Below, one piece after another: positions 1 to 64,000 of a stretch of DNA of 64,000 nt. Each line of letters begins with the position of its first letter. Position 1 is the first letter of the stretch. The notes under the pieces are model-generated. The model was not told the origin of the DNA and made no database searches. It saw only the letters and a list, made by a program, of their open reading frames with translations. This DNA comes from a virus, in the IMG/VR virus record IMGVR_UViG_3300042455_001893, positions 16,647-80,646 of that record; one strand, given 5' to 3'. The position numbers and the translations under genes are program-made.

Positions 1-93
1 TATTTGCATCATACAGAAAGTAGATGCAATTATGGTATCGGAACACCTTTTTGGGATTGGGTCTTTAAAACAAATCGATCAATTAGATTATAG
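1..93 (+). CDS. Fatty acid hydroxylase / sterol desaturase-like protein, C-terminus (partial)
   Basis: Open from the left edge to TAG at 91-93, giving 30 residues. The stretch HHTESRCNYGIGTPFWDW resembles the final histidine box and conserved tail of the fatty acid hydroxylase/sterol desaturase superfamily, membrane di-iron enzymes that hydroxylate or desaturate lipids. The rest of the gene lies outside the window. It converges with the next minus-strand gene, overlapping it by 11 nt. The family call rests only on this short tail, but it fits the three desaturases further along. Confidence 0.6.
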   Translation, partial: YLHHTESRCNYGIGTPFWDWVFKTNRSIRL

Positions 94-457
94 ATTTAAG
101 TTGTCCGAGTCTGTTTCTCACGTTCAAAAAATCAGCAATTACAGTTTTTGTGGCAGTTCTTTGCCAATCTCGATCTTGCCAAAACTTTTTTGCATTTTGA
201 TTTACAGGATGATTAATAAATTCAGAAAATGATTCTTCATCTTTAAAAAAAGTATAAATTTCTAATTTACATCCTGTTTCATCTAAGATTAAAAATCTAT
301 CTAGGATTCTGCCCTGTCTGATAAAATCAGCTGCTAACGCTCTAACTCCTGTGCCTTTTTTTCCTTGGAGTTTTTCTTCTAATCCTCGATAATAAAAATC
401 ATCCACACTTGTGCCATTTCTATTTTTTTCTTCGAATATAACTTTTTGTAGTATCAT
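83..457 (-). CDS. Small protein, possibly dimeric alpha/beta-barrel (ABM-like)
   Basis: 124 residues; I do not recognise the family with certainty. The middle (LEIYTFFKDEESFSEFINHP) has the strand-helix pattern of antibiotic-biosynthesis-monooxygenase-like ferredoxin folds. Its ATG overlaps the stop of the sulfotransferase gene by 4 nt, so the two are probably translationally coupled. A similar small protein occurs at 10772-11167. Confidence 0.6.
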   Translation of the reverse strand: MILQKVIFEEKNRNGTSVDDFYYRGLEEKLQGKKGTGVRALAADFIRQGRILDRFLILDETGCKLEIYTFFKDEESFSEFINHPVNQNAKKFWQDRDWQRTATKTVIADFLNVRNRLGQLKSII

Positions 458-1194
458 AACACTAATTGATTAACAATATATGAAGGAAGGGCTGAATAAT
501 GTGTGTGATTTTTTTTAACTTCTTTTATAATTAAACTTTGCAGTTCTTCAAAATTTCCAATATAAGAATTGATATCGTCGGTGTCGTTATAATTATGATC
601 AAAAATAATTTTTTTGTTAAAATAAGTGTCTAAATTGTTTGCAATGTTATTATTTACAATATCTTCAAAATATAGTTTTTCGATAATATTAGAATCTTTA
701 GCAAATAAATTCTCTAGTTCCCAATATGTTCTACAAAGTTGATTGAAAAATGTCATTATTCTTCTTACTTCTCTTTTGGATTCAACAAAAATAAACGGAT
801 CATGTTTTTTAGAGCTACCTATGTAGTCATTATGGTCTATTGCGATCAGCATACTTCCTATGACTTTCCAAATATCTTTTCTTAAAATTAAGATCACATC
901 TAGATTATTATCTTTAATTAAATTTTTTAAATCTGAGTGAAAGGACAAGAAAGTTTTAAAACCAAAATAATCTACATTTTTCTTTGATTTTACACTAATA
1001 AATTTTTTAATGATTAAATCTTGATCGAATGAATTATTTTTCATCGAGTTAGCTAATCTGTGTAAGTTATGCGGATTAAACGGTTCGTAATTAGGAAACT
1101 CTGGAATCCAAATATCATCAAATTCGTTCAGCACATCGCAGACAAACGTAGTGCCGCTACGAGGAGTCCCAACAATAACAAAGTTTTTATTCAT
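454..1194 (-). CDS. Sulfotransferase family protein
   Basis: 246 residues. The N-terminal VGTPRSGTTF is the P-loop-like 5'-phosphosulfate-binding motif of PAPS-dependent sulfotransferases, and the later LRKDIWKVIGSML region resembles the 3'-phosphate-binding segment. Such enzymes move sulfate from PAPS onto hydroxyl or amino groups of lipids, sugars or small molecules; the acceptor cannot be told. No Shine-Dalgarno is visible before the ATG, which is common in this AT-rich block. It sits between the small ABM-like gene and a dioxygenase-like gene on the same strand. Confidence 0.8.
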   Translation of the reverse strand: MNKNFVIVGTPRSGTTFVCDVLNEFDDIWIPEFPNYEPFNPHNLHRLANSMKNNSFDQDLIIKKFISVKSKKNVDYFGFKTFLSFHSDLKNLIKDNNLDVILILRKDIWKVIGSMLIAIDHNDYIGSSKKHDPFIFVESKREVRRIMTFFNQLCRTYWELENLFAKDSNIIEKLYFEDIVNNNIANNLDTYFNKKIIFDHNYNDTDDINSYIGNFEELQSLIIKEVKKNHTHYSALPSYIVNQLVL

Positions 1195-1232
1195 TTTTTA
1201 TTTTACCATATGCGATGTTTTTTACGGATGCA

Positions 1233-1997
1233 TTATATACAATATTCTGATTCAGCAGTAGCTTCTTGCAATCTTTGATCAGTAAGGGCTGATCTCAATC
1301 CTGTGATAGTGATATTTGGTCTTGGTTTATTTGAAATATTAAAAGTTCCATGCGGAACATTCAAGGTATCGAACATATGAACATCGCCAGCTCTCCACTG
1401 AGTGTGTACTGCATTACCGTATATAAGGATCTGGCCGGGTTCGTAATCTTCTAGATGTACAATAATCCTAACTATTTTTGACGGGTCTGTGGGATTGCGA
1501 TGCCATAATTTATCAATGTGCATGGCGAACGTCTGACCAGGCCATTGCACATGGCAACGATAACTAACTTTTTCTAAATGCCAATGGTCTACCATTTTTT
1601 TAATTTTAGGAAACTGATCTAGATATTCTTCTAAAACTAAGTTAGTATGATCAACATGGTCTAAACCGTGAGCCTTTCTGTCGTTTTGCTCTTGTGTTCT
1701 CATTGGACTAACACCCCCAGGGAATCCCGGACGTTGACCTGCCGCCGTACTTTGATCCCAGGATAATGATTTTGATTTATCTATAATTTTAGCAACATCG
1801 TCTGCCCAATCTCCTTTGAATCTTCCCAGCCGATGATACCATTCACCCTCATGCTCCTGTTTAAATTTATCAAAATGATAGTTGCTAAAGGTCTTGGTGT
1901 ATTCGTAAGAGCTTTCATAGTTCTTACCATCTTGATGATTAAAATCTTGTGGTAGGGTTTTAAATTTTACCCTATCGATGTATTGGTTGATATTCAT
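1233..1997 (-). CDS. 2-oxoglutarate/Fe(II) oxygenase-like protein
   Basis: 254 residues. H160 and D162 (MHID) with H216 (NVPHGTF) form a plausible 2-His-1-carboxylate iron triad, and an arginine near 227 (NKPRPNITITG) would bind 2-oxoglutarate. The fold is the double-stranded beta-helix of aspartyl-hydroxylase-like and phytanoyl-like dioxygenases, which hydroxylate peptides, lipids or small molecules. The substrate is unknown. One of nine related but divergent oxygenases in the first 19 kb. Confidence 0.75.
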   Translation of the reverse strand: MNINQYIDRVKFKTLPQDFNHQDGKNYESSYEYTKTFSNYHFDKFKQEHEGEWYHRLGRFKGDWADDVAKIIDKSKSLSWDQSTAAGQRPGFPGGVSPMRTQEQNDRKAHGLDHVDHTNLVLEEYLDQFPKIKKMVDHWHLEKVSYRCHVQWPGQTFAMHIDKLWHRNPTDPSKIVRIIVHLEDYEPGQILIYGNAVHTQWRAGDVHMFDTLNVPHGTFNISNKPRPNITITGLRSALTDQRLQEATAESEYCI

Positions 1998-2027
1998 GAC
2001 ATTTTTCTTATGACAGCAAGGTGCATA

Positions 2028-2930
2028 TTATTTTTTTTCTAATGCGTTAATTGCATTAGAAACAGTTTTTTCCAATTCTTCTTTACCAAATTTTTGCGAC
2101 ATATTGTAGTCTTTCAAAAAGTCAGCTTGTACTTTTTGATCTGTGACATATTCTTTCAATATAGAATTCCAAAATTCTACAGCTTTTGTATCAGTTCCCT
2201 TGGGCAATACCACGGCAAATCCGTCAGTACTTTTCCACTTAGGGAAGATTTCTTTAAACGTGGGAATGTTGGGATATTCTGCTAATCTAGTTGTGCTGTC
2301 TACAGCCAGTAATCGGATGGTTCCCGAATCAACAAAACTCTTTGTGATCAACAATGGTACTGCTGCAAACTGCACATGATTGCCTGCAATATCTTGTACT
2401 ACTGGAGCTCCACCTTTGTAGGGCACAAGAGTGGCACTTTTCATTTTTCCATCTGAAAGTTCTATTAACTGCTGTATAGTCATTAGTTGTCCGGGTGCGC
2501 CGTAGGCTAGAGTTTTTGGATTACCTTGATACAAATCAGTTAGAGACCGTATGCCACTATCTTTATGAGTGACAAACGCCATAATACTATTTTTTATCAA
2601 CGTCACTGTTTCTAATTCTGCTTGAGGATTTTTCAATCTTTGGACGGCTATGGTGCCGGCTGTTGCAAAAGAAATATGATATCCGTCTTTGGGCATTGCG
2701 GCAATTTCATTCATGCCAATCAATCCTTCGGCTCCTGGTCTGTAAACTGCTACAAACTTAATGTTTTTTTTCGCTGCCCAATTTTCAAAATGCCTAAAAG
2801 TTTGATCAACACCGCCTCCTGGAGCAAATGGCATCACCACTTTAATGAGTTGGGAACCAGCGTCGAATGCTTGGCTGGGAGCAGATAAAAAAAACATCAT
2901 GCTCAGTCCTAATAAAAATTTTTGTATCAC
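2028..2930 (-). CDS. Bug/TctC-family periplasmic solute-binding protein
   Basis: 300 residues with a signal peptide (about 1-21, ending SQA) and the family pattern PFAPGGGVDQTFR near 34, then GAEGLIGMNEIA and YGAPGQ. TctC/Bug proteins are extracytoplasmic receptors for carboxylates in the tripartite tricarboxylate transporter. The GTG start at 2930 is chosen because GGAG lies 7 nt upstream. No TctA or TctB membrane partner is near, so it probably feeds a host transporter or acts alone. A CATAAATA motif lies upstream. Unusual cargo for a phage. Confidence 0.85.
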   Translation of the reverse strand: MIQKFLLGLSMMFFLSAPSQAFDAGSQLIKVVMPFAPGGGVDQTFRHFENWAAKKNIKFVAVYRPGAEGLIGMNEIAAMPKDGYHISFATAGTIAVQRLKNPQAELETVTLIKNSIMAFVTHKDSGIRSLTDLYQGNPKTLAYGAPGQLMTIQQLIELSDGKMKSATLVPYKGGAPVVQDIAGNHVQFAAVPLLITKSFVDSGTIRLLAVDSTTRLAEYPNIPTFKEIFPKWKSTDGFAVVLPKGTDTKAVEFWNSILKEYVTDQKVQADFLKDYNMSQKFGKEELEKTVSNAINALEKK

Positions 2931-2952
2931 TACTCATCTCCGTAAGTGAAAA

Positions 2953-2960
2953 TATTTATG
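2953..2960 (-). promoter_or_regulatory. Late-type promoter motif CATAAATA
   Basis: Minus-strand CATAAATA 22 nt upstream of the GTG of the TctC-like gene. It matches the TATAAATA late-promoter consensus of T4-type phages and recurs before many genes here. Confidence 0.5.
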
Positions 2961-2974
2961 CAATAAAGTGCTAT

Positions 2975-2982
2975 GATAAATA
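2975..2982 (+). promoter_or_regulatory. Late-type promoter motif GATAAATA
   Basis: GATAAATA, then TTTC, then the ATG at 2987. With the usual T4-late spacing, transcription would begin at about the start codon, giving an almost leaderless mRNA. The same arrangement, TAAATATTTCATG, precedes the cyclase gene at 42966. Confidence 0.5.
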
Positions 2983-2986
2983 TTTC

Positions 2987-3922
2987 ATGAAAAACAATAC
3001 TTGGAATAAATTACTAGAATTAAAAAAATTACCTTTTGGCAGTGTACATTGCATTAAAGATCAAGATTTAGAACAAGAAGTATCTGATATCATTGTTGAT
3101 GTTCTGCAAAATGATTGTATGAATGATGATGAAATACACGATAAATTTACAAAAGAGTATAAAGCATGGATAATGAAAACCACCTCTAATCAAGTTATAG
3201 GTTTGGAAAAATTCCAAGGCCTCGCTTTTTCAAACGGAACCACAGAAGCTTTTGATAAATTTTATCTAAAAAATCGTAATCGTAGGTTAAGGTATTTTCG
3301 AGGCGAATACATGTATCATTCAATAGCTGCCAAGCTATATTTTGATCAGAGTGTCTGTATTGAAGATGAACCAATACAAGAAAATGACGTGGTGATTTTT
3401 AGTCTTCCGTTCGCTGGCACCGGAAATGAACATGTAATGACTGATTCGGTTTTAGAAACTTGTGAAGCACTAAAAGTTCCAGTGTTAATCGACTGTTGCT
3501 ACTTTGGAGTTTGTGGCGGAATCAATTTTGATTTTTCTTATGAATGTATTACTGATATCACATTCAGCCTTAGTAAAAATTTTCCGGTACAACACCTTAG
3601 AATCGGCATGAGACTAACCAAAGAAGACAATGATGATGCTTTATATGTTTATAATAAAAACAAATACGTCAATAGACTGTCGGCTGCGGTTGGATTAAAA
3701 CTATTACAACGATATACTGCCGATTACAATTATCAAAAATATCGTGCAGTACAAGAAAAGTTTTGTGAAATTTTAAAAGTAGAAATGTCAAAGTGTGTTT
3801 TTTTCGCAACTTCTACTGAGTCATTCGAAGAATACAATCGTGGAATAAAAGAAAATAGACTTTGTTTTTCAAAATATCTAAAATCAGAAATGTTGCCGCA
3901 CAACTTCTATGATAAATCCTGA
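2987..3922 (+). CDS. PLP-dependent aminotransferase-like protein (fold type I)
   Basis: 311 residues from the ATG at 2987; the reading frame is open further upstream, but this start directly follows a promoter-like motif. Hydrophobic strand plus LIDCCYFG resembles the PLP-pyridine aspartate region, and the later FSLSKNF is a candidate Schiff-base lysine motif (SxxK). Aminotransferase class I/II enzymes fit best, though the protein is short and the exact reaction is unknown. Its end overlaps the next gene by 14 nt. Confidence 0.6.
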   Translation: MKNNTWNKLLELKKLPFGSVHCIKDQDLEQEVSDIIVDVLQNDCMNDDEIHDKFTKEYKAWIMKTTSNQVIGLEKFQGLAFSNGTTEAFDKFYLKNRNRRLRYFRGEYMYHSIAAKLYFDQSVCIEDEPIQENDVVIFSLPFAGTGNEHVMTDSVLETCEALKVPVLIDCCYFGVCGGINFDFSYECITDITFSLSKNFPVQHLRIGMRLTKEDNDDALYVYNKNKYVNRLSAAVGLKLLQRYTADYNYQKYRAVQEKFCEILKVEMSKCVFFATSTESFEEYNRGIKENRLCFSKYLKSEMLPHNFYDKS

Positions 3923-4550
3923 ATATTCCTCTAGGTTTGGAACTATAGATGATCTAGTATATCTAGAAAAATTATTAGTTGACACCAAAAATTATAAACA
4001 GAACACTTCCAAAATTTGGTCGTATCCTTTTGATGATAAAGATTTTGATATCTCTGTTTTTATCAAATCTATCGAAACAATGATTTCTAATGAAACTCAA
4101 ACTAAAAATAAGATTGCTCTAGTATTTGACAAAGAAGAAAATATTAAATGTATTGCTATTGGTCAGTTCTGGAATATGATCAAATCTTGGCGGCAATGTA
4201 TAATACTTTGTAGTCCTAATAATTCTATTTTCAATGCTGTGGATAATGGCATTGCTGACACCAGCACATTGCTCATTTCACATGCAGAAAGTATAGGATA
4301 TTATTCCTATGATTTTATTGTGGCTAATCCTAAAACTACCAACCGCTGGAATAGAATGAGACAACAGATACCAATAATAAAAGATAGGTATGAATTTTTT
4401 GACGAGGCAATTATTCCTGCTGGTACAATGCCGTCACATCCAAGATATAGGCAAATGATGAGAAATAGAACCTGGAATGTAGATCTTCTTTATCGAATTG
4501 GTTATTTGAAAAATCAATATAGAAATAATGATTTTTTAATTTCTTTATAA
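3909..4550 (+). CDS. Acetyltransferase-like (GNAT-fold?) protein
   Basis: 213 residues, partly resembling GNAT N-acyltransferases: a sensing N-terminus followed by a strand reporting cellular state (KIALVFDKEENIKCIAIGQFW). No clear acetyl-CoA P-loop (Q/RxxGxG/A) is visible, so the call is weak. Overlap with the PLP-enzyme gene suggests coupled translation and a shared pathway. It ends one base before the convergent oxygenase gene. Confidence 0.45.
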   Translation: MINPEYSSRFGTIDDLVYLEKLLVDTKNYKQNTSKIWSYPFDDKDFDISVFIKSIETMISNETQTKNKIALVFDKEENIKCIAIGQFWNMIKSWRQCIILCSPNNSIFNAVDNGIADTSTLLISHAESIGYYSYDFIVANPKTTNRWNRMRQQIPIIKDRYEFFDEAIIPAGTMPSHPRYRQMMRNRTWNVDLLYRIGYLKNQYRNNDFLISL

Positions 4551-5132
4551 TCAATCTTTGACTAGATTCCGTTCAGCGAAATATTGAAGTGTATTTTCAA
4601 ATTCTGTGTAATCGTCGCATGGTCGATTTTTTAGAGACTCTGTTGGTTTTCCAGAATAATGTGCAATTGTTAATAGATACCTATCTTTGATTCCTGTAGT
4701 GACAGTGAAATGTGGAATTTGTGTGTTCAATAACACAAATTTGTTGTGATCGTATTTGAGTTCGATAAATCTTTCGTACATCATAGACCCAGTAGATTCT
4801 TTAGGATTTGCATCAGGAGCGAATAAAACAAGATAATTTTCATCCTCACCTAGCGTCAAGTTAAGAGTTATATTCCGCCATGCGTCTCTATGCCAATTGT
4901 AAAAATGGTTGGCTTCTATTAAAAATATAGATGCACGTAAATTTAGATCACACATTACTTTGTGTACTTCGGTTCCTAAAAAATAGTCTTTAGGTAGATT
5001 ATATTGTTTAAAAGTTTTTGACGAATCATATAATTTAACTTCTACCTGACTATAATTGAAACTACGATATTCTTTAAAAATTTTATGATCTTCGGGAATT
5101 CCAAGATTAAGTTTTCTAAAACATTTTTCCAT
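4551..5132 (-). CDS. 2OG-Fe(II) oxygenase-like protein (HRD type)
   Basis: 193 residues. H81-R-D83 (NWHRDAWRN), H141 (QIPHFTV) and R151 (KDRYLLTI) give the iron triad and 2-oxoglutarate arginine in the right order and spacing for a small dioxygenase of the aspartyl/prolyl-hydroxylase type. It ends right beside the convergent GNAT-like gene and starts 1 nt after the radical SAM stop, so it is probably translated from the same mRNA. Confidence 0.7.
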   Translation of the reverse strand: MEKCFRKLNLGIPEDHKIFKEYRSFNYSQVEVKLYDSSKTFKQYNLPKDYFLGTEVHKVMCDLNLRASIFLIEANHFYNWHRDAWRNITLNLTLGEDENYLVLFAPDANPKESTGSMMYERFIELKYDHNKFVLLNTQIPHFTVTTGIKDRYLLTIAHYSGKPTESLKNRPCDDYTEFENTLQYFAERNLVKD

Positions 5133-5133
5133 G

Positions 5134-6570
5134 TTAATACTCCATTGCCAGCTTATAATATTTTTCTATAAGTTTTTCTGTCATCTGATTTTTTACTCGG
5201 ATTTCGAAAAGATCTAGATAATTGCTGTCGAGAATCTCTTGTTTGGAAAATCCTATATTTCTATGCGCCGAATAATTCCAAACACTAGGAACTGCTATAC
5301 CAGCTATTTTTTTTATATTATTGTTAACCCATTCGGTGGCTCTGTCTCTAGTCATATGGCTAGAAACCCATTCCCAATCACTATCATTAATAAATCTATA
5401 ACCATATTTTTCATATTCTCTTTCAAATTCACTTGATGCAACGCCTTTATGTATCGATAGCACATTATAAAACCAGTCGTGAATTTTATTCTGTATAAAC
5501 CATTCTTGAGAATCTTGCCAGTCTTGTTCTGTTTCTTTTCCAAGGCCCACTATCATAGAGCAGTTTATTATCACATCATCACCCCATTTTGTTCTGATGT
5601 CTCTAAGTGAAGATTTATTATTTTTGGCGCCCCAACCTTTTCCTATGATTTTACAAGATTCGGGGTCGAATGATTCGATACCAAAATGGCAACTTACCAA
5701 ACCACTTTCGGGTAATAGTTCTTGTTGTTCCGGCCATATGTACAACAGGTCTAGTCTAGCATATCCTATATATTCTATTGTGAAAGGTAATTGCTTTACC
5801 ATCTCACAGAATGCTCTTGTTCTTTCTCTATGGCTATTCAGTGTATCATCTGATAGATGATATCTAGTGGTTCCAAAGTTTTCATAGTTATGAATTAAAG
5901 ATTGTTTAATACTCTCCATAGATTTATTAAAATCATCTTTGTCTTTTCCTATGTTAGGATATTGACAAAACTTGCATTTAAATATACAACCTCTACTTAA
6001 TTCTAAAGGAAGAGATTCTTCTGGTAGGATAAAATCATTTTTTTCATAACGCATTGAACAATTTTGAATATCATATTTTTGTGTAGGATGTATTATCTTA
6101 ACATCGTTTTCTATGGTAAACTTAGGATGAGAAGATCCTTTAAAAATATAATGGCAGTATTCGAGAAAGCTGTGTTCCGCTTCATCTTTAAACACAGCAT
6201 CTACCTTCCAATTAATTTTTTTCCGACCGTAGTTGATCCAATTTATTGCCCAGACTCCCCCGATGACAATTTTAACCCAGGGAAAATTTTCTTTGACTTC
6301 ATCTAGGATATCATGAATTAGTTGTTCACCATGTACAAATCTTTGATTTGTTTTAAGCAAAGCAAAAGGAGCATATCCTACTATTTTTGTTTCTGTCGTA
6401 ATGAATTTTTTTAATAGAGATAATCTCTGTTCCTTTGTCATAAAGTAAATGTAATCAAGTACCTGCGTTGAATAGCCATTAGATCTCAACCACCAAGCTA
6501 TCTGGTATGGTCCAAGATATCGTACCTGTCTACGAGGATCAGTGTTAGTAGTGAGTATGAGTACTTGCAT
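5134..6570 (-). CDS. Cobalamin-binding-type radical SAM enzyme
   Basis: 478 residues. The N-terminal half (MQVLILTTNTD to about 130) has the Rossmann-like pattern of B12-binding radical SAM proteins. LSRGCIFKCKFCQYPNIG carries the CxxxCxxC cluster motif for the 4Fe-4S/SAM centre, followed by a TIM-barrel-like domain (YIGYARLDLLY, CSMIVGLGKETEQDW). Such enzymes do radical methylation, C-C bond formation or rearrangement. Followed directly by the HRD oxygenase; the two may modify one substrate in sequence. Confidence 0.85.
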   Translation of the reverse strand: MQVLILTTNTDPRRQVRYLGPYQIAWWLRSNGYSTQVLDYIYFMTKEQRLSLLKKFITTETKIVGYAPFALLKTNQRFVHGEQLIHDILDEVKENFPWVKIVIGGVWAINWINYGRKKINWKVDAVFKDEAEHSFLEYCHYIFKGSSHPKFTIENDVKIIHPTQKYDIQNCSMRYEKNDFILPEESLPLELSRGCIFKCKFCQYPNIGKDKDDFNKSMESIKQSLIHNYENFGTTRYHLSDDTLNSHRERTRAFCEMVKQLPFTIEYIGYARLDLLYIWPEQQELLPESGLVSCHFGIESFDPESCKIIGKGWGAKNNKSSLRDIRTKWGDDVIINCSMIVGLGKETEQDWQDSQEWFIQNKIHDWFYNVLSIHKGVASSEFEREYEKYGYRFINDSDWEWVSSHMTRDRATEWVNNNIKKIAGIAVPSVWNYSAHRNIGFSKQEILDSNYLDLFEIRVKNQMTEKLIEKYYKLAMEY

Positions 6571-6573
6571 TTT

Positions 6574-7386
6574 TTATTTTGAAGATTCCCACCATATTGC
6601 ATAATCTGAATATTTGTTTACAGATCTTGTAAGTAAGTCATACAATTTATCAGGGTTCCAGGCGTTGTGATTCACAGAAGGTCGATGCGAATGAACTAAA
6701 AATGTCACCCTAGCACATCGATCGTATTCAAATGCTTCGATACCGTGTGCTGCTCTCGTACTAGTCAACGCCCAGGCGTGTCTCTGGCAAGGATGACTGC
6801 TGTAAATTTTTTTATTTAAATCTACGTATTTCTCCCATTCTTGTGGGTACACATTTTCTGATTCTATAATGTAAGTGGATATGCGATTGTTTTCGTTGGT
6901 TTTTCTAGGACAAAAATATAACGCATCCTCTTTAACTTCGTTGTGAAGATAAAATCTCATCCCTAGCCAATCATCGGCATCGGTGTGCAATGGAGCTGCC
7001 ACGTTTGATTTTTGTAAAAGGATAGTTACTCCGGACAATATATTGTAGGGGAAAAGATGAATGTATTCAACTACATCTGGAAATATCTTATCAAACTCTG
7101 AAATCCAAGAATTGCTGTATCCGTGATGAAATGCACTAACTTGGATCCAGGGATAAAATCCCCAGCCTTTCATACCCCGTTCCTCGAAATGCATAATTTT
7201 TTGACCGGTCTCGGGATGATTAATATTTCCTACAAGTTTGGGGGCTTTTGTGAAGGCCCAATCTGTAAATAGATCGATATCGACCTTAGGAGGTTCTGGG
7301 AGATCTAGAGGAATATAAATCAAATCTCGAAATTGATCAAACTTTTTTGGCCAGTGTTGAGAAGGAATTTGAGTGGTGTGAATCAT
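6574..7386 (-). CDS. 2OG-Fe(II) oxygenase-like protein
   Basis: 270 residues from the ATG at 7386 (MIHTTQIPS); an upstream in-frame ATG at 7434 would add 16 residues and overlap the divergent desaturase. PLHTDADDWLG holds the HxD, and STRAAHGIEAF then DRCARVTFLVH give the distal His and Arg. It resembles aspartyl/asparaginyl beta-hydroxylase-type enzymes. It ends 3 nt before the radical SAM start, making a three-gene minus-strand group with it and the HRD oxygenase. Confidence 0.7.
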   Translation of the reverse strand: MIHTTQIPSQHWPKKFDQFRDLIYIPLDLPEPPKVDIDLFTDWAFTKAPKLVGNINHPETGQKIMHFEERGMKGWGFYPWIQVSAFHHGYSNSWISEFDKIFPDVVEYIHLFPYNILSGVTILLQKSNVAAPLHTDADDWLGMRFYLHNEVKEDALYFCPRKTNENNRISTYIIESENVYPQEWEKYVDLNKKIYSSHPCQRHAWALTSTRAAHGIEAFEYDRCARVTFLVHSHRPSVNHNAWNPDKLYDLLTRSVNKYSDYAIWWESSK

Positions 7387-7390
7387 TTTA

Positions 7391-7398
7391 ATTAAATA
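7391..7398 (+). promoter_or_regulatory. Late-type promoter motif ATTAAATA
   Basis: TAAATA element 5 nt before the ATG at 7404 of the first desaturase, the recurring near-leaderless arrangement. Confidence 0.35.
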
Positions 7399-7403
7399 AG
7401 GGT

Positions 7404-8216
7404 ATGTTAACAAATCTACTACAAAAAATTTCAATCAATAAAAATCTAAGAACAATAACGATACCGCAGCATGTGATATTTATCAGTGGTATCGCGATGG
7501 TACTGTTAGATATGACATCGGCATGGTGGCTGTTAGCTGCGTATGTAGGATGGTTCTTTATTGGATTCATTGGATTTAATATTTTCTATCATAGGTATAT
7601 TTCACATTCTGCCTTCCAGACGCATAAAATTTTAGAAATTGTTGGAGTATATCTAGGACTGCTAGCAGGTAGAGGCAGTCCAGTTTGGATGGCAAACATA
7701 CATACTCCCTATCATCATAGATATAGTGATACTGATCTAGATCCTCATACTCCTACTAAAGGTTTTTGGCATGCGTATTTGACATGGCAGAACAATCCTC
7801 CTAAACTTAACCCAATGTTTTGTAGAAAAATGCTTAGGGATCCTGTAATGAAATTTATGAGCGATCATTACTATAAAATTTTCTGGATCACATTTGTATT
7901 GTTATTTGTTATAAAATGGGAATTGGCCGTTTTCTTTTTTATGGGTGCTGGAGTTCTACAAACACACAGTGAAGCAATAATTGCAACTTTTGGACATACG
8001 CCAAACTATGGAACTAGAGAACATGAAACAGGGGATAACAGCAGAAATTTAAGGGGTATCTTTAATTGGATTACACTGGGCAGCGGACTGCACAATAATC
8101 ATCATGCACGTCCCGGACATTACAGCTACGAAACACATCCTGGAGATTTTGATTTTGCTAGACGAATTATTGAGCTGATAGCTAAACCTGGATCGCTTAG
8201 AACAGGAACAGACTAA
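7404..8216 (+). CDS. Membrane fatty-acid desaturase 1 (acyl-lipid/acyl-CoA type)
   Basis: 270 residues with the three histidine boxes of delta-9-type membrane desaturases: HRYISH at 63-68, HTPYHH at 100-105 and HNNHH near 233. Hydrophobic segments lie around 22-60 and 150-180. The enzyme would insert a double bond in acyl chains using a di-iron centre, O2 and host electron carriers. The stop codon shares a base with the ATG of the next desaturase (TAATG). Followed by a second desaturase and a TauD-like gene. Confidence 0.9.
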   Translation: MLTNLLQKISINKNLRTITIPQHVIFISGIAMVLLDMTSAWWLLAAYVGWFFIGFIGFNIFYHRYISHSAFQTHKILEIVGVYLGLLAGRGSPVWMANIHTPYHHRYSDTDLDPHTPTKGFWHAYLTWQNNPPKLNPMFCRKMLRDPVMKFMSDHYYKIFWITFVLLFVIKWELAVFFFMGAGVLQTHSEAIIATFGHTPNYGTREHETGDNSRNLRGIFNWITLGSGLHNNHHARPGHYSYETHPGDFDFARRIIELIAKPGSLRTGTD

Positions 8217-8977
8217 TGCAGATAGGAACTTACACCTTTCATCGCTATCATCATTCGTTAATATTGATTCAACATGGACTTTTACTTTGGGTGTTGTTTT
8301 ATCATTTTAGTTTTTTAGGAATAATTGCTGGCTTAATTGCTAAAGAATTATTTAAAGGTATAGGCGACGAGATAGGTGCCCATAGATATTTCACACATAA
8401 AAGTTTTAAGACTACAAAATTTAAAGAGAATTTATTGATTTTTTTACATTTCTTTAATATGCAAGGGCCGTTGTTATCCTATGTAGGTATACATCGAATG
8501 CATCATGCATTTACTGATACAGAAAAAGATCCGCATACTCCACTTAAAGGAAAATTAAAAGTTCTATACTGGTTAAATCCTATTTCAGTAAATCCGTCGA
8601 TGGTACGGGACTACCTAAAAGATTTTAGATTTAGATTTCTTGCCAAATGGTATTATGAATTATATATAGGATTTTCTATAATCTTTATATTTCTTTTTGG
8701 GCTCGTTTCTTATGTTTATATTTTTAGTTTTTCAGCAATATTGGGATTGTATTTAAACGGATTGGTAAACATTTATTGCCATGACGGAATAGGAACACAA
8801 GATTTTATCACAGGGGAAAGTAGCAGAAACAAAAATTCAAGAGCAATGGTTTTTCTTTTAAAAGGAGGTCACCTCCATAATAATCACCACGCATATGCGG
8901 CAAGCTCTACTACCAAAGTAGAATCTCACGACTATGACTTTTTTGGTATAATTATAAACAAATTTTTTAAATTATGA
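8216..8977 (+). CDS. Membrane fatty-acid desaturase 2
   Basis: 253 residues. Histidine boxes HRYFTH, HRMHH and HNNHH are all present, with several membrane segments between. It is clearly related to desaturase 1 but diverged, so the pair may differ in chain position or substrate. Start and stop overlap both neighbours (TAATG upstream, ATGA downstream), indicating one tight operon 7404-9804. Confidence 0.9.
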   Translation: MQIGTYTFHRYHHSLILIQHGLLLWVLFYHFSFLGIIAGLIAKELFKGIGDEIGAHRYFTHKSFKTTKFKENLLIFLHFFNMQGPLLSYVGIHRMHHAFTDTEKDPHTPLKGKLKVLYWLNPISVNPSMVRDYLKDFRFRFLAKWYYELYIGFSIIFIFLFGLVSYVYIFSFSAILGLYLNGLVNIYCHDGIGTQDFITGESSRNKNSRAMVFLLKGGHLHNNHHAYAASSTTKVESHDYDFFGIIINKFFKL

Positions 8978-9804
8978 AAATTTCAATTACTCCAACAGAC
9001 ACTCAATACGGCGCCTATATTAGTGGCGTAGATTTTTCTTCCAAAATAGATTCACACTACATAACGGAAATAAAAGAATTATGGAATAAGTACCAAGTAT
9101 TGATTTTTGTTGATCAGCATCTTACAGTGAATGACTTGGAAAAATTTGTATTATATTTTGGTGAGCATTGTCGAGATCCGTTTATTGATCCAATTAACGG
9201 ATCAGACTATGTAGCAGAAGTGCTGAGAGAGCCTAACGAATCTACTGAAATATTTGCCGAAGGTTGGCATTCTGATTGGTTCCACATGAAAGAGCCACCA
9301 AAAGGAACTGCATTATATGCTAAAGAAATTCCACCGAGTGGTGGCGATACACTATTTTCCGATCTGTATAAAGCATACGACACACTTCACGATGACCTTA
9401 AACAGATTTTAGAAAATCATCGAGGAATAAATTCTGCTAGACGCGGGTATGCGCCCGATGCTAGATACGGGGTGTCAGATGTTGGTAGGTCAATGAAACT
9501 TAGATATTCAGATGAAGCGTATGAGATCCAACATCATCCGTTGGTGTTGGAGCATCCTGAAACAGGAAAGAAAGTAATCAACTGCAATCGAGGTTATACT
9601 ATTGGAATTGAAGGTTTAGACAAAGATAAATCTTACAAAATACTAGCAGAAATTTTTAATCACCAGAAAAATCCAAAATTTATCTATACACATCGGTGGG
9701 CTAATAATCAACTAGTGCTCTGGGATAATCGTTGTACCTTACACAGAGCTACTGGTGGATATGACGGGCACCGACGATCCCTGTATCGTGTCACAATAAA
9801 ATAA
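8974..9804 (+). CDS. TauD/TfdA-family 2OG-Fe(II) dioxygenase
   Basis: 276 residues. H99-S-D101 (GWHSDWF) and the distal histidine in LHRATGGYDGHRRSLYR, with the following arginines, match the TauD/TfdA iron and 2-oxoglutarate sites. Length is normal for the family. These enzymes hydroxylate small carbon-rich acids such as taurine, or amino-acid and lipid-like molecules. Third gene of the desaturase operon, so its substrate may be lipid-related; that is inference. Confidence 0.9.
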   Translation: MKISITPTDTQYGAYISGVDFSSKIDSHYITEIKELWNKYQVLIFVDQHLTVNDLEKFVLYFGEHCRDPFIDPINGSDYVAEVLREPNESTEIFAEGWHSDWFHMKEPPKGTALYAKEIPPSGGDTLFSDLYKAYDTLHDDLKQILENHRGINSARRGYAPDARYGVSDVGRSMKLRYSDEAYEIQHHPLVLEHPETGKKVINCNRGYTIGIEGLDKDKSYKILAEIFNHQKNPKFIYTHRWANNQLVLWDNRCTLHRATGGYDGHRRSLYRVTIK

Positions 9805-9805
9805 T

Positions 9806-10729
9806 TTAATATCCGTTTTCGTTTTCACGTAGGTGCTCGAAAAAAGGAGCCAGTTTAAAATTTTCCGTAATCCTACCTCTTTTAAGATTGTCCTGTGCAG
9901 GATATCCCTCATCCATTAAACTCCAATCAGTAATACGTAGAGAAGTAGTCTTACACAGTTTTGCCTTGGCTTTTTCTAAAGGAAAATGCCAGCTATAAGA
10001 ATCATCATCTATTAAACTATTTTTCCAATCTTCTGTATTAGAATCAAAATTAAAAACTTTTTCTAAAATATCTAAAATTTCTTTTCTAGAATAATTTTGA
10101 TTTTTTTCTAAGGAATATCTACCAATTTGCCCTACATTTCTAAACTCCAACGCCACTGGATAATTATTTTTTTGTATCAACTCTTTCAGACGATCTGGAA
10201 CATGTTCGTTTATTCCCTTAGCTAGAATACAACCAATGGCCAGTTTTATCTTATTATCCACGCAATTTTGAAATGCTCTAACTTTTTTCTTTGCACATCG
10301 TAAATTATCCATGGTAGCATAAACCGTGTCATCGTCGGCGCCGTTCATGCTAAGATACACTGTTTTTAATCCAGCATCCACTAATTTTTTTACGTAAGTT
10401 TCATTTGCTAAACGCAATCCGTTTGTGACTAAAACTATTCGATGCTTGATAGGCATACTTGTTATAAGTTTTATGATCTTAGGTAAATCTTTGTGTAATG
10501 TAGGCTCCCCACCAATTAATCTAAATTCCGTTCTTTTTTTAAATTTGCTTATAGTTTCAATGAGCTTGTTAAATTCTATGTCTTTGTAGCTTCTGTTTGG
10601 CAGATAGCAATTGCTGCATTCCATATTGCAACGATGAACGATGTCTACATAGACTATTTTAAATTCGCTGTTTTCCGGATCTATTTCGTTATTTTTTTTA
10701 AAATGGATGGGTGTATAAAGTGTTGTCAT
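9806..10729 (-). CDS. Radical SAM enzyme (small, SPASM/anSME-like)
   Basis: 307 residues. HRCNMECSNCYLPNR carries CxxxCxxC, preceded by a YVDI strand; RLIGGEPTLHKDL is the GGEP motif that contacts SAM, and KTVYLSMNGADD fits a barrel strand. No clear C-terminal Cys-rich auxiliary cluster is visible. Likely a peptide- or small-molecule-modifying radical SAM protein. Divergent from the small gene at 10772, with TAAATA motifs on both strands between them. Confidence 0.85.
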   Translation of the reverse strand: MTTLYTPIHFKKNNEIDPENSEFKIVYVDIVHRCNMECSNCYLPNRSYKDIEFNKLIETISKFKKRTEFRLIGGEPTLHKDLPKIIKLITSMPIKHRIVLVTNGLRLANETYVKKLVDAGLKTVYLSMNGADDDTVYATMDNLRCAKKKVRAFQNCVDNKIKLAIGCILAKGINEHVPDRLKELIQKNNYPVALEFRNVGQIGRYSLEKNQNYSRKEILDILEKVFNFDSNTEDWKNSLIDDDSYSWHFPLEKAKAKLCKTTSLRITDWSLMDEGYPAQDNLKRGRITENFKLAPFFEHLRENENGY

Positions 10730-10737
10730 ATCTCTTA

Positions 10738-10745
10738 GATAAATA
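10738..10745 (+). promoter_or_regulatory. Late-type promoter motif GATAAATA
   Basis: GATAAATA on the plus strand in the divergent gap, 26 nt before the ATG at 10772. A minus-strand TTTAAATA at 10752-10759 faces the radical SAM gene. Confidence 0.4.
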
Positions 10746-10771
10746 ATAGTGTATTTAAACGAGGAACTAAT

Positions 10772-11167
10772 ATGCTAACAGTAACCTGGACTTATGAAAG
10801 ACTAACACAAGAATATCCGTTCTACATGGATACTCCCGAAGGAGCTGCCTTTCAGGAGATCATTGATACTATTAGACAAAATTCGGGATTAGTAATCAGT
10901 CGTGAAATTTCTAGGACTGAAGACGGATTAACACTAGTGTCTGTATATAATTACGAATCTGTTGCAAAATGCAGAGAATTTACCTCCGTAATTAATTCTG
11001 AGATATCCACCTATTTTTCTTCTAGAGACAACTATCTAATTAAATGCGGACATAAACTCACCGGAATATCAAACGAACCTGCGTTTGCTACACTTATCAA
11101 ATTAGACAACGAACCTGTTGTTGTTGTGGATGAAACAAAGCTAGAGCTAACTAGAGTACTGCCGTAA
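10772..11167 (+). CDS. Small protein, possible ferredoxin-like/ABM fold
   Basis: 131 residues, family not recognised. It begins MLTVTWTYER after a GAGGAA ribosome site 7 nt upstream. The alternating strands (TWTYER, GLVISREISRTEDGLTLVSVYNY) and the helix between suggest a dimeric alpha/beta barrel. It sits alone between two minus-strand oxygenase or radical SAM groups. Confidence 0.55.
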   Translation: MLTVTWTYERLTQEYPFYMDTPEGAAFQEIIDTIRQNSGLVISREISRTEDGLTLVSVYNYESVAKCREFTSVINSEISTYFSSRDNYLIKCGHKLTGISNEPAFATLIKLDNEPVVVVDETKLELTRVLP

Positions 11168-11743
11168 TTAAATTAAAATATAATCTAGCAGTTTTTCTCG
11201 AACTTGCTGATATGTCAAAGTTATATCAGCGAACCTTAAACTTACACAGAATCTTTTTTCATTGCTAAAATTAACTACATTATGAGGTATATCTGTTCTC
11301 ACTAAAGTTGGTACAGCGATGGTTAATTCTTCAATAGATACACAGTCACTTGCTGACCATCTTGTTCTACGGAGTCCTTCTTTGTTTACAGATGTTTCTC
11401 CAACAGTATCTGATGAATACCATTTCATCACATGATTTGTAGAACCATAAATCCAATTTAATCCGCAATGAATTCCGTGAAAGGTTCCGTTCTCTTCAAC
11501 AAATCCGTCAACATGAATAACTAAAGATTCTTGCGCAGGACCATACATAAAATATATATTTTTTAAAGGAAGATCTTTTTCTTCAAAAAATTTCGATACA
11601 TCATCTTTCACTAGTTCATCTATAGGCAAGAAATCCAAACCCCAGGTATCATGTCTTGAAAATCTTCCATCTAAGATGACGCCTGGCTTTAAGATGTCAT
11701 CGAAGGGAAATTTAAATTGGGTGTAATTTGTAGTATTTTTCAT
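11168..11743 (-). CDS. 2OG-Fe(II) oxygenase-like / cupin protein
   Basis: 191 residues. VIHVDG (HxD), TDIPHNVV (distal His) and EKRFCVSLRF (Arg) fit the 2-oxoglutarate dioxygenase pattern in order. The protein resembles small aspartyl-hydroxylase-like cupins often found in marine phages. Its start lies 6 nt from the stop of the neighbouring hydroxylase-like gene, so the two are probably co-transcribed. Confidence 0.6.
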   Translation of the reverse strand: MKNTTNYTQFKFPFDDILKPGVILDGRFSRHDTWGLDFLPIDELVKDDVSKFFEEKDLPLKNIYFMYGPAQESLVIHVDGFVEENGTFHGIHCGLNWIYGSTNHVMKWYSSDTVGETSVNKEGLRRTRWSASDCVSIEELTIAVPTLVRTDIPHNVVNFSNEKRFCVSLRFADITLTYQQVREKLLDYILI

Positions 11744-11749
11744 ATATTA

Positions 11750-12244
11750 TTAATCAATGCACATTACAATGTGTATTCTAATTTGATCTAAAGATCCATT
11801 AATAAAAGTGTGATCTTGTGTTGTATCTGCTCGATACACAACTCCCTCATGTAGCTGATGGCATTCATTTTTATATGGCCATATCATCCAACACTGATCA
11901 TTTGTGATTATAGGTAAATGCAATCTAGGGGTTGGATCTCGATGGATAGAATAACATTTTCTAGAATTCATTAACATTATTCTAGTTCTAAAACCATTGT
12001 GGTCTTTAATAAATTTTTCTAGAAGTGTCCCACGAAGCTCTGGATATATAAATTTATAATTTCGTTCCTGTTGTTCTTCTAATTCTTCAATACGACCAAT
12101 GCCTGTGATCCAATCATTTGAACCGTTTTCTAATCCTTGACATATTAGCTGATTGTCGTTAACGTTAATTTTTTTTACCAATTCCAAAACTTCTTTCTGT
12201 AAAGTTTGGAAATTGATAAATTTATATAGTGGCTGTAATATCAT
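11750..12244 (-). CDS. Aspartyl/asparaginyl beta-hydroxylase-like protein
   Basis: 164 residues. YSIHRDPTPRLHLPI is the HRD motif of Asp/Asn beta-hydroxylase-type oxygenases; DHTFINGS and DQIRIHIVM supply the distal His and Arg. These enzymes hydroxylate protein or small-molecule carboxylates with Fe(II) and 2-oxoglutarate. An AATAAATA motif lies 7 nt before its ATG. Confidence 0.75.
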   Translation of the reverse strand: MILQPLYKFINFQTLQKEVLELVKKINVNDNQLICQGLENGSNDWITGIGRIEELEEQQERNYKFIYPELRGTLLEKFIKDHNGFRTRIMLMNSRKCYSIHRDPTPRLHLPIITNDQCWMIWPYKNECHQLHEGVVYRADTTQDHTFINGSLDQIRIHIVMCID

Positions 12245-12251
12245 GGTAAAG

Positions 12252-12259
12252 TATTTATT
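12252..12259 (-). promoter_or_regulatory. Late-type promoter motif AATAAATA
   Basis: Minus-strand AATAAATA, 7 nt before the ATG at 12244. Confidence 0.45.
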
Positions 12260-12287
12260 ATATTAATTTTCCATAATTTTTTTTGTC

Positions 12288-12295
12288 TATAAATA
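12288..12295 (+). promoter_or_regulatory. Late-type promoter motif TATAAATA
   Basis: Exact T4-late consensus. Its last A is the first base of an ATG at 12295; a second ATG at 12301 is 5 nt downstream and is where T4-like spacing would put the transcript start. Confidence 0.5.
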
Positions 12296-13470
12296 TGAAC
12301 ATGTTTAATCAAGAAGTAGAAGGATTTTGGCAGGTAGGTGCTACGAAATTTAAAAATAAATTTCAAGCATTGGTATTTGCTACCGACACCAATCAGGAAG
12401 TTAGTTACATATATTTTGATCAAATTTGGAACAATTTTGATAGATCCTTGTTGGGGAAAGTTTCTCTCAAAAAACTTTATCAACAACGTGCTCAACAGAT
12501 TAGAGATAGCTACGATTATCTAATTTTATATTTTTCGGGAGGCGCTGACAGCTATAATGTTCTTAGGTCCTTTATAGACAACGGTATTAAATTAGACGAA
12601 GTTTGTGTGAAATGGCCAATGGCCGCTATAAAATCTCAAGTTTACAAGGCCAATACACTAGACACTTCGGCTAGGAACACTCTTAGTGAATGGGACTTTG
12701 CCATTAAACCTGTTCTTGATTGGCTGTCACAATATCATCCTCAGATTAAAATCAATATTGCAGATTGGACAGATAATTTAAGTCCTGAAATTTATACAGA
12801 AGATTTATGGCATCATGTTAACACATGGAATGATATAGAAATACCTTTTATGCTGACATATAGTAAATCGGAATTTCTCAAATTAAATAAGGGTAAAACA
12901 GTTGGATCTATTTATGGAATAGATAAACCGTTGTTAGCTTATAGAGATAATAAATGGTTTATGAGTTTTACCGACACTGGTACAGGGATGGGAATTCCTT
13001 CACAAGAAAATAGATACGGAACTGAATATTTTTATTGGTCTCCAAAATTCCCAATATTAGCTATGGAACAAGCCTATCAGTTGTCATCATATGTTGATGA
13101 TAATTTTCATTTAAGACAATATTATTATTCAGATGTAAGTAAAGATTGGCCATTGGATTTTACATTATTATCTATTAGAATGCAAAACTCTGTAGCAAGG
13201 CAAGTATTATATGATAACTGGACAAATAATTTTCAGGCTGATAAACCAAATATTGCAGACAGAGAAGATAAACATTTTTGGATTTTTGAGCATCCAGAAT
13301 TAACCAAATGTCGTGATAGTTTTTTAGATATGAATAGTCTATTTTTATCTCAATTAGATAAAAGATTGTATTTAGGAGTGGAAAGAAGCCAACGAGATTT
13401 TGGAAAAGTAAGAGGAAGATATCAACATTTATTTTCAAAGTGGCATTTTGTGAGATTAATAAATGAATAA
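12295..13470 (+). CDS. PP-loop ATPase / asparagine-synthase-like protein 1
   Basis: 391 residues counted from the ATG at 12295; the true start could be 12301. YLILYFSGGADSYNVL is the SGGxDS pyrophosphatase loop of N-type ATP pyrophosphatases (asparagine synthetase, NAD synthetase, tRNA-modifying ligases). No N-terminal glutaminase domain is visible, so the amine donor is unknown. Its stop overlaps the ATP-grasp gene by 8 nt; two ATP-using ligase-type enzymes in tandem suggest amide-bond formation. Confidence 0.75.
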   Translation: MNMFNQEVEGFWQVGATKFKNKFQALVFATDTNQEVSYIYFDQIWNNFDRSLLGKVSLKKLYQQRAQQIRDSYDYLILYFSGGADSYNVLRSFIDNGIKLDEVCVKWPMAAIKSQVYKANTLDTSARNTLSEWDFAIKPVLDWLSQYHPQIKINIADWTDNLSPEIYTEDLWHHVNTWNDIEIPFMLTYSKSEFLKLNKGKTVGSIYGIDKPLLAYRDNKWFMSFTDTGTGMGIPSQENRYGTEYFYWSPKFPILAMEQAYQLSSYVDDNFHLRQYYYSDVSKDWPLDFTLLSIRMQNSVARQVLYDNWTNNFQADKPNIADREDKHFWIFEHPELTKCRDSFLDMNSLFLSQLDKRLYLGVERSQRDFGKVRGRYQHLFSKWHFVRLINE

Positions 13471-14704
13471 TATTTTGTTGTTATGTCGCGGATATCATCA
13501 TTTATCTACGATCTATGATTTAATAAATCAAGGTTATAATTTAGATATAATTGTTCCTAAAGATCATCCCGAATTTGATCTAATGAAGCCACATCTATCT
13601 AAATTTGATAACATATTTGTTGTTGATACTACCGATCAATTTTTAAATTTACTTTCTCAATTATTAGAAACAAAAAAATATCAATATATCTATCCTACAT
13701 TCCCCGATCATCATATGAAATTAATTGCTGAAATAAACAGTAAATTTGATCTACCGGGAATTAAATTAAAATCATACGAAAAAATTAAAGAAAAAATAGT
13801 TTATTACAAAATATGGAAAGATCTAAAGATCAATGTTCCTAAAATTTATCAAATTGTTAAAAATAAAAAAACATTAAACATTGTATCTTCAGATATTAAA
13901 TTTCCATGTTTAGTAAAACCGTCAGGGGGAATGGCAAGTTTGGGGATAAAAATAATTTCTTCTAGAGAAAGTCTTGTAGATTTTTTTAAAGACGTCGATG
14001 TTAAAGTACACGATTATCAAGAAAGCCATGGTGAAAAATTTAAAACTTTTGAATATTATTCGGCAGATAGTGATTACATAATTCAGGAATATATTGATGG
14101 ACCAATAATCTCTGTGATTGGACACATACTTAATAAATCTCTTAGTTTAGATTTTTTTTATGATATAGAATCTAATTCATATCCCTATGCGGCTGAAACA
14201 GCATTAGTGTATCCGTCTAAATATTTTAACAGCGATTTTTATGAAAATATCAAAATTAAATTAGAAAAGTTTATTTCTTTAACTGAGTTAGATAATTGTC
14301 CGTTCATGCTAGATGTGATATTAAAAGAGGGAAATATTTATTTCATTGATTTTGCAGCTCGAGTTTCCGTAGGATGCCATCTATTGCAATACTCTGGAGA
14401 AAATCACTATGCATCAAAGTTAGTTAACTCTATTCTTAAAAATAAAAATATGTTGTTAAACAAAAGCAAGTGTAGTATGAAAAGAGATTTAGGATTAAAA
14501 CCGGGTCTCATTAAAAGCATAGAGATTAAAAAAGACTTTCTTGCAGACTATATTAAATTACCAACTAATAATAAAGTTAATCTTCCAAGGAACGATTTAG
14601 CAATTAGCAATAACGGATATGTTTATATATCAGGTAGTGATCTTAACGATTTAAACGAAAAATATCAAAATTTAATTTCTTCTATAATTGTTAATTATAC
14701 CTGA
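13463..14704 (+). CDS. ATP-grasp ligase
   Basis: 413 residues. An N-terminal Rossmann-like part (NNILLLCRGYHHLSTIYDL) is followed by the ATP-grasp core: FPCLVKPSGGMASLGIKII binds ATP, YIIQEYIDGP is the hinge strand, and FMLDVILKEGNIYFIDFAARVS carries the acidic metal-binding end. ATP-grasp carboxylate-amine ligases join a carboxylate to an amine through acyl phosphate. Coupled with the upstream PP-loop ATPase, it fits peptide or amide natural-product assembly. Its end overlaps the convergent oxygenase gene by 10 nt. Confidence 0.85.
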   Translation: MNNILLLCRGYHHLSTIYDLINQGYNLDIIVPKDHPEFDLMKPHLSKFDNIFVVDTTDQFLNLLSQLLETKKYQYIYPTFPDHHMKLIAEINSKFDLPGIKLKSYEKIKEKIVYYKIWKDLKINVPKIYQIVKNKKTLNIVSSDIKFPCLVKPSGGMASLGIKIISSRESLVDFFKDVDVKVHDYQESHGEKFKTFEYYSADSDYIIQEYIDGPIISVIGHILNKSLSLDFFYDIESNSYPYAAETALVYPSKYFNSDFYENIKIKLEKFISLTELDNCPFMLDVILKEGNIYFIDFAARVSVGCHLLQYSGENHYASKLVNSILKNKNMLLNKSKCSMKRDLGLKPGLIKSIEIKKDFLADYIKLPTNNKVNLPRNDLAISNNGYVYISGSDLNDLNEKYQNLISSIIVNYT

Positions 14705-15546
14705 CCAATGCTTTGATGTGCTGATCCGTTTAGAAGAATATCAAACGGATGTAATTTACCAAAGTGGGAATTTAATACAAAGCAATCTTCATTTTCTATA
14801 TAATCAATCCAGGGCGTGAATCCTAATACTAAATGGGTTCTTTTTTTAGTAGATTTTTTTGTGGCATATACCCTATGTGGTAAATTTGTATCCCAAGTAT
14901 ATATTTTTCCTAGCTCTAAATGAGTCGGCAGCTTATTTTCGAGTTGGAATAGAAAAGAAGAATCAGTGTCGATAGGAATGTTGATCCTGAGATTTTCGAA
15001 TATAGTTTCATCTTTGTGCCAAAGGAATTCTTCACCTACCCTATCATGCATGTCGGCATCTAACACAGCTATCCTACTTCGTGTAGGTGAAAGACGAAAT
15101 TCACTGATAAAATTTTTAAGATTAGTTTGTGAGATGCATGGTGATAGTTTTCTAAATCCATAACTGTCAAAGTATGTATTTCTTGTAGAACGAAAATTTT
15201 CTGTACTGCCGTAATAAAATTGATCCGGAGCGTTTACAGGTGTGCCTAGTGTATGTTGATTAGGATCAATTGTGTCTATTAGATCTGGGTTGTATACCAT
15301 GCTGAGACCACCGTAGGCCTTACTTTGACCTTTGGTTGTTTGCCAACCTTTGGTTCCAAACGTTTCCAGTGCTGATAGGGTATCTTTTACAAGTGAAGGA
15401 ATATCAATTTTGTGAGGCAATTCTATTATATCGTCTACTTTAGTTGATGTAGCAATATCATTTATTGCTGTATAGAAATCGCTCTGTTCGTATATCCACT
15501 GGAACAATGACAGGTGCGCAGGACAATCTTTTACGTAAAACTTCAT
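14695..15546 (-). CDS. 2OG-Fe(II) oxygenase-like protein
   Basis: 283 residues. The C-terminal half holds LWHKDETIFENLRINI (HxD), TNLPHRVYATKKS (distal His) and KRTHLVLGF (Arg). It resembles aspartyl-hydroxylase-like dioxygenases; the first ~130 residues are of unknown fold. The ATG overlaps the stop of the GNAT-like gene. Confidence 0.7.
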   Translation of the reverse strand: MKFYVKDCPAHLSLFQWIYEQSDFYTAINDIATSTKVDDIIELPHKIDIPSLVKDTLSALETFGTKGWQTTKGQSKAYGGLSMVYNPDLIDTIDPNQHTLGTPVNAPDQFYYGSTENFRSTRNTYFDSYGFRKLSPCISQTNLKNFISEFRLSPTRSRIAVLDADMHDRVGEEFLWHKDETIFENLRINIPIDTDSSFLFQLENKLPTHLELGKIYTWDTNLPHRVYATKKSTKKRTHLVLGFTPWIDYIENEDCFVLNSHFGKLHPFDILLNGSAHQSIGQV

Positions 15547-16145
15547 TAATTTGGTCCTTTAAAGAATCCAGCAGATATTGCTTCGGAAAAGACATTCCAT
15601 TTGTCTTCATGGCTTATTGACGACAGTGCTACCATTTGATAACACGAATCGTCGTTCGAGTCTCCGCAGACATTGTATATATTTTCTAATATTTCAAAAG
15701 AATCAACTGAAACAGACGATGCAAGTTTTGTTATTTCTTTAAAACTTTTCGAGTATTTTCCTTCTCTTGTGATCATAGCAACTTTTATTTTATTCTGTGA
15801 ATTTAAAAATTCAAGCTGAGCGTTAAGTATAATTGGACTAAATCTAACAGCACTAGGGCCCCACTTGGTTAATCCGTTGCTTCTAAAATCTGGATGTATC
15901 CAAAATCTAGTTAATACTCTTGCAATTTTCTCTCCCCATTTGTGAGGAGAATATTCTATGGCACCAAAGGATACAATCTTATTTTCGTGTATCGCTGTCA
16001 CAAAATAATAATATTGTGCAGGAGTTAGATTTACATAATTTTCATACAATGGATCTGCACAGCACCGAGATTTTATAGTTTCCATGCATTCATTCCACAA
16101 GTCCTCTCCGGGATTCGATTTAAGCGATAGGGATTTTGGCATCAT
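15546..16145 (-). CDS. GNAT-like acetyltransferase family protein
   Basis: About 199 residues from ATG 16145 (MMPKSLSLK); an in-frame ATG at 16169 would add 8. The central IVSFGAIEYSPHKWGEKIARVLTRFWIHPDFRSNGL pattern (sense, act, then positively charged loop) is that of GNAT N-acyltransferases such as the phage family seen at 3909, though the acetyl-CoA loop is weak. Acyl acceptor unknown. Confidence 0.55.
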   Translation of the reverse strand: MMPKSLSLKSNPGEDLWNECMETIKSRCCADPLYENYVNLTPAQYYYFVTAIHENKIVSFGAIEYSPHKWGEKIARVLTRFWIHPDFRSNGLTKWGPSAVRFSPIILNAQLEFLNSQNKIKVAMITREGKYSKSFKEITKLASSVSVDSFEILENIYNVCGDSNDDSCYQMVALSSISHEDKWNVFSEAISAGFFKGPN

Positions 16146-16152
16146 ATAAATA
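16145..16152 (+). promoter_or_regulatory. Late-type promoter motif TATAAATA
   Basis: Exact TATAAATA on the plus strand, 23 nt before the ATG at 16176 of desaturase 3. Confidence 0.5.
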
Positions 16153-16175
16153 TATTTAATCGGAATCATCCCTCT

Positions 16176-16943
16176 ATGAAAAATTACAAATACCTGTTAA
16201 CTACGTTTTTCCCTTTACACATACTATTGGTTTTGTTGTTTTTTTTCGTAGATTACAATTTTACCAGTCTATTGTATTTTCTAGCAGGCTATATTTTTAT
16301 TGGTGGGTACGGAGTAGCAATAGGACTTCATAGATGGGCATCTCATAGATCGATCATTTTAAAATCATGGGCAGAGAATTTGATAATTTATGCCAGTGTG
16401 TTATCATGCCAGGGTCATCCAATCTGGTGGGCCGCGGTACACCGAGGATATCATCATAGATTTGCCGATACAGAAAAAGACGAACATTCTCCAATTTTTG
16501 GAAGATGGCATGCTTTTGTGGGTTGGATTTTAAAACATGATCCTACCAATGTAAACTACAAGTTTGCTGTTGACCTAGTACGTGATAAAAAAATGGCATT
16601 CACAGCCAAGTATTATGAAGTAATTATTTTGTTATCGTGGATAGTTCTGGGATTGATTGATTTAAATTTATTATATTGGTTTGCTATTGTGCCAACAATT
16701 GTTGCATTTCATGGTGAGGGACTTATTAATACATTCTGTCATAGTGACAACGTTGGATATAGAAATTTTGAAACTAAAGATAAATCAAGAAATATCCCTA
16801 TGTTAGGCTTAATGTTTTGGGGAAACGGATGGCATAATAATCATCATCAAATGCCGTCTAGTTTTGATTTTGGAAAATCTGTAAGCGGAAAAAAATGGGA
16901 GTTTGATGCATGTACTCTGTTAGCTCATCCGGTCAAAAAATAA
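16176..16943 (+). CDS. Membrane fatty-acid desaturase 3
   Basis: 255 residues. HRWASH, HRGYHHRFADTEKDEHSP and WHNNHH are the three histidine boxes, and membrane segments flank them. It is diverged from desaturases 1 and 2. Its 3' end overlaps the open frame of the next gene, whose more likely start is 16952. Confidence 0.9.
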   Translation: MKNYKYLLTTFFPLHILLVLLFFFVDYNFTSLLYFLAGYIFIGGYGVAIGLHRWASHRSIILKSWAENLIIYASVLSCQGHPIWWAAVHRGYHHRFADTEKDEHSPIFGRWHAFVGWILKHDPTNVNYKFAVDLVRDKKMAFTAKYYEVIILLSWIVLGLIDLNLLYWFAIVPTIVAFHGEGLINTFCHSDNVGYRNFETKDKSRNIPMLGLMFWGNGWHNNHHQMPSSFDFGKSVSGKKWEFDACTLLAHPVKK

Positions 16944-16951
16944 AATTTGAG

Positions 16952-17842
16952 ATGGATCAAAATTTTAGATTTGGATACAATGGAAACCAGTACAATCTAA
17001 GACAACACCAATCAGACGCATTTCAATGTTGGTACTCTAAAGCAACTAGAACTCCTAGCTCGTTCAGAGATGAGTGTATCAATGTCTGTGAAATAATTAG
17101 CAATTACTCAAAAACTGTGAACAAACTTCCTTATGTGTTGTTAAGCGGAGGGGCTGATAGCGAAGTTGTGGTTAGAGCTTTCTTAGAATTAGGACAACCA
17201 TTTAAGGTTATAACAAATAGATTTAACAAAAATTTAAACTTACACGAAATAGAAGTGGTTGAAAAATTATCTAAAGAATTAAATTTTGAAGTTATCTATG
17301 TAGATATAGATGTACTAACCTGGTTAGGTTCTCCGGAATCTCTAAGAATGGCAGAACAAGGAAAATGTTTCCAAGCGGAAATGTTGCCTACAATGAAATT
17401 AATGGATCATGTATATTTTAACCTAAATGGTATACCTGTTTTGGGGAATGGTGACTTTTATGCAAATAGATTAGATGGCGAATGGAAATACGTAGAATAT
17501 GAATATATCTTATCTTGGTGTAGATACGCCATAGCAAACAACATGACAGCAGCTATTAATTTTTTTCAGATGACTCCTGAAATTGTGTTATCAGTTGGCT
17601 ATGATCCTATTATGTTGGAATTATTTCAATCTCCACCAAGTGAAACTATAAACTCTAGATATGCCAAATATAGAATTTATCAAAAAAATTGGAATATAGA
17701 AATAAGGGAAAAATATCATGGATGCGAATTAATCCAAGATTGTTGTGACCAAATACAGCAGAAGTTTTTATCAGCATATAAACCTTATACTGATAAATGG
17801 AAAATGCCTGTTGGTGAGTTTCTAAGAAGATTGGCGAAATAA
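16952..17842 (+). CDS. PP-loop ATPase / asparagine-synthase-like protein 2
   Basis: 296 residues from ATG 16952 (MDQNFRFGYN); the frame is open back to an ATG at 16910 inside the desaturase gene. YVLLSGGADSEVVVRAF is the SGGxDS PP-loop. Distantly similar in layout to the protein at 12295. Probably an ATP pyrophosphatase that adenylates a carboxylate or carbonyl before amine or sulfur transfer; substrate unknown. Confidence 0.75.
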   Translation: MDQNFRFGYNGNQYNLRQHQSDAFQCWYSKATRTPSSFRDECINVCEIISNYSKTVNKLPYVLLSGGADSEVVVRAFLELGQPFKVITNRFNKNLNLHEIEVVEKLSKELNFEVIYVDIDVLTWLGSPESLRMAEQGKCFQAEMLPTMKLMDHVYFNLNGIPVLGNGDFYANRLDGEWKYVEYEYILSWCRYAIANNMTAAINFFQMTPEIVLSVGYDPIMLELFQSPPSETINSRYAKYRIYQKNWNIEIREKYHGCELIQDCCDQIQQKFLSAYKPYTDKWKMPVGEFLRRLAK

Positions 17843-17884
17843 CATGTTTCAAGAACTTTTAGAAAAATTTTTAAGGATTAGTCA

Positions 17885-18589
17885 ATGAATAATATAGTGG
17901 TCCCCCCAGGTGTAAGTGGAAGAAGTCAATCTTATTCGCCTAATAACGTAAGCCTAGAGAATCTTACTAACGAAGTCAGCCTACTCAACTTAGGAGTTTT
18001 TGAACCGCTAAAATGGAAGATAGACTGCGGACAAGTTATGCAGGAGATTGCACAGTTTAAAGACGACTGGCAAGACTATCTTCCTAGAACAGACAGGCCT
18101 AATAACAGAAAATCTCTCACCCTTACATGTTTGCCCGGCACAGATCATAAAACCAATCCTAGTCTAGCACAAGCATCATATGCAGCCAAACGCCGGCTGA
18201 GTGAGTTGGAGTTCAGTCAAAAGACTGTAGTCTACGATACCTGCCATAGTCTTAGACCTTTTTTAGATGAGTGGGATCAGTTGGGCAGGACATTTTTGAT
18301 TCGGTCGGATACAGGGGGTTATTTTGTCCCCCATAGAGACCATCCGTCAATGCCTAGAGATGTTTTCCGTTTAATTGTGTTCTTAAACAATTGTGGACCA
18401 TTGGACTATGATTGGTGGATGGATGATCGAAAACTACAGATAGAACATGGCAGAGTCTATTATCTCAACACAAGGATGACACATCGCACTATTAGTTGGG
18501 TAGATAACAGTCTACATCTTATACTTAATGTAGCTATGACTACAGAGAATGTTGCCAAAGTAATTTCTAGTCTACAACATACTCACTAG
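17885..18589 (+). CDS. 2OG-Fe(II) oxygenase-like protein
   Basis: 234 residues, with AAGGA 7 nt before the ATG. FVPHRDHPSMPRDVFRLIVFL provides HxD and a nearby arginine; MTHRTISWVDNSLHLIL provides the distal His. Resembles aspartyl/asparaginyl hydroxylase-type enzymes. It converges with the next gene, overlapping by 4 nt. Confidence 0.7.
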   Translation: MNNIVVPPGVSGRSQSYSPNNVSLENLTNEVSLLNLGVFEPLKWKIDCGQVMQEIAQFKDDWQDYLPRTDRPNNRKSLTLTCLPGTDHKTNPSLAQASYAAKRRLSELEFSQKTVVYDTCHSLRPFLDEWDQLGRTFLIRSDTGGYFVPHRDHPSMPRDVFRLIVFLNNCGPLDYDWWMDDRKLQIEHGRVYYLNTRMTHRTISWVDNSLHLILNVAMTTENVAKVISSLQHTH

Positions 18590-19137
18590 TTTTTCCAAAC
18601 AACATATTGGCTATATTTTTCTAGGCTTTTTTCTAATAGTTCTAGATGTCGTTCCTTATCTAACCAACCTCTTATATAGATCGTTGTTCGTTGTTTGTCT
18701 TCTTTAACTCTATGAATTGCAGAAGTAGAATTTAAAATATACGCACAAGGAATTTTAGGAACTCTAGTAGTAATCCACGATGTACCATCAAAAACTTCTA
18801 AACTATCAACTGCTCCTTTTACAATAAATCGATACCCTGCCGGTTCTGTATCTAGTATATGTTTATATTCTCCAGGAGCGAATTTCATTTCTGGATAAAC
18901 ATCTACGTGAGAATCTACGGTCTGTTGTTGTATTTTATATTGTAAATTGGAAATCTTATCAAATGGTAATTGTTTAAGAACTTCATCAAAATTATTTTTT
19001 TTGATCGTTTCATCAGAAATGAGAGTAGAATTCCAATAAGGATTATATTTAGATATGACGGGGGTTCCGTCCACTACAGAAAACTCTATATTATCTAATT
19101 CTATATCTAGGGGACAGAATAAAATCTTATCTAACAT
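18586..19137 (-). CDS. 2OG-Fe(II) oxygenase-like / cupin protein
   Basis: 183 residues. DSHVDVYPE (HxD), SAIHRVKED (distal His) and QRTTIYIRG (Arg) give the dioxygenase triad and 2-oxoglutarate site. Ninth oxygenase-like protein of the island. A GTTAAATA motif lies 6 nt before its ATG. Confidence 0.6.
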   Translation of the reverse strand: MLDKILFCPLDIELDNIEFSVVDGTPVISKYNPYWNSTLISDETIKKNNFDEVLKQLPFDKISNLQYKIQQQTVDSHVDVYPEMKFAPGEYKHILDTEPAGYRFIVKGAVDSLEVFDGTSWITTRVPKIPCAYILNSTSAIHRVKEDKQRTTIYIRGWLDKERHLELLEKSLEKYSQYVVWKN

Positions 19138-19143
19138 ATAAGA

Positions 19144-19151
19144 TATTTAAC
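19144..19151 (-). promoter_or_regulatory. Late-type promoter motif GTTAAATA
   Basis: Minus-strand GTTAAATA, 6 nt before the ATG at 19137; near-leaderless arrangement. Confidence 0.45.
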
Positions 19152-19177
19152 CTTATACCTAACTGATAAAAAATTTG

Positions 19178-20962
19178 TTAATGTATAGCTGTCCAAGAAC
19201 CGCCGGCCACAGCTTTTATTTTTGCTGCTCCTGTGTCGTAGTACATCATACCGTTCACTCTGTTTCCTGATCCGCCAATAGCAGTATCGGCTGCTGTCTC
19301 GTCGGCATATGTAGGAAGCACAGGCATATTATTAAAAGTAGTTTTAGTTGTAGCAATTGTTAGTCTGCTAGCAGAGACTCCGCTGGTATTGCTGGTAAAA
19401 AATTCAAATCTACCAGGAACTACTCCTGTGGAAACCGCACCATCAGTGACCACACGCATTTGAGCTACTCCGGTATTGTTTGTTCCGTCGTAACCAGCGA
19501 AGGCAAAGTCGAAGATTGGGTCTCCATTTTGAACCGCTAAAGGTGTCCCAGTTTGTCCAGGGAAACTTGGTACTCCTCTTGCCCTAACTAAGATAATGTT
19601 GCTGGCGTTTACAGCACTGTTATGCCCAGAAAAAATCTGTAAAGGTCCATCAGAAACGTCGTCAGCGAAAAGAAAAAGATTTCCAGCTTCGGTAAAGCGG
19701 CCTGCTTCTAGTTCATTCCCTGCAGTATTTGTAACTAAAAATCTCAAGGATGAGGGCATTACGCCAGAGGATACTGTGCCAGTAACTCTTGCTTGAATTG
19801 ATGCCGCTGAGATAGTGTTTGTGCCGTCATAACCATTAAACTGAATGCTTCCTACTCTATCGTTATTGATTAATGATAAAGGAGTATCAATTGTTCCTCT
19901 AGATCTTCTTATAACTAATCTAGCGGCTTGATCATCTTCATGAGCAGCAGTGATCGCAAGAGGAAAACTTAGGTAATTCGTAGATTGAAAGTCGCCTCCA
20001 TCTACTACCCTCAGAGTGCCCTCAACCCGTGCGTTAGTTTGGAATGTAATCGGAGTGTCGCAAATGATAGCACTTGAATCTGCAGATGAAATCAAATTGG
20101 TTATTATATTTCCAGTTACATTACCTAATAAATTGCCAGTAAATCCACCTGCCGCAGTAATTGACCGTGTGCTAGCATTCAGCATTAATGTGCTATCATC
20201 TCCTACAATATTAATATTGTAGTTCATACCAGCTTCAATTCCTGAACCAGCACCAATTGCAACTCCGTTTATAGTAGATCCTGCAGGCAAATTCACTGCT
20301 GAGCCGATGGTTAAGCTGGCTGCATTGACTGCTTTTGTTCTAGCATTGATAATAACTGTGCTATCATCGCCTACTAGATTGATGTTGTAATTCATTCCGG
20401 ATTCAATTGCAGCACCTAGAACAATTCCGTTTACAGTAGATCCCGCAGGTAAATTAACAGACGAGCCTGTGGATGTGATAGTAGCACTACCAAGTATAAT
20501 ACTAGATCCGCTTAGATATAGATCTCTGAATCTAAAGGATGAGCTACCTAAATCGTAGGCAATGTTTGTAGACGGAATAACGTGTCCTTTGACTGTTCCG
20601 TTTAAATTAACAGCACCTGTTAGTGCGTTTAACAACAGCGTAGAATCGTTGGCATAGTGTGACCCAATAAATCCATCAGCAGTTAATGTTCCATTAAATG
20701 TGGAAAGATCAAATGTGGAATTTATTCTACCTAATGTATCATCATAGGTAAAAGTAATGTTTTGGTGGGTGCCGTTAATCAGCATTGAGGATGCAATATC
20801 TTGTACATCTTCTGTGACTAGGGTACCTGCGGGCAATCCGCCGGCAGTGGTACCGTTTCCAATATACAGTGAACTTGTTGAGGTATCCCAAACAAGTTCG
20901 CCCACAACTGGGGTATAACTCATTCGATCTGCAGTCGGTCCACGTCTGATTTGTAAGGCCAT
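19178..20962 (-). CDS. Phage tail-fibre/structural protein
   Basis: 594 residues. The N-terminus (ALQIRRGPTADRMSYTPVVGELVWDT) is typical of tail-fibre or baseplate-associated proteins of large marine myoviruses. Inside are imperfect repeats around the motif GMNYNINxVGDDST (at least two clear copies) and further glycine-, Asn- and Thr-rich blocks suggesting a beta-helical shaft. The C-terminus (MMYYDTGAAKIKAVAGG) resembles the tail-fibre end domain. This is the clearest virion gene in the window. A CATAAATA late motif and a CGGAG site precede it. Confidence 0.85.
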   Translation of the reverse strand: MALQIRRGPTADRMSYTPVVGELVWDTSTSSLYIGNGTTAGGLPAGTLVTEDVQDIASSMLINGTHQNITFTYDDTLGRINSTFDLSTFNGTLTADGFIGSHYANDSTLLLNALTGAVNLNGTVKGHVIPSTNIAYDLGSSSFRFRDLYLSGSSIILGSATITSTGSSVNLPAGSTVNGIVLGAAIESGMNYNINLVGDDSTVIINARTKAVNAASLTIGSAVNLPAGSTINGVAIGAGSGIEAGMNYNINIVGDDSTLMLNASTRSITAAGGFTGNLLGNVTGNIITNLISSADSSAIICDTPITFQTNARVEGTLRVVDGGDFQSTNYLSFPLAITAAHEDDQAARLVIRRSRGTIDTPLSLINNDRVGSIQFNGYDGTNTISAASIQARVTGTVSSGVMPSSLRFLVTNTAGNELEAGRFTEAGNLFLFADDVSDGPLQIFSGHNSAVNASNIILVRARGVPSFPGQTGTPLAVQNGDPIFDFAFAGYDGTNNTGVAQMRVVTDGAVSTGVVPGRFEFFTSNTSGVSASRLTIATTKTTFNNMPVLPTYADETAADTAIGGSGNRVNGMMYYDTGAAKIKAVAGGSWTAIH

Positions 20963-20992
20963 ATTAATAACTCCGGGGCAATGTTAGTCTAG

Positions 20993-21000
20993 TATTTATG
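20993..21000 (-). promoter_or_regulatory. Late-type promoter motif CATAAATA
   Basis: Minus-strand CATAAATA 30 nt before the tail-fibre ATG, as expected for a late structural gene. Confidence 0.6.
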
Positions 21001-21023
21001 CCACTGTATCAGAACCTCGAACC

Positions 21024-21055
21024 AAAAAAAATAGAGCTCCGAAGAGCCCTATTTT
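21024..21055 (-). terminator. Rho-independent terminator after the metallophosphoesterase gene
   Basis: Eleven-bp stem (AAATAGGGCTC with GAGCTCTATTT, one wobble or mismatch) with a TTCG loop, followed on the minus strand by a T-run. Lies just downstream of the gene at 21071. Confidence 0.8.
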
Positions 21056-21070
21056 AAACTGCACAGTTTA

Positions 21071-21673
21071 TTACATTGTAGGTCCGTTGCCGTTCTTAAA
21101 ACCTACTGATCCGCCTTCTGCTTCGATGCGCTTTAACACATCTTCAAACAAGATAGGAGCAAAGTCCGGAGTTTGTTCTACACAAACACAATGATATCTA
21201 GGATCAATCTCATCACTGTATAAGATTTCTCCTGTTTTAACATCAACTCCACGGGCCTTACGCACTCGATTTGAGTGTAAATGTCCGTGAATGTTAACTC
21301 CAAAACGACCCATCGAATCCGAGTGTAACGGGATATGGCTTAAGATCATGCCGTTCATAACATGGTATGCACGTAATTCTCTAAAGTACATTCTATACTC
21401 GTCATCGCGGAAGATGTCGTGATTACCGCGGATTAATACCTTGTCACCGTTTAACCTACGTAACGTTCCTAACGCTTTGCGGTTAATAACAACATCACCT
21501 AAGTGGTAGACCTTGTCAGTGGGTTTTACCCGTTCGTTCCACGCCTTAACCATAGCTTCGTCCATTTCATCTGGATCCGTCCACGGTCTTAATTTTTCAC
21601 CATCGTTGCGTGTGAAGCGGCATACACCTGTGTGTCCAAAGTGCGTGTCGCTTACTAAGAATACACTTGGCAT
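21071..21673 (-). CDS. Calcineurin-like metallophosphoesterase
   Basis: 200 residues. SDTHFGH, LGDVV, IRGNHD and NIHGHLH are the D-x-H, GD, GNH(D/E) and GHxH signatures of binuclear metallophosphoesterases. The short single-domain form is like phage and bacterial phosphoesterases acting on nucleotides or phosphoproteins. SD GAGGCAG precedes the ATG. Probably shares an mRNA with the small gene just upstream at 21687. Confidence 0.9.
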   Translation of the reverse strand: MPSVFLVSDTHFGHTGVCRFTRNDGEKLRPWTDPDEMDEAMVKAWNERVKPTDKVYHLGDVVINRKALGTLRRLNGDKVLIRGNHDIFRDDEYRMYFRELRAYHVMNGMILSHIPLHSDSMGRFGVNIHGHLHSNRVRKARGVDVKTGEILYSDEIDPRYHCVCVEQTPDFAPILFEDVLKRIEAEGGSVGFKNGNGPTM

Positions 21674-21686
21674 ATCTGCCTCCTTG

Positions 21687-21860
21687 TTAGTAAGTTTCTT
21701 TTACAATATCAAATTTTTCTGCAGGCCATTTAGCTTTGAACTCATCTGTCTTAATGTAGTCGTTGTATGCTTTAGCATCAAAGAACACCTTGTGAAATGC
21801 TGTTGTAAATGTACCTTTTGGGTTTATAGTCAAATAAACCGATTTTGCTTTGCCTGCCAT
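21687..21860 (-). CDS. Small basic protein of unknown function
   Basis: 57 residues from ATG 21860 (MAGKAKSVYLTINPKG); an in-frame upstream start exists but would include the promoter. Lysine- and aromatic-rich, no family recognised. Preceded by a strong sigma70-type promoter. Confidence 0.65.
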   Translation of the reverse strand: MAGKAKSVYLTINPKGTFTTAFHKVFFDAKAYNDYIKTDEFKAKWPAEKFDIVKETY

Positions 21861-21885
21861 ATAATCCTTTACTGTGTAAGTATAT

Positions 21886-21914
21886 ATTATACAGTCAAAA
21901 CAAAGCCCTGTCAA
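21886..21914 (-). promoter_or_regulatory. Sigma70-type promoter (TTGACA-17-TATAAT)
   Basis: Consensus -35 and -10 with a 17-nt gap, reading leftward into the genes at 21860 and 21673. Its -35 lies inside the terminator hairpin of the infA gene. Confidence 0.8.
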
Positions 21915-21930
21915 ACAAAATCAACAGGGC
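21898..21930 (-). terminator. Terminator after infA
   Basis: Stem GCCCTGT/ACAGGGC with a 12-nt loop, then TTTGTTTT. It overlaps the downstream promoter. Confidence 0.7.
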
Positions 21931-21951
21931 CAATTTGTTGAATTTCTTTTA

Positions 21952-22170
21952 TTACAATCTATAAGAGACTCGGCCTTTGGTCATGTCATAGGGGCTAACT
22001 TCCACCTTGACACGATCGCCTAGAATGATACGAATTTTGTGTTGCTTGAGTCTGCCACTAGTATAGCACAATAAGACATTGGGTAGATTGTCTACTTTTA
22101 CCTTAAACATATTACCGGGCAAGACTTCTTCTACAACGCCTGTTAATTCGATTATATCTTCTTTGGCCAT
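21952..22170 (-). CDS. infA: Translation initiation factor IF-1
   Basis: 72 residues, the normal length of IF-1, beginning MAKEDIIELTGVVEEVLPG and ending PYDMTKGRVSYRL with the OB-fold pattern (FKVKV, GDRVKVEVSPYD). IF-1 binds the 30S A site during initiation. A phage copy is rare but known from huge phages; it could favour phage mRNAs or the phage's own initiator tRNA. The start lies 7 nt downstream of the stop of the next minus-strand gene. Confidence 0.93.
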   Translation of the reverse strand: MAKEDIIELTGVVEEVLPGNMFKVKVDNLPNVLLCYTSGRLKQHKIRIILGDRVKVEVSPYDMTKGRVSYRL

Positions 22171-22177
22171 CTAGTTT

Positions 22178-22402
22178 TTATCTTTCCTTTTTAACGCGGC
22201 CAATTCGGCTCGCTTTGTTCCAATCGTATTTAACGCCATCTGGACACTTACCATCTTTGATGCTGTCTACACCAAATACTCCTACGATTTCAAATTCGCC
22301 ACCTTGGATGGTAACGAACACATTTAATTCTTTGGCAAATGCCATTGCTAAATCCAAATTAGCAAACTCCGTTGAGCTTTGTTTTTCTATTACTTTGTAC
22401 AT
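22178..22402 (-). CDS. Small protein of unknown function
   Basis: 74 residues from ATG 22402 (MYKVIEKQSS). The middle (FVTIQGGEFEIVGVFGVDSIKDGKCPDG) suggests a small beta fold. The -10 TATAAT is only 6 nt before the ATG, so the transcript is probably leaderless. The frame is open into the tRNA-Thr gene but that part is tRNA. Confidence 0.6.
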   Translation of the reverse strand: MYKVIEKQSSTEFANLDLAMAFAKELNVFVTIQGGEFEIVGVFGVDSIKDGKCPDGVKYDWNKASRIGRVKKER

Positions 22403-22408
22403 ACGACT

Positions 22409-22437
22409 ATTATACTGTCTTTCTTTCAATTTGTCAA
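22409..22437 (-). promoter_or_regulatory. Sigma70-type promoter (TTGACA-17-TATAAT)
   Basis: Perfect hexamers and 17-nt spacer just after tRNA-Thr(GGT), reading into 22402 and infA. Confidence 0.8.
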
Positions 22438-22438
22438 G

Positions 22439-22512
22439 TGGTGCTCTAGCCAAGAATTGAACTTGGAATTCAGTCTTACCAAGACTGTGTAATACCATTT
22501 TACTACAAGAGC
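22439..22512 (-). tRNA. tRNA-Thr (GGT)
   Basis: Cloverleaf with acceptor GCTCTTG/CTAGAGC (one mismatch), loop TTGGTAA, encoded CCA. Reads ACC/ACU. Confidence 0.9.
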
Positions 22513-22513
22513 G

Positions 22514-22589
22514 TGGTCCGGCCAGCAGGAATCGAACCCACATTCAAGAGGTAGAAGCTCTTTGTATTATCCATTATACTATGGCCGGA
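22514..22589 (-). tRNA. tRNA-Arg (TCT)
   Basis: Acceptor TCCGGCC/GGCCGGA, anticodon loop CTTCTAC, T-loop TTCGATT, encoded CCA. Reads AGA/AGG. Confidence 0.93.
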
Positions 22590-22593
22590 AATT

Positions 22594-22667
22594 TGGAGCG
22601 GGATAGGAGAATCGAACTCCTGACTAAACCTTGGCAAGGTTTCGTTTGACCATTAAACTAATCCCGC
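22594..22667 (-). tRNA. tRNA-Gly (GCC)
   Basis: Acceptor GCGGGAT/ATCCCGC, loop TTGCCAA, discriminator T, encoded CCA. Confidence 0.93.
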
Positions 22668-22668
22668 A

Positions 22669-23241
22669 TTAAACATATTCTATATCTGCTGCCAATATAA
22701 AACGATACTGATTGCTTTGTACAACACCCGGCCTGTGCCACTGATCACTGGGATAGATCAACCATGCGTATTCACTAGGTTTTACAAACAACTTGCCGTC
22801 ACCTGCTGGCCCGTTAGGAGCCATTTCTGTACCACAGTAATCGTAATCTTTAACATCATCGGGTATGTGCAGATACAAAACACCACTCAACATTTTGGCA
22901 GTGTCATGAGTAGGATGCCAGTGATGATGCCACAGATTTTCACGATCCTCGGCACTCTCAAGATTGGTCATAAACGACCAAGCCATCATGTTATTAACTT
23001 TTACTTCACGTCCTAGGTACATGAATACACTGAACAAAAAACTCATACGATACTTTAACCATACAGCTTCGGGTCTAGCAAATATATTTTCTTTAGTTTG
23101 ATATTTGGGACTATTAGTAAAGTAATTCCCGTCAGCAATGATTGCTTTTATAATGCCTATGGCTTCTTCATTGTCAGATTGTGTAATTACTGAACTGAAA
23201 TTAAACTTGCGAAATACTTCGTTTTGATCTATTACTTTCAT
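22669..23241 (-). CDS. 2OG-Fe(II) oxygenase-like phage protein
   Basis: 190 residues. HHHWHPTHDTAKMLSGVLYLHIP, then YPSDQWHRPG and NQYRFILAADIEYV, fit the phage prolyl-4-hydroxylase-like or TIGR02466-type oxygenase pattern, with a His-rich metal site, distal His and Arg. The exact HxD is not clear. Set inside the tRNA array between two Gly tRNAs. Confidence 0.6.
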   Translation of the reverse strand: MKVIDQNEVFRKFNFSSVITQSDNEEAIGIIKAIIADGNYFTNSPKYQTKENIFARPEAVWLKYRMSFLFSVFMYLGREVKVNNMMAWSFMTNLESAEDRENLWHHHWHPTHDTAKMLSGVLYLHIPDDVKDYDYCGTEMAPNGPAGDGKLFVKPSEYAWLIYPSDQWHRPGVVQSNQYRFILAADIEYV

Positions 23242-23249
23242 TATATCCT

Positions 23250-23323
23250 TGGAGCGGAGTGAGAGAATCGAACTCTCGACCGAAGATTGGAAATCTGCTG
23301 TTTTACCATTAAACTAACCCCGC
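23250..23323 (-). tRNA. tRNA-Gly (TCC)
   Basis: Acceptor GCGGGGT with ACTCCGC, loop TTTCCAA, discriminator T, encoded CCA. One mismatch in the anticodon stem. Confidence 0.9.
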
Positions 23324-23340
23324 ATACTATTATTTAACAA

Positions 23341-23529
23341 TCAAGTTTCGTGATCCTCTGGAGGATTGGCCAAAGGTGAAGTTGAAGGTTTTTTCTTAGA
23401 CCATGATGAATAACTGGCTCCTTCTTCTCTGCTGCTGACATTTCTTTCGATCTGTTGTATCACACCACCCTTGGCCAGGAACTCTGCCATGGCTGTGGCT
23501 GTAGCTGCTTCGTATTCGTCTTTAGTCAT
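23341..23529 (-). CDS. Small hydrophilic protein of unknown function
   Basis: 62 residues (MTKDEYEAATATAMAEFLAKGG), Ser-, Lys- and Pro-rich C-terminus. AAAGAGA lies 7 nt before ATG. Between tRNA-Gly(TCC) and tRNA-Pro. Confidence 0.5.
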   Translation of the reverse strand: MTKDEYEAATATAMAEFLAKGGVIQQIERNVSSREEGASYSSWSKKKPSTSPLANPPEDHET

Positions 23530-23549
23530 TGTTTTCTCTTTTTAAAAAA

Positions 23550-23626
23550 TGGTCGGAGTACAAGGATTCGAACCTTGGACCCCCTGGTCCCAAACCAGGT
23601 GCGCTACCAGACTGCGCCACACTCCG
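23550..23626 (-). tRNA. tRNA-Pro (TGG)
   Basis: Acceptor CGGAGTG/TACTCCG, anticodon stem CCTGG/CCAGG, loop TTTGGGA, encoded CCA. Confidence 0.95.
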
Positions 23627-23629
23627 AAA

Positions 23630-23779
23630 TTAACTTGGTATCATATGAGGAACATATGGTACTGCTCTGGGACCGTGTCTCTGTTGTAATAACATACGTG
23701 CTTCCTCTGCCGAATTAGCACCCACACGATCCTTAAATTCTTTGCCGTCTACTCTAATTGTTGCTTCGTATAATTTCAT
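23630..23779 (-). CDS. Small protein, paralogue of the gene at 30293
   Basis: 49 residues: MKLYEATIRVDGKEF followed by ANSAEEARMLLQQRHGP. The strand-then-helix layout with an Ala-Glu-rich helix resembles the 64-residue protein at 30293 (AQTSGDAVRIAEAQYGG). Its ATG overlaps the TGA of the upstream gene. Function unknown. Confidence 0.65.
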   Translation of the reverse strand: MKLYEATIRVDGKEFKDRVGANSAEEARMLLQQRHGPRAVPYVPHMIPS

Positions 23780-24528
23780 TTGAATCCAAACGGACATTTT
23801 GATGCGGGCATTGAAGTTAATAATGATCTATGTTGCCCTCCCCACATAGATTTTTGAGTAAACTCTTTTGAAATCTTTTCGTACTCGTTAGCATCAACTT
23901 CATGATGTTTTAATTCTACTTCACGTTCAGTTAACGGGATAAGCTGTACCAACGGATCACCTGCATTAACCGTTAGTGTAGTTCCCTTTTTCACAAAAAT
24001 ATTCACATGTGTATTATGCTGTGCTTTAAAATCTAATATTCCCGATAACGCATGGTAGTTAGCATGTCTATCTGTATTGTGATAGGTACATTGATTCCAG
24101 GCAAATTTAACACCAGTTTTTTCTTTGATTAACCAAGGACTAGAAATTTTCACATGCTGGTATCCCTTGTACAATTCTTCCCAATACATAAAGGGAGGAT
24201 GGGGATTGGCATCTAGGCCGCCCATAGGATCATGTTTAAAAAATAATCCGTCCTTCATCATTTCAATTTTAAAATCTGTCCAACTAGGTAGTATAAATCC
24301 AGAGGTAAACAAATTGACCATACCAACACATCTCTTGGCTGTTGGTATTGGAATTAATTCCTTGCTTCTAGGATCCTGCAGTGATTTTACATCAACCATA
24401 GGTGGCAATTGTTTCCACTCTGCGGGAACAAATTTATGAGCATGATCAATTTTGAACAGATTCTGCACAACTGGATTATCTATAAAACAATCTACAATTA
24501 TCTTTTTTCTTCGAAATAAAAACATCAT
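23776..24528 (-). CDS. Large-phage conserved protein, function unknown
   Basis: 250 residues starting MMFLFRRKKIIVDCFIDN. It carries HDPMGGLDANPHPPFMYW and a C-terminal LTSMPASKCPFGFK. I believe similar proteins occur in marine myoviruses, but no role is recognised. Beta-rich with many aromatics; possibly cupin-like (HVNIFVKKGTTLTVNAGDPLVQLIPL resembles a cupin core). Confidence 0.6.
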   Translation of the reverse strand: MMFLFRRKKIIVDCFIDNPVVQNLFKIDHAHKFVPAEWKQLPPMVDVKSLQDPRSKELIPIPTAKRCVGMVNLFTSGFILPSWTDFKIEMMKDGLFFKHDPMGGLDANPHPPFMYWEELYKGYQHVKISSPWLIKEKTGVKFAWNQCTYHNTDRHANYHALSGILDFKAQHNTHVNIFVKKGTTLTVNAGDPLVQLIPLTEREVELKHHEVDANEYEKISKEFTQKSMWGGQHRSLLTSMPASKCPFGFK

Positions 24529-24538
24529 GTCCTCAAAT

Positions 24539-24614
24539 TGGTTGCGGGAGTCGGAGTCGAACCGACGATCTGAAGCTTATGAGACTTCCGAGATACCACC
24601 TTCTCCATCCCGCG
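24539..24614 (-). tRNA. Initiator tRNA-fMet (CAT)
   Basis: The acceptor has a C1:A72 mismatch (CGCGGGA with TCCCGCA), the hallmark of bacterial initiator tRNA. Loop CTCATAA. The three consecutive G:C pairs usual in the anticodon stem are absent (stem GAAGT/GCTTC). Confidence 0.85.
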
Positions 24615-24828
24615 ATAATTAGTGCCTAGCTACTCCCACCACAGGAGCCCTAGACTGAGCGGTTACTCTGTCCATAACATTTATTCTTATGGGAAGGTGT
24701 TAAACCTCACCTAATGCGTCTCCGGATTCCCTACACAGGATCGGAAGGCCTTTGCACTACAAACCTAGCACTCTTTATGGTGACTGCCCCACCCCCTTTG
24801 TATAACGGGCAAGGGCGCCCGGGGTCTG
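24615..24828 (-). ncRNA. Candidate structured RNA of unknown class
   Basis: A 214-nt gap with no ORF but several hairpins on the minus strand: CCATAA/TTATGG, GGTG/CACC, and a long arm with CTAG and CTCC paired to GGAG and CTAG. GC content is higher than the neighbours. It lies directly upstream of tRNA-fMet in the same transcription direction. RNase P and 6S motifs were sought and not found. Confidence 0.4.
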
Positions 24829-25404
24829 TTAGATCAAGCCTTCAGCTTGCAGTGTTGCTACAACATCATCACTGAGTGGAATTTCAGTTTTGATATTTAA
24901 CTCAAGAACTTCATCATTGAGTTTTTGTTTCTGCTTCTTGAGATTTTGGATCTCTGCCTTGGCTTGATCAATTTGATCTCGTCCAACAACACTGGTAGAT
25001 ACCGTGTCGTCACGGCCGTACAAACTTGCACGGCTTTCTTCTTTGCGGCTGCGGATCTTGTCCAACTTGCCGTTGACCACAGCCAAGTCACTCACTGGAT
25101 TCAATGTGGCTATTTCAGTCAACTGTGTGACACGCTTGTCAATGAACGCAGCCTTGGCCAATGACAGGTCAATTCCGCAATTTGCGTTGGCTGTACCAAC
25201 CAGTCCGCGAATGTTGTACAAGGCCAACAACAGCTTTTGTCGGCGACCATCATTTGTGATCAAAAGGTTATTGGCCTTTTGAATCTCATCTTGTGCGTTC
25301 TGGAACTCGTTGATCTCAATGCTGGTATCAATCTTAATACCCTTGATTGCTTCATTGATCGAATTCTGAACTGCGTTTGCCTTACGTAGGGAAATGTTCA
25401 TCAC
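24829..25404 (-). CDS. Coiled-coil phage protein of unknown function
   Basis: 191 residues, mostly helical. Heptad-like segments lie at 30-75 and 140-175 (DQAKAEIQNLKKQKQKLNDEV). It begins MMNISLRKANAVQNSINEAI. Overlaps the rpoZ stop by 23 nt, so probably one operon with it. Confidence 0.65.
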   Translation of the reverse strand: MMNISLRKANAVQNSINEAIKGIKIDTSIEINEFQNAQDEIQKANNLLITNDGRRQKLLLALYNIRGLVGTANANCGIDLSLAKAAFIDKRVTQLTEIATLNPVSDLAVVNGKLDKIRSRKEESRASLYGRDDTVSTSVVGRDQIDQAKAEIQNLKKQKQKLNDEVLELNIKTEIPLSDDVVATLQAEGLI

Positions 25405-25630
25405 GTTGTCCTTTCTTCTTTGTTTTAACAGTTTTTAAAAAATCAAGTCTAGTATACTTGCCCTGTTCGATTTCGTTTAGAGCAGTAACAATAAATCCAT
25501 GACTACCTTTATCAACTCTAGGAGCATGACCGTTTTTCAACTCTCGAGCTCGTTGACTTGCAGCCAATACCATTTCAAATCTATCGCCGTATGCTGCCAC
25601 TGCGTCTTCTGATGAAAGTTGTTTGTTCAT
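25382..25630 (-). CDS. rpoZ: RNA polymerase omega subunit homologue
   Basis: 82 residues. SSEDAVAAYGDRFEMVLAASQRARELKNG and IVTALNEIEQGKYT match the omega pattern (GNRFDLVLVAARRARQ and ALREIEEG in E. coli). Omega chaperones the beta' subunit and stabilises RNA polymerase. A phage copy could support the phage's own sigma or a modified host enzyme during late transcription. A consensus promoter lies about 280 nt upstream. Confidence 0.85.
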   Translation of the reverse strand: MNKQLSSEDAVAAYGDRFEMVLAASQRARELKNGHAPRVDKGSHGFIVTALNEIEQGKYTRLDFLKTVKTKKKGQRDEHFPT

Positions 25631-25913
25631 ATATTCCTTTAGGTTAAAAATAACGGGTCAACGAAAGGTCAAGTAATAGACCGGACAATATACAATGAAG
25701 AGTTGTAGTCTTCGTTGACAATGTGCAAAATACAATACACAGAGGTCCATATATTTCCGATTAACAAATGACATTCTATTAGGGATCGGATCACATAAAC
25801 ACGGCCATTGTTCAGATGGTTGTAAGTTTGGAGTAAGCATGAAGCTCACACCTTTGTGTCTATTCTCATCTACCCTTCGCTTTACCGGTCATGTATTGCT
25901 ACACAACAAAACT
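25631..25913 (-). other. Long leader between promoter and rpoZ
   Basis: About 280 nt from the promoter at 25914-25942 to rpoZ. It holds a 63-codon frame from GTG or ATG at 25838-25849 without recognisable features. It may be a regulatory leader; I see no clear riboswitch or terminator. Confidence 0.35.
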
Positions 25914-25942
25914 ATTATAGCACTCTTTAGACTAAATGTCAA
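25914..25942 (-). promoter_or_regulatory. Sigma70-type promoter (TTGACA-17-TATAAT)
   Basis: Consensus hexamers, 17-nt gap, reading toward rpoZ and the tRNA-fMet region. It overlaps the 3' end of the dioxygenase gene at 25939. Confidence 0.8.
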
Positions 25943-26556
25943 GTCTTTTTTGCCACTAATTTCACATCCCAAGCCAAAATTGTTCTGTGGCCCTTGCCTT
26001 TCCACGGATACACAGTGTGTGGAATATAGCTGGGAAATATGATCATCTTCATGGGATTTGGGGTAAACCGCCATTGATCTACAAAAACAAAATGTGCAGG
26101 GTTTCTTACCACCGGCAATCTAAACTCAATCACAGCATCCGATATGTTGTCTGTGAGATCAAGATCAGGAACATCAATGTAGATGTTGCCGCTGATATGT
26201 GCTTCATGATTGTGCATGGCCTGATAGTCGCCTGCAGTCTGACGTATAGTCCATGCTGAAACCAACATGGGTTGAAATGCTGACAGATCGTTGCGACCGC
26301 TTTGTTTGATCTGCGCATCCATGTATTCCTGGCACTGCGCTTCTACATAGCGTTTGATATGCCCTGTGTCTAGATTGAATTGATTTGGCAAGAGTTGAAT
26401 CTGCTGTCCGCCACGTATGCTAATAGCAGGATTACCCTCATCATTGAGTTCTGTCTTGGTATGTGCAGTATCTACTAGACTTTTCAAATTGGTGAATACA
26501 TCCGCCGGCACATCGGCCACAGCCATCACAGTTGGATTAAAATATGCAAATTTCAT
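25939..26556 (-). CDS. Phage 2OG-Fe(II) oxygenase (TIGR02466-like)
   Basis: 205 residues. MHNHEAHISGNIYIDVP (HxH...SG.Y..P) with FPSYIPHTVYPW and GHRTILAWDV is the pattern of the putative 2OG-Fe(II) oxygenase family TIGR02466 common in cyanophages. Substrate unknown. Eleventh or twelfth dioxygenase-like protein of the window. Confidence 0.75.
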   Translation of the reverse strand: MKFAYFNPTVMAVADVPADVFTNLKSLVDTAHTKTELNDEGNPAISIRGGQQIQLLPNQFNLDTGHIKRYVEAQCQEYMDAQIKQSGRNDLSAFQPMLVSAWTIRQTAGDYQAMHNHEAHISGNIYIDVPDLDLTDNISDAVIEFRLPVVRNPAHFVFVDQWRFTPNPMKMIIFPSYIPHTVYPWKGKGHRTILAWDVKLVAKKT

Positions 26557-26570
26557 ATGTACCTAAAAAA

Positions 26571-26644
26571 TGGTGCCCCTTGACAGAATCGAACTGCCGT
26601 AACCTGATTACAAAACAGGTGTAATACCATTATACTAAAGGGGC
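26571..26644 (-). tRNA. tRNA-Thr (TGT)
   Basis: Acceptor GCCCCTT/AAGGGGC, loop TTTGTAA, encoded CCA; one mismatch at the base of the anticodon stem. Confidence 0.9.
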
Positions 26645-26661
26645 AATACTTACTTAAAACT

Positions 26662-26736
26662 TGGTGGACCGTCCCGGGATCGAACCGGGGATTGAAGCTT
26701 GCAAAGCTACTGTGTTCCCATCTATACCAACAGCCC
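26662..26736 (-). tRNA. tRNA-Ala (TGC)
   Basis: Acceptor GGGCTGT/ACGGTCC (wobbles), loop TTTGCAA, encoded CCA. Confidence 0.88.
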
Positions 26737-26742
26737 AATATT

Positions 26743-26892
26743 TTACTTACCTTCGTTGAGTTTATACTCTTGAAGTTTTTCTTTAAATGCTTGTTCGGTT
26801 AGTCCGTGCCAACCGATGCACTTACCAGTAGGCGAACGACCGCAACCACACTTACCAACCTGATCTGCATTTTCTTTAACTCGAACTTGCAT
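26743..26892 (-). CDS. Small Cys-rich protein, possible metal binding
   Basis: 49 residues from ATG 26892, chosen because GGAGG lies 7 nt upstream inside the end of the previous gene. KCGCGRSPTGKCIGWHGL holds three cysteines and a histidine in a CxCx(7)CxxxH arrangement that could bind zinc or an iron-sulfur centre. Confidence 0.65.
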   Translation of the reverse strand: MQVRVKENADQVGKCGCGRSPTGKCIGWHGLTEQAFKEKLQEYKLNEGK

Positions 26893-26893
26893 G

Positions 26894-27106
26894 TTAGCCT
26901 CCACTGGATACTGTTCCGGATGCATGAGTGGTAAAATTACCACCTCCCTGTTTGCGTGGTTCACGTTTTGGCACCACGGCAGCACATAGTTCAGCATCAA
27001 TCATAGCACGTTTCCATTCACCTCGTTTGTGCGGATCTAGAACTCTACTCATTGCTAGACTTGCTTTAGTCAAAGCACTCATTCTATAATTTGGACCTGG
27101 TTTCAT
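26894..27106 (-). CDS. Small basic phage protein of unknown function
   Basis: 70 residues (MKPGPNYRMSALTKAS...), AAAGGA before the ATG. Basic and glycine/serine-rich at the end. Translation ends within the ribosome site of the next gene, so the two are coupled. Confidence 0.6.
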   Translation of the reverse strand: MKPGPNYRMSALTKASLAMSRVLDPHKRGEWKRAMIDAELCAAVVPKREPRKQGGGNFTTHASGTVSSGG

Positions 27107-27122
27107 TGTATTTCCTTTATTA

Positions 27123-27330
27123 AAATCTGGTTGCTCTGCATCCCCCGGCGGTAATTATAGTACAGAAAGATATGACGCTATCATACCCCTCACTCGTACC
27201 TTCCACCCGCTTCCCGACAGGGACCGTTCTCGCATTGCTAGCGGCCTTTGGGTTTAAAGACTACCACCCGTAGTTGTCACACTACTTCTCATCGTGTGGG
27301 TCACACTATCCGAAGACACTCGGAACGTTA
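27123..27330 (-). other. Structured spacer in the tRNA array
   Basis: About 208 nt between the small gene and tRNA-Ser(GCT). Hairpins are visible, such as GTAGT/ACTAC around 27270 and GTGTG/CACAC nearby. A minus-strand TATAAT is present without a good -35. No ORF of note. Confidence 0.35.
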
Positions 27331-27419
27331 TGGCGGAGCATGTAGGAATCGAACCTACTCACCCATTACTGAATGACAGATTAGCAATCTGTTGCCTTAA
27401 CCGGTCGGCCAATGCTCCG
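27331..27419 (-). tRNA. tRNA-Ser (GCT)
   Basis: Class II with a long variable arm; loop TTGCTAA; discriminator G; encoded CCA. Confidence 0.92.
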
Positions 27420-27426
27420 TGTTGCT

Positions 27427-27502
27427 TGGTGGGTTCTGCCAGGGTCGAACTGACGACATTCTGCGTGTAAGGCAGACGCTCTACCAACTGAGCTAAGAAC
27501 CC
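27427..27502 (-). tRNA. tRNA-Val (TAC)
   Basis: Acceptor GGGTTCT/AGAACCC, stem TCTGC/GCAGA, loop CTTACAC, encoded CCA. Confidence 0.94.
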
Positions 27503-27509
27503 TAAACTA

Positions 27510-27593
27510 TGGTGCGCAAGGAGAGACTCGAACTCTCAATCCTTTCGGCACTGGCTTCTAAGACCAGCGTGTATACCATTCCACCACTTGCGC
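27510..27593 (-). tRNA. tRNA-Leu (TAG)
   Basis: Class II with hairpin variable arm (GCCGAAAGGA), loop CTTAGAA, encoded CCA. Confidence 0.93.
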
Positions 27594-27615
27594 AAATTTC
27601 TAACTAATAATATAC

Positions 27616-27644
27616 ATTATATAGTCTAATCACCTGTGTGTCAA
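27616..27644 (-). promoter_or_regulatory. Sigma70-type promoter (TTGACA-17-TATAAT)
   Basis: Perfect hexamers and 17-nt gap, placed to transcribe tRNA-Leu(TAG), tRNA-Val and tRNA-Ser leftward. Confidence 0.85.
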
Positions 27645-27674
27645 CAACTTTATGAAAAAACTTATAAAATAATT

Positions 27675-27766
27675 TGGTACCAGCGGAGGGAATCGAACCC
27701 TCTCAAGAACGCTAATCTGGCGCTAAAAGGTTTATAAAACCTCTCTGACTACCAAGTCTCGCTGGC
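27675..27766 (-). tRNA. Atypical class II tRNA, apparent anticodon TAT (Ile?)
   Basis: Acceptor GCCAGCG/CGCTGGT, T-arm GAGGG/CCCTC, encoded CCA. The best anticodon stem GAGGT/ACCTT leaves loop TTTATAA, i.e. anticodon UAU. But it has a long variable arm (GCGC/GCGT hairpin) like Leu or Ser tRNAs, and a very short D-loop. It may be a chimeric or misread molecule. Confidence 0.6.
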
Positions 27767-27773
27767 ATTTATT

Positions 27774-27857
27774 TGGTATGAGCGGAGGGACTTGAACCCT
27801 CAATCCCGAAGGCGGCAGATTTTAAGTCTGCTGTGTATACCATTCCACCACGCTCAC
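27774..27857 (-). tRNA. tRNA-Leu (TAA)
   Basis: Class II, loop CTTAAAA, stem GCAGA/TCTGC, encoded CCA. Its 3' half resembles that of the neighbouring atypical tRNA. Confidence 0.93.
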
Positions 27858-27863
27858 ATATCT

Positions 27864-27939
27864 TGGTGCCGCCTCTAGGGATCGAACCTAGTTCCTCGGT
27901 TCTTCAAACCGGTGCTATGACCACATCAGCTAAAGCGGC
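27864..27939 (-). tRNA. tRNA-Phe (GAA)
   Basis: Acceptor GCCGCTT/AGGCGGC, loop TTGAAGA, encoded CCA. Confidence 0.9.
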
Positions 27940-27941
27940 AT

Positions 27942-28015
27942 TGGGGTGAAGGGGAGAATCGAACTCTCTCTTACTGTTTCACAGACAGCCGTGCAGCCAC
28001 TACACTACCAACACC
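27942..28015 (-). tRNA. tRNA-His (GTG)
   Basis: Has the extra 5' G(-1) opposite C73 that marks His tRNA, loop CTGTGAA, encoded CCA. Two mismatches sit mid-acceptor. Its 5' 45 nt overlap the end of a protein gene. Confidence 0.82.
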
Positions 28016-28177
28016 ATTAACTTTTTCTAACACATCCTTACGCATAAGGAACTGTCGTTGATTGTCAGGGCGATGAACCAAGAGATACTCAACGCCATCT
28101 ATATTCTGAGTTTGACGAGAATCTTCACAGACTACTCGTTCGTTGTTTAAACGATTTTTAAAAGTAATAGGTTTCAT
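27971..28177 (-). CDS. Small phage protein overlapping tRNA-His
   Basis: 68 residues from ATG 28177, with AAGGAG 6-7 nt upstream. KPITFKNRLNNERVVCEDSR then a basic C-terminus ending LSVKQ. The last 15 codons (28015-27971, stop included) are the same DNA as tRNA-His, so tRNA structure constrains the C-terminus. Function unknown. Confidence 0.65.
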   Translation of the reverse strand: MKPITFKNRLNNERVVCEDSRQTQNIDGVEYLLVHRPDNQRQFLMRKDVLEKVNGVGSVVAARLSVKQ

Positions 28178-28247
28178 TTTATATCTCCTTGTTATGGCCA
28201 ATCCTTGCACTTTGCTTGGATCTTACGTAATAGAATTTTACTAATTT

Positions 28248-28321
28248 TGGTATCGCTGCCACGAGTTGAACGTGGACTTAGACCTTCGCAGGGTCTTGTG
28301 ATATCTTTTCACTACAGCGAT
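28248..28321 (-). tRNA. tRNA-Arg (GCG)
   Basis: Acceptor ATCGCTG/CAGCGAT, stem AGACC/GGTCT, loop CTGCGAA, T-stem CCACG/CGTGG, encoded CCA. GCG is unusual; bacteria normally use ACG. Confidence 0.9.
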
Positions 28322-28323
28322 AA

Positions 28324-28331
28324 AATAAATA
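28324..28331 (+). promoter_or_regulatory. Late-type promoter motif AATAAATA
   Basis: AATAAATA, then CTTG, then ATG 28336; near-leaderless arrangement, directly abutting tRNA-Arg(GCG) on the other strand. Confidence 0.5.
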
Positions 28332-28335
28332 CTTG

Positions 28336-29007
28336 ATGTTAGACATCTTTTTAAATCGACGAACACAGCGAGCATTTACTAATGACGCTATACCTCAAGA
28401 GCATATTGACTCAATACTAACAGCTGGTTGTTCAGCCCCTAGTAAGCAACGTGCATATCCTTGGCGTGTTATTGCATTAACTCAAAGCCACAAAGCTCTT
28501 GAATTAAAAAATAAACTGTTCTTAGACAGTTTCATTAACATGCCAATTCGTAAACATTTACTAACAGCCCAATCACCTTTACTGTTAGCATGGATAGGAG
28601 TTCCTATCTTAGACAACTTTGACCTAGGTCTTGTTTCTAATGGTACTACAGTACGTGAACAAGGAATAAATGTATCTTCTAGATCTGCTGATCCTAAAAC
28701 ACAATATACTGTTCGAACACGTTCTGAAAAAGATACAATGATTGCTGCTAGTTTTTCTATGATACAAGCAGAATCTCTAGGATATCGTACTGCCTTTACA
28801 TCATGCTTTTTCGAAGACCAAGCTCACAAGATTTTAGGTCTTGCAGAAAATGAATGGCCCATTGTGTTTCTATCTGTTGGCCAACCCAATGACTCTCGAG
28901 TAAGAGAAACGGTAAACAACGGACCAACAACAGTTGGGTTTTCTGATCCACGTCCTTTTCCAGAGCCACCTAAGTTAACTCCTGCTGAACTATCTACTAT
29001 TATCTAG
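28336..29007 (+). CDS. Nitroreductase-family protein
   Basis: 223 residues from ATG 28336. The N-terminal RRTQRAFTNDAIPQEHIDSILTAGCSAPSKQRAYPWRVIAL is the FMN-binding start of nitroreductases (R-S-x-R type helix then SAPS...PW), and DTMIAASFSMIQAESLGYRTAFTSCF is the flavin-contacting middle. The usual role is NAD(P)H-dependent reduction of nitro compounds, quinones or flavins. The only plus-strand gene in the tRNA array. Confidence 0.85.
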   Translation: MLDIFLNRRTQRAFTNDAIPQEHIDSILTAGCSAPSKQRAYPWRVIALTQSHKALELKNKLFLDSFINMPIRKHLLTAQSPLLLAWIGVPILDNFDLGLVSNGTTVREQGINVSSRSADPKTQYTVRTRSEKDTMIAASFSMIQAESLGYRTAFTSCFFEDQAHKILGLAENEWPIVFLSVGQPNDSRVRETVNNGPTTVGFSDPRPFPEPPKLTPAELSTII

Positions 29008-29008
29008 T

Positions 29009-29083
29009 TGGCCGGTCCTGCAGGAATCGAACCCACACCGCTTGGTTCGAAGCCAAGCATTCTATCCATTGAACTAAGGACCG
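29009..29083 (-). tRNA. tRNA-Arg (TCG)
   Basis: Acceptor CGGTCCT/AGGACCG, stem CTTGG/CCAAG, loop CTTCGAA, encoded CCA. Confidence 0.93.
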
Positions 29084-29091
29084 TTATTTTT

Positions 29092-29165
29092 TGGCAGAGG
29101 GTAAAGGAATCGAACCTTTAATAGCGGAATCAAAATCCGCGGTTATACCATTTAACTAACCCCCA
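29092..29165 (-). tRNA. tRNA-Gln (TTG)
   Basis: Weak first acceptor pair (T1:T72) as expected for Gln, loop TTTTGAT, discriminator G, encoded CCA. Confidence 0.9.
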
Positions 29166-29171
29166 ACAACT

Positions 29172-29247
29172 TGGTGGTAATAGTTGGACTCGAACCAACG
29201 ATAGGCTGCGTATGAAGCAACTGCATTAGCCACTATGCTATATTACC
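29172..29247 (-). tRNA. tRNA-Met (CAT)
   Basis: Acceptor GGTAATA/TATTACC, loop TTCATAC, encoded CCA. Elongator Met is most likely; a lysidine-modified Ile tRNA cannot be excluded. Confidence 0.85.
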
Positions 29248-29331
29248 ATATAAAAACACACTCAAGTCCGCGGCACGGAAGGCACTATACCCGCGATGGT
29301 CTATGACCAGGCCTAATGTGTTTTTATATGG
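29246..29331 (-). repeat. Inverted repeat bridging tRNA-Met and tRNA-Lys
   Basis: Perfect 15-bp stem (CCATATAAAAACACA with its complement at 29317-29331) and a 56-nt loop containing further hairpins (CGCGG/CCGCG, TGGTC/GACCA). It ends at the CCA of tRNA-Lys and touches the 5' end of tRNA-Met, so the spacer between the two tRNAs folds as a unit. Confidence 0.7.
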
Positions 29332-29402
29332 TAGGGGTGCTCGGGAACGATCCGAGTTTTACTGGTTAAAAGCCAGTTACTTCACCTTAAAGTTTCACCC
29401 CC
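29329..29402 (-). tRNA. tRNA-Lys (TTT), unusual T-loop
   Basis: Stem ACTGG/CCAGT, loop CTTTTAA, encoded CCA. The T-loop is ATCGTTC instead of TTCRANY: positions 54 and 58 are swapped (A54/U58). Confidence 0.88.
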
Positions 29403-29453
29403 GTTATCTTATCACTCTTGTCACTAGTCATGACAGATCTCCTTTTAAAAAAT

Positions 29454-29528
29454 TGGTAGCCTATCTTGGGAACGATCCAAGGACCCCCGCCTTATCAAGA
29501 CGGTGCTCTACCACTGAGCTAATAGGCT
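29454..29528 (-). tRNA. tRNA-Ile (GAT), unusual T-loop
   Basis: Acceptor AGCCTAT/ATAGGCT, loop TTGATAA, encoded CCA. Same A54/U58-swapped T-loop (ATCGTTC) as tRNA-Lys. Confidence 0.88.
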
Positions 29529-29537
29529 GTATTAGGC

Positions 29538-29645
29538 GGACGAATCATTATCACTGCCACGCCCAGGTCATTCGGCAGGGGTACGCCACTTGGCGGTTAG
29601 GAAAGGTAACCCGTGTGCATCTAACACTGCTCAAATGATTCGTCC
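29538..29645 (-). ncRNA. Cloverleaf-like RNA element, not a tRNA
   Basis: A perfect 12-bp closing stem (GGACGAATCATT and complement) encloses three hairpins: CTGCC/GGCAG, CGCCA/TGGCG and GTTAG/CTAAC. No CCA end or T-loop is present. It fills the space between tRNA-Ser(TGA) and tRNA-Ile. Confidence 0.55.
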
Positions 29646-29650
29646 ATAGT

Positions 29651-29740
29651 TGGCGGAAGTAGTAGGATTCGAACCCACGGACCCTTTCGAGCCTTCAGTT
29701 TTCAAGACTGCTGCCTTAAGCCATGCTCAGCCATACTTCC
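29651..29740 (-). tRNA. tRNA-Ser (TGA)
   Basis: Class II, loop CTTGAAA, variable arm CTCGAAAGG, discriminator G, encoded CCA. Confidence 0.93.
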
Positions 29741-29745
29741 ATGAT

Positions 29746-29826
29746 TGGTACCCCGGGCGGGAGTTGAACCCGCATTTAAATTTCTCTTTTTGAGAGAGAC
29801 GACTTTGCCAATTTGTCTACCGGGGC
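29746..29826 (-). tRNA. tRNA-Leu (CAA), short variable arm
   Basis: Acceptor GCCCCGG/CCGGGGT, stem TCTCT/AGAGA, loop CTCAAAA, encoded CCA. The variable region is only about 9 nt (AATTTAAAT), unusually short for Leu. Confidence 0.82.
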
Positions 29827-29836
29827 AAAAGAAAAA

Positions 29837-29869
29837 CTCCACAGCATCGACTATGTCGAACGAGTGGAG
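29837..29869. repeat. Spacer hairpin
   Basis: CTCCAC/GTGGAG stem with an inner TCGA/TCGA pair, between tRNA-Leu(CAA) and tRNA-Cys. Confidence 0.5.
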
Positions 29870-29876
29870 CCATGTT

Positions 29877-29954
29877 TGGAGTGGCGGGTGAGATTTGAAC
29901 TCACGATTTTACGGATTTGCAATCCGTTGCAATGGGCCTCTCTGCCACCGCCAC
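29877..29954 (-). tRNA. tRNA-Cys (GCA)
   Basis: Stem ACGGA/TCCGT, loop TTGCAAA, discriminator T as in Cys tRNAs, encoded CCA. Confidence 0.94.
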
Positions 29955-29961
29955 ATAAATT

Positions 29962-30036
29962 TGGAAGACCGTAGGGGAGTCGAACCCCTCTTACCAGGAT
30001 GAAAACCTAGTGTCCTAACCGATAGACGAACGGTCC
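29962..30036 (-). tRNA. tRNA-Glu (TTC)
   Basis: Acceptor GGACCGT/ACGGTCT, loop TTTTCAT, T-stem AGGGG/CCCCT, encoded CCA. Confidence 0.92.
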
Positions 30037-30044
30037 ATAAAACT

Positions 30045-30120
30045 TGGCGTACCCTCACGGCCTCGAACCGCGAACCTCTGGTTTTGGAGACCAGCGCTCT
30101 GCCAATTGAGCTAAGGATAC
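30045..30120 (-). tRNA. tRNA-Trp (CCA)
   Basis: Stem CTGGT/ACCAG, loop CTCCAAA, discriminator G, encoded CCA. Not a suppressor. Confidence 0.94.
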
Positions 30121-30125
30121 ATTAT

Positions 30126-30202
30126 TGGCTCCCCGGGGAAGGCTCGAACTTCCGACATCGGCATTAACAGTGCCGCGCAACTACCAACTGTGCTACCGAG
30201 GA
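30126..30202 (-). tRNA. tRNA-Asn (GTT)
   Basis: Acceptor TCCTCGG/CCGGGGA, stem CGGCA/TGCCG, loop CTGTTAA, encoded CCA. Confidence 0.94.
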
Positions 30203-30209
30203 ATAAACT

Positions 30210-30284
30210 TGGCGGTCTGTGGGGGAATCGAACCCCCGTAAGCGGATAGACAATCCGCAGTAATAACCTCTATACGAACAGACC
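30210..30284 (-). tRNA. tRNA-Asp (GTC)
   Basis: Acceptor GGTCTGT/ACAGACC, stem GCGGA/TCCGC, loop TTGTCTA, discriminator G, encoded CCA. Confidence 0.94.
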
Positions 30285-30292
30285 TAAAATTG

Positions 30293-30487
30293 TTAAGCAA
30301 CGCCGCGGAACGTGACACGGCACCGTTCTTGGCCACCATATTGGGCTTCTGCTATACGCACAGCATCTCCGGATGTCTGGGCATTTACTACAGTTTCAAA
30401 TTGTCGAAGGCTCTCAGTTTGAAAAGCACCGCTGGTACCTTCACCTGCATACGAACCCACTTCAACATAAACACGATACGATTGCAT
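30293..30487 (-). CDS. Small protein, paralogue of the gene at 23630
   Basis: 64 residues from ATG 30487 (MQSYRVYVEVGSY), with AAAAGGAAA 6 nt upstream. Beta-strand start and Ala-rich helix (NAQTSGDAVRIAEAQYGGQ) as in the protein at 23630. A consensus-like promoter lies 30 nt upstream. Function unknown. Confidence 0.7.
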   Translation of the reverse strand: MQSYRVYVEVGSYAGEGTSGAFQTESLRQFETVVNAQTSGDAVRIAEAQYGGQERCRVTFRGVA

Positions 30488-30517
30488 TTGATTTCCTTTT
30501 AAGTTCACAGTATTAAT

Positions 30518-30546
30518 AGTATAACACCAATCCAAAAAAAAGTCAA
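30518..30546 (-). promoter_or_regulatory. Sigma70-type promoter (TTGACT-17-TATACT)
   Basis: Good hexamers with a 17-nt gap just below tRNA-Tyr, reading into 30487 and the following tRNAs. Confidence 0.75.
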
Positions 30547-30555
30547 CCATTCGTT

Positions 30556-30644
30556 TGGTGGACGAGGTAGGAGTCGAACCTACAATGTTTCTTATGTGGC
30601 GGATTTACAGTCCGTTGCCTTCAACCAATTCAGCGCACTCGTCC
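30556..30644 (-). tRNA. tRNA-Tyr (GTA)
   Basis: Class II variable arm, stem CGGA/TCCG, loop CTGTAAA, acceptor GGACGAG/CTCGTCC, encoded CCA. First tRNA of the array in transcription order. Confidence 0.94.
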
Positions 30645-30653
30645 AAAATTGTT

Positions 30654-30705
30654 TACACTCTCCGCTATGCTTTTAGACACCGTTCAAAGGTGAATGAAGA
30701 GTGTA
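30654..30705 (-). repeat. Structured element upstream of tRNA-Tyr (1)
   Basis: TACACTCT/AGAGTGTA closing stem with an inner CACC/GGTG hairpin. Confidence 0.5.
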
Positions 30706-30707
30706 TA

Positions 30708-30769
30708 TTAAAACGTACTCGGCTCGTGGCCTTGTCCCCTAAACATTCTAGTTTTGGAGTACGCTTTAA
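30708..30769 (-). repeat. Structured element upstream of tRNA-Tyr (2)
   Basis: Thirteen-bp stem TTAAAACGTACTC against GAGTACGCTTTAA (one G:U) closing a 36-nt loop. Confidence 0.55.
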
Positions 30770-30818
30770 TATAACTAGTATTTTTTTATCCACACAAGGA
30801 TAAGCCATCCACTAGTCC

Positions 30819-30855
30819 GCCCGTTCGCAGCATGTTTTGAGTGCGCTGCCCGGGC
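30819..30855 (-). repeat. Structured element upstream of tRNA-Tyr (3)
   Basis: GCCCG/CGGGC closing stem with an inner GCAGC/GCTGC stem. Confidence 0.45.
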
Positions 30856-30885
30856 CTCGTTCCCGTAATCTATTGCACTTTTGCG

Positions 30886-31047
30886 TTATTCAGCAAGTTT
30901 TTGAAACTGCCTTTCTCGCTCTTCTAGTTGATCTAGCATGTTATTTCTTGCAAACTTTTGCCAGATAAGTTTCCTTGTCTGTTCTGCCGTTAGCACAAAA
31001 TTCTCGCTATGTTCAACTTCGTAGTTTTTATCTATCTCTAATTCCAT
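30886..31047 (-). CDS. Small helical protein of unknown function
   Basis: 53 residues (MELEIDKNYEVEHSENFVL then a charged helix LEERERQFQKLAE). AAGGA lies 5 nt before the ATG. Possible small regulator; no family recognised. Confidence 0.6.
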   Translation of the reverse strand: MELEIDKNYEVEHSENFVLTAEQTRKLIWQKFARNNMLDQLEERERQFQKLAE

Positions 31048-31060
31048 TTTTCCTTGCGGA

Positions 31061-31093
31061 AAACAAAAAACCCCAGGGTTTTAATCCTAGGGT
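31061..31093 (-). terminator. Rho-independent terminator
   Basis: Stem ACCCTAGG paired with CCTGGGGT, followed by TTTTTTGTTT on the minus strand; ends the 31121 transcript. Confidence 0.75.
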
Positions 31094-31120
31094 CCTTTGA
31101 AGTTTAAGTGTATTTTGAGT

Positions 31121-31264
31121 TTACACTAACATCTCCACGGACCCCGGCTCTAGCTCTGGTGTACGATCATATGATAGACTATTAATCGCTAACCAGCAAG
31201 AGGCCATCACGCCTACCTGCTTAGGTATCGAATTAAAATGACTAAAAGATGATCTGAGTTTCAT
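31121..31264 (-). CDS. Small peptide of unknown function
   Basis: 47 residues from ATG 31264 (MKLRSSFSHFNSIPKQVG), with a GA-rich ribosome site just upstream. It lies between two sigma70-type promoters and a terminator, so it is its own short transcription unit. No family recognised. Confidence 0.55.
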   Translation of the reverse strand: MKLRSSFSHFNSIPKQVGVMASCWLAINSLSYDRTPELEPGSVEMLV

Positions 31265-31321
31265 TTGCTTTCTTTTCCTTTCTTTTCCTTTTATAGACAA
31301 CACCTTGCTGTCTATGTTTTA

Positions 31322-31350
31322 ATTATACAGTTATTTAGTCTCTGTGTCAA
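31322..31350 (-). promoter_or_regulatory. Sigma70-type promoter (TTGACA-17-TATAAT)
   Basis: Consensus hexamers, 17-nt gap, reading into 31264. Confidence 0.8.
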
Positions 31351-31407
31351 CCTTTATTTGCATTTTAGGCAAAATAAATTTTGACGCCTTCCTAACCAAC
31401 TGTATGT

Positions 31408-31436
31408 ATTATATTGTCTTTTTATTTATGTGTCAA
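31408..31436 (-). promoter_or_regulatory. Sigma70-type promoter (TTGACA-17-TATAAT), tandem
   Basis: Second consensus promoter 86 nt upstream of the first, same direction. Confidence 0.8.
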
Positions 31437-31474
31437 TAGAAATACGGTCACATTATGTGGCTTTTTTGCCACAT

Positions 31475-31729
31475 TTAATCAAATGTTGATTCGCCGCTGA
31501 TTAGAATGTGTTTGCCAATTTCAAAAAGACCCACGCTGCCGGGCAGGTCCATTGCAGCCACATGTATCTGGCACTCTCCACTATTGTCAATTGAGCAGGC
31601 AACGAATTCTTTTATGACACCTTGGTCAATTGACTGCCTGATAAAGTCAACCACCTCCAGCATGGCTTTTTTTTGCTCTTCTTCTTGAATCTGTTCTTTG
31701 CGTCTGCTGTTAATGCTTACGACTTCCAT
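31475..31729 (-). CDS. Small phage protein of unknown function
   Basis: 84 residues. MEVVSINSRRKEQIQEEEQKK is a charged start and GECQIHVAAMDLPGSVGLFEIGKHIL a beta-rich end. Directly follows ClpP; no family recognised. Confidence 0.65.
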   Translation of the reverse strand: MEVVSINSRRKEQIQEEEQKKAMLEVVDFIRQSIDQGVIKEFVACSIDNSGECQIHVAAMDLPGSVGLFEIGKHILISGESTFD

Positions 31730-31739
31730 ATTTGACCTT

Positions 31740-32327
31740 TTATATTAAATGATCGGCAATGCCGAGTTCGATGGCTTCTTGTGCTGTTAGATAAACATCA
31801 CTGGCTGGCAACAGTTTTGTTTTAATTCTTGATGGGGCTAATCCGGTTGCGTTCTTAAGTATGTCAACCATCTTCTTGTTTAACATCTCATTCTCTTTCA
31901 TTTCTGCTTTTAGGTCGTGAAACTTGGCGTCAGTTCCGCCGGAGAATTGATGACACATAATACCTGTGTTGGCTGCAATGTGTCTTTCTCCATGATCGCC
32001 ACTGGTAAAAATCAAAAATGCAGCACTCATAACACTGCCTATACCCACAGTGCGAACAATGTGTTTGCTGTTTCGCATGATGTCAATGAGAGCAAATGCC
32101 TGGTAAAGATCTCCGCCCGATGAATTAACATACAGAGTAAGAACTTTTTCTTTAGCTTCTAGATTTTCGTAGACCAACCATTTGATGCATTCGTTGACGT
32201 TTTCTTCGGTAATTTCGCCGGTTAGAAAATGAACCGAATTTTCCAGTAATTTTATGCCAATACGATCGCTGGCGTTAAATTCGTCTATTTTTTTCACTGC
32301 TGCCCCTTGCGTACTATTACTTATCAT
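31740..32327 (-). CDS. clpP: ClpP-type ATP-dependent protease proteolytic subunit
   Basis: 195 residues. Typical ClpP core: VNSSGGDLYQAFALIDIM, the nucleophile Ser in GSVMSAAFLIF, His in GIMCHQFSGG, Asp in LPASDVYLTAQEAIELGIADHL. Forms heptameric rings that degrade proteins fed by ClpA/X. The ATG at 32327 is used here; a GTG at 32297 has the better ribosome site (AAGGGG). With phage ClpS at 51465 it could redirect host proteolysis. Confidence 0.88.
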   Translation of the reverse strand: MISNSTQGAAVKKIDEFNASDRIGIKLLENSVHFLTGEITEENVNECIKWLVYENLEAKEKVLTLYVNSSGGDLYQAFALIDIMRNSKHIVRTVGIGSVMSAAFLIFTSGDHGERHIAANTGIMCHQFSGGTDAKFHDLKAEMKENEMLNKKMVDILKNATGLAPSRIKTKLLPASDVYLTAQEAIELGIADHLI

Positions 32328-32344
32328 ATCTAGTAATTATACTA

Positions 32345-32725
32345 TCAGTTAATAGAGAATACACCTACAGCCCAGCCAATAATAACGATATAGGTCAAAT
32401 AATGGAGAGCTTGATCTAGCCCAAACCAAACCCAAAATGTGCGATCTGCAGGAGTCAGCCCTTGATTCAACTGTTGTTTTGCCCAATCGATATGATAGTG
32501 TGCTACCATGTCAAATAGTGCGGCAAAAACTGCCATTGTGCCTAAAAATGGCAACAAAATAACCCAAGTCCAAACTCCGTGCATAGTGGCGTGATGTACC
32601 CCACCCTCTGCACCGTAGATGCCCTTTTGTTCTAGCATATAGGGAAATTGCAGTAGAAAATCACATATAAAATGTTTAATGCCAAAGAGAGCCAAAAGCA
32701 GTATAATCAGCTGTATTTCAGTCAT
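32345..32725 (-). CDS. DUF3307-like membrane protein
   Basis: 126 residues from ATG 32725 (MTEIQLIILLLALFGIKHFICDF). Four hydrophobic segments; the HFICDFLLQ and HHATMHGVWTW motifs recall DUF3307 proteins of unknown role. Overlaps the preceding gene by 4 nt. Confidence 0.75.
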   Translation of the reverse strand: MTEIQLIILLLALFGIKHFICDFLLQFPYMLEQKGIYGAEGGVHHATMHGVWTWVILLPFLGTMAVFAALFDMVAHYHIDWAKQQLNQGLTPADRTFWVWFGLDQALHYLTYIVIIGWAVGVFSIN

Positions 32726-32943
32726 ACAACTTTGCCCAATCCTAACCAAATAAGTTGATCTAATTCTGTTTGATAATCTTGTCCTAGTCTACGTTTTTCA
32801 TAGATCGCTCGTAGTACATCTGTCCCATCACCGTAGTTCATAACACCTGAGCCACGTGACTCCAATTCTTCAATTAGATCATCGGTGTCAAAGTCACTTA
32901 AATCAACATCTACTTCGACTTCTTTATACATAGTTTTATACAT
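32722..32943 (-). CDS. Small acidic protein
   Basis: 73 residues: MYKTMYKEVEVDVDLSDFDTDDLIEELESRG with an acidic helix. Role unknown. Same operon as its neighbours. Confidence 0.6.
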   Translation of the reverse strand: MYKTMYKEVEVDVDLSDFDTDDLIEELESRGSGVMNYGDGTDVLRAIYEKRRLGQDYQTELDQLIWLGLGKVV

Positions 32944-33128
32944 TATACAAAATCCTTAAACATCTGCTTACGGCCATCTTCGCCAATATGCAGATCAAAC
33001 AGATCTTTTACTGTGGTCAGCATGGCGCAGGCCAACATGAGCTGATCATGTCTGTCGTCACACATCATGATCTGACGATCAATGGGTTCCATTAGTTCTA
33101 TCATTCGTTCTTTTATAGGATCATTCAT
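32943..33128 (-). CDS. Small helical protein
   Basis: 61 residues, helical (MNDPIKERMIELMEPIDRQ). Overlaps neighbours by single bases or a few nt. No family recognised. Confidence 0.55.
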   Translation of the reverse strand: MNDPIKERMIELMEPIDRQIMMCDDRHDQLMLACAMLTTVKDLFDLHIGEDGRKQMFKDFV

Positions 33129-33582
33129 TTTTTTCCTTGGTAAGTTCGCACATCAATTGAAAGTGATCGTAGGCTTTGCGTACACTTTCGTGTTGCATCA
33201 GTTTGTCTGCTTCCTCTTGCATGGCCTTAACACCAGCTTCCGCATGATCTCTGTAACTACCATAGGTCAACGGACATAATTCATCTCCAAACTCTTTGGC
33301 TAGCTTCTCCCAGGCTTTCTTTTGTCCGGGAGTAATAGGAGTTCTCTGTGGCTTCATTTCGCTGGCTTTGGATATGGCTCGACAGATGGCATCTTCAGCC
33401 ACACGGCCTGCCGCAATCATGGCAGCATAGTTAGGATCAATATTAAAACAGCGAGACTGCCCTCCGGGGTAAGACATAACCAAGTGAGTACCTTTTGTAA
33501 AGCTATCCAACAGGTCATTATCATACTCTGCCACAGGGACATAACGTCTTCCAAGTTTTTCATAATAGATCTTTTTAGTCAT
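33121..33582 (-). CDS. Phage protein of unknown function
   Basis: 153 residues. SYPGGQSRCFNIDPNYAAMIAAGRVAEDAICRAISKASE, then a long charged helix. Probably cytoplasmic and part of the small-gene operon. Confidence 0.65.
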   Translation of the reverse strand: MTKKIYYEKLGRRYVPVAEYDNDLLDSFTKGTHLVMSYPGGQSRCFNIDPNYAAMIAAGRVAEDAICRAISKASEMKPQRTPITPGQKKAWEKLAKEFGDELCPLTYGSYRDHAEAGVKAMQEEADKLMQHESVRKAYDHFQLMCELTKEKNE

Positions 33583-33588
33583 ACTGTA

Positions 33589-33810
33589 TTAGACGAAATC
33601 GTATGAGCGTTCAAAAATAGGGCCATCACAAATATACAACTCGCCATCAATGCCACGCATTAGGTAGTCACCGGGCTTGCCCTGTTTGTAATTGCCTTCC
33701 AGTGTGTTAACACGAAATTCCTCATCAATTTTTTTAGCATGAACAACAATAGGACGCTTAACACAGGCACCCATGTCCGCTACTTGTTCAAATGTATCAA
33801 ATGTTTTCAT
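33589..33810 (-). CDS. PGDYL-motif phage protein
   Basis: 73 residues. KQGKPGDYLMRGIDGELYICDGPIFERSYDFV carries the PGDYL ... GELY pattern seen in many small phage proteins; its function is unknown. Confidence 0.75.
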   Translation of the reverse strand: MKTFDTFEQVADMGACVKRPIVVHAKKIDEEFRVNTLEGNYKQGKPGDYLMRGIDGELYICDGPIFERSYDFV

Positions 33811-33812
33811 AA

Positions 33813-33980
33813 TTAATGTACCGCCTCTTTTGCGTCTACTTCACACTCAACGACCCAATTGTTAAATTCTGTAAACTTGTTTACATTGACTCCGAGTCCT
33901 ACAGCTTCATTTACAAAATGTTGTAGGAGTGAATTGTAGAGTTCATCTGGCATTGTGTTTTTATCAAATTTAATTTTCAT
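33813..33980 (-). CDS. Small protein of unknown function
   Basis: 55 residues (MKIKFDKNTMPDELYNSLL). The C-terminus is aromatic- and acid-rich (NNWVVECEVDAKEAV). The ATG overlaps the stop of the next gene by 11 nt, so it is likely translated in the same operon. Confidence 0.6.
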   Translation of the reverse strand: MKIKFDKNTMPDELYNSLLQHFVNEAVGLGVNVNKFTEFNNWVVECEVDAKEAVH

Positions 33981-34248
33981 ATGTTTTCCAAGTGTTTGTT
34001 TCGTTGTCCCAATGTCGTCGATCGTAAAAATTAAAATGAATGTTATAGCCTAGCAGGCCCAAAGATAATTCAAATCCTGCATGGTCTTGTCTAACAGTAA
34101 AGTTAAATTCAAACTCAACTAGACCGCCTGATAGATACTGTTCTATCTCCCAGCATTTATTTTCAGTAAGCTGTCCGTTGATGTTGCTAAGATAGTAAAA
34201 TCTTGATCGACGCCACGGATTATCTATACTAAAATTTATGTGTATCAT
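33970..34248 (-). CDS. Small phage protein of unknown function
   Basis: 92 residues, beta-rich (YYLSNINGQLTE; YLSGGLVEFEFNFTV). No family recognised. Confidence 0.6.
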   Translation of the reverse strand: MIHINFSIDNPWRRSRFYYLSNINGQLTENKCWEIEQYLSGGLVEFEFNFTVRQDHAGFELSLGLLGYNIHFNFYDRRHWDNETNTWKTYEN

Positions 34249-34436
34249 TCTGGTAGTGGTCTAAATCTAGATAAAAAACTTTCTCGATAACAACTGTATT
34301 CTCTATTTTTGCTTTCTGGCAAATGATCATTGATGTAGTGAATCCAAGTATGATTTTCTACTTCCACAATCTGTATTACCCTAAAAATCTTACCGTTGCC
34401 GCCATCCCATTTACTGCCTTCTTTGATTATTGTCAT
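34245..34436 (-). CDS. Small SH3-like beta protein
   Basis: 63 residues. MTIIKEGSKWDGGNGKIFRVIQIVEVENHTWIHYIND suggests a small five-strand barrel like DUF1653/DUF4222-type phage proteins; weak call. Confidence 0.55.
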   Translation of the reverse strand: MTIIKEGSKWDGGNGKIFRVIQIVEVENHTWIHYINDHLPESKNREYSCYRESFLSRFRPLPE

Positions 34437-34439
34437 GTT

Positions 34440-34844
34440 TTATCCTTTCCAATTTTCTTTTACATCCTCTGGAACTTGTACAGTCATATGTAGCATGAAT
34501 CTGTAGGCTTCCCATGCTGTTTTGGCTGCATGGTTATTGGCCATGTTAGTAGGGAATAGGTCGGCCCAAATTGCGCCTTCGGGAATACGAAAAGCACGAA
34601 TATCTTGTAGACGAGGTTGAAACACCTTGCCTTCGTTGTACAATCGCATGCCTACTTCCATACACTGCTCTTCGTCTAGTCCTTCTAGATAATCATGACG
34701 ATACATATAATCTTGAATGCAGAATTTAACGGTTTCTATATCGCGAAGTGCAGTACCCGAAATGATCCAAGCAACATCGTCATAACTCACTTCACCATTG
34801 ACAATGTCTCGAATACATCGTCCAAAACTGAAACCTATTTTCAT
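34440..34844 (-). CDS. Phage protein of unknown function
   Basis: 134 residues; MKIGFSFGRCIRDIVNGEVSYDDVAWIISGTA begins it. Helical and conserved-looking but unassigned. Confidence 0.6.
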   Translation of the reverse strand: MKIGFSFGRCIRDIVNGEVSYDDVAWIISGTALRDIETVKFCIQDYMYRHDYLEGLDEEQCMEVGMRLYNEGKVFQPRLQDIRAFRIPEGAIWADLFPTNMANNHAAKTAWEAYRFMLHMTVQVPEDVKENWKG

Positions 34845-35068
34845 TTTTGTGTTCTCTGTAGTTCTTGCAGAAGTTCGTTCATCATTTTAAATTGCGATTG
34901 TATCTGTTTTTTAAGTTCTTCGGGACTCTGAGTGGGCAAACACTCTGCTGAGTACTGTGCTGATTTTGACATCATCGCACGTTGTTGCAGGCAAGCAGTG
35001 AGATCGTTGTAAGACACCAACGGTGTAATAGCACCCAGATTAGTAATTAGTACCAATTGATATAACAT
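34841..35068 (-). CDS. Small coiled-coil protein
   Basis: 75 residues from ATG 35068, AGGAG 6 nt upstream. C-terminal helix EELKKQIQSQFKMMNELLQE. First gene after a sigma70-type promoter. Confidence 0.6.
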   Translation of the reverse strand: MLYQLVLITNLGAITPLVSYNDLTACLQQRAMMSKSAQYSAECLPTQSPEELKKQIQSQFKMMNELLQELQRTQK

Positions 35069-35097
35069 GCCAACTCCTAGTAATTAACGATATGTAT

Positions 35098-35126
35098 ATT
35101 ATAACACCATACTGCTCACAAGTCAA
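35098..35126 (-). promoter_or_regulatory. Sigma70-type promoter (TTGACT-17-TATAAT)
   Basis: 17-nt gap, reading into the 35068-32.3 kb small-gene block. Confidence 0.75.
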
Positions 35127-35386
35127 CCCCAACGCAACATAAAGAGTACAGCATCTTTGGAATCTTCAAAAAGAAATTCTGCACCGTTTCGTTCAAACTG
35201 GCCCTTACAATTATCCGATAACCAATTGGTGATATCTATGGCATGATTGTTGTCCGTTAGTCGACTGATTTTAAATCGAGTCCAACCAATGCCTTCAAAC
35301 AGACCCCAAAGTACCTCTCGATCTATTTCTCTAGCCATTTCACTAGCGGCCTTATTGGCAATTTCTTCTTCTAGTGTCATGCCCAT
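35123..35386 (-). CDS. Member of a small paralogous family (DxxDAxxFxLxW)
   Basis: 87 residues. The end DITNWLSDNCKGQF...FEDSKDAVLFMLRWG shares WLxxNC and a DA..FxLxW tail with neighbours at 35377, 35986, 36743 and 37738. Role unknown. Confidence 0.65.
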   Translation of the reverse strand: MGMTLEEEIANKAASEMAREIDREVLWGLFEGIGWTRFKISRLTDNNHAIDITNWLSDNCKGQFERNGAEFLFEDSKDAVLFMLRWG

Positions 35387-35634
35387 TTCATTGCAAACAT
35401 AGTTGCATCCTGTTCATTTTGAAAATACCAAGCACGACCGGTTGGGTGTGCAAGATCACGGAATTTGTTTTGACAATTCTCTAAACACCATGTGAGTTTT
35501 TCTGCAAAGTCATCATCTCGTAACACTATAGCATGATAGGTACCTAATAGTGTCATTAGCTTATCGTCTACTTTGAGATGTTCTTCTGCCCGTTGAGCCC
35601 TCATAATAGTTGGAGTTGGATCCGGATCTATCAT
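35377..35634 (-). CDS. Paralogous small protein
   Basis: 85 residues; KLTWCLENCQNKF and YFQNEQDATMFAMKWA carry the family motifs. Overlaps both neighbours. Confidence 0.65.
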   Translation of the reverse strand: MIDPDPTPTIMRAQRAEEHLKVDDKLMTLLGTYHAIVLRDDDFAEKLTWCLENCQNKFRDLAHPTGRAWYFQNEQDATMFAMKWA

Positions 35635-35993
35635 TTACCGTGTCTCAACAACCATTCTGTTAGCCTGGCACCCTGTAATTTGGCACGGACTTGATACTTG
35701 TAACCACGATCAAAGTGATCTACCATTCTATGCCATACAGGAGTTTCGACTGCATGTTCCATTATCCATTTGCCTTGTTCGCTCTGTTGCCAGTCCCAAA
35801 GCGGTTGGGCAGCATATAGGTCTGGGTCTTCTACATCTCCCATTGTAAATGTATATACTATGATTTCTTTGGTTTCTTCTACACGATCATCTATTATCAT
35901 ATACTGATATATAGTCTTAGTGGGTCGGTCGCCAAGAAAAATGTATTCATGCCCCCACTGATCAGTTTCCCATTTGAATTTCATTTTAGACAT
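35631..35993 (-). CDS. Phage protein of unknown function
   Basis: 120 residues from ATG 35993 (MSKMKFKWETDQWGHEY), with GAGG upstream; the frame is open to 36008. Trp-rich; unassigned. Confidence 0.6.
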   Translation of the reverse strand: MSKMKFKWETDQWGHEYIFLGDRPTKTIYQYMIIDDRVEETKEIIVYTFTMGDVEDPDLYAAQPLWDWQQSEQGKWIMEHAVETPVWHRMVDHFDRGYKYQVRAKLQGARLTEWLLRHGK

Positions 35994-36231
35994 TGCCTCT
36001 GCCCCCAAATTTCAGCATGAACATCATGGCATCACGTTCATCTGTAAACTGAAAGTACAAGGCATGATAGTGCTCTTCACGCCATAGTTCTTTACAGTTG
36101 TTTATACACCACACAGCCATTTCTTCAACCTGGGCAACAGTTATCTGATTGAAGTTTACTCTATAGGGAAACACAGCTCTAGCCCTAGTGCTGAGAACTT
36201 CATTAATTGTACCTACTCTAGTCTTGGCCAT
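35986..36231 (-). CDS. Paralogous small protein
   Basis: 81 residues from ATG 36231 (MAKTRVGTINEV). EMAVWCINNCKELW and FTDERDAMMFMLKFG carry the family motifs. Confidence 0.65.
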   Translation of the reverse strand: MAKTRVGTINEVLSTRARAVFPYRVNFNQITVAQVEEMAVWCINNCKELWREEHYHALYFQFTDERDAMMFMLKFGGRGNV

Positions 36232-36529
36232 TACCATATTTTAACAGGAACATTGTGCGTTTTTGATCATCATAAAAATCCAATCGAACAGTATGCTGTG
36301 ATTTTTTGCCTTCATACCATCCTAACTCTACTACCGGCCACCATTCACCGCCCTCTGGAGGTCTAACATATTCCGTATCCTTTACGTATTCTCTATGATC
36401 ACGTAGTGTGAAACCTAAGACATCTTTCATCTTTGTTCGTGAAAGATACACAGAGGGCTTTTCACGTTGTTTAATACGCTCGAGCACACTGGTCCATTGA
36501 CCAGGAGTCATCACAATTGGCTTACTCAT
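36218..36529 (-). CDS. Paralogous small protein (diverged)
   Basis: 103 residues; MSKPIVMTPGQWTSVLERI start, DFYDDQKRTMFLLKYGNG end with a weak version of the tail motif. Confidence 0.6.
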   Translation of the reverse strand: MSKPIVMTPGQWTSVLERIKQREKPSVYLSRTKMKDVLGFTLRDHREYVKDTEYVRPPEGGEWWPVVELGWYEGKKSQHTVRLDFYDDQKRTMFLLKYGNGQD

Positions 36530-36752
36530 TTAACCACTTTTGTATAATGGTGTTAGCTTCTTTTAGGTCTCGAGTATTCCAAAGACGGTATTCTTCGTTG
36601 TGCCCGCGATCTCCATCATTGAGATAGATTTTACCAATCTCTGGAAAATAATTCAAGAACGCCTGCCCAAGTCGATAGTGAGGATTACGCATGAATTCCA
36701 TAATCCAATGCTGTTCAAATTCCTTGTAGCGTTCTTTTGAAATCACATCCAC
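36522..36752 (-). CDS. Small phage protein of unknown function
   Basis: 76 residues (MDVISKERYKEFEQHWIMEF), Trp/Tyr-rich. Not clearly a family member but in the same block. Confidence 0.6.
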   Translation of the reverse strand: MDVISKERYKEFEQHWIMEFMRNPHYRLGQAFLNYFPEIGKIYLNDGDRGHNEEYRLWNTRDLKEANTIIQKWLNE

Positions 36753-37012
36753 ATCAACTGGAATACAGTTGCCTCAACGTCTTCTTTAATGTAGATGGTC
36801 CACATAGGATCGCCGCTGTTAAAACGATGACACATATCCGCAGTCGGACAGACTCTCTTCATCCATTCTTCAAATGCTCGATCATCCTCGGGATATACCC
36901 AACAGTACCAACCGCGAGGAGGAGGATCTAAAATCAATTCTTTAATAGGATGCCCGGCATTAGGGGAAGTTTTACCATCTTCAAACCTCCAATGATGCAC
37001 ACTGACTTTCAC
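36743..37012 (-). CDS. Paralogous small protein
   Basis: 89 residues; FEEWMKRVCPTADMCHRF and IKEDVEATVFQLMWM carry the motifs in diverged form. Confidence 0.6.
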   Translation of the reverse strand: MKVSVHHWRFEDGKTSPNAGHPIKELILDPPPRGWYCWVYPEDDRAFEEWMKRVCPTADMCHRFNSGDPMWTIYIKEDVEATVFQLMWM

Positions 37013-37329
37013 GACCAGGTCCTGTGTTTTTCAGCCACCCATTCGTTGCCGTCATATTCCGCAATTTCCCATTCAACATCACCAGGTACCTCAACAATTT
37101 TTAGATTGGCGTGGTCTCCGTTTGCTGCCATGCCTAGGTCTCTCACAATCTTTACAAGATAAGGATCGTCTCTAGGAATCTCTCGTCCGTACCATTTTGG
37201 ATCAGTTATACCTGCCATCTGTTTGTATTCTTTTTCAGCACGGCCGCTGAGTCCAAATCCACCATAGCAGGTATTGATAACAATAAATTGAATACCCCTG
37301 AGAGTTTTAATCAGTTGTTCGTGTGTCAT
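37009..37329 (-). CDS. Phage protein of unknown function
   Basis: 106 residues from ATG 37329 (MTHEQLIKTLRGIQF), ATGA overlap with the upstream stop. Unassigned. Confidence 0.6.
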   Translation of the reverse strand: MTHEQLIKTLRGIQFIVINTCYGGFGLSGRAEKEYKQMAGITDPKWYGREIPRDDPYLVKIVRDLGMAANGDHANLKIVEVPGDVEWEIAEYDGNEWVAEKHRTWS

Positions 37330-37562
37330 AGTTTCTCTCCGCAATGTGGACATAGTTTGGTTGTAGCATTACGCATTTCTTTTAGTGTCTTGTTTAGTTT
37401 ACGAGAATCAGCAATAATCCTGCGTATACTCTTACGATCCCTATCGTGTTTGGCCTTGCCCAATTCTTCTTTAAGGTGTAGCTTCATTTTCTGAAGACGG
37501 CCTTCAAAGATTTCAATAAAGCCTGTTATGCCCGGGCTTTTGTCTGCAGGTGTACCACTCAT
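37326..37562 (-). CDS. Small helical protein with CPHC tail
   Basis: 78 residues, strongly basic helix (ELGKAKHDRDRKSIRRIIA) and a C-terminal CPHCGEKL that could be half a zinc site. Possibly nucleic-acid binding. Confidence 0.6.
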   Translation of the reverse strand: MSGTPADKSPGITGFIEIFEGRLQKMKLHLKEELGKAKHDRDRKSIRRIIADSRKLNKTLKEMRNATTKLCPHCGEKL

Positions 37563-37741
37563 TCTTCTAATCCTATTGCACGTCTAAAATGTTGTTCCAG
37601 TGTAGTTTCAGCCATTCGAGTCTGGTGAAAGGATTCTACACACCGTTCTATGATCAGTTGCGCAAACAGATCTAACCCTTCTTGATCAGGATTAAAATCT
37701 ATACCTGCACATTGTTTAAGTTCTTTAAGTCTAGTGTTCAT
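37559..37741 (-). CDS. Small phage protein of unknown function
   Basis: 60 residues (MNTRLKELKQCAGIDFNPDQEG). Similar small proteins are frequent in cyanophage-like genomes. Overlaps neighbours by 4 nt. Confidence 0.6.
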   Translation of the reverse strand: MNTRLKELKQCAGIDFNPDQEGLDLFAQLIIERCVESFHQTRMAETTLEQHFRRAIGLEE

Positions 37742-38016
37742 TTTCCGCTCTTGTATTTTAGTGTAAACATTACTGCATCCTTTTCGTCATGGAACCAGTA
37801 GGCAGCAATTTCATCCCACTGATAACCTACATCGCTGACATCAGTGACGTCAAACCAAACATAACTTTTACAATGTGCTAGACACCATTTTTTGATTTTC
37901 CAGAAAGGCTCTCCTGCTTGCTCGCAATCAACGTCTGTGATAAGCACCTGATGACATTGTTCCAGAACATCATCAGGTGGCTTAAACTTCTTCCATTCTT
38001 CTGAATAGGCGTACAT
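37738..38016 (-). CDS. Paralogous small protein
   Basis: 92 residues; KKWCLAHCKSYVWF and WFHDEKDAVMFTLKYKSG carry the family motifs. Its ATG shares bases with the phosphoesterase stop. Confidence 0.65.
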   Translation of the reverse strand: MYAYSEEWKKFKPPDDVLEQCHQVLITDVDCEQAGEPFWKIKKWCLAHCKSYVWFDVTDVSDVGYQWDEIAAYWFHDEKDAVMFTLKYKSGK

Positions 38017-38867
38017 TAAACTTCCAATACAATGTTGGGATTCCAGCCAGTATCTTCAGTATAGCCATCGCTTTCGTACCCCCTAGGATTACAAACTACA
38101 CGAGTACTGCCTAACACATAATCAAACGGATGATGAGTATGTCCGTGAGTCCAAAGTTTAATCTGTGGATGATCAAGAATAAAATCACTTAGGTCGCTGT
38201 GATAGCCACCGTTCATGATGTAGTCATGTGCATACTGCGGATGACAACTCATATGGCTAGGAGTGTGATGTCCTACCACAACAAACTTTTGCTCTTGAGG
38301 ATAGCCGTCCATTACAGTCTTAAAATATTGCAGTGTTTTGCGATGACGATCTGCAATGTCAGCAGGCTTGAGAGCTCGGTAGCCGGATTGATCATGTCGA
38401 ATAATTCTAAAATCGTTCATCATGTCCGCAAGCGCATGAAGTGTAAATGGGTCATGCTTGTTGCAGTCAGTCCAAAGTGTTGCACCCATAAACACAATGT
38501 CGTTGATTACCTTGGTGTCATTTTCCAAGAAATAGATATTGGGATACTTGGCACATTCTTCACGCAGATGATCAATGCTGGCAAAGAATTTACCGTGGTA
38601 GAACTCGTGATTACCTGCAACATAAATCACATGCGGAAATTGAAAACTACAACGCTTTAAGAAATCACGGAATCGCTGAGCCTTAAGCTGTCTGCTGCCT
38701 AACATTTCAAGCATGGCCGCAGTTCTAACATTTTCGTCCTGATGGTCGTGGAGATCTTGGGCAACCATAATATCGCCGCTCAAAATTAGTAGATCGTAAT
38801 CAGCATCGTTAGGGATCATAATGTCCGAGAACTCTAAGTGCAGGTCTGAAACCAATTTAATTTTCAT
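38016..38867 (-). CDS. Calcineurin-like metallophosphoesterase
   Basis: 283 residues. VSDLHLE, SGDIM, AGNHEFY, VGHHTPS and THGHTHHPFDY give the complete binuclear metal site. Distinct from the shorter copy at 21071. Likely a phosphatase or nuclease-type enzyme on nucleotides or protein phosphates. A sigma70-type promoter lies upstream; it leads the small-gene operon. Confidence 0.9.
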   Translation of the reverse strand: MKIKLVSDLHLEFSDIMIPNDADYDLLILSGDIMVAQDLHDHQDENVRTAAMLEMLGSRQLKAQRFRDFLKRCSFQFPHVIYVAGNHEFYHGKFFASIDHLREECAKYPNIYFLENDTKVINDIVFMGATLWTDCNKHDPFTLHALADMMNDFRIIRHDQSGYRALKPADIADRHRKTLQYFKTVMDGYPQEQKFVVVGHHTPSHMSCHPQYAHDYIMNGGYHSDLSDFILDHPQIKLWTHGHTHHPFDYVLGSTRVVCNPRGYESDGYTEDTGWNPNIVLEV

Positions 38868-38891
38868 GGTATTTTCCGATAATGTACATAT

Positions 38892-38920
38892 ATTATAGCA
38901 TCAGTTTAAAACCCTGTCAA
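38892..38920 (-). promoter_or_regulatory. Sigma70-type promoter (TTGACA-17-TATAAT)
   Basis: Consensus promoter reading into the phosphoesterase operon, divergent from the late motif at 38924. Confidence 0.8.
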
Positions 38921-38923
38921 TCG

Positions 38924-38931
38924 GTTAAATA
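38924..38931 (+). promoter_or_regulatory. Late-type promoter motif GTTAAATA
   Basis: GTTAAATA, then TATAACCGGGAGCGAACCG to ATG 38955. An almost identical TATAACCGGGAGCGAA leader precedes the csgF-like gene on the other strand at 48464. Confidence 0.5.
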
Positions 38932-38954
38932 CTCATATAACCGGGAGCGAACCG

Positions 38955-39236
38955 ATGGGCGACATTTTCAAGATTATAGGCGATCTGGGCATGCCAGTAG
39001 CCGCTGCACTAGCAGGTGGGTATTTTGTATACTTAACCATTAAGCTATTGCTACAGGGCGTACTTGGCTCTATCAACGGCATGAAGGGCATTATTATTGC
39101 TCTAGACAATCGTGTCAAAACCATGAATCACGATGTAATACGTATTGATACTATTGTATCCAATGCACTAGGTCTACGGCCTGATGCAGATCGTATTGCC
39201 CGAGCCGATGGAAAGAATGATGCTCGTAGAGATTAA
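38955..39236 (+). CDS. Small membrane protein, possible holin-like (1)
   Basis: 93 residues: an N-terminal membrane segment (12-36) followed by a charged helix with the LDNRVKTMNHDVIRIDT pattern. The layout (one TM, then coiled coil and charged tail) is that of BhlA/UviB-type holins, and a longer relative is at 39933. It uses a GGGAGCGA ribosome site. Confidence 0.6.
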   Translation: MGDIFKIIGDLGMPVAAALAGGYFVYLTIKLLLQGVLGSINGMKGIIIALDNRVKTMNHDVIRIDTIVSNALGLRPDADRIARADGKNDARRD

Positions 39237-39447
39237 TTTCGTTCTAGATCTAAAACTGATCGCATATTTTTTATTAAGTTTTGGATTTGGCATAGCATTC
39301 TATTATATATTTTATAGCGATAATTCAGACTCTAAATTAGATCGTATGAAACATGATCTAGCAGTAAGGAAAGAATGGTTTCGAATGGTGCGCGAGCAAA
39401 AGGCTACAAACCCAAAATGGCCAGCAGAGTGGGCGAGGAGAGATTGA
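39220..39447 (+). CDS. Small membrane protein
   Basis: 75 residues from ATG 39220 (MLVEINFVLDLKLIAYFLL); GGAAAG precedes, and an ATG 3 nt earlier is possible. One TM segment, then a basic tail (DRMKHDLAVRKEWFRMVREQ). Overlaps the upstream and downstream genes. Confidence 0.6.
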   Translation: MLVEINFVLDLKLIAYFLLSFGFGIAFYYIFYSDNSDSKLDRMKHDLAVRKEWFRMVREQKATNPKWPAEWARRD

Positions 39448-39641
39448 TGTTGCATTTTGACTATTCGTGGGATCTAAGTCCAAATGGAATAATATTGGAT
39501 AACGAACTTAACGTAGATAAGCTAGGATGGAAAGGCGGAGACTATTTCCAGCTAGTTAACATTGACGGAAGATGCTATCTTAAAAAAGTAGACCCGTTGG
39601 TAAAATTTTTAAAGGACGGTGAAAATGGACAAGTGGACTAA
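39447..39641 (+). CDS. Small soluble phage protein
   Basis: 64 residues from ATG 39447 (MLHFDYSWDLSPNGI), with GAGGAGA 7 nt upstream and a TGATG start/stop overlap. Similar sequences occur in large phages; unassigned. Confidence 0.6.
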   Translation: MLHFDYSWDLSPNGIILDNELNVDKLGWKGGDYFQLVNIDGRCYLKKVDPLVKFLKDGENGQVD

Positions 39642-39771
39642 CTGGTATGACAGTTTGCCTGAACATACTAGAGAATATTTAAAAAATCAACCGTTGTGGC
39701 ATGATATTGATCTTGTTAAGGCAGGACTAGTAGGATTCGTAATAGGATTGATATTTGGGTTAACAGTTTAA
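39625..39771 (+). CDS. Small single-TM protein
   Basis: 48 residues (MDKWTNWYDSLPEHTREY), ending in a hydrophobic helix VKAGLVGFVIGLIFGLTV. Tail-anchored type. Overlaps the upstream gene by 17 nt. Confidence 0.6.
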   Translation: MDKWTNWYDSLPEHTREYLKNQPLWHDIDLVKAGLVGFVIGLIFGLTV

Positions 39772-39791
39772 TCAACAAATAGGAGCGAACT

Positions 39792-39932
39792 ATGTTGTTT
39801 GAAGCATTTCTAGTGTTTTGGATGCTAGAGGTTTTAGTTCTAGCATCAGTAGCAGTTTGGTATTATTACGAGCCCGCAGAAAAAGAAAAGAAAATCTGGG
39901 ACCCTTGGGGAATCTGGAAGGAGGTAAAATAA
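39792..39932 (+). CDS. Small single-TM protein
   Basis: 46 residues: N-terminal membrane helix (FLVFWMLEVLVLASVAVWYYY), then a KEKKIWDPWG tail. GGAGCGA ribosome site 4-5 nt upstream. Stop abuts the next ATG. Confidence 0.6.
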   Translation: MLFEAFLVFWMLEVLVLASVAVWYYYEPAEKEKKIWDPWGIWKEVK

Positions 39933-40265
39933 ATGGATATAGTTGAACTTGTAAACAAATATGGTTTTCCAATTGTCATGGCAGTGGGAATGGGCTTTAT
40001 CATCAAGTATGTTTGGGAATGGGCCACGAAAGAAGTCAAGCCCGTTATCAGCGAAGCTAACACCGTTCTTATCGCCCTAATCGATCGTATACGTATGTTG
40101 GACAACGATTTGATTCGACTAAATCAAAAGGTCAATACAGTATTACACCTACGAGGCAAGACAATTGAGTTTGAACGTGTAGAAGCAGAAACAGAAATTA
40201 ACAAGATTACACAATCTAAAAAGAAATCTGAGGACGATAAGTCAGCCGCAGCAGGCGAAAGTTAA
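39933..40265 (+). CDS. Small membrane protein, possible holin-like (2)
   Basis: 110 residues. Membrane helix 12-32 (FPIVMAVGMGFIIKYVWEW), amphipathic LIALIDRIRMLDNDLIRLNQKVN, charged tail ending SEDDKSAAAGES. Related in layout to the gene at 38955; one of the pair may be a holin or membrane-tethered scaffold. Confidence 0.6.
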   Translation: MDIVELVNKYGFPIVMAVGMGFIIKYVWEWATKEVKPVISEANTVLIALIDRIRMLDNDLIRLNQKVNTVLHLRGKTIEFERVEAETEINKITQSKKKSEDDKSAAAGES

Positions 40266-40283
40266 TTTGTAGGAGGAGCGATT

Positions 40284-40442
40284 ATGGTAAATGCAATTGC
40301 CTCGCTATTACTAGCAGGCATGTTATCAAACGAGCCTCGGTGTGTCAAATGGACATGGACTGGCGATGTATACAATCGCAAAGTGGTATGCCTGGAATGG
40401 TCTAAACCTCCACCTAAAGATAAGGCACCCAAGAAAACATGA
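40284..40442 (+). CDS. Small secreted or membrane-associated peptide
   Basis: 52 residues from ATG 40284 (MVNAIASLLLAGMLSNEPRC), AGGAGGAGCGA upstream. The N-terminus is a short signal-like helix, the C-terminus basic and proline-rich. Stop overlaps the next ATG. Confidence 0.55.
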   Translation: MVNAIASLLLAGMLSNEPRCVKWTWTGDVYNRKVVCLEWSKPPPKDKAPKKT

Positions 40443-40921
40443 TTGATCCTATCACACTTGGTATTGCCTTCACGGCCGCACAACAGTCAGTGAGCTATAT
40501 TAAAAAGGCCATTGCTCTGGGCAAAGATGTCAACAGTCTCTATGGACAGTTTGCCAAGTTCTTTGAAAACAGCGATAAGATTCACAGTGCTAATGTAGAG
40601 GCACAAACTAGCAAAAAGATTCTCACAGACGGTCAGATTAGAGCCATGTCAGTTCAGATTGCCATGCAGAGCAAGGCCTTGCGTGACACTGAAAAAGAAT
40701 TGAAAGAAATGTTGATATGGTCAGGTAACAAAGATGTTTGGGACGAGATGATGGCCGAGCGTGTGCGTATGTATAAAGAACGTGCTAAACTAGAAGCAGA
40801 CATAAAAAATGCCAAAATACAAGCACAGTCTGACATGATAGACAGAGTACTTATAGGTACAAGTTTTATGGCAATAGCGGTCCCTACGGTGATGTTTACT
40901 TTTGCTATGATAGTTAGATAA
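40439..40921 (+). CDS. Coiled-coil protein with C-terminal TM
   Basis: 160 residues. A long helical region (50-130, with DTEKELKEM and AKLEADIKNAKIQ) and a C-terminal membrane helix (RVLIGTSFMAIAVPTVMFTFAMI). Possibly an inner-membrane lysis or structural factor; last gene of the plus-strand membrane operon. Confidence 0.6.
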   Translation: MIDPITLGIAFTAAQQSVSYIKKAIALGKDVNSLYGQFAKFFENSDKIHSANVEAQTSKKILTDGQIRAMSVQIAMQSKALRDTEKELKEMLIWSGNKDVWDEMMAERVRMYKERAKLEADIKNAKIQAQSDMIDRVLIGTSFMAIAVPTVMFTFAMIVR

Positions 40922-40923
40922 GA

Positions 40924-42966
40924 TTACTTCTCGTGAGCAACAAACTCGCCGTTCCAGTTGTCGCCTAGATCTTGCAGTTTCATAAAGTCGCAACGCTCGA
41001 TCCAGATTTTGTAGTACTTGTCCATTTGTCCACCAAAGTTGCCCTTTAGCTTTGCACACATAGCGGCAGCTTCGTCAAACTTTTTCTGTCGGTACAAGTC
41101 ATGCATCACTTCGTGTGCTATCTTATCTCTAGTGTAGTCTGCACCCTTAGTACGTAATACTGTATAGATCAAGTCTGCCACAGTTTTTCCTTTAGGCTGT
41201 AAGTTATCTATCATTAGATAAAAGAAGTCGTCTTTGGTACGATTGTATGTTTCAGCACCAATAATACATAGTACACCATAGGCCTTACAACGTGCTTCTA
41301 GTCGTGCCGCGGTTGACACCATATCACCTAAGATGTCATAACCGTGTCTGTCAGTTGATCCCATCTCGCCAATAAAGCCAATACCAGTATTGCAACCCCA
41401 ACCCATTGCGGCAGGTGGTAATCCTTGTGCTTCCATCAGTTTTGTGTATTCGTCAACAGCATCCAGCATCTCTAGGCCAACAGCAACAATAGTTCTAGCA
41501 TGATTGGTGTCTTCGATAGGAGCACCATGTATGTGCATACTCGCATCACCTACATACTTTAATATCATGCCGTTGTTGTTCATGATAGGACGACTGATAG
41601 CATCCATGTAGCCGTTCATATACTTGCCTAGTCCGCCTACATCATCACCATAGTGTTCACCAATAGGAGTAAAGCCACGCAGGTCACTGAACATAACTGA
41701 TACATCTTTGCGTACACCACGCTTGATTAAGTCTGGATCTTTTTGTAGTAGCTCTACAACTTCTTTAGAGCAATAACCCGCAAACTGTTTCTTTATGGCC
41801 TGCTTCTGTAAGAACTCGCTTACAAATTTAACGCCATAAGTATGAAGAGCAACGATAACAAGCCCAAACGTGATTGCAGTCGCATCTGATAGGATGAGCC
41901 AATTACTGAAAGCGTACATAGTACCAGGAACGACGGCACCAACAATAACCACAGCAGAACCAATTCCAACATAAGTCCACCTCGATAAGAAAATTAACAA
42001 TATGCCGAATACTAGTAATGCTAGGATTTCAACTCCGTCGGCATAGTCGGGACGTTGAATTACCACTCCGTTGATCATAGTTGCCATTGCTGCCGCTTGT
42101 ACATCCTGCGGCCACACTGCACCTTTAGCTGTAGGCAAAGGATTAGCAATGCCTGCGGCTGTTGGACCTACTATAACTATAGCACCATTAAAGTTTTTGG
42201 GCAAGTCCAAAAGACTCGCCTGTTGGTTTTCTTGACTCCAATCGATCCATACACGACCTAACGCATCTGTTGTAATAGGACCAAACTTGGGTATGCGCAT
42301 TTTCTCAACACCATTTTCATTGAGCTTGACTTGGAAGGTTGAATCACCAGCTGCGACTCTAAGTGCTTCCATAGACATACTGGGATATAATTTACCATCA
42401 ACGGATACAACTAGGGGCAGTCGTCGATTAACACCGTCTACTTCTGGCAGTGTACTAACGATACCAATGCCTGCTGCTGCATTTTCTAACTGAGGTACAT
42501 TGGCAATAAGTCCCGGGTATTGTACAATTTGATCCTGCCACTCTGGACCTAGTACAGCACTACCTGGATTGCGAGGAGAGTTCTTAGTTTTTTGTGATGG
42601 TACGCTGCCCATTACAACTGGATATTGTTTTAGGGCCGTTGCGAGAACAGCATCGCCACCAGTGCGATCAGGCTCAGCCATGATAACATTGAGCACAACA
42701 AGGCCAGCACCACGATCATAAAGATCTTTAATAATTTTTGCATACTCTGCCCTTGGTAAAGGCCACTGGCCATATTTGTCCAATGCTGCTTCATCTATGT
42801 TTACCGTATAGATGTTATTGGCAGTTGGAGTTTTATTAGTAATCAGTGTGTCAAAGTAGCGTAGTCTTACACTTTCTACAAAGACAGGATCGGCGATTCT
42901 TATACTTACAATAAGTGCCAATGTTAATAGGGCAGTCCAAGGACTAGTTAGGATTTTTTTCAGCAT
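40924..42966 (-). CDS. CHASE2-domain class III adenylate/guanylate cyclase
   Basis: 680 residues. Residues 1-340 form an N-terminal TM and a CHASE2 sensor (YTVNIDEAALDKYGQWPLPRAEYA), then TM helices near 320-380. The catalytic domain at 420-600 has DVSVMFSDLRGFT (metal Asp 1) and LKYVGDASMHIHGAP (metal Asp 2), with STAARLEA downstream. CHASE2-cyclases sense an extracytoplasmic signal and make cAMP or cGMP. In bacteria CHASE2-cyclases often neighbour FecR proteins, as here. The near-leaderless promoter CATAAATATTTCATG precedes it. Confidence 0.9.
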   Translation of the reverse strand: MLKKILTSPWTALLTLALIVSIRIADPVFVESVRLRYFDTLITNKTPTANNIYTVNIDEAALDKYGQWPLPRAEYAKIIKDLYDRGAGLVVLNVIMAEPDRTGGDAVLATALKQYPVVMGSVPSQKTKNSPRNPGSAVLGPEWQDQIVQYPGLIANVPQLENAAAGIGIVSTLPEVDGVNRRLPLVVSVDGKLYPSMSMEALRVAAGDSTFQVKLNENGVEKMRIPKFGPITTDALGRVWIDWSQENQQASLLDLPKNFNGAIVIVGPTAAGIANPLPTAKGAVWPQDVQAAAMATMINGVVIQRPDYADGVEILALLVFGILLIFLSRWTYVGIGSAVVIVGAVVPGTMYAFSNWLILSDATAITFGLVIVALHTYGVKFVSEFLQKQAIKKQFAGYCSKEVVELLQKDPDLIKRGVRKDVSVMFSDLRGFTPIGEHYGDDVGGLGKYMNGYMDAISRPIMNNNGMILKYVGDASMHIHGAPIEDTNHARTIVAVGLEMLDAVDEYTKLMEAQGLPPAAMGWGCNTGIGFIGEMGSTDRHGYDILGDMVSTAARLEARCKAYGVLCIIGAETYNRTKDDFFYLMIDNLQPKGKTVADLIYTVLRTKGADYTRDKIAHEVMHDLYRQKKFDEAAAMCAKLKGNFGGQMDKYYKIWIERCDFMKLQDLGDNWNGEFVAHEK

Positions 42967-42970
42967 GAAA

Positions 42971-42978
42971 TATTTATG
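42971..42978 (-). promoter_or_regulatory. Late-type promoter motif CATAAATA
   Basis: CATAAATA, 4 nt (TTTC) before the cyclase ATG. Confidence 0.5.
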
Positions 42979-42983
42979 CTGTT

Positions 42984-44639
42984 TTATTGTCCCTGTGTCA
43001 CAGTAATTTTAGCACAACCGCCTACAGTGGTGCAGTTGTGAGTGATTGAATAGTAGTTTTGAGTACTGCCACTTTGTGTTAGACTTAGATCAGTAGGTGT
43101 ACCGCTTAGATTAACTTTGGCCATATGACTGGCGCTGCCTTGTTGCAGTACGTCGACATTCTTATTACCGCCACTTAGTGTGATTTCAGCATAGTGACTG
43201 CCGCCGTCTTTTTGTTGTACCAGCAAACTATTGTTATTGCCGCTGACATCAGCAAATATTCCTTTAGTACCACCAGTACTGGTCTGTTGTAGATCTACTA
43301 AGTTAAAATTACCCACAACTCTCAAGTCAACATAATTTGCCTGTGTTGTAGCATTTCCTGTTTGTGCGATATTAATATCATTGCTTAGACCATTGCCGTA
43401 ATATTCGACATAATTATTTTTAGTCCCGCTTTGATTTACTTCAACTACGTTTTGTGTGCCGATCTGTTCTATGTGTACTTGGCTATCGGCAGTTGTTCTA
43501 TTAACGAATGTTAAAACTTTAGCCGTGTTTGTTGTGTTAGCATTAAATGCGGCTGCTGATCCACCGCAACATAACGTATTTGCGGCGGCGGTTGTTGGAT
43601 CAACAATAGTATTGCTAGTTGCTGTACTTGTGGTTGTACTATTAGCATCATAGAAATAGGTAATCTCTGCAATTTGTACGCTATTACCAGCATTGTTTTT
43701 AATAGAAGGGAATATCATAAAATAATAAACATAGGCCGTAGAGTTAGTTACTGCGATATCGCTACTAACACTAAATCTATTATCGGACAAAGATAGTGCG
43801 CCTTGTTGAATTAATGTCCATGTTGATCCGTCATTTGATCCGTAGAGTTTATAACTTGTTGGATCTCGCTCTACAGCATCATTAGCTGTAGTTAATTTAA
43901 AACTAGTAACAACTCGCCCAGCATTTAATTGGATAGTAACTCCAGCATTTTGTTTATCGAAGTTTAAGTACTTGGTATAGGGATTGTTATCAAACGCATT
44001 AGTAGGACCTTCATTGCTTGGACTATTATTGCTAGTTGGTATTGCTCTGGTAACATACACACCAGAACTGTTATTGTAAATTGCGGTAGGCGCAGGTGGC
44101 GGCGGCGCCGCATTACTAGGAGTAGATGTAGCAGTCTGCCCTGAACTTAACGGTACTGTAGAATACGTGGCGTTAGCGTATGTATCGGCCTGTTGTATAG
44201 TCGGATTAAGTGCGCCAGTCCACGATACTCCGCTGGTAGTTGACATACCCGAGCTGCCACTGAATAGCTGTCCTGTATTGTTGTCATTGCCTACAAAGAA
44301 GAAATAATCTGGACCCATGTTGACAATTTTACCTGTGCCTATAGTACCAGCTAGTGTGCCGTTGCTGTTGTAAACTTTGCCTTCGTAGGGATAGCTGGCA
44401 TTCCCTGTCAACCCAAATTGTACATACTGTCCTGACTGCCAACTCCAAGTTCCATTGAACCATGGTATTTTGTACATAGTACCAGGTTGCTTACTGTAAA
44501 TTTGGCAGGTTGTTGTATTCAAACAGGCACTGACATTCCATTGGCTGTCTGCAATTTGGTATCGTCCAAACTTTATATCTGTTAGGGCGCCAAATGCGTT
44601 AGAGCAGAATAATAACAATAAAAAAATTATTCGTTTCAT
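42984..44639 (-). CDS. Curlin-repeat protein with F5/8C-like domain
   Basis: 551 residues, signal peptide 1-17 (FLLLFCSNAFG). A region near 200-320 resembles a discoidin (F5/8 type C) carbohydrate-binding domain (GPTNAFDNNPYTKYLNFDK; DPTSYKLYGSNDGSTWTL). The C-terminal 180 residues hold Asn/Gln-rich curlin-like repeats (EQIGTQNVVEVNQSG; NIAQTGNATTQAN; LQQKDGGSHYAEI). It may be an adhesive amyloid subunit with a sugar-binding head. Same operon as FecR and the second curlin. Confidence 0.8.
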   Translation of the reverse strand: MKRIIFLLLLFCSNAFGALTDIKFGRYQIADSQWNVSACLNTTTCQIYSKQPGTMYKIPWFNGTWSWQSGQYVQFGLTGNASYPYEGKVYNSNGTLAGTIGTGKIVNMGPDYFFFVGNDNNTGQLFSGSSGMSTTSGVSWTGALNPTIQQADTYANATYSTVPLSSGQTATSTPSNAAPPPPAPTAIYNNSSGVYVTRAIPTSNNSPSNEGPTNAFDNNPYTKYLNFDKQNAGVTIQLNAGRVVTSFKLTTANDAVERDPTSYKLYGSNDGSTWTLIQQGALSLSDNRFSVSSDIAVTNSTAYVYYFMIFPSIKNNAGNSVQIAEITYFYDANSTTTSTATSNTIVDPTTAAANTLCCGGSAAAFNANTTNTAKVLTFVNRTTADSQVHIEQIGTQNVVEVNQSGTKNNYVEYYGNGLSNDINIAQTGNATTQANYVDLRVVGNFNLVDLQQTSTGGTKGIFADVSGNNNSLLVQQKDGGSHYAEITLSGGNKNVDVLQQGSASHMAKVNLSGTPTDLSLTQSGSTQNYYSITHNCTTVGGCAKITVTQGQ

Positions 44640-45730
44640 GGACGTCTTAACACTCCAGTCTTTTGTACAATGTTTACTACATTACCGCCTGGATCTCCGC
44701 TACCAACAAACGTAAACGCATATTGATCATTGTGGCTTATAGACACAAATGTGTTTGAATCATAGCCTGTGGTTTTAACTTCAGCATAATGATCTGTATT
44801 ACTTCTATAGGCTGTACCTTTGCCTTTACTTTGTATATCAGGAGAGTCGTTCTTTTCCCATGCCACGCAAACAGTAGTACTTGGATTACATCCTTTCTTA
44901 CCATCAGAAAATGTATCTGGCAATAGTACAGGGTCGCTTTTTTCGTTGGCTTTTTCAACACGCATAGCTATTTGTCGTTGGGCGTCTGCCTCGAGTTCTT
45001 CTAATTCAGTATCACGTTTTGATCTGCCGGCATCTTTAATTGCCTGCAAGACTTCTTGAGGCTTAACAATGATTAAGTTATTACCTATCTTGCCTTCAAC
45101 GGTATTGACAATAACTGGGGAAGTTGGCATCATTGAAGCACTGGTGACATAGGTAGCTTCGAATGCCTTGTCTAAGGTCACTGATCCAATGCCTGTAGTC
45201 ACTGTGATACTGCCAACCTTACATCGTTGTTCATCTAGTTCAAATTGTTTAACGTCTTTTTCGTCTTTACAACTAGGAACCAGCATGATAAGACTTTGCC
45301 CAGTTTCATCCACAGTCATAGTGAAATCAGTGCCACGCACTGCTACTGTAGCTGTTGGAGTTTTGATGTTTACCTGTTGCGGATTATTTTTAGCAATTTG
45401 TCCGCTAGCGTATCGGACAGTGCCCATACCAACTTTGAGCGCGAGCTTGCCTGCATCTGATTTCTTAGGATCGAAAACAAAATCGTCGATAAGCAATCTG
45501 CTGTTTTCTGTAACTTTGACTTTGGTATCATCTTTGAATGTTATATTACTTACACAAGCACCGGTTGTATAAGTGTCCATGCTTTCAATTTCAGCACCCT
45601 TAACTCCTGACATCTTTTTCTTATTGCGTTCAACTTCACAGGCTGTGCCTTTGTTTTCTGAAACCGTGCCAATGCCAGCCCAAGAAGGGCTGGCCACTGT
45701 TAGCAGTAGGGCTAACAACAAGACACGCAT
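44636..45730 (-). CDS. FecR-domain protein
   Basis: 364 residues with a signal peptide. Central FecR domain: VGMGTVRYASGQIAKNNPQQVNIKTPTATVAVRGTDFTMTV. FecR domains sit in the periplasm or membrane and sense or relay signals; in betaproteobacteria FecR genes often flank CHASE2 cyclases and curlin loci. The C-terminal 120 residues are basic and repetitive. Overlaps both flanking genes (ATGA), so strictly co-translated. Confidence 0.8.
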   Translation of the reverse strand: MRVLLLALLLTVASPSWAGIGTVSENKGTACEVERNKKKMSGVKGAEIESMDTYTTGACVSNITFKDDTKVKVTENSRLLIDDFVFDPKKSDAGKLALKVGMGTVRYASGQIAKNNPQQVNIKTPTATVAVRGTDFTMTVDETGQSLIMLVPSCKDEKDVKQFELDEQRCKVGSITVTTGIGSVTLDKAFEATYVTSASMMPTSPVIVNTVEGKIGNNLIIVKPQEVLQAIKDAGRSKRDTELEELEADAQRQIAMRVEKANEKSDPVLLPDTFSDGKKGCNPSTTVCVAWEKNDSPDIQSKGKGTAYRSNTDHYAEVKTTGYDSNTFVSISHNDQYAFTFVGSGDPGGNVVNIVQKTGVLRRP

Positions 45731-45732
45731 AA

Positions 45733-46548
45733 TTATCTCGCAATCGCTGTGGCTGGAGATACAATAGCTGAACTACTTGTACGAACTGTGATAGTGTTGT
45801 TGCTACCCTGTGTTTGTATATTAACTGTGGTATCGTTGGTGCCTTGTTGCTGTGTGGTGATGCTGTTGTAGTCGCCTGTGGTCATCATAGCAAGAACATG
45901 TCCGTTAGCACCCGCTGCATCTAATTGCTGGATGTTGAACACGTTAGCGTTTCCATTAGCTACATTTGATACACTACCTCTGCTGCTTAACAAACTACTA
46001 GTAACTTGGTTATTATCTCCATCCAAAACTGTGTTAGTAGTAATATTGCTACCAACTAGATCTTGTAGAATCATATTGTTATTACCGATAATTTGTTCTG
46101 TAATAACGTTTTGGCTGTTTGTAGCGTTGTTGGTATTGCCAATAGTTAATCTAGTTTGATTACCATTGCCTAACATATTAGTAGTGTAGCTGTTATTACT
46201 TCCACGAATATTGTATTGGCTACTGTTAGCATTTCCTGTTTGTGTAATGTCAACTATGTTTGTGCTTCCGGTAATAGTTCCATAGTTAGTAGCACTCGGT
46301 GCGTCTGGAGTCAGTGTAGTAATACCTGTTCCTGCTACTGTCGTTGCTACAGTTGTAGTAACGCCGCCAACATTGTTAGTCCCGCCAACTTGTTCAATTG
46401 TGATAGTATTGCTACTACCCACTTGTTCGATATAAACCTTGTTAGGACCTGTTGCTGTCTGAGCACCACTTATGGTGGCAAAGCTCATCAGCATCACTGT
46501 GAGTAATTTTCTCGACAACCCACAACCGCCTGTCATTGTTTGTTTCAT
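45733..46548 (-). CDS. Curlin (CsgA/CsgB-like) amyloid protein
   Basis: 271 residues. Signal peptide ends SGAQ. From residue ~30, repeats of the curlin type: YIEQVGSSNTITIEQVGG, DITQTGNANSSQYN, ITTQQQGTNDTTVNIQTQG, each with Asn/Gln and Gly at strand turns. Curlin repeats form cross-beta fibres outside the cell. Immediately upstream is the csgG-like gene, and a 3 x 16-nt repeat lies in the gap. Could coat the cell surface or the virion. Confidence 0.85.
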   Translation of the reverse strand: MKQTMTGGCGLSRKLLTVMLMSFATISGAQTATGPNKVYIEQVGSSNTITIEQVGGTNNVGGVTTTVATTVAGTGITTLTPDAPSATNYGTITGSTNIVDITQTGNANSSQYNIRGSNNSYTTNMLGNGNQTRLTIGNTNNATNSQNVITEQIIGNNNMILQDLVGSNITTNTVLDGDNNQVTSSLLSSRGSVSNVANGNANVFNIQQLDAAGANGHVLAMMTTGDYNSITTQQQGTNDTTVNIQTQGSNNTITVRTSSSAIVSPATAIAR

Positions 46549-46692
46549 TTTTTTAAAATGTCAGTTTATTGTTTGCTGACAAGTTCCTGGTCATTGACCT
46601 ATAATTATACCACTTCTCTAATCTACTCCTCTCCGTAGACTTACTTCTTGTAATTTTATTTAATCTCTGTACTCTAGAAATTAAATGCCGCT

Positions 46693-46740
46693 GTTAAAAT
46701 TTCAACATGTTAAAATTTCAACATGTTAAAATTCCAACAC
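46693..46740. repeat. Three tandem 16-nt repeats
   Basis: GTTAAAATTTCAACAT twice exactly, then GTTAAAATTCCAACAC. Each unit is nearly palindromic. They sit in the 194-nt gap between the csgG-like and curlin genes; an operator array is plausible. Confidence 0.6.
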
Positions 46741-46742
46741 CA

Positions 46743-47978
46743 TTAAGGTTTGTTAACCAGTACATCCTTATTAACAAATCCTTTTCGTTTTTGTGAGTCA
46801 CTGACTGCTACCCAATCACCCTCTTGTCCTATAATTGTAACTAAAGCACCTTTCTTAAACTGCCAAGTTTTTTGACTTGTTAGGTCGGGCTCTTTATAAA
46901 TGTAAGAAGCTTCCTTTAAAATCATCTCACCTGAAAGTTTTTCAACCGGTACAACTTCTTTCTTTATTTCTGCGGGGGCACTGGATACGGCTTCGGTTTT
47001 GGTTTCGGGTTTGGCTTGTGATTGAACCACGACATCTTTCTTCTCCTCTACTACTGGTACTGATATTACTACTGGTGCAGGTATTACTACTGGTGCAGGT
47101 ATTACTACTGGTGCAGGTATCGCCGGAATAACGGCAACCGGAGAACTTACTTTATTGCTTTTAAATGCCCAGTGTCCTTTACGAGCACCTTCATTAATAG
47201 TTTGAATCACTGCTGCCTGTACAGCTACGTCGATTGCCTTGTTGATACTTTCATTTATGCTGCCGCCGATCTCACCCTCTAATGCATTTGCATTTGCACC
47301 TAAAGTTGTGCCATCTCCAACAAATCGCAATAATGTCACTTTGTCCATATAACTTAACACTGTTTTAGTTACTGTCACAGTTGTTAAAATTTCGCCTGTA
47401 GACACGCTCACTGTTCTTAAGGTAACTGTCACAGTGTCTGATTGGTATTGTGTGCTTGCCCCAATACCAAACAGTCTTACTCCACTACCGCCTGTTAGTG
47501 TATTGCTATCGTAGCCAACAATGCCACCTTCCATGATGATCCCGGCAAACATCATTGGGGGCAACATCTTGGCATCACGGCCTTGGTATTGCTCACGCAT
47601 TTGACGAATCATTTGACGTTCTTTGATCAAGTTCTCTAGGCCAACACGTTCTAGTACTGTGAACCAGCGTTGATCACCTACATCCTGTAGGGCCTTGATT
47701 AGATAGTTTTCAGCACCTTGTGTAACAGCTGAACTTAATGACGCAATCAGTGGCTGGCTTTTACGTTGCCCTGTTAGATCTCTAAATCCATACACTGCCA
47801 CTGTTAACGGTCCGCCTTCTGGTGGTTGTAATTTATTAGAGTCTTTCTTTAGAAATTTACTAGACTCGACTTTCGGTTCGTCAAACTGGTTTCCAGTTAT
47901 TTTTTCTTTGATAGCCGAACTTGATGCGCACCCACTCAATACTGCTACAACGGCCAGGGATAATAGTGTTTGTTTCAT
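46743..47978 (-). CDS. csgG: CsgG-like outer-membrane curli secretion lipoprotein with SH3 tail
   Basis: 411 residues. Lipobox LSGC with acylated C17. The CsgG domain runs ~60-270 (VAVYGFRDLTGQRK; ERVGLENLIKERQMI; GIIMEGGIVGYDSNTLTGG; RLFGIGASTQYQSDTVTV). A Pro-rich IPAPVV repeat linker follows and an SH3_3-like domain ends it (EASYIYKEPDLTSQKTW...GDWVAVSDSQ). CsgG oligomerises as the pore exporting curlin subunits. Such a pore in a phage would need the phage's own or host lipoprotein sorting. Confidence 0.9.
   Translation of the reverse strand: MKQTLLSLAVVAVLSGCASSSAIKEKITGNQFDEPKVESSKFLKKDSNKLQPPEGGPLTVAVYGFRDLTGQRKSQPLIASLSSAVTQGAENYLIKALQDVGDQRWFTVLERVGLENLIKERQMIRQMREQYQGRDAKMLPPMMFAGIIMEGGIVGYDSNTLTGGSGVRLFGIGASTQYQSDTVTVTLRTVSVSTGEILTTVTVTKTVLSYMDKVTLLRFVGDGTTLGANANALEGEIGGSINESINKAIDVAVQAAVIQTINEGARKGHWAFKSNKVSSPVAVIPAIPAPVVIPAPVVIPAPVVISVPVVEEKKDVVVQSQAKPETKTEAVSSAPAEIKKEVVPVEKLSGEMILKEASYIYKEPDLTSQKTWQFKKGALVTIIGQEGDWVAVSDSQKRKGFVNKDVLVNKP
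47064..47122. repeat. Eighteen-nt tandem repeats in csgG
   Basis: Three or so copies of an 18-nt unit (core ATTACTACTGGTGCAGGT) encoding the (I-P-A-P-V-V)n linker between CsgG and SH3 domains. Confidence 0.7.
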
Positions 47979-47981
47979 GTA

Positions 47982-48464
47982 TTATCCTCCAAATCCAAAT
48001 GTGCCACTTGGCACCTTCATTTCTGTAAATTGTCTTGGATCTAATACATTTTCAATTCTAACAATAATAAATGTACCTTCTACTTTCCAGGTGATGTTAT
48101 TACCGGCAACTTCCATTTGTCCGCAATTACCTGCACTGTTAGCAGTACACACTGGAACACCGTTAACACCAAACAAACTATCTGTAATCTGCTTGGCCAA
48201 CTGTGAATAGATACGACTTTCTAAGTTTGCTTGAAACTTAGCCTGCGGAGTGTTTAATGCATCACTCTCTGCCTTTGCTTTAAGAGCATCAGCTGCTGCT
48301 TTATTTTTGTCTCTGGCCTGTGTCTCTAATTGATAGAGTGTTAGAACGTGAGAACTATATCCAATCCCTGAAAAGGATGGACTATTAAAATTGTGTTGTA
48401 ATTCTGCACCATTGACTACTGATGCTGTAGCCATTAATATGGTGGCTATTATAAACTTAACCAT
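47982..48464 (-). CDS. csgF: CsgF-like curli assembly factor
   Basis: 160 residues. Signal peptide ends VVNGA; the mature start ELQHNFNSPSFSGIGYSS matches CsgF (QFRNPNFGGNP), the segment that plugs the CsgG pore. Next are LYQLETQARDKNKAAAD and ESRIYSQLAKQITDSLFG like CsgF's C-terminal part. CsgF docks on CsgG and chaperones curlin nucleation. First gene of the operon, 4 nt from csgG; late-type leader upstream. Confidence 0.88.
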   Translation of the reverse strand: MVKFIIATILMATASVVNGAELQHNFNSPSFSGIGYSSHVLTLYQLETQARDKNKAAADALKAKAESDALNTPQAKFQANLESRIYSQLAKQITDSLFGVNGVPVCTANSAGNCGQMEVAGNNITWKVEGTFIIVRIENVLDPRQFTEMKVPSGTFGFGG

Positions 48465-48494
48465 CGATTCGCTCCCGGTTATACTTGTTATGTA

Positions 48495-48502
48495 TATTTA
48501 GA
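48495..48502 (-). promoter_or_regulatory. Late-type promoter motif TCTAAATA
   Basis: TCTAAATA followed by ACATAACAAG and TATAACCGGGAGCGAA to ATG 48464; shares its leader with the gene at 38955. Confidence 0.5.
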
Positions 48503-48535
48503 GCAAAAACCGATTATATTAAAATACTAGTTTAC

Positions 48536-49960
48536 TTAGGGGATTTTAAAACTAATTTTGCCAACTGGTCTACGAGTAGACATGTAGTTGTTGCCAGCGA
48601 CCACTTTGATAATGCCGTCGAACACTGGCGGATAAATGACCTGGAAAGAGTTAAAGAATGCGCCACCACTACCTTTGGCAATTCTAGATTTTACCTGGAT
48701 CATTGTTGATCTCTCAAGTACGGCTTTAAAGAAATCGCTCATACCTGGCATCTTGTTCAAATGATCTGCTACTAGTTCAGCGATACCTGCCAATGCGTGA
48801 TATCCCATATCATATGCAGGGTCTTCAAACTTTGCACCTTTTCTTTTAAATGCCGACTGTACTCCGGGAGTAGTTGCCCACGGTAGTTGCGGATTATATT
48901 TAATTGCCTGGCCTAAATTCTGTTGGACATTGGCCGCATCAGTACTGTCAATAAAGCCAAATTTTACTGCTAATTCTAATGGACCTGTAATTGCAGAGTT
49001 AGATGCAATTACGTTAATAATTTTTAAAATCTCTTGATAGTTGGGCTTGTCTGTGACTTCTGAAAAACGTTCTGGATTTTCTTGAATATCTTTTAATAGC
49101 CCTGTGACTGCGGCAGCAGCACCACCTTTTTTATCTTTGCTACTTACTTTTAAAGAAGTAGTTTTGTTCAGTCTTAGATAACTGTCGTATAATAAATTTG
49201 ATCCACCGCCTGGAAACAGTACAGATTTAATACCGTTCCAAGTTAGCCCAATAGGAGTTAATAATGCTGCTTCAGCTTCTCTATAACTACCGGTGACAAA
49301 ATTACCGGTGACTAGTGCAATTGGTGCTGCACTTTCACCAAGATCAACTTCATAGGTTGTCATATATTGATCAGCACCCGGAACTGGAGTTGTTGAGTTG
49401 GTTAGTACATTTGTCAACAGTTGACTAATCTGTTGATTAATCTCTGGAGATAGATCTTCTTTTTGTTTAATCTGCTTAGGCAGTGTTGCAACAGGAATAT
49501 CAATGTCTGTAGCAAACAACTTGTTGGGTTTAATATCAAACTGCGCACGTTCTGCAATTTTATTATCAGTTTGTGTGTAGCCAGTATCTCTTCCAAAATC
49601 TGCATTTGTCCATGCAATTGGAAATGCTCCGGCTTTTTTTGTATTAGTAAATTTAACGAACGCAATTGATTTCTTGTTTTCGTCTTCCCATAGGGTAATT
49701 AATGCTGCTCCGGATTTTCCCTGCACTTTACTGTAATAATATACTGTGGGATTGCCCAGTGCTGCAAGAGCATCTTTTAAACCTTGTTCGAGATCAGTTT
49801 GAACTTCATATCTCAATTCAGTTTCAGGAATAACTGTTGTGCTAACTAGGTTAATTTTTTTACCATCTTTAGCAAACGTGATAGTTTTGCCCTGACTAAC
49901 CTCTTGGGCACGACGGATAATCCCGCCTTCTGATTCTGTAATTATTTCAAATGCTCTCAT
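48536..49960 (-). CDS. Phage virion-associated protein (MRAFEIITE N-terminus)
   Basis: 474 residues. The N-terminal MRAFEIITE-type start is common in T4-like marine phage proteins of unknown structural role. The middle has LTPIGLTWNGIKSVLFPGGGSNLLYDSYLRL and a C-terminus with KRKGAKFEDPAYDMGYHALAGIAEL. Late motif GCTAAATA lies 6 nt before the ATG. Structure or assembly role is inference. Confidence 0.65.
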   Translation of the reverse strand: MRAFEIITESEGGIIRRAQEVSQGKTITFAKDGKKINLVSTTVIPETELRYEVQTDLEQGLKDALAALGNPTVYYYSKVQGKSGAALITLWEDENKKSIAFVKFTNTKKAGAFPIAWTNADFGRDTGYTQTDNKIAERAQFDIKPNKLFATDIDIPVATLPKQIKQKEDLSPEINQQISQLLTNVLTNSTTPVPGADQYMTTYEVDLGESAAPIALVTGNFVTGSYREAEAALLTPIGLTWNGIKSVLFPGGGSNLLYDSYLRLNKTTSLKVSSKDKKGGAAAAVTGLLKDIQENPERFSEVTDKPNYQEILKIINVIASNSAITGPLELAVKFGFIDSTDAANVQQNLGQAIKYNPQLPWATTPGVQSAFKRKGAKFEDPAYDMGYHALAGIAELVADHLNKMPGMSDFFKAVLERSTMIQVKSRIAKGSGGAFFNSFQVIYPPVFDGIIKVVAGNNYMSTRRPVGKISFKIP

Positions 49961-49966
49961 AGCTAA

Positions 49967-49974
49967 TATTTAGC
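49967..49974 (-). promoter_or_regulatory. Late-type promoter motif GCTAAATA
   Basis: GCTAAATA 6 nt before ATG 49960. Confidence 0.5.
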
Positions 49975-50662
49975 TGATTTCAGGGAACAGGCATTCTTGA
50001 ATAAAATGTTTAACGTCCTCTTCTGAAAGCCCTAAACTAACCATTACACGTGGTGTATGCGGGTTCTGCTTTTGATTTTCGCAGTAGTAGTTCTGTGCCT
50101 CTGTAGTATCGTTAGCTGTATTATTGGTTTCTGCTACCGTGCTCAAATAGTGCTGTATGCCCTCTTTTGCCATGGCAATAATCTGTGCTAGTTCTTCTTC
50201 ATCGCTAACGTTCCCAGCAGCTACCATACTAGGGCTAAAGATACGTTCTGCCCAATCTGGCAGTTTGCGAGTTTTATTCCACTCTAGCTTTTGTGCTTCT
50301 TCTGCAAACCAATCCATCATAGCATGTTCTTTATCGCCGGCAGCTGAGTAATCATAGAAACACCCGGTGATCTTGTTCTTGCCTGCAATTACATCGAATC
50401 CAAAGATCGGTGCAGGATTATGTGTATGCGGGAAGATGCAACAGTGCATCATCCAGAGTCCTTTGGTTTCTCTAGCATCCACAACATCAACGTGAGCCCT
50501 ACGATAACTGCTACTGGTCCAAACACGATTAACCCAACCAGGGCTGTTGAAGCGATCCATACCCGTTTCATATACTTCCTTTCCGGTTTTGTTGAACTGT
50601 TCAATAAACAGCTCTTGCACTTCAATGAGTGTTTGCCAGACTTTACTTGTTGATGTTTGCAA
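49970..50662 (-). CDS. Ferredoxin-dependent bilin reductase (PcyX/PebS-like)
   Basis: 230 residues. FPHTHNPAPIFGFDVIAGKN and KITGCFYDYSAAGD are the diagnostic FDBR motif; RRAHVDVVDARETKGLW precedes it. FDBRs reduce biliverdin to phycobilins with ferredoxin electrons. The PcyX type is known from phages of presumed non-cyanobacterial hosts. It overlaps the heme oxygenase gene upstream, so biliverdin is handed on directly. Confidence 0.85.
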   Translation of the reverse strand: MQTSTSKVWQTLIEVQELFIEQFNKTGKEVYETGMDRFNSPGWVNRVWTSSSYRRAHVDVVDARETKGLWMMHCCIFPHTHNPAPIFGFDVIAGKNKITGCFYDYSAAGDKEHAMMDWFAEEAQKLEWNKTRKLPDWAERIFSPSMVAAGNVSDEEELAQIIAMAKEGIQHYLSTVAETNNTANDTTEAQNYYCENQKQNPHTPRVMVSLGLSEEDVKHFIQECLFPEIS

Positions 50663-51194
50663 TTTCCATCATCTCTTTAAAAAATTGTGTAGCAAAATCA
50701 AAACAGACTTTTGCTTCGTCGGCCATGCTGTCGTCGATTTTTAAACGAACTGCTGCTTTTAGACTATCGGCATCTTCAAATTGATAGTACTTGCCAGCCC
50801 CGGGCACCTTTTTGGCAATCATTTGTCCGCCAGCTAGATCGCCCATGTGTCGTACATAAAGGTGTGCCATTAGCAATTTAGGATCATCTTTAATTTTCAT
50901 AATATGATCCATATACTCTTTTACCACTGCACACATTTTGGGTCTATCTTCTTCGTCTGATCCCCATAATTCCTCAAAGTCAGCTCTAATGGCCTTGGCC
51001 CGTAAGATTCCTGGCATGTCAGACAGCAGTCCATGCGGCATGGCACATACTTCTAACAGCTCATACATAGGAAATTGATTGTAGAGATATGTAGCGTACA
51101 GTTTGGGATCTATGGTTCCTGAAAACAGTATTTTTACAAACTCCTGTCTTTCTGCATTGGTGTGATTGTCTTTGGTTAATTCTCTTAGGCTCAT
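50643..51194 (-). CDS. ho1: Heme oxygenase
   Basis: 183 residues. Heme ligand His region SLRELTKDNHTNAERQEF, and LLMAHLYVRHMGDLAGGQMIAKK is the classical distal helix signature. Opens heme to biliverdin, CO and iron. Together with the FDBR downstream it makes a complete heme-to-phycobilin pathway. Confidence 0.93.
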   Translation of the reverse strand: MSLRELTKDNHTNAERQEFVKILFSGTIDPKLYATYLYNQFPMYELLEVCAMPHGLLSDMPGILRAKAIRADFEELWGSDEEDRPKMCAVVKEYMDHIMKIKDDPKLLMAHLYVRHMGDLAGGQMIAKKVPGAGKYYQFEDADSLKAAVRLKIDDSMADEAKVCFDFATQFFKEMMEIANINK

Positions 51195-51207
51195 TATGAC
51201 TCCGTAA

Positions 51208-51468
51208 TTATCTGAAACGTAGTATCAGCATCACAAGATCCTGTTCACTGTTGAGCTTGAGAATATAATCGTTGACATTGAATCTTTGATACTGCCAACG
51301 TGTTCCCAATGGACCAAAAGCTGATTCTACAAATCGTATTATACTTAGTTTGCCGGACTTGCCACTGGCTTGAGAACTGGGACGCTGATCTCTAAAATGA
51401 ACCCAATAACCGAATCTACGTGCCCCTGTAAATTGATGTTTGATTAATCGCACATCGTCAAAGGTCAT
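51208..51468 (-). CDS. Small phage protein, possible paralogous family member
   Basis: 86 residues. The end NDYILKLNSEQDLVMLILRFR resembles the D.VMF.L tail of the 35-38 kb family. Overlaps clpS by 4 nt. Confidence 0.6.
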   Translation of the reverse strand: MTFDDVRLIKHQFTGARRFGYWVHFRDQRPSSQASGKSGKLSIIRFVESAFGPLGTRWQYQRFNVNDYILKLNSEQDLVMLILRFR

Positions 51469-51767
51469 TCTTCTTGTTCTAGTGTGATGCGCAATGGAAA
51501 CCCATTACTTCGAGCCAGTTGAGTTGATTCTATGCCTTTGGTCTCGGCAATCTCATGAGTGTAGACTCCTGCCACAGCACTGCCAGAATTATGTATTTCC
51601 AGAGTGATATCTTTGGCTGCACTTACACTGTGTTTAAATATGTCAGTTAACAATTCTATCACAAACTCCATAGGAGTCTTTTCATCGTTGAGCACGATTA
51701 CTTTCCACATTTTAGGTGGCTGTAAACTTGTTATAATTTTTTCTTCTATTTGAATTTCAGTGGTCAT
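51465..51767 (-). CDS. clpS: ClpS adaptor protein
   Basis: 100 residues. WKVIVLNDEKTPMEFVIELLTDIF is the ClpS N-degron-binding site (N-D at LND, TPMEFV helix). ClpS delivers N-end-rule substrates to ClpAP. With phage ClpP this could steer degradation of host or phage proteins. Confidence 0.88.
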   Translation of the reverse strand: MTTEIQIEEKIITSLQPPKMWKVIVLNDEKTPMEFVIELLTDIFKHSVSAAKDITLEIHNSGSAVAGVYTHEIAETKGIESTQLARSNGFPLRITLEQEE

Positions 51768-51782
51768 TTTTATTTCTCCAAC

Positions 51783-51800
51783 TGGGGGATTTCTCCCCCA
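51783..51800 (-). other. Intercistronic hairpin between clpS and hsp20
   Basis: TGGGGGA/TCCCCCA stem with GAAA loop, without a following T-run; may protect or process the mRNA. Confidence 0.5.
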
Positions 51801-51808
51801 TTGATTGA

Positions 51809-52255
51809 TTATTTAACTTCCACAATGTCAATCACACGTGGCTTTTCAGACTCGGGAATATTGCGGATCAATTTCACAATCAGCATGCCATTGCGGATTT
51901 CTGCACCTGCAACTTCCATGTGTTCAGCAAGTGGAAACTCACGAACAAAGTCGCGGGTGGCTAGACCACGATGCAAGTAAACAATTTCCGGATTCTCATG
52001 GCGAACAGATTCTGCTCCTTCGCCTTTTACTGTAAGCACATTAGCTTCTACAGTTACGGAAATTTCCGATTTTTCAAATCCTGTCACAGCAATTTGAATC
52101 TCATACTGATTCTCACCAGTCTTGAGTATATTGTGCGGAGGATAGTTGTTGGACACACTGTTGGAAAATCTACGTTCCATTTGGTCGAACATGGTGTCAA
52201 AACCAATCAGTGCTCTATTAATAGCTTCAATTCTTTGTAATGCGTTATTGTTCAT
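51809..52255 (-). CDS. Small heat-shock protein (Hsp20/IbpA type)
   Basis: 148 residues from ATG 52255 with AAAGGAGA upstream. Alpha-crystallin core: YEIQIAVTGFEKSEISVTVEANVLTVKGEG, then LATRDFVREFPLAEHMEVAGAEIRNGMLIVKL, and C-terminal RNIPESEKPRVIDI (IxI/V-like). A holdase that shields unfolded proteins. Placed between DnaK and ClpS, making a proteostasis operon. Similar small Hsp20s occur in cyanophages. Confidence 0.9.
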   Translation of the reverse strand: MNNNALQRIEAINRALIGFDTMFDQMERRFSNSVSNNYPPHNILKTGENQYEIQIAVTGFEKSEISVTVEANVLTVKGEGAESVRHENPEIVYLHRGLATRDFVREFPLAEHMEVAGAEIRNGMLIVKLIRNIPESEKPRVIDIVEVK

Positions 52256-52283
52256 AATAGTCTCCTTATAAAGTAAGAACAAT

Positions 52284-52304
52284 GGGGACCCCGAAGGTGC
52301 CCCC
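52284..52304 (-). other. Intercistronic hairpin between dnaK and hsp20
   Basis: GGGG/CCCC-type stem with a TTCG loop in the 56-nt gap; not followed by a clear T-run. Confidence 0.5.
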
Positions 52305-52311
52305 AAGACAA

Positions 52312-54213
52312 TTAGCTAGACTTAGTTTCTGTAAACGTAGCGTCTACCACATTGTCATCTGCTTTGGCTTCTGGTTGAGGCGCCTGAGCTGCCTGTTCCT
52401 TGGCCTGCTTTTTCTCCAACAATGTTTTCATTGCCGGAAAAACTTTTTCGAGTTCAGCTTTAATTTTATCAGCGTCATCTTCTTTCATAGCGTCTTCGAC
52501 TGATTTAACTGCTGTCTCGATTTCTGTCTTTTCTGTATCAGTTAATTCATCTTTAAATTCTTCAAGATCTTTTTTAACTTCATGTACAGTTGCTTCAGCT
52601 TGGTTGCGAGCATCAATTAATGTTCGAGCTTTTTGATCACTCTCTGCATTTTCTTCAGCTTCACGTACCATGCGTTCAATTTCTTCTTTGCTTAGACCGC
52701 TATCTGATTTAATAGTGATCTTGTTTTCTTTGCCTGTGCTCTTGTCCTTGGCCGAGATATTCATGATACCGTTAGCATCAATATCAAATGTAACTTCGAT
52801 TTGCGGCTGTCCACGACGTTGCGGTTGAATACCTTCAAGATTGAATTCACCTAGCAATTTGTTGTATTGTACTAGATCACGCTCACCTTGGAATACCTTG
52901 ATAGTCACCGCAGGTTGATTGTCTTCTGCTGTTGAGAATGTCTGCTGTCCCTTAGTCGGAATGGTTGTGTTCTTTTGAATAACCTTTGCAAACACACCGC
53001 CCATTGTTTCAATACCCAAACTCAGTGGAGTCACATCTAGCAACAACACATCAGTACGATCGCCACCGAGAACAGCACCTTGTACTGCGGCACCTGCGGC
53101 AACAGCTTCGTCTGGATTAACATCCTTACGTGGTGCCTTGCCAAATAATTTTTCAACGGCTTCTTGTACCTTTGGCATACGTGTCATACCACCAACAAGA
53201 ATAACTTCATCGATGTCAGCGGCTGTGACACCTGCATCTTTCATGGCAACTTTACATGGCTCAATTGAGCGAGTGATTAACTCGTCAACAAGCTGTTCTA
53301 ACTTGCTACGGCTAATAGTGATATTCATGTGCTTAGGGCCACTTGCGTCTGCTGTGATGTATGGCAAATTAACACTTGTGCTTGCAGAGCTAGACAATTC
53401 AATTTTTGCCTTCTCAGCAGATTCTTTTAAACGCTGTAGAGCAAGTACATCTTTGGTTAGATCAACACCTTGATCCTTGCGGAATTCTTCAACCAAGTAA
53501 TCCATAATACGTTGGTCAAAGTCTTCACCGCCAAGGAATGTATCGCCGTTTGTGCTCAATACTTCGATCTGCTTGTCTCCATCTACGTTGGCTATTTCGA
53601 TGATCGAAACATCGAATGTACCGCCACCAAGATCGTAAACAGCAATTTTCCTATCTCTTTTATCAGCTTTATCAACGCCATAAGCAAGAGCTGCCGCAGT
53701 AGGCTCGTTAATAATACGGAGTACCTCCAGGCCTGCGATTTGTCCAGCGTCTTTAGTAGCTTGTCTTTGGCTGTCGTTAAAGTACGCAGGAACTGTGATA
53801 ACTGCTTGAGTAACTTCATGACCTAGATAATCCTCCGCTGTCTTTTTCATCTTACGCAAAACTTCTGCTGAGATTTGTGGAGGCGCCAACTCTTGACCAT
53901 TAGCACGAACCCATGCATCGCCATTCTTGGCTTCCATGATTTCGTAGGGCATAAGGTTGATGTCCTTTTGAACAGCTTCCTCTTTAAACTTGCGTCCAAT
54001 CAAACGCTTTGAAGCATAGATTGTATTTTTGGGGTTAGTAACTGATTGACGTTTTGCTGAAGCACCTACGAGAATTTCATCTTTGCCGTAGGCAACGATT
54101 GAAGGTGTTGTTCTAGCACCTTCTGCATTTTCAATTACTTTGGGGATGCCGTTTTCAATAACAGCTACACATGAGTTTGTGGTACCTAAATCGATACCGA
54201 TGATCTTAGACAT
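52312..54213 (-). CDS. dnaK: Chaperone DnaK (Hsp70)
   Basis: 633 residues, full length: [14 protein letters not shown] (phosphate 1), [11 protein letters not shown] (phosphate 2), [14 protein letters not shown], then the substrate-binding domain and lid with [19 protein letters not shown] tail (EEVD-like absent). Sequence details ([28 protein letters not shown]) look proteobacterial. No DnaJ or GrpE is in the window, so it would use host cochaperones. AAAGGAGA precedes the ATG. Full-length D naK in a phage is very unusual. Confidence 0.95.
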
Positions 54214-54293
54214 AATTATCTCCTTTTAAAGTAAGATCTAGATTGTGAGCACTATGCTCTATAAACCGCCCGCTTTGGTGCAGCTTACGATTT

Positions 54294-54301
54294 TATTTAT
54301 A
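54294..54301 (-). promoter_or_regulatory. Late-type promoter motif TATAAATA
   Basis: Exact consensus 80 nt upstream of dnaK, partly within the 3' end of the MazG-like gene region. Confidence 0.5.
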
Positions 54302-54586
54302 TCAAATATTCTCTAAATTCTGAATATTTGACCATTTTTTTAGTTTTTCACGTTTAGCTTCAGCTGCACGGTCGATATTTGTCCAGCTTACAATATCCAT
54401 GTTGTGCAAGATATCAATCATGGTTATCATATCGCCTAGCTCTTCTTCCAGATGTTGCCTATTGGTTTTAGGTTTTCCTGGTTTAAAATTGTCTAGTCCG
54501 AAGCGGCTGATTTTACTTACCGCTTGAATTACTTCAGCACATTCTTCTTGGAGAATGTCCATTACTTCTTTGGTTTGACTGTCCAT
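54302..54586 (-). CDS. MazG-like nucleotide pyrophosphohydrolase
   Basis: 94 residues. ILQEECAEVIQAVSK gives EExxE-type metal ligands and EELGDMITMID the second ExxD. MazG-type enzymes hydrolyse nucleoside triphosphates, or ppGpp in some phages. Common in marine phages. 3 nt from the exonuclease gene. Confidence 0.8.
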   Translation of the reverse strand: MDSQTKEVMDILQEECAEVIQAVSKISRFGLDNFKPGKPKTNRQHLEEELGDMITMIDILHNMDIVSWTNIDRAAEAKREKLKKWSNIQNLENI

Positions 54587-54589
54587 ATA

Positions 54590-55171
54590 TTACCTTTGAT
54601 TTGCAAATGGTGCGATATAGTTACCGTCGCTCATTGTACTGGTCCGCAGAGCTTTGTAGACATTTTGCACACCTACTGCTTGATTCCACGCATCTTCGAG
54701 AGCATGATGTTTTAGCACTGGAGGACGGTTGGGATTGATACCTACATCGAAAATTGTGCGAGTGTCGCGAACTTCCCAGAAGCTCCAAGGAATAGCTTTG
54801 CCGATCTTACGAAAATACCATTCTAGAATAGTAACATCAAAGCCAGCACCGTGACTCCATACTCTTTTGCCGCCCCAACAAAACTTGTACAGTTGTGTCA
54901 TTGCTTCTTCAATAGAGACTCTGTTTGCAGGATCAAATGCTTCGTTCTGAGCTTCCTGTGATTGTGAAGCCCACCAATCTAAGGTAGCCTGCGAAACCGT
55001 AGCACCAATCCGATCACAACTATCAACATCAACACGGACATAAAATTTCTCACATTTTTTTTCGTTTACATCATCACCAAATGGATCAAATTTAACTGCA
55101 CCAATGGTTAAGATTGTTGCTGTGGGGAGAACGTCTAGCGTCTCCAAGTCGATCATAATATCTGTGTTCAT
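54590..55171 (-). CDS. 3'-5' exonuclease (DnaQ/RNase T-like)
   Basis: 193 residues. DEDDh motifs: IMIDLETLDV, SHGAGFDVTILEW and HHALEDAWNQA. It removes 3' nucleotides from DNA or RNA; in T4-like phages such enzymes process nucleic acids. The promoter -10 is 6 nt from the ATG, a leaderless-like arrangement. Confidence 0.88.
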   Translation of the reverse strand: MNTDIMIDLETLDVLPTATILTIGAVKFDPFGDDVNEKKCEKFYVRVDVDSCDRIGATVSQATLDWWASQSQEAQNEAFDPANRVSIEEAMTQLYKFCWGGKRVWSHGAGFDVTILEWYFRKIGKAIPWSFWEVRDTRTIFDVGINPNRPPVLKHHALEDAWNQAVGVQNVYKALRTSTMSDGNYIAPFANQR

Positions 55172-55177
55172 ACAGTT

Positions 55178-55206
55178 ATTATACTACCTTTCTGACAGAA
55201 TGTCAA
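55178..55206 (-). promoter_or_regulatory. Sigma70-type promoter (TTGACA-17-TATAAT)
   Basis: Consensus promoter with its -10 ending 6 nt before the exonuclease ATG. Confidence 0.82.
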
Positions 55207-55210
55207 TAGA

Positions 55211-55447
55211 TTAAAACATTTTTTTAGGTAATTCGTTTTCACGCAGTTTCTTGCGCCATCTAGCCACTGCTGCACCTTTGAGGCGTTTGCGCATGGTTGT
55301 GGGTTTTTCGTAAAACTCTTTTTGTCTCAGTTCATCGAGAATACCACTTTCTTCGACTTTCTTTTTGAATCGGCGGAGAGCCTGATTGATATTTTCGCCT
55401 TCTTTGAGAACTACGGTTCTCCCTAGAGTAACTCTTGATTTATTCAT
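55211..55447 (-). CDS. rpsU: Ribosomal protein bS21
   Basis: 78 residues. VVLKEGENINQALRRFKKKVEESGILDELRQKEFYEKPTTMRKRLKGAAVARWRKK matches bS21, which lies near the 30S anti-Shine-Dalgarno region. bS21 copies occur in huge phages and may replace host S21 to favour phage mRNAs. Overlaps the upstream gene by 8 nt. Confidence 0.92.
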   Translation of the reverse strand: MNKSRVTLGRTVVLKEGENINQALRRFKKKVEESGILDELRQKEFYEKPTTMRKRLKGAAVARWRKKLRENELPKKMF

Positions 55448-55823
55448 AATTGTTTATGGTTAGGTTAAGTAAAGATTCACAATCCTCACTAGCATATATA
55501 GCCTTTGCATTAGCACGTGATAAATTTCTTAGGTTGCCAAAGTAGTGTGAATTTTTTTGAGCGCAGATGTATCCTATAACAAGACTGTTTGCGCTATCTG
55601 CGTTGAATATGATGAGATCGCTCTTGGATTTTTTGTCCAGCAGCCAATCCGTGTCGTGATCAGATGACCAAAGATAGGTAATGATATCATGCTGTGATTT
55701 TAGATTCAACAAACTATCTGAAATGATTTTGGTCTGTTCAGCATTGAGATCTACCAACAACAATCTAAAACCATCAATCAATACATCGTCAGGAGCAGTG
55801 ACTACAACTACCTTGGCTGTCAT
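55440..55823 (-). CDS. Phage protein of unknown function (response-regulator-like fold)
   Basis: 127 residues; alternating strands and helices (KVVVVTAPDDVLIDGFRLLLVD; KSDLIIFNADSANSLVIGYI) suggest a Rossmann-like or receiver-like fold without clear Asp pocket. Unassigned. Confidence 0.6.
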   Translation of the reverse strand: MTAKVVVVTAPDDVLIDGFRLLLVDLNAEQTKIISDSLLNLKSQHDIITYLWSSDHDTDWLLDKKSKSDLIIFNADSANSLVIGYICAQKNSHYFGNLRNLSRANAKAIYASEDCESLLNLTINNYE

Positions 55824-57214
55824 CCTTGTCCTTTGACTTGTTTGACCTTTTGCCAGATCGTAGATTCATTCTGCTCGGCATTTTGAATATAGCCCACTAG
55901 CTTTCCTGAATCTTGCGAATCTGTTGACCCTGTTCCCGTTCCATCCATGCTGTTATCTTTTTTTTTAGTTTCTTCAACTTGTTCTAGAGCCCATTTCGCT
56001 GCTTCTTCTGCGGCTTCATTGTCTGTAAAGTCGGGGGCAGCTTTTAGGTACTCTTCCCAAGGAAGACGATCAATCAAACCATTTTCTAAAAGACGTCTGT
56101 GTCTTTTCAAAGAATCGTCCGGATGATCGTGTTTCCAATTTCGCTTGGCTTCTCTAATCTCAACTGTGTCATTTTCGTCGTAGTCGTCATCCTCTTCATG
56201 CAGTTCCTCAGACGCCGTTATATCACCTCCTAGTGCGGTCGGCTGTGTTGTGAAAGAATCTACGACAGGTGCTGTGTGTGTTGTTTGTATATATGCGGCT
56301 GCGGGAAACGGCCATAAATTTGTGGCTGGTGGTATAAAAGGTTCTGATCTTGGAGTAATTTCTTCATTGGTTGGAGGACCATCTTTGTTATCTGTTGGTA
56401 TGGAATTTTCTAGAGATTCCTTGTGGTCTTCTTCGGCTCTGCGAAACCATTGAAAACTATATTGGCTGGCCAACAGCAGTATCACTGCCAAAGGATCAAA
56501 TACTGAAACAATGATAATAATTACCCAAGTCACCGCTTTTTCTAATAGGTTGGCATCGGGATTGCTGCCATACACAAAGGCAGCTATGTATTTGATGGGA
56601 CCAACTTCAGCTTCAACCTTGCGTATTTCGGCCGCAATTGGAGCACGTTCTTCATTAAGAGTGGCAATGGCCTTTTGCGATTTAGTTATGTCAGAATTTA
56701 TCTGGGCTCTTTCTTTGGCCTGGCGTTGACGCATGGTATTGGCATTGACAGCCCCTTGATCAGTTTTACTGCGAGCAATGGTTTCATCAATGGTGGCATC
56801 CATTTGTTTCAGGGCCTTGCGACCAGCTTCGATGTTTTCGCGTTCAGTTTTTATTTTTTCGTCATAGATAGCAATTTTGCTCTGAACATCTCCGGACACT
56901 AATGTTTGATCACTGTGTGCCTTTGATAGAAAACCAAAGATGCCCATGGAGGTAATTACCATAAGGATGGCAATGGCAACTATGAGATAACTTCTAATGT
57001 AAATAGGGGCTCTATCCCAATTGATTTTTAACCATACAGTGGCAATTAATTTGCTGACTTCTAGCACTACACCCATAACAATAATAGGGATAGCAGCGGC
57101 TGCGAAAATGCTAACGAGACCCGCTACGCTGTACCAAATGGCCACTGCAGAAATGGTTAACCCGCTGAACAGGGCCAGCCAGGCAATAATTTTATCGCTG
57201 AGATTTATTTTCAT
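55820..57214 (-). CDS. Large membrane protein with coiled coil
   Basis: 464 residues. TM helices at ~10-30, 35-55, 73-95 and 225-250; a coiled coil between (YDEKIKTERENIEAGRKALKQ; AEVGPIKY). C-terminal cytoplasmic tail acidic and Ser/Thr-rich. I believe similar proteins occur in marine myoviruses. Late motif AATAAATA lies 6 nt before the ATG; role unknown, perhaps membrane-linked assembly. Confidence 0.65.
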   Translation of the reverse strand: MKINLSDKIIAWLALFSGLTISAVAIWYSVAGLVSIFAAAAIPIIVMGVVLEVSKLIATVWLKINWDRAPIYIRSYLIVAIAILMVITSMGIFGFLSKAHSDQTLVSGDVQSKIAIYDEKIKTERENIEAGRKALKQMDATIDETIARSKTDQGAVNANTMRQRQAKERAQINSDITKSQKAIATLNEERAPIAAEIRKVEAEVGPIKYIAAFVYGSNPDANLLEKAVTWVIIIIVSVFDPLAVILLLASQYSFQWFRRAEEDHKESLENSIPTDNKDGPPTNEEITPRSEPFIPPATNLWPFPAAAYIQTTHTAPVVDSFTTQPTALGGDITASEELHEEDDDYDENDTVEIREAKRNWKHDHPDDSLKRHRRLLENGLIDRLPWEEYLKAAPDFTDNEAAEEAAKWALEQVEETKKKDNSMDGTGTGSTDSQDSGKLVGYIQNAEQNESTIWQKVKQVKGQG

Positions 57215-57220
57215 GTGTAA

Positions 57221-57228
57221 TATTTATT
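57221..57228 (-). promoter_or_regulatory. Late-type promoter motif AATAAATA
   Basis: AATAAATA 6 nt before ATG 57214. Confidence 0.5.
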
Positions 57229-57655
57229 CCCTTATCCAACGCCAATTACTGCTCGCATTTGAGAAACAGGCTGTGCTACTCAATGTTCTCTGCACACCAT
57301 AAGCTATGGCCTGCACATGCATCCTCCTACAATATCCCGATCCAGTGGGCCATGTCATCACAGGCACTGCAACACCACTAGCATCACGTTTGTACCATTC
57401 AACAGCCTGTCCATTTTCGGCAAACATCACGGCATGATACAGCGCCTGGGTGTAAGAATCTTTTTGATCATTGTCCAAAGTTTTGAACCATCCAAAAGAT
57501 ATTTGCGCAACTTCATTAATAAACGAACCTGAGCGATATTCGAAAAATCTAGGATTACTGATGTCATTAGCCAATGCTGGACTAGTTACGACCAGTATTA
57601 ACAATTTCCCAGCCACCATCCATTTTTTGACAACTGACGCCTTTGCGTTGAACAT
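57224..57655 (-). CDS. Secreted protein of unknown function
   Basis: 143 residues from ATG 57655, chosen for GGAGGAAG upstream. Signal peptide (KKWMVAGKLLILVVTSPALA). The rest is small and aromatic-rich; a trio with the next two lipoprotein genes. It overlaps the lipoprotein gene by 74 nt in another frame. Confidence 0.6.
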   Translation of the reverse strand: MFNAKASVVKKWMVAGKLLILVVTSPALANDISNPRFFEYRSGSFINEVAQISFGWFKTLDNDQKDSYTQALYHAVMFAENGQAVEWYKRDASGVAVPVMTWPTGSGYCRRMHVQAIAYGVQRTLSSTACFSNASSNWRWIRE

Positions 57656-57917
57656 CTCTTCCTCCAATCTGCATCCAATAAGTAAATTCACCGCAGTTAG
57701 TTGACATACCTAACCTTGCCGTGGTAATTCGTTTGATATCGTCGTCTGTGCATTCTAACACAGTCTTGCTATCTACTGTTTCTTTGTTATGAGTAGTAAT
57801 AGTTTGACTAGTATGACAGTACTGCGGTTTCTGAGCAACAACTTTTGATGCAGATCCGCAGCCTGTTAGCGCCAATAATGCCAGTGCAGGAACTACTGTA
57901 ATGACCAGAGCCTTCAT
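57582..57917 (-). CDS. Small lipoprotein
   Basis: 111 residues; lipobox LTGC at 17-20. Mature part has paired cysteines (YCHTSQT; LECTDDD; TNCGEF; VSCQKM) that may form disulfides. Possibly an outer-membrane lysis factor of the o-spanin kind; its stop-side overlaps the gene at 57224. Confidence 0.65.
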   Translation of the reverse strand: MKALVITVVPALALLALTGCGSASKVVAQKPQYCHTSQTITTHNKETVDSKTVLECTDDDIKRITTARLGMSTNCGEFTYWMQIGGRDVQRKGVSCQKMDGGWEIVNTGRN

Positions 57918-58396
57918 TATTGAGCTCGCTTGGTCTGAGCTTCAGCGATCAATTGATCGAATGTAGCCTTCTTCATCTCAAGACGAACAAAAGTATAATG
58001 TTTTCCGGCCATAGTAAAGTGTCCGCGTTCACTTTTCACATGACGGCGGATGGCGGTGTCTTCTACCTTGTAGGTAATCTTGGTACGAGTTGTTTTCTTG
58101 TCGTTGACAATGTCAATAGATGTTTCGCTATTAACTGTACCATTGATACGTTTTGCAAAGTTGTTCATTGCAATCGCATCCATTTGTTCTTCTGCTGCCT
58201 GAGCGTAATTACTGTCTCCTGCACCGCAGGCATAGACATAATCTTCACTCCACCAGAACCAACCTTTAACGCCTTCCTGTGCGCAACTTTGATACCAACC
58301 AGGTTGAGCAAATGTCTTGCGCTCTGGAATATCTTTCATTGACGAACAGCCTGTAATAGCTGTTGCAAGTAAGCCTACTAGAATTGCCTTTTTCAT
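57917..58396 (-). CDS. LPP20-like lipoprotein
   Basis: 159 residues from ATG 58396; lipobox ITGC at 14-17. LPP20-type beta domain (YTFVRLEMKKATFDQLIAEAQ). Preceded by a strong promoter. Periplasmic or outer-membrane role unknown. Confidence 0.7.
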   Translation of the reverse strand: MKKAILVGLLATAITGCSSMKDIPERKTFAQPGWYQSCAQEGVKGWFWWSEDYVYACGAGDSNYAQAAEEQMDAIAMNNFAKRINGTVNSETSIDIVNDKKTTRTKITYKVEDTAIRRHVKSERGHFTMAGKHYTFVRLEMKKATFDQLIAEAQTKRAQ

Positions 58397-58430
58397 CGTG
58401 TACCTTTCTGTGTGTGTTAACGATATAATA

Positions 58431-58459
58431 AGTATAGCACCACGGCTGCTCAATGTCAA
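58431..58459 (-). promoter_or_regulatory. Sigma70-type promoter (TTGACA-17-TATACT)
   Basis: Reads into the lipoprotein genes at 58396 and 57917. Confidence 0.8.
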
Positions 58460-58476
58460 CCGGGTGCTTAACCAAT

Positions 58477-58812
58477 TTATTTGAAGAAGATTAGCGCCAT
58501 CATTACTGCTTGGACAATAAATCCAAATCCAATAGTGACTACGTTGAGCATGTCTTTTTGCACTGTGGCTTTGACAAATAACAGGGTTAGGCCGCCCCAG
58601 CATAACAACACAAGATCCACTGCGGGCATCTTGTCAGTTAACCCACTCATTACAGCGAACAGACTAGGAACAGTGGCAGCGTGTAGTACAATGACTGCTA
58701 GCCAACCAAATGTCTCTGCCGAAATGTGGCTGACTTTGGCGGTAGCCCAGGTTTTGAACTCTTGAAGATTTTCAAAATGAGGCAGCGGATTAAATTTGTT
58801 GAAGTCTACCAT
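58477..58812 (-). CDS. Three-TM membrane protein, possible holin
   Basis: 111 residues from ATG 58812 (MVDFNKFNPLPHFENLQEF). TM helices near 38-58, 66-83 and 88-108. Next to a SleB-type hydrolase, so a holin is possible. Overlaps nothing; 1 nt gap to the hydrolase. Confidence 0.6.
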   Translation of the reverse strand: MVDFNKFNPLPHFENLQEFKTWATAKVSHISAETFGWLAVIVLHAATVPSLFAVMSGLTDKMPAVDLVLLCWGGLTLLFVKATVQKDMLNVVTIGFGFIVQAVMMALIFFK

Positions 58813-58813
58813 T

Positions 58814-59359
58814 TTATTTCTTTCCTCTGTAAAAGATATGATTGCCGATTGTTCCAATTTTTTCTAGATTCCATTGCGGATTGACATAGTTAGCATGATA
58901 ATACAATGCTTCTTTCATTACGTCAAGTCTGAAACCTTCCAATAATACCTTTTTAGCCACAGCCATACTTTCGTTGTAAGCCGATTGGTTAATAGGTCTA
59001 GCTTTGTGCGCAGTGTCACAATACCATGAGAATTGGCAAATGACTCTGTCTATCACTACTGACTTTTGAAAAACAACTGCACAGACATCTTTTGGGAACG
59101 AGGGATGAGACGCCCTGTTCATGGTGACCTGTGCCACTGCTACTTTGCCTTCAAAGTTTTCGTGTCCTGCTTCGCGATAGATATTCATCGCTAGGCATTC
59201 TAGTTGTCGTTCTCTAGTTTTAATTGACACAATGTCGGGCGATGATAACATCTGACCCTCACGTAGCTTTTCCATTTTGGCAAAAGTTACATTCTGCACC
59301 AATAGGCATACTACAATTAAACCTATAACATAGGTGGTAAATCTAATAAATTTTTCCAT
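58814..59359 (-). CDS. SleB-type cell-wall hydrolase (endolysin candidate)
   Basis: 181 residues. N-terminal signal anchor (FTTYVIGLIVVCLLVQNV), then LECLAMNIYREAGHENFEGKVAVAQVTMNRASHPSFP, the catalytic-Glu region of SleB/Hydrolase_2 amidases or transglycosylases. QFSWYCD and ALYYHANYVNPQW complete it. Likely the phage peptidoglycan hydrolase. AAAGGAGG upstream. Confidence 0.88.
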   Translation of the reverse strand: MEKFIRFTTYVIGLIVVCLLVQNVTFAKMEKLREGQMLSSPDIVSIKTRERQLECLAMNIYREAGHENFEGKVAVAQVTMNRASHPSFPKDVCAVVFQKSVVIDRVICQFSWYCDTAHKARPINQSAYNESMAVAKKVLLEGFRLDVMKEALYYHANYVNPQWNLEKIGTIGNHIFYRGKK

Positions 59360-59401
59360 AAGTCCTCCTTTGACTTGGTGTAATCCAAAGTTCAGATTAC
59401 A

Positions 59402-59581
59402 TTACATAAAGGGAGTTAACTTCACGAGGCTCTGAAAGAACCCTACTTTCGTGTAGTTGTCTCCATTAGCCACTAAGTTCATAACTCTTAGTACCTTTGG
59501 CGACCCTTGGCATCCCGAAAATACGGGTTTCTCATTGGCCAAGACCCGCGGGCTAAACTTCCATGCTTTTGACATTTTCAT
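59402..59581 (-). CDS. Small protein in structured region
   Basis: 59 residues from ATG 59581 (MKMSKAWKFSPRVLANEKPV). No strong ribosome site. The DNA is hairpin-rich (CCCG/CGGG, CTAAG/CTTAG), so an RNA role is possible instead. Confidence 0.45.
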   Translation of the reverse strand: MKMSKAWKFSPRVLANEKPVFSGCQGSPKVLRVMNLVANGDNYTKVGFFQSLVKLTPFM

Positions 59582-59659
59582 CTAACCAACTATCTTAGTT
59601 TCTTTGCGAAACGTTTAATATATACCTCATACTTGCGTTATCTCCCGAGAAACTGGTGA

Positions 59660-60049
59660 TTATCGACGCATTTTGGAGATATCTTGTGCTTCTTCATCAC
59701 TGAACACAGGCACAGCGTTGCTCTTGTGCATTGTCGCAATGCCTTTGACTTTGGTTCCAGTGTAGATTGGACTGGCTTTTAACACAGCATTGCCGCCGGT
59801 ATCCACACTTTTGATATGTGCAGTGGTATTGCGGCCCTCAGGAATCTTCAGTGAGTATGATTTGCTCAAAGATTCTGCCGCCAGCCCACGAGTTCGTTTC
59901 TTATCTTCAATCTCTACAGCCCATTTCTTCTGTAGTTCTTTCCACGATTCGTTCAATTCACGGGCCTTTCTTGCGTGTTCTGCTGATGCAAACTTTTGCT
60001 TGCCTTTGGGTTTGCCAGTGGTACTAAGCCACGGACCTTCTAGATGCAT
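59660..60049 (-). CDS. Basic phage protein of unknown function
   Basis: 129 residues from ATG 60049; a TTG 6 nt upstream has the better-spaced GGAGG. Lys/Arg-rich (KPKGKQKFASAEHARKARELNE). Possibly nucleic-acid or structural. Good promoter upstream. Confidence 0.65.
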   Translation of the reverse strand: MHLEGPWLSTTGKPKGKQKFASAEHARKARELNESWKELQKKWAVEIEDKKRTRGLAAESLSKSYSLKIPEGRNTTAHIKSVDTGGNAVLKASPIYTGTKVKGIATMHKSNAVPVFSDEEAQDISKMRR

Positions 60050-60088
60050 TGTCAAAAGAAACCTCCAAACTTGTTAAACTATACGACT

Positions 60089-60117
60089 AGTATAGCATCT
60101 AGTTTAGAGGTTGTCAA
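60089..60117 (-). promoter_or_regulatory. Sigma70-type promoter (TTGACA-17-TATACT)
   Basis: 17-nt gap, reads into 60049. Confidence 0.8.
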
Positions 60118-60153
60118 CTGCCTACAATTCAATTTATTGCAAAGAATAACGCC

Positions 60154-60522
60154 TTATGGAAACCTCTTGCTGAATATCTCACTCTGCTCTGCAGTCAAGG
60201 CAATTTCATATTGGTAGTCTGGATGATCAATTCCTAGATAAGGTTGTCCACCAATTTGCCATAAACGAGCTTCGTGTTGCGCCAGTCTCCAACTGACGTG
60301 ATTGTCAGCTTTGTTCCTGTTTGGCATGTCTTCGGGATAATTGCCGTTGCCGGTCCGACACCGAAGTTTTGGTCCGGTATCTACTTTGAAATAGAGCTGG
60401 TTGGCTATATCGTCAAGCACTGGCATGGCAGTGATACTGGCAGTAATGCCGATTCCCATATCATTTGCCGGCTCTTCAAATGCCAATGTTAAATCTGGCC
60501 CTAGTTTAATTTCTATAATCAT
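60154..60522 (-). CDS. Phage protein of unknown function
   Basis: 122 residues; beta-rich start (MIIEIKLGPDLTLAFEEPAND) and WRLAQHEARLWQIGGQPYLGIDHP. Ribosome site AAGGAAT. Unassigned. Confidence 0.6.
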   Translation of the reverse strand: MIIEIKLGPDLTLAFEEPANDMGIGITASITAMPVLDDIANQLYFKVDTGPKLRCRTGNGNYPEDMPNRNKADNHVSWRLAQHEARLWQIGGQPYLGIDHPDYQYEIALTAEQSEIFSKRFP

Positions 60523-60566
60523 GATATTCCTTGTGTTTTACTTAGCTGTATTGTGTTCGACAGATT

Positions 60567-60986
60567 TTATTTTATCTGTTCTGCTAGTTGTTTATATCCA
60601 GCCCAACTTGGATGTATGCCGTCTGGTTGCAATTTGGTAATTGGCAACACAGTATCGCCGTATTTGTTAGCAATTTCTTTTATTGTTAGTTGAATATAGT
60701 TTATATTAACTTGACTTGCTTTAAGATTGCCAGCTGGCAAAATCCAAAACACACGTTTGCCTTTTATTTTGTCACGCATCTTTAACAACTCTGCTTCTGT
60801 ATGTATATGTTTATGATCATTACTTCCTAAACTTATAATAACGGTATTGGCGGTTAAATCATTTTTTAGATAATCACGATTCCACTGCCAAGTATTGATT
60901 CCTCCCTTGCCTACAAGAGTACATTCTTTGGCAAACATGTGTGTGCCCACTGCTATACTATCACCTACAATCAAACACTCTAACAT
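60567..60986 (-). CDS. SGNH/GDSL hydrolase
   Basis: 139 residues. LIVGDSIAVG (block I Ser), GKGGINTW (II Gly), SLGSNDHKH (III Asn) and PDGIHPSWAGY (V Asp-His) give the SGNH set. Acts on esters of lipids, sugars or cell-wall O-acetyl groups. Shorter than usual (139 aa), like other phage SGNH enzymes. Confidence 0.88.
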   Translation of the reverse strand: MLECLIVGDSIAVGTHMFAKECTLVGKGGINTWQWNRDYLKNDLTANTVIISLGSNDHKHIHTEAELLKMRDKIKGKRVFWILPAGNLKASQVNINYIQLTIKEIANKYGDTVLPITKLQPDGIHPSWAGYKQLAEQIK

Positions 60987-61016
60987 AATTTCTCCAAAAG
61001 AAAAGCGATTACTGCT

Positions 61017-61045
61017 ATAATACAGTAATCGCTAACTCTTGTCAA
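61017..61045 (-). promoter_or_regulatory. Sigma70-type promoter (TTGACA-17-TATTAT)
   Basis: Reads into the SGNH hydrolase gene. Confidence 0.78.
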
Positions 61046-61050
61046 CTAGT

Positions 61051-61557
61051 TTAGCTGTTTAACACTTTTGCCACCGAATTCATCACACTGGCAATGCGGC
61101 CAATATCACGAAGCTGTTCTACAGTGTAGCCTTCTTGCTTGAGCGTTTCGTAATGTGCCTTAACACAGAAGTGGCACTTGCCTACAATACTTGCGGCCAA
61201 ACTAAATGCCTCAAAGTTGCTCTTGGTTGTTCCACCGTGACTGGCAATGGCATTCATGCGTAACTGTGCTGGCAGGCCTTTTAGAGCAGGATCATCGGCC
61301 ATCTCAACGTAGGGATACCAGACGTTGTTCTGTGCCATAATGCTCGCCGCTGTCATTGCTGACTCTGCGTGTACTGGCGCATCTGCTAACAATATGCTTA
61401 ACACCTTACCGTTGCCAGTTGCGGCGAGTGCGGCCACGGCACAACCCATAGCAACATCAGCATCCAATGTACTACGCACAAACACAGCGTCAATATTTAA
61501 CTTGGTGTCTTTTGCGTAGTCTGGCAATGCGCCTTTTACTGTTTCAATAAAACTCAT
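61051..61557 (-). CDS. ahpD: Alkyl hydroperoxidase AhpD-like
   Basis: 168 residues from ATG 61557 (MSFIETVKGALPDYA). GKCHFCVKAHYETLKQ holds the CxxC redox pair of AhpD. In host systems AhpD reduces AhpC. Third gene of an ahpC operon. Confidence 0.85.
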   Translation of the reverse strand: MSFIETVKGALPDYAKDTKLNIDAVFVRSTLDADVAMGCAVAALAATGNGKVLSILLADAPVHAESAMTAASIMAQNNVWYPYVEMADDPALKGLPAQLRMNAIASHGGTTKSNFEAFSLAASIVGKCHFCVKAHYETLKQEGYTVEQLRDIGRIASVMNSVAKVLNS

Positions 61558-61754
61558 TTTCGTCCCCATTTAATACGTGCCCAAAGTCTATCATACAAAT
61601 AGTATGATGTCATCCAGACACAATTTATAATGATTGTAGGAACAAGGGCCTGTGTTAAACTTTGTCCTGTTACCAACAACATCACATAGGTTGAGCATAA
61701 GACCCAAATCCTATAGATGATGGTCTTGACCAAGGTCCTTGTCCTAGTTTCCAT
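61554..61754 (-). CDS. DUF2061-like small membrane protein
   Basis: 66 residues; two TM segments (IYRIWVLCSTYVMLLVTGQ; ALVPTIIINCVWMTSYYLYDRLW) with the T-K-T...YR start of DUF2061. Between ahpC and ahpD, overlapping both. Confidence 0.75.
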   Translation of the reverse strand: METRTRTLVKTIIYRIWVLCSTYVMLLVTGQSLTQALVPTIIINCVWMTSYYLYDRLWARIKWGRK

Positions 61755-62293
61755 TAAAGTGTTTCGCCGCCAACTGTACGGTTACAAGCGCAAAGCTCAC
61801 CGGTTTGTAGCGCATCCAACACACGCAGAGTTTCTTCTGGGCTACGACCAACGTTCAAGTTGTTGACAGTAACGTGTTGAATAACGTTGTCTGGATCAAC
61901 AATGAATGTTGCGCGAAGTGCGGCACCAGCAGGTGCATAGAATACGCCCAACTGTTCAATCAAGCTCAACTCACCACGTTGTGTGTCGGCAAACTGATTG
62001 TGTGTGATCTTCTTCAAATCAGCGTGAGCTGTTTGCCAGCTAACTTTACAGAACTCGTTGTCTGTCGAACCTGTGAGCAATACAGCATCACGATCAGCAA
62101 AGTCGCCTGTCAATTTGTCGTAGGCTACGATTTCTGTTGGGCATACAAATGTAAAGTCTTTTGGATAGTAAACGATTACTTTCCACTTGCCTTCAAATGA
62201 CTTCTCTGTAATGTCAAAGAAAGCGTCTTCTGGTTGTCCTGGCTTGACGCCGGTGACTGTGAATTTTTCTAATTTGTGTCCGACTGTTTTCAT
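61754..62293 (-). CDS. ahpC: Peroxiredoxin AhpC (typical 2-Cys)
   Basis: 179 residues. YPKDFTFVCPTEIVAYD holds the peroxidatic Cys; the resolving Cys is near the end (TGELCACNRTVGGETL). Reduces peroxides. The phage would protect the infected cell or its own redox-sensitive enzymes. A good promoter leads the operon. Confidence 0.93.
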   Translation of the reverse strand: MKTVGHKLEKFTVTGVKPGQPEDAFFDITEKSFEGKWKVIVYYPKDFTFVCPTEIVAYDKLTGDFADRDAVLLTGSTDNEFCKVSWQTAHADLKKITHNQFADTQRGELSLIEQLGVFYAPAGAALRATFIVDPDNVIQHVTVNNLNVGRSPEETLRVLDALQTGELCACNRTVGGETL

Positions 62294-62341
62294 ATCTTCT
62301 CCTTGTGTGTGATAAAAACTCAGTGTTTGTACTGATATTAT

Positions 62342-62370
62342 ATTGTACGTTTATTTAACCTATAGGTCAA
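62342..62370 (-). promoter_or_regulatory. Sigma70-type promoter (TTGACC-17-TACAAT)
   Basis: Reads into the ahpC-DUF2061-ahpD operon. Confidence 0.75.
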
Positions 62371-62430
62371 GCAATTTTAATAGTTTTTTCAATAATTATT
62401 TTAATGACGCTAATAGAAAAAATTAATAAA

Positions 62431-62450
62431 GAAAAGGCTCCGAAGAGCCT
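62431..62450 (-). terminator. Rho-independent terminator
   Basis: AGGCTC/GAGCCT stem with TTCG loop, then TTTTC on the minus strand; ends the 62469 transcript. Confidence 0.78.
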
Positions 62451-62468
62451 GTCTTGGCGTGTAATTAA

Positions 62469-63365
62469 TTATACAACAGGAGTATATTCAATGCCGGTTG
62501 TGGCTAAACCGACCAACCCAATAGTTGTTTCAAAAGCTGCTAACTCACTTGCGGCAACCAAAACATCAGCTTGTGACAGGTTATTGTTAGTCATCCATAC
62601 TGTGTAGTCTGTAACCTGTGTCAATGCAGCATCAGTGCCAAATACGTTTTTGTAAACGTGCTTGATGAAAGTTTCATTGCCAACCCCACCTGCGTCTGTT
62701 TTGTAAACGTCTGTGTTTAATAGGGCTTCTGCCAATTGTTTGTTGGTCCAACCTTTGTCGGCTAGATCAATGCCAATGCCTTTGTATGCGTTAGTAACAT
62801 CAGCAGTACCAAGTGCGGCTGCTAGTAATGAGTATACATCACCTGCACGACCTGCGGCATCATAGGCAATAGCTTTGTCTGTGAATACAACACGCTCGTG
62901 ATCAGCAAGATTAAATTCCATGTTAGATATCAAGGTACTTGCCAAGGTTACTTTACTAGCAGTTTTAGTTGTTGTGAACTCTGTGCTTGCGCCTCCCATT
63001 GTGTAAGTGTCAATACCTGTAGTACCGGTAACATCAACTGTAATATCAACTGTGCCGTCGCCAGCACGACCTGTACCTACTACACCGAACGTAGCAATTT
63101 TACCAGCAGTGCCAACTGTAGCAACAGTAACGATCAAGTTGTTAGCTGCCGCTCCGCCTAGTGCCGTACCAGCAAGAGTGATTGTGTCACCAGCAAGGTA
63201 TCCCGATCCTGCACTGGCTACTAGACTGTCTAGAACAACAGAGTATACTCCGTCTGTTTTAGTAACATCAAAAGCAGCACCTGTTCCGGTTCCGCCTGTT
63301 AGGCCTGTAACATTTTGATAGGTTGCGTTAATCGGTTTGTCTTTGATTGTAATTGTTGTTGTCAT
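62469..63365 (-). CDS. Gly/Thr-rich phage surface protein with DUF4214-like C-terminus
   Basis: 298 residues. The N-terminal half is Gly/Thr/Ala/Val-rich beta repeat (GSGYLAGDTITLAG; TVATVGTAGKI). The C-terminal ~100 residues (FIKHVYKNVFGTDAALTQVTDY; NNNLSQADVLVAASELAAF) resemble DUF4214-like modules of secreted proteins. Possibly a virion or adhesion protein. A -10-like TATAAT lies 40 nt upstream. Confidence 0.7.
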   Translation of the reverse strand: MTTTITIKDKPINATYQNVTGLTGGTGTGAAFDVTKTDGVYSVVLDSLVASAGSGYLAGDTITLAGTALGGAAANNLIVTVATVGTAGKIATFGVVGTGRAGDGTVDITVDVTGTTGIDTYTMGGASTEFTTTKTASKVTLASTLISNMEFNLADHERVVFTDKAIAYDAAGRAGDVYSLLAAALGTADVTNAYKGIGIDLADKGWTNKQLAEALLNTDVYKTDAGGVGNETFIKHVYKNVFGTDAALTQVTDYTVWMTNNNLSQADVLVAASELAAFETTIGLVGLATTGIEYTPVV

Positions 63366-63470
63366 AATTTTTCCTTTTTAAATAATATGATCCTACCATT
63401 ATACGTGAACTTTCAAACAAAACATGTGCGTACACGCACAACTTCGAGACGATAATTTGGAAATATTGCC

Positions 63471-63495
63471 AAAAAGAAACCCGCCGAAGCGGGTT
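63471..63495 (-). terminator. Terminator of the tmRNA transcript
   Basis: AACCCGC/GCGGGTT stem with TTCG loop, followed by TTTCTTTTT. Confidence 0.85.
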
Positions 63496-63707
63496 CTGCT
63501 ATTTTGGATGACAAGGTATAACTACCTCGGACCGCTGTTTTTTAGGCAGCTAGAGCAACTTTGCTTTTGCCGGAAACAGTGTTTCCAGTGAAGCTCATTG
63601 CGCTGAAGTCGAATGTATCTGCGTTTGCATTTACGTTTTTTGTATTTTACGTGACCCCACGTGTTGATCTTTATCCTATCTCACCCTGTCGAAACCATGG
63701 CAGGCCC
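63496..63707 (-). ncRNA. ssrA: Permuted tmRNA, coding (5') piece
   Basis: Begins GGGCCTG, which pairs with CAGGTCC of the acceptor piece; then GGTTTCGACAGGG (the tmRNA 5' signature) and an ACGTG/CACGT hairpin. A resume GCA codon at 63628 follows ATGCAAACGCAG, like E. coli GTCGCAAACGAC. The tag runs 63628-63542: it starts ANAD, ends VALAA and stops at TAA, 28 residues, longer than the usual 8-18. After the tag comes AGGTA/TACCT hairpin. Confidence 0.85.
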
Positions 63708-63708
63708 A

Positions 63709-63780
63709 TCATAAAAGGACTAGAGCAAATACTACGATAACAACAATAAAGCCAACTAGAGCACTATATTCGTTATCCAT
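63709..63780 (-). CDS. Tiny membrane peptide inside the tmRNA intervening segment
   Basis: 23 residues from ATG 63780: MDNEYSALV followed by one hydrophobic helix rich in I, V, F and L. AAAGGAG lies 6-7 nt upstream. The ORF fills the whole spacer between the two tmRNA pieces. Role unknown. Confidence 0.55.
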   Translation of the reverse strand: MDNEYSALVGFIVVIVVFALVLL

Positions 63781-63794
63781 ACTAATCTCCTTTA

Positions 63795-63858
63795 TGGTGG
63801 ACCTGGCGGGAGTCGAACCCGCGTCCAGAATGCCTTACTTTAAGACTTCTACAACAAT
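63795..63858 (-). ncRNA. ssrA: Permuted tmRNA, acceptor (3') piece
   Basis: GGACGCGGGTTCGACTCCCGC then CAGGTCC A and encoded CCA: the T-arm and acceptor 3' strand of tmRNA. It lies upstream of the coding piece in transcription order, so the gene is circularly permuted. Upstream TGTTG and TCTT can pair with CAACA and AAGA of the coding piece as helix P2. Confidence 0.85.
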
Positions 63859-63861
63859 TTT

Positions 63862-64000
63862 TTAGGCAGCTTGAATATTACTAGCCTGCTCGCCTTTTTG
63901 ACCCTGAGTCACTTCAAACCTTACACTTTGTCCTTCTTGTAGGCTCTTGAAGCCACTCGAATTAATCTGTGAAAAGTGAGCAAATAAGTCTGCGCCACCA
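63862..64000 (-). CDS. Cold-shock protein (CspA family), C-terminal part
   Basis: 45 residues visible; the gene continues past the right edge. [12 protein letters not shown] is RNP2-like (DVFVHFSAI in CspA) and [18 protein letters not shown] the C-terminal strand. Binds single-stranded RNA/DNA. Sits just upstream of the permuted tmRNA in the same direction, so possibly co-transcribed. Confidence 0.88.

Follow-up and report, generated by a model that had tools for sequence, protein, structure and literature searches.

A phage curli-type secretion operon with interchangeable curlin heads, predicted to display adhesive amyloid in a T4-related jumbo phage infection

The minus strand of the window (the whole 64,000-nucleotide stretch analysed here) carries at 40924-48464 a row of six open reading frames spanning 7.5 kb which probably constitute an operon for curli (type VIII) secretion encoded by a T4-related jumbo phage. 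We predict that this system displays adhesive amyloid with interchangeable binding heads, and assign a probability of roughly 0.55 to this explanation as a whole. A sequence-only reading had named the six products CsgF, CsgG, curlin, FecR-domain protein, F5/8C-curlin fusion and CHASE2-cyclase, and these names were borne out by Pfam and the ORFs, the models for CsgG (PF03783), CsgF (PF10614), FecR (PF04773) and CHASE2 (PF05226) all returning matches (Table 1). For curlin the outcome was mixed, in that the PF07012-type Curlin_rpt model alone is borderline and under its cut-off, and the count of curlin motifs supports the name. The pore, the pore adaptor and the amyloid-type subunits of the proposed phage-borne export and fibre module are accordingly all present as genes. 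The accompanying statement that no phage with a complete module had been described proved wrong, as the pelagiphages treated in PMC9599517 and the GenBank records of HTVC008M and Melnitz have it.

Table 1. Features of the operon and its neighbours (positions in the window)
Feature	Position	Strand	Evidence
second phrog_18771 small membrane protein	38955..39236	+	phrog_18771 1.4e-30
phrog_18771 small membrane protein with a weak resemblance to holins, convergent neighbour	39933..40265	+	phrog_18771 9e-30; holin phrog_4898 only 0.0046
CHASE2 sensor + class III cyclase domain, 680 aa	40924..42966	-	PF05226 1.1e-38, PF00211 1.1e-12
curlin 2, 551 aa, head modules + curlin-type tail	42984..44639	-	F5/8C PF00754 2.1e-9
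fixed curlin-type tail of curlin 2, last ~164 residues	42984..43478	-	motif span, model
head module B of curlin 2, F5/8C (CBM32-like), residues about 185-345	43605..44087	-	PF00754, Foldseek
module A of the curlin 2 head (residues 20-190), unnamed in Pfam	44070..44582	-	recurs in relatives, varying arrangements
FecR-domain protein, 364 aa, hydrophobic signal-like start	44636..45730	-	PF04773 1.1e-9, residues 52-146
C-terminal beta domain of FecR, residues 305-356, curlin-like last strand	44663..44818	-	motif and model
curlin 1, 271 aa, putative main amyloid subunit	45733..46548	-	Curlin_rpt 7e-4, 19.9 bits
pair of adjoining 16-bp near-palindromic repeats between csgG and curlin 1, possibly regulatory	46700..46731	-	two exact copies
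csgG, 411 aa, outer-membrane lipoprotein export pore	46743..47978	-	PF03783 1.2e-46
csgF, 160 aa, extracellular adaptor/chaperone of CsgG pore	47982..48464	-	PF10614 E 5e-8, over cut-off

The window's own record is a fragment of 80.6 kb, and its assignment to a T4-like jumbo phage rests on a 353 kb contig (G001) that holds the window's CsgG at 100%, matches window 14-23 kb continuously at 100% and carries a T4-type gp23 capsid gene (2.6e-96). This contig thus combines a genome of more than 200 kb with a gp23 major capsid gene, the combination by which we recognised a jumbo phage, and gp23 genes are present in seven of the nine large records, G001 among them. That the operon came from an assembly chimera or from bacterial contamination is almost certainly not the case: the shift in GC content (about 0.33 to 0.41, at around 18 kb of the window), which would speak for it, is separated from the operon by more than 20 kb and runs unbroken at 100% through the 353 kb contig, and the flanks are conserved, homologues of genes from both sides recurring beside the cassette in other contigs. 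Given these recurring phage flanks, the continuity in G001 and the occurrence of a 100% identical CsgG under four IMG taxon ids (contigs L004-L007, the 353 kb contig being one of them), we rejected an assembly joint at the operon as very unlikely.

The cassette recurs widely, including in contigs of more than 200 kb and up to 372 kb. Loci were gathered by searching with patterns built on CsgG and the cyclase of the window (80 of the 105 and 80 of the 98 found were taken, respectively), so that the sample leans to close relatives, and near-identical contigs remain among the 143 loci (for example, 103 distinct sequences among 129 CsgG). Order and strand are kept in 97 of the 99 loci having all four anchor genes (csgF, csgG, fecR and cyclase), a count that rests on these anchors, as the curlin ORFs were picked by position; the two exceptions (L069 and L141) have the order or strand of the cyclase broken. 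All six genes were called in those 97 loci, and in every one of the 128 loci having both csgF and csgG the two adjoin with order and orientation unchanged. The order CsgF-CsgG-CsgA/B-FecR-(CsgA/B)-AC of the window and these 97 loci is already known from smaller marine phages, Wittmers et al. 2022 (PMC9599517) having described CsgF, CsgG, CsgA/B and FecR together with an adenylate cyclase, and often with a further CsgA/B, in pelagipodo- and pelagimyophages, with a bacterial origin inferred there; pore genes in phages were also reported by Zaragoza-Solas et al. 2020 (PMC7029224) and Buchholz et al. 2022 (PMC9004378). Pelagiphage HTVC008M (L002), with a 147 kb genome in which baseplate genes flank the cassette, has csgF-csgG-curlin-FecR-second curlin-cyclase exactly as in the window, and the same order is seen in the Methylophilales phage Melnitz (L003; 142 kb, baseplate genes on one flank), whose record annotates two curlin repeat proteins and a FecR protein. 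The window's CsgG is 46% identical to that of HTVC008M over 60% of the query, the cyclase of Melnitz is 44.5% identical to the window's over nearly full length, and in a CsgG tree with long branches the window's group falls outside the branch of HTVC008M and Melnitz. A 705 kb alphaproteobacterial contig, from the Hyphomonas sp. TMED17 MAG (L165), has csgF-csgG-curlin-fecR-cyclase in the window's order, with a single long curlin (504 aa) and no second curlin between fecR and cyclase; hence FecR and the cyclase can partner curli in bacteria too. What the present analysis appears to add to PMC9599517 is the wide recurrence, including contigs of more than 200 kb, the variable head slot and the FecR end motif, and the main text of that paper does not use the words discoidin, lectin, SH3, jumbo or adhesin.

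Residues 3-274 of the window's CsgG can be aligned with structures of the E. coli protein (e.g. 6l7a) at 3e-45, the chain continues into a C-terminal extension with a bacterial SH3 domain (SH3_4, 6e-7), and a lipobox-like pattern is present in 89 of 103 distinct relatives. At the aligned positions of Tyr51, Asn55 and Phe56, which we take to be the gate residues of E. coli CsgG, it reads Gln, Ser and Leu. The gating loop is devoid of aromatic residues in 88 of the 102 loops found among the 103 CsgG sequences, as counted with an approximate regular expression by which some loops are cut short. A search of PDB sequences with the csgF product gave nothing at E<=1. CsgE, the periplasmic plug, is present in E. 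coli and not in every curli system. It was found in none of the nine large records, the E. coli control being positive, and this, along with the FecR and cyclase genes sitting in the window's operon, distinguishes the cassette from E. coli curli. As CsgE is also missing from phage modules, those of pelagiphages included, and from alphaproteobacterial ones (PMC9599517), we do not treat it as defining. The 16-bp repeats between csgG and curlin 1 occur nowhere else in the window at two or fewer mismatches (4 two-strand matches against 0.20 expected). A T4 late promoter (TATAAATA) ahead of the operon was considered and is not there, the window having 3 against 6.1 expected and none near 48.5 kb; sigma-70 and terminator scans were at chance level (21 against 20.7, and 7 against 6.7, respectively).

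Curlin 1 scores just below the Curlin_rpt cut-off of 20.7 bits. The motif [QN]xGxxN is found in it 3 times against 0.79 in shuffles (p 0.044), and over 119 loci the mean is 3.08 against 0.78 when shuffled, with 78 of the 119 above shuffles at p<0.05. In 85 of the 97 order-keeping loci, moreover, the reading frame that separates csgG from fecR has a match to curlin 1 of the window. Curlin 1 thus appears to supply the curlin-repeat subunit of type VIII secretion, this being the weakest of the three assignments CsgG, CsgF and curlin. The 72 aa curlin 1 called in L082 and L145 is a fragment, and the true ORF of L145 overlaps csgG.

The gene before the cyclase is best described as a variable slot, the usual product of which combines a fixed curlin-type tail with variable heads. 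We studied 70 slot proteins, comprising 67 representatives (L030 being swapped for its curlin ORF) and three added by hand, namely L022 (second ORF), L145 and L061. From the first curlin motif to the end, the tail spans a median of 164 residues (quartiles 164-169; 43 sequences), and in the model of the window's curlin 2 (pTM 0.41) residues 381-550 form consecutive beta strands with block pLDDT of 71-92. Pfam calls no curlin in the tail of the window's protein, and its curlin-type identity therefore comes from relatives, such as the nearly headless L145 (207 aa), in which Curlin_rpt is above cut-off at 31.6 bits. This model matches only 15 of the 70 slot proteins, the strict [QN]xGxxN motif is weak in them (1.98 against 0.91; p<0.05 in 11 of 99), and the tail fold was matched to no curlin among the 50 Foldseek matches listed, which are nearly all discoidin- or CBM-type folds.

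Tails are related in 1029 of 1035 pairs and heads in 344 of 946, relatedness of heads requiring 50% coverage of the shorter one, so that pairs with one common module may score as unrelated. Where FecR identity is 70-80%, all 53 tail pairs are related against 35 of the 53 head pairs, and in one pair of loci (L014 and L008) the tails are 82% identical, the heads give no match and the other five genes share 67-87% identity. Over 62 distinct curlin-tailed sequences we recognised five head families in 11 arrangements, counting modules A and C together (A/C) because they overlap in 16 cases; rows with a single module may be truncated or under-detected. Foldseek relates module B of the window to galactose-binding CBM32 structures (e.g. 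4a44, E 1.8e-6, TM by target 0.75). F5/8C is detected in 19 of the 70 slot proteins and PA14 in 6, while the source of module F (L101) gave no PA14 match. The tail pattern is missing from 24 of the 70, some of which are unrelated genes, and this number is an upper bound because the longest ORF was chosen for each slot. Six long slot proteins that lack the tail likewise bear head families A/C-B and E, and the autotransporter beta-domain (2e-14) of one such long tailless protein (L124) points to a possible second way of head display. We also considered F5/8C heads on tail fibres and rejected this, since F5/8C occurs in two of the nine large records and the window's heads match in the same two, both inside the cassette only. 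The fixed tail with swappable, partly CBM32-like heads suggests that the fibres would serve to grip something.

The iron-uptake sigma regulators of the FecR type are inner-membrane proteins with a cytoplasmic anti-sigma part ahead of the FecR domain. We did not retain this identity for the FecR-domain protein of the operon, in which PF04773 follows a short hydrophobic start and no second Pfam family is found at E<=0.1; the best fold matches of its model (pLDDT 79.6) are anti-sigma/FecR-type domains, such as the signalling domain of PupR (E 3.8e-5). Its C-terminal domain has five strands in the model, and a strand motif shared with curlin 2, a looser one picked after inspecting the ends, lies in the last 20 residues of 93 of 93 distinct complete FecR proteins against 17.0 expected. 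Gln356 is invariant in both 16-row and 50-row alignments. Curlin 1 itself shows no enrichment of this motif at its end (22 of 96 against 19.6 in the last 20 residues; 20 against 10.0 in the last 12), and the strict [QN]xGxxN is absent as a signal in FecR (0.02 per protein). Class III nucleotidyl cyclases employ two metal-binding aspartates, a base-specifying lysine, and a transition-state asparagine and arginine. The corresponding columns are Asp428 (85/85), Asp474 (84/85), Lys470 (85/85) and Arg555 (85/85), and the column that we take to be the transition-state asparagine site has serine in 73 of 85 sequences, including the window's. A cNMP-binding effector within the phage was sought and found in none of the nine large records; together with the serine substitution, this leaves signalling weakly supported.

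In the explanation that we favour, the infected cell would export both curlins through CsgG-CsgF, curlin 1 would form amyloid into which curlin 2 docks by its tail, and the carbohydrate-binding-like heads would thus be presented on the cell exterior in the form of an adhesive fibre. In the periplasm, the curlin-like end of the FecR protein would contact curlin that has yet to be exported, and the CHASE2 sensor next to the FecR protein would report the state of export to the cytoplasm by cyclic nucleotide, so that FecR and the cyclase may monitor export. The favoured use is that the infected cell sticks to other cells, the sibling capture conceived by Zaragoza-Solas et al. (PMC7029224) and proposed, beside superinfection defence, by Wittmers et al. 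2022 (PMC9599517). The shuffling of heads is expected from selection on the binding partner, such as sugars of neighbouring cells or particles, and this favours sticking to other cells. Against this explanation, no clumping was seen by Buchholz et al. (PMC9004378) in cultures of Melnitz, in which the operon is present, and CsgE is missing from all nine large records. Nothing in the present observations hints at the virion decorations that the sequence-only reading also suggested.

The main alternative is the blocking of rival phages proposed in PMC9599517, wherein the same fibres coat or mask receptors against competitors and the heads vary to fit them. Although head diversity would fit receptor competition as well as cell capture, we consider this use unlikely, as the confinement of the window's heads to the cassette, in two of the nine large records, leaves no shared tail-fibre domain hinting at a common receptor. 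Less probable still is a role in the timing of lysis, with CsgG-CsgF repurposed as a pinholin-like outer-membrane pore, which Buchholz et al. 2022 (PMC9004378) proposed for Melnitz on calling its module incomplete. The lack of aromatics in most gating loops agrees with it, as do the phrog_18771 neighbours with their weak holin match, since 75 of 86 loci have homologues of this pair no more than 3 kb beyond the downstream end of the cyclase gene. However, these neighbours are convergent and outside the operon, and an endolysin-like gene (58814-59359) is about 10 kb off. Moreover, a lysis pore leaves two curlins, a conserved amyloid-type tail and shuffled heads unexplained, and the argument in PMC9004378 starts from absent csgA/B, yet the corresponding GenBank record annotates two curlin-repeat proteins. 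An uptake pore, with CsgG admitting macromolecules or cofactors to the host periplasm (proposed in PMC7029224 and PMC9599517), appears very improbable: the lack of the CsgE plug is consistent with it, but it needs neither the curlins and heads nor the end strand of FecR, whose signal-like start and single Pfam family are unlike an iron-uptake sigma regulator.

The roles proposed so far for phage curli are sibling capture, superinfection defence, uptake and lysis (PMC9004378, PMC7029224, PMC9599517), and a binding function is favoured by the pairing of an unchanging amyloid-type tail with heads that are shuffled and in part CBM32-like. As a more tentative extension, which we hold at somewhat worse than even odds, jumbo phages may make infected cells show adhesive amyloid whose heads are exchanged like tail-fibre tips, on the curlin tail or on another anchor in the same slot, and the FecR protein, with its curlin-like end strand, may gauge or cap curlin still waiting in the periplasm and inform the CHASE2-cyclase, thereby coupling export to signalling. 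The system is also found on contigs of up to 372 kb, a size well beyond that of the pelagiphages from which it was described.

ORF calls placed all six genes of the curli-type cassette on the minus strand where the sequence-only reading had put them, and the names CsgF, CsgG, FecR, F5/8C, CHASE2 and cyclase each scored above their Pfam cut-offs. Curlin 1 fell slightly below its cut-off. In the order csgF, csgG, curlin 1, fecR, curlin 2, cyclase, the ORF coordinates leave gaps of 3, 194, 2, -4 and 17 bases, a spacing as in an operon, with a single spacer separating csgG from curlin 1. The 16-mer in this spacer has no further copy anywhere in the window, and its exact copies were found in 12 of 199 loci, all from the window's phage or the near relative L008/L009. 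GC is ~0.39-0.43 across the operon and flanks.

Features of the window beside the six cassette genes
Feature	Position	Details
Low-GC region	1-18500	GC ~0.28-0.38 vs ~0.41 beyond; strands mixed; radical SAM, desaturase, ATP-grasp genes
tRNA genes, n=29	22439-30644	minus strand
Near-palindromic 16-mer, two tandem copies	46700-46731	TTTTAACATGTTGAAA; in csgG-curlin 1 spacer
Ferredoxin-dependent bilin reductase and heme oxygenase	49970-51194	directly upstream of csgF's neighbour
ClpS, Hsp20, full-length Hsp70/DnaK	51465-54213	consecutive; proteostasis set
Permuted (two-piece type) tmRNA	63451-63889	RF04321, 120.5 bits; also RF01850 (betaproteobacterial tmRNA)

The window belongs to an 80.6 kb virus record, and contigs carrying its CsgG at 100% identity come from four IMG taxon ids. 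One of these, a 353 kb contig, also matches the window at 100% over 14-23 kb and carries a T4-type gp23 capsid gene. Two IMG/VR scans yielded nine records above 200 kb (201-372 kb), with gp23 in seven, a CsgG match in eight and all six cassette genes called in seven; in L091, one of the nine, the cyclase alone was detected, close to the contig end. From this contig and these counts we therefore conclude that the window's source is a T4-related jumbo phage. The gp23 match comes in two pieces in two of the large records (G002:C1 91959-92939 and G007:C1 178431-179405), probably a mere split alignment, since the pieces lie within one open frame of ~400 aa in each record. The low-GC region is perhaps a foreign island rather than an assembly joint, because 14-23 kb is continuous at 100% in the 353 kb contig. 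The tmRNA model scores may hint, no more, at a betaproteobacterial host.

The same scans supplied 160 cassette loci (80 of 105 and 80 of 98), which, with HTVC008M and Melnitz added and second loci from a single contig removed, gave a set of 143. All four anchor genes (csgF, csgG, fecR and cyclase) were detected in 99; in the other 44 one or more anchors were not called, and many of these loci are short or ended by a contig edge. Order and strand are identical in 97 of the 99 (exceptions L069 and L141), and all 97 have one ORF between csgG and fecR, similar to the window's curlin 1 in 85, and another, the slot protein, between fecR and cyclase, within a span of at most 11.8 kb. In these loci the slot protein ranges over 74-1445 aa, FecR over 349-414, CsgF over 146-185 and CsgG over 259-444. 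Past the cyclase, a phrog_18771 membrane-protein pair follows within 3 kb in 75 of the 86 loci that extend far enough, and within 3 kb upstream of csgF a bilin reductase is found in 57 and a heme oxygenase in 56 of 102. Such recurrence of outer neighbours on both sides argues against a chimeric joint.

The slot protein, usually curlin 2, combines a fixed tail with variable heads. The C-terminal pattern C..C..VTVTQ was found in 44 of 70 slot proteins and a slightly wider pattern in 46. Pairwise comparison of the last 165 residues of the 46 showed relatedness in 1029 of 1035 pairs, versus 344 of 946 pairs for the heads of the 44 long enough to have one. This contrast is present at every level of FecR identity: tails and heads are related in 17 and 13 of 17 pairs at 80-90%, 53 and 35 of 53 at 70-80%, and 190 and 91 of 190 at 60-70%. 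A head swap among close relatives is seen between L014 and L008. The tail starts a median of 164 residues before the C-terminus (quartiles 164-169; 43 sequences), and 62 distinct curlin-tailed sequences show five head families (A and C counted as one) in 11 arrangements. Pfam detected F5/8C in 19 and PA14 in 6 of 70 slot proteins, and the predicted structure of the window's curlin 2 matches galactose-binding CBM32 structures. Two loci, L145 and L061, are nearly headless, and L145 passes the Curlin_rpt cut-off, which supports regarding the tail as a curlin. Six long slot proteins have heads of families A/C-B and E with a C-terminal Phe in place of the tail; two carry F5/8C and one (L124) an autotransporter beta-domain (2e-14), and that the remaining ones carry a barrel is only a guess.

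In the model, the FecR protein opens with a hydrophobic stretch, followed by the FecR domain, a long helix and, at the C-terminus, a beta domain. The motif [VITLF]x[VIL]x[QN], selected post hoc from inspected protein ends, occurs in the last 20 residues of 93 of 93 distinct complete FecR proteins (17.0 expected) and 48 of 82 slot proteins (12.3 expected). Over the same stretch it is at chance in CsgF (13/101 vs 13.2), CsgG (7/100 vs 8.7), cyclase (3/85 vs 3.2) and curlin 1 (22/96 vs 19.6). Every row of two FecR alignments, one of 16 rows and one of 50, has Gln at position 356. We infer that the FecR end strand contacts curlin.

The cyclase retains its metal-binding Asp columns as well as the Lys and Arg columns, but the Asn column holds Ser in 73 of 85 sequences. 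A rough pattern search found no aromatic residue in the gating loop of CsgG in 88 of 102 sequences; the window's copy has Gln, Ser and Leu at the positions of E. coli Tyr51, Asn55 and Phe56. Neither CsgE nor a cNMP-binding protein was found in the nine large records. In the CsgG tree, IMG/VR sequences form three large groups of 11, 26 and 63 rows, the window falling in the last; the 11-row group (including L098, 364 kb) is sister to the HTVC008M and Melnitz branch, deep joins being unsure with long branches involved. A scan of genome contigs gave 28 loci, among them csgF-csgG-curlin-fecR-cyclase on a 705 kb Hyphomonas contig. Short contigs of low GC from bins assigned to Rhodobacteraceae, Pirellulales, Pelagibacter and Flavobacteriaceae hold phage-like cassettes or cyclases; they are probably phage contigs within MAGs.

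Phage curli genes are treated in Zaragoza-Solas 2020 (PMC7029224), Buchholz 2022 (PMC9004378) and Wittmers 2022 (PMC9599517). The sequence-only reading knew of no phage described with a complete module; its implied claim of a first does not hold, since Wittmers et al. give the identical gene order in pelagiphages and identify CsgA/B in the myophages. Melnitz is said in its paper (PMC9004378) to lack csgA and csgB, whereas its GenBank annotation (MZ577097.1) has two curlin-repeat proteins. For curli in jumbo phages, no report was found among the titles and abstracts listed, in a literature library with few subscription journals and preprints. Added to prior art are the extension of the cassette to jumbo phages, the head-tail modularity of curlin 2 and the strand at the end of FecR. 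Because of these three features we favour, over a lysis pore or an uptake pore, a function in display and binding, in which the cassette would present curlin 2 heads to some binding partner.
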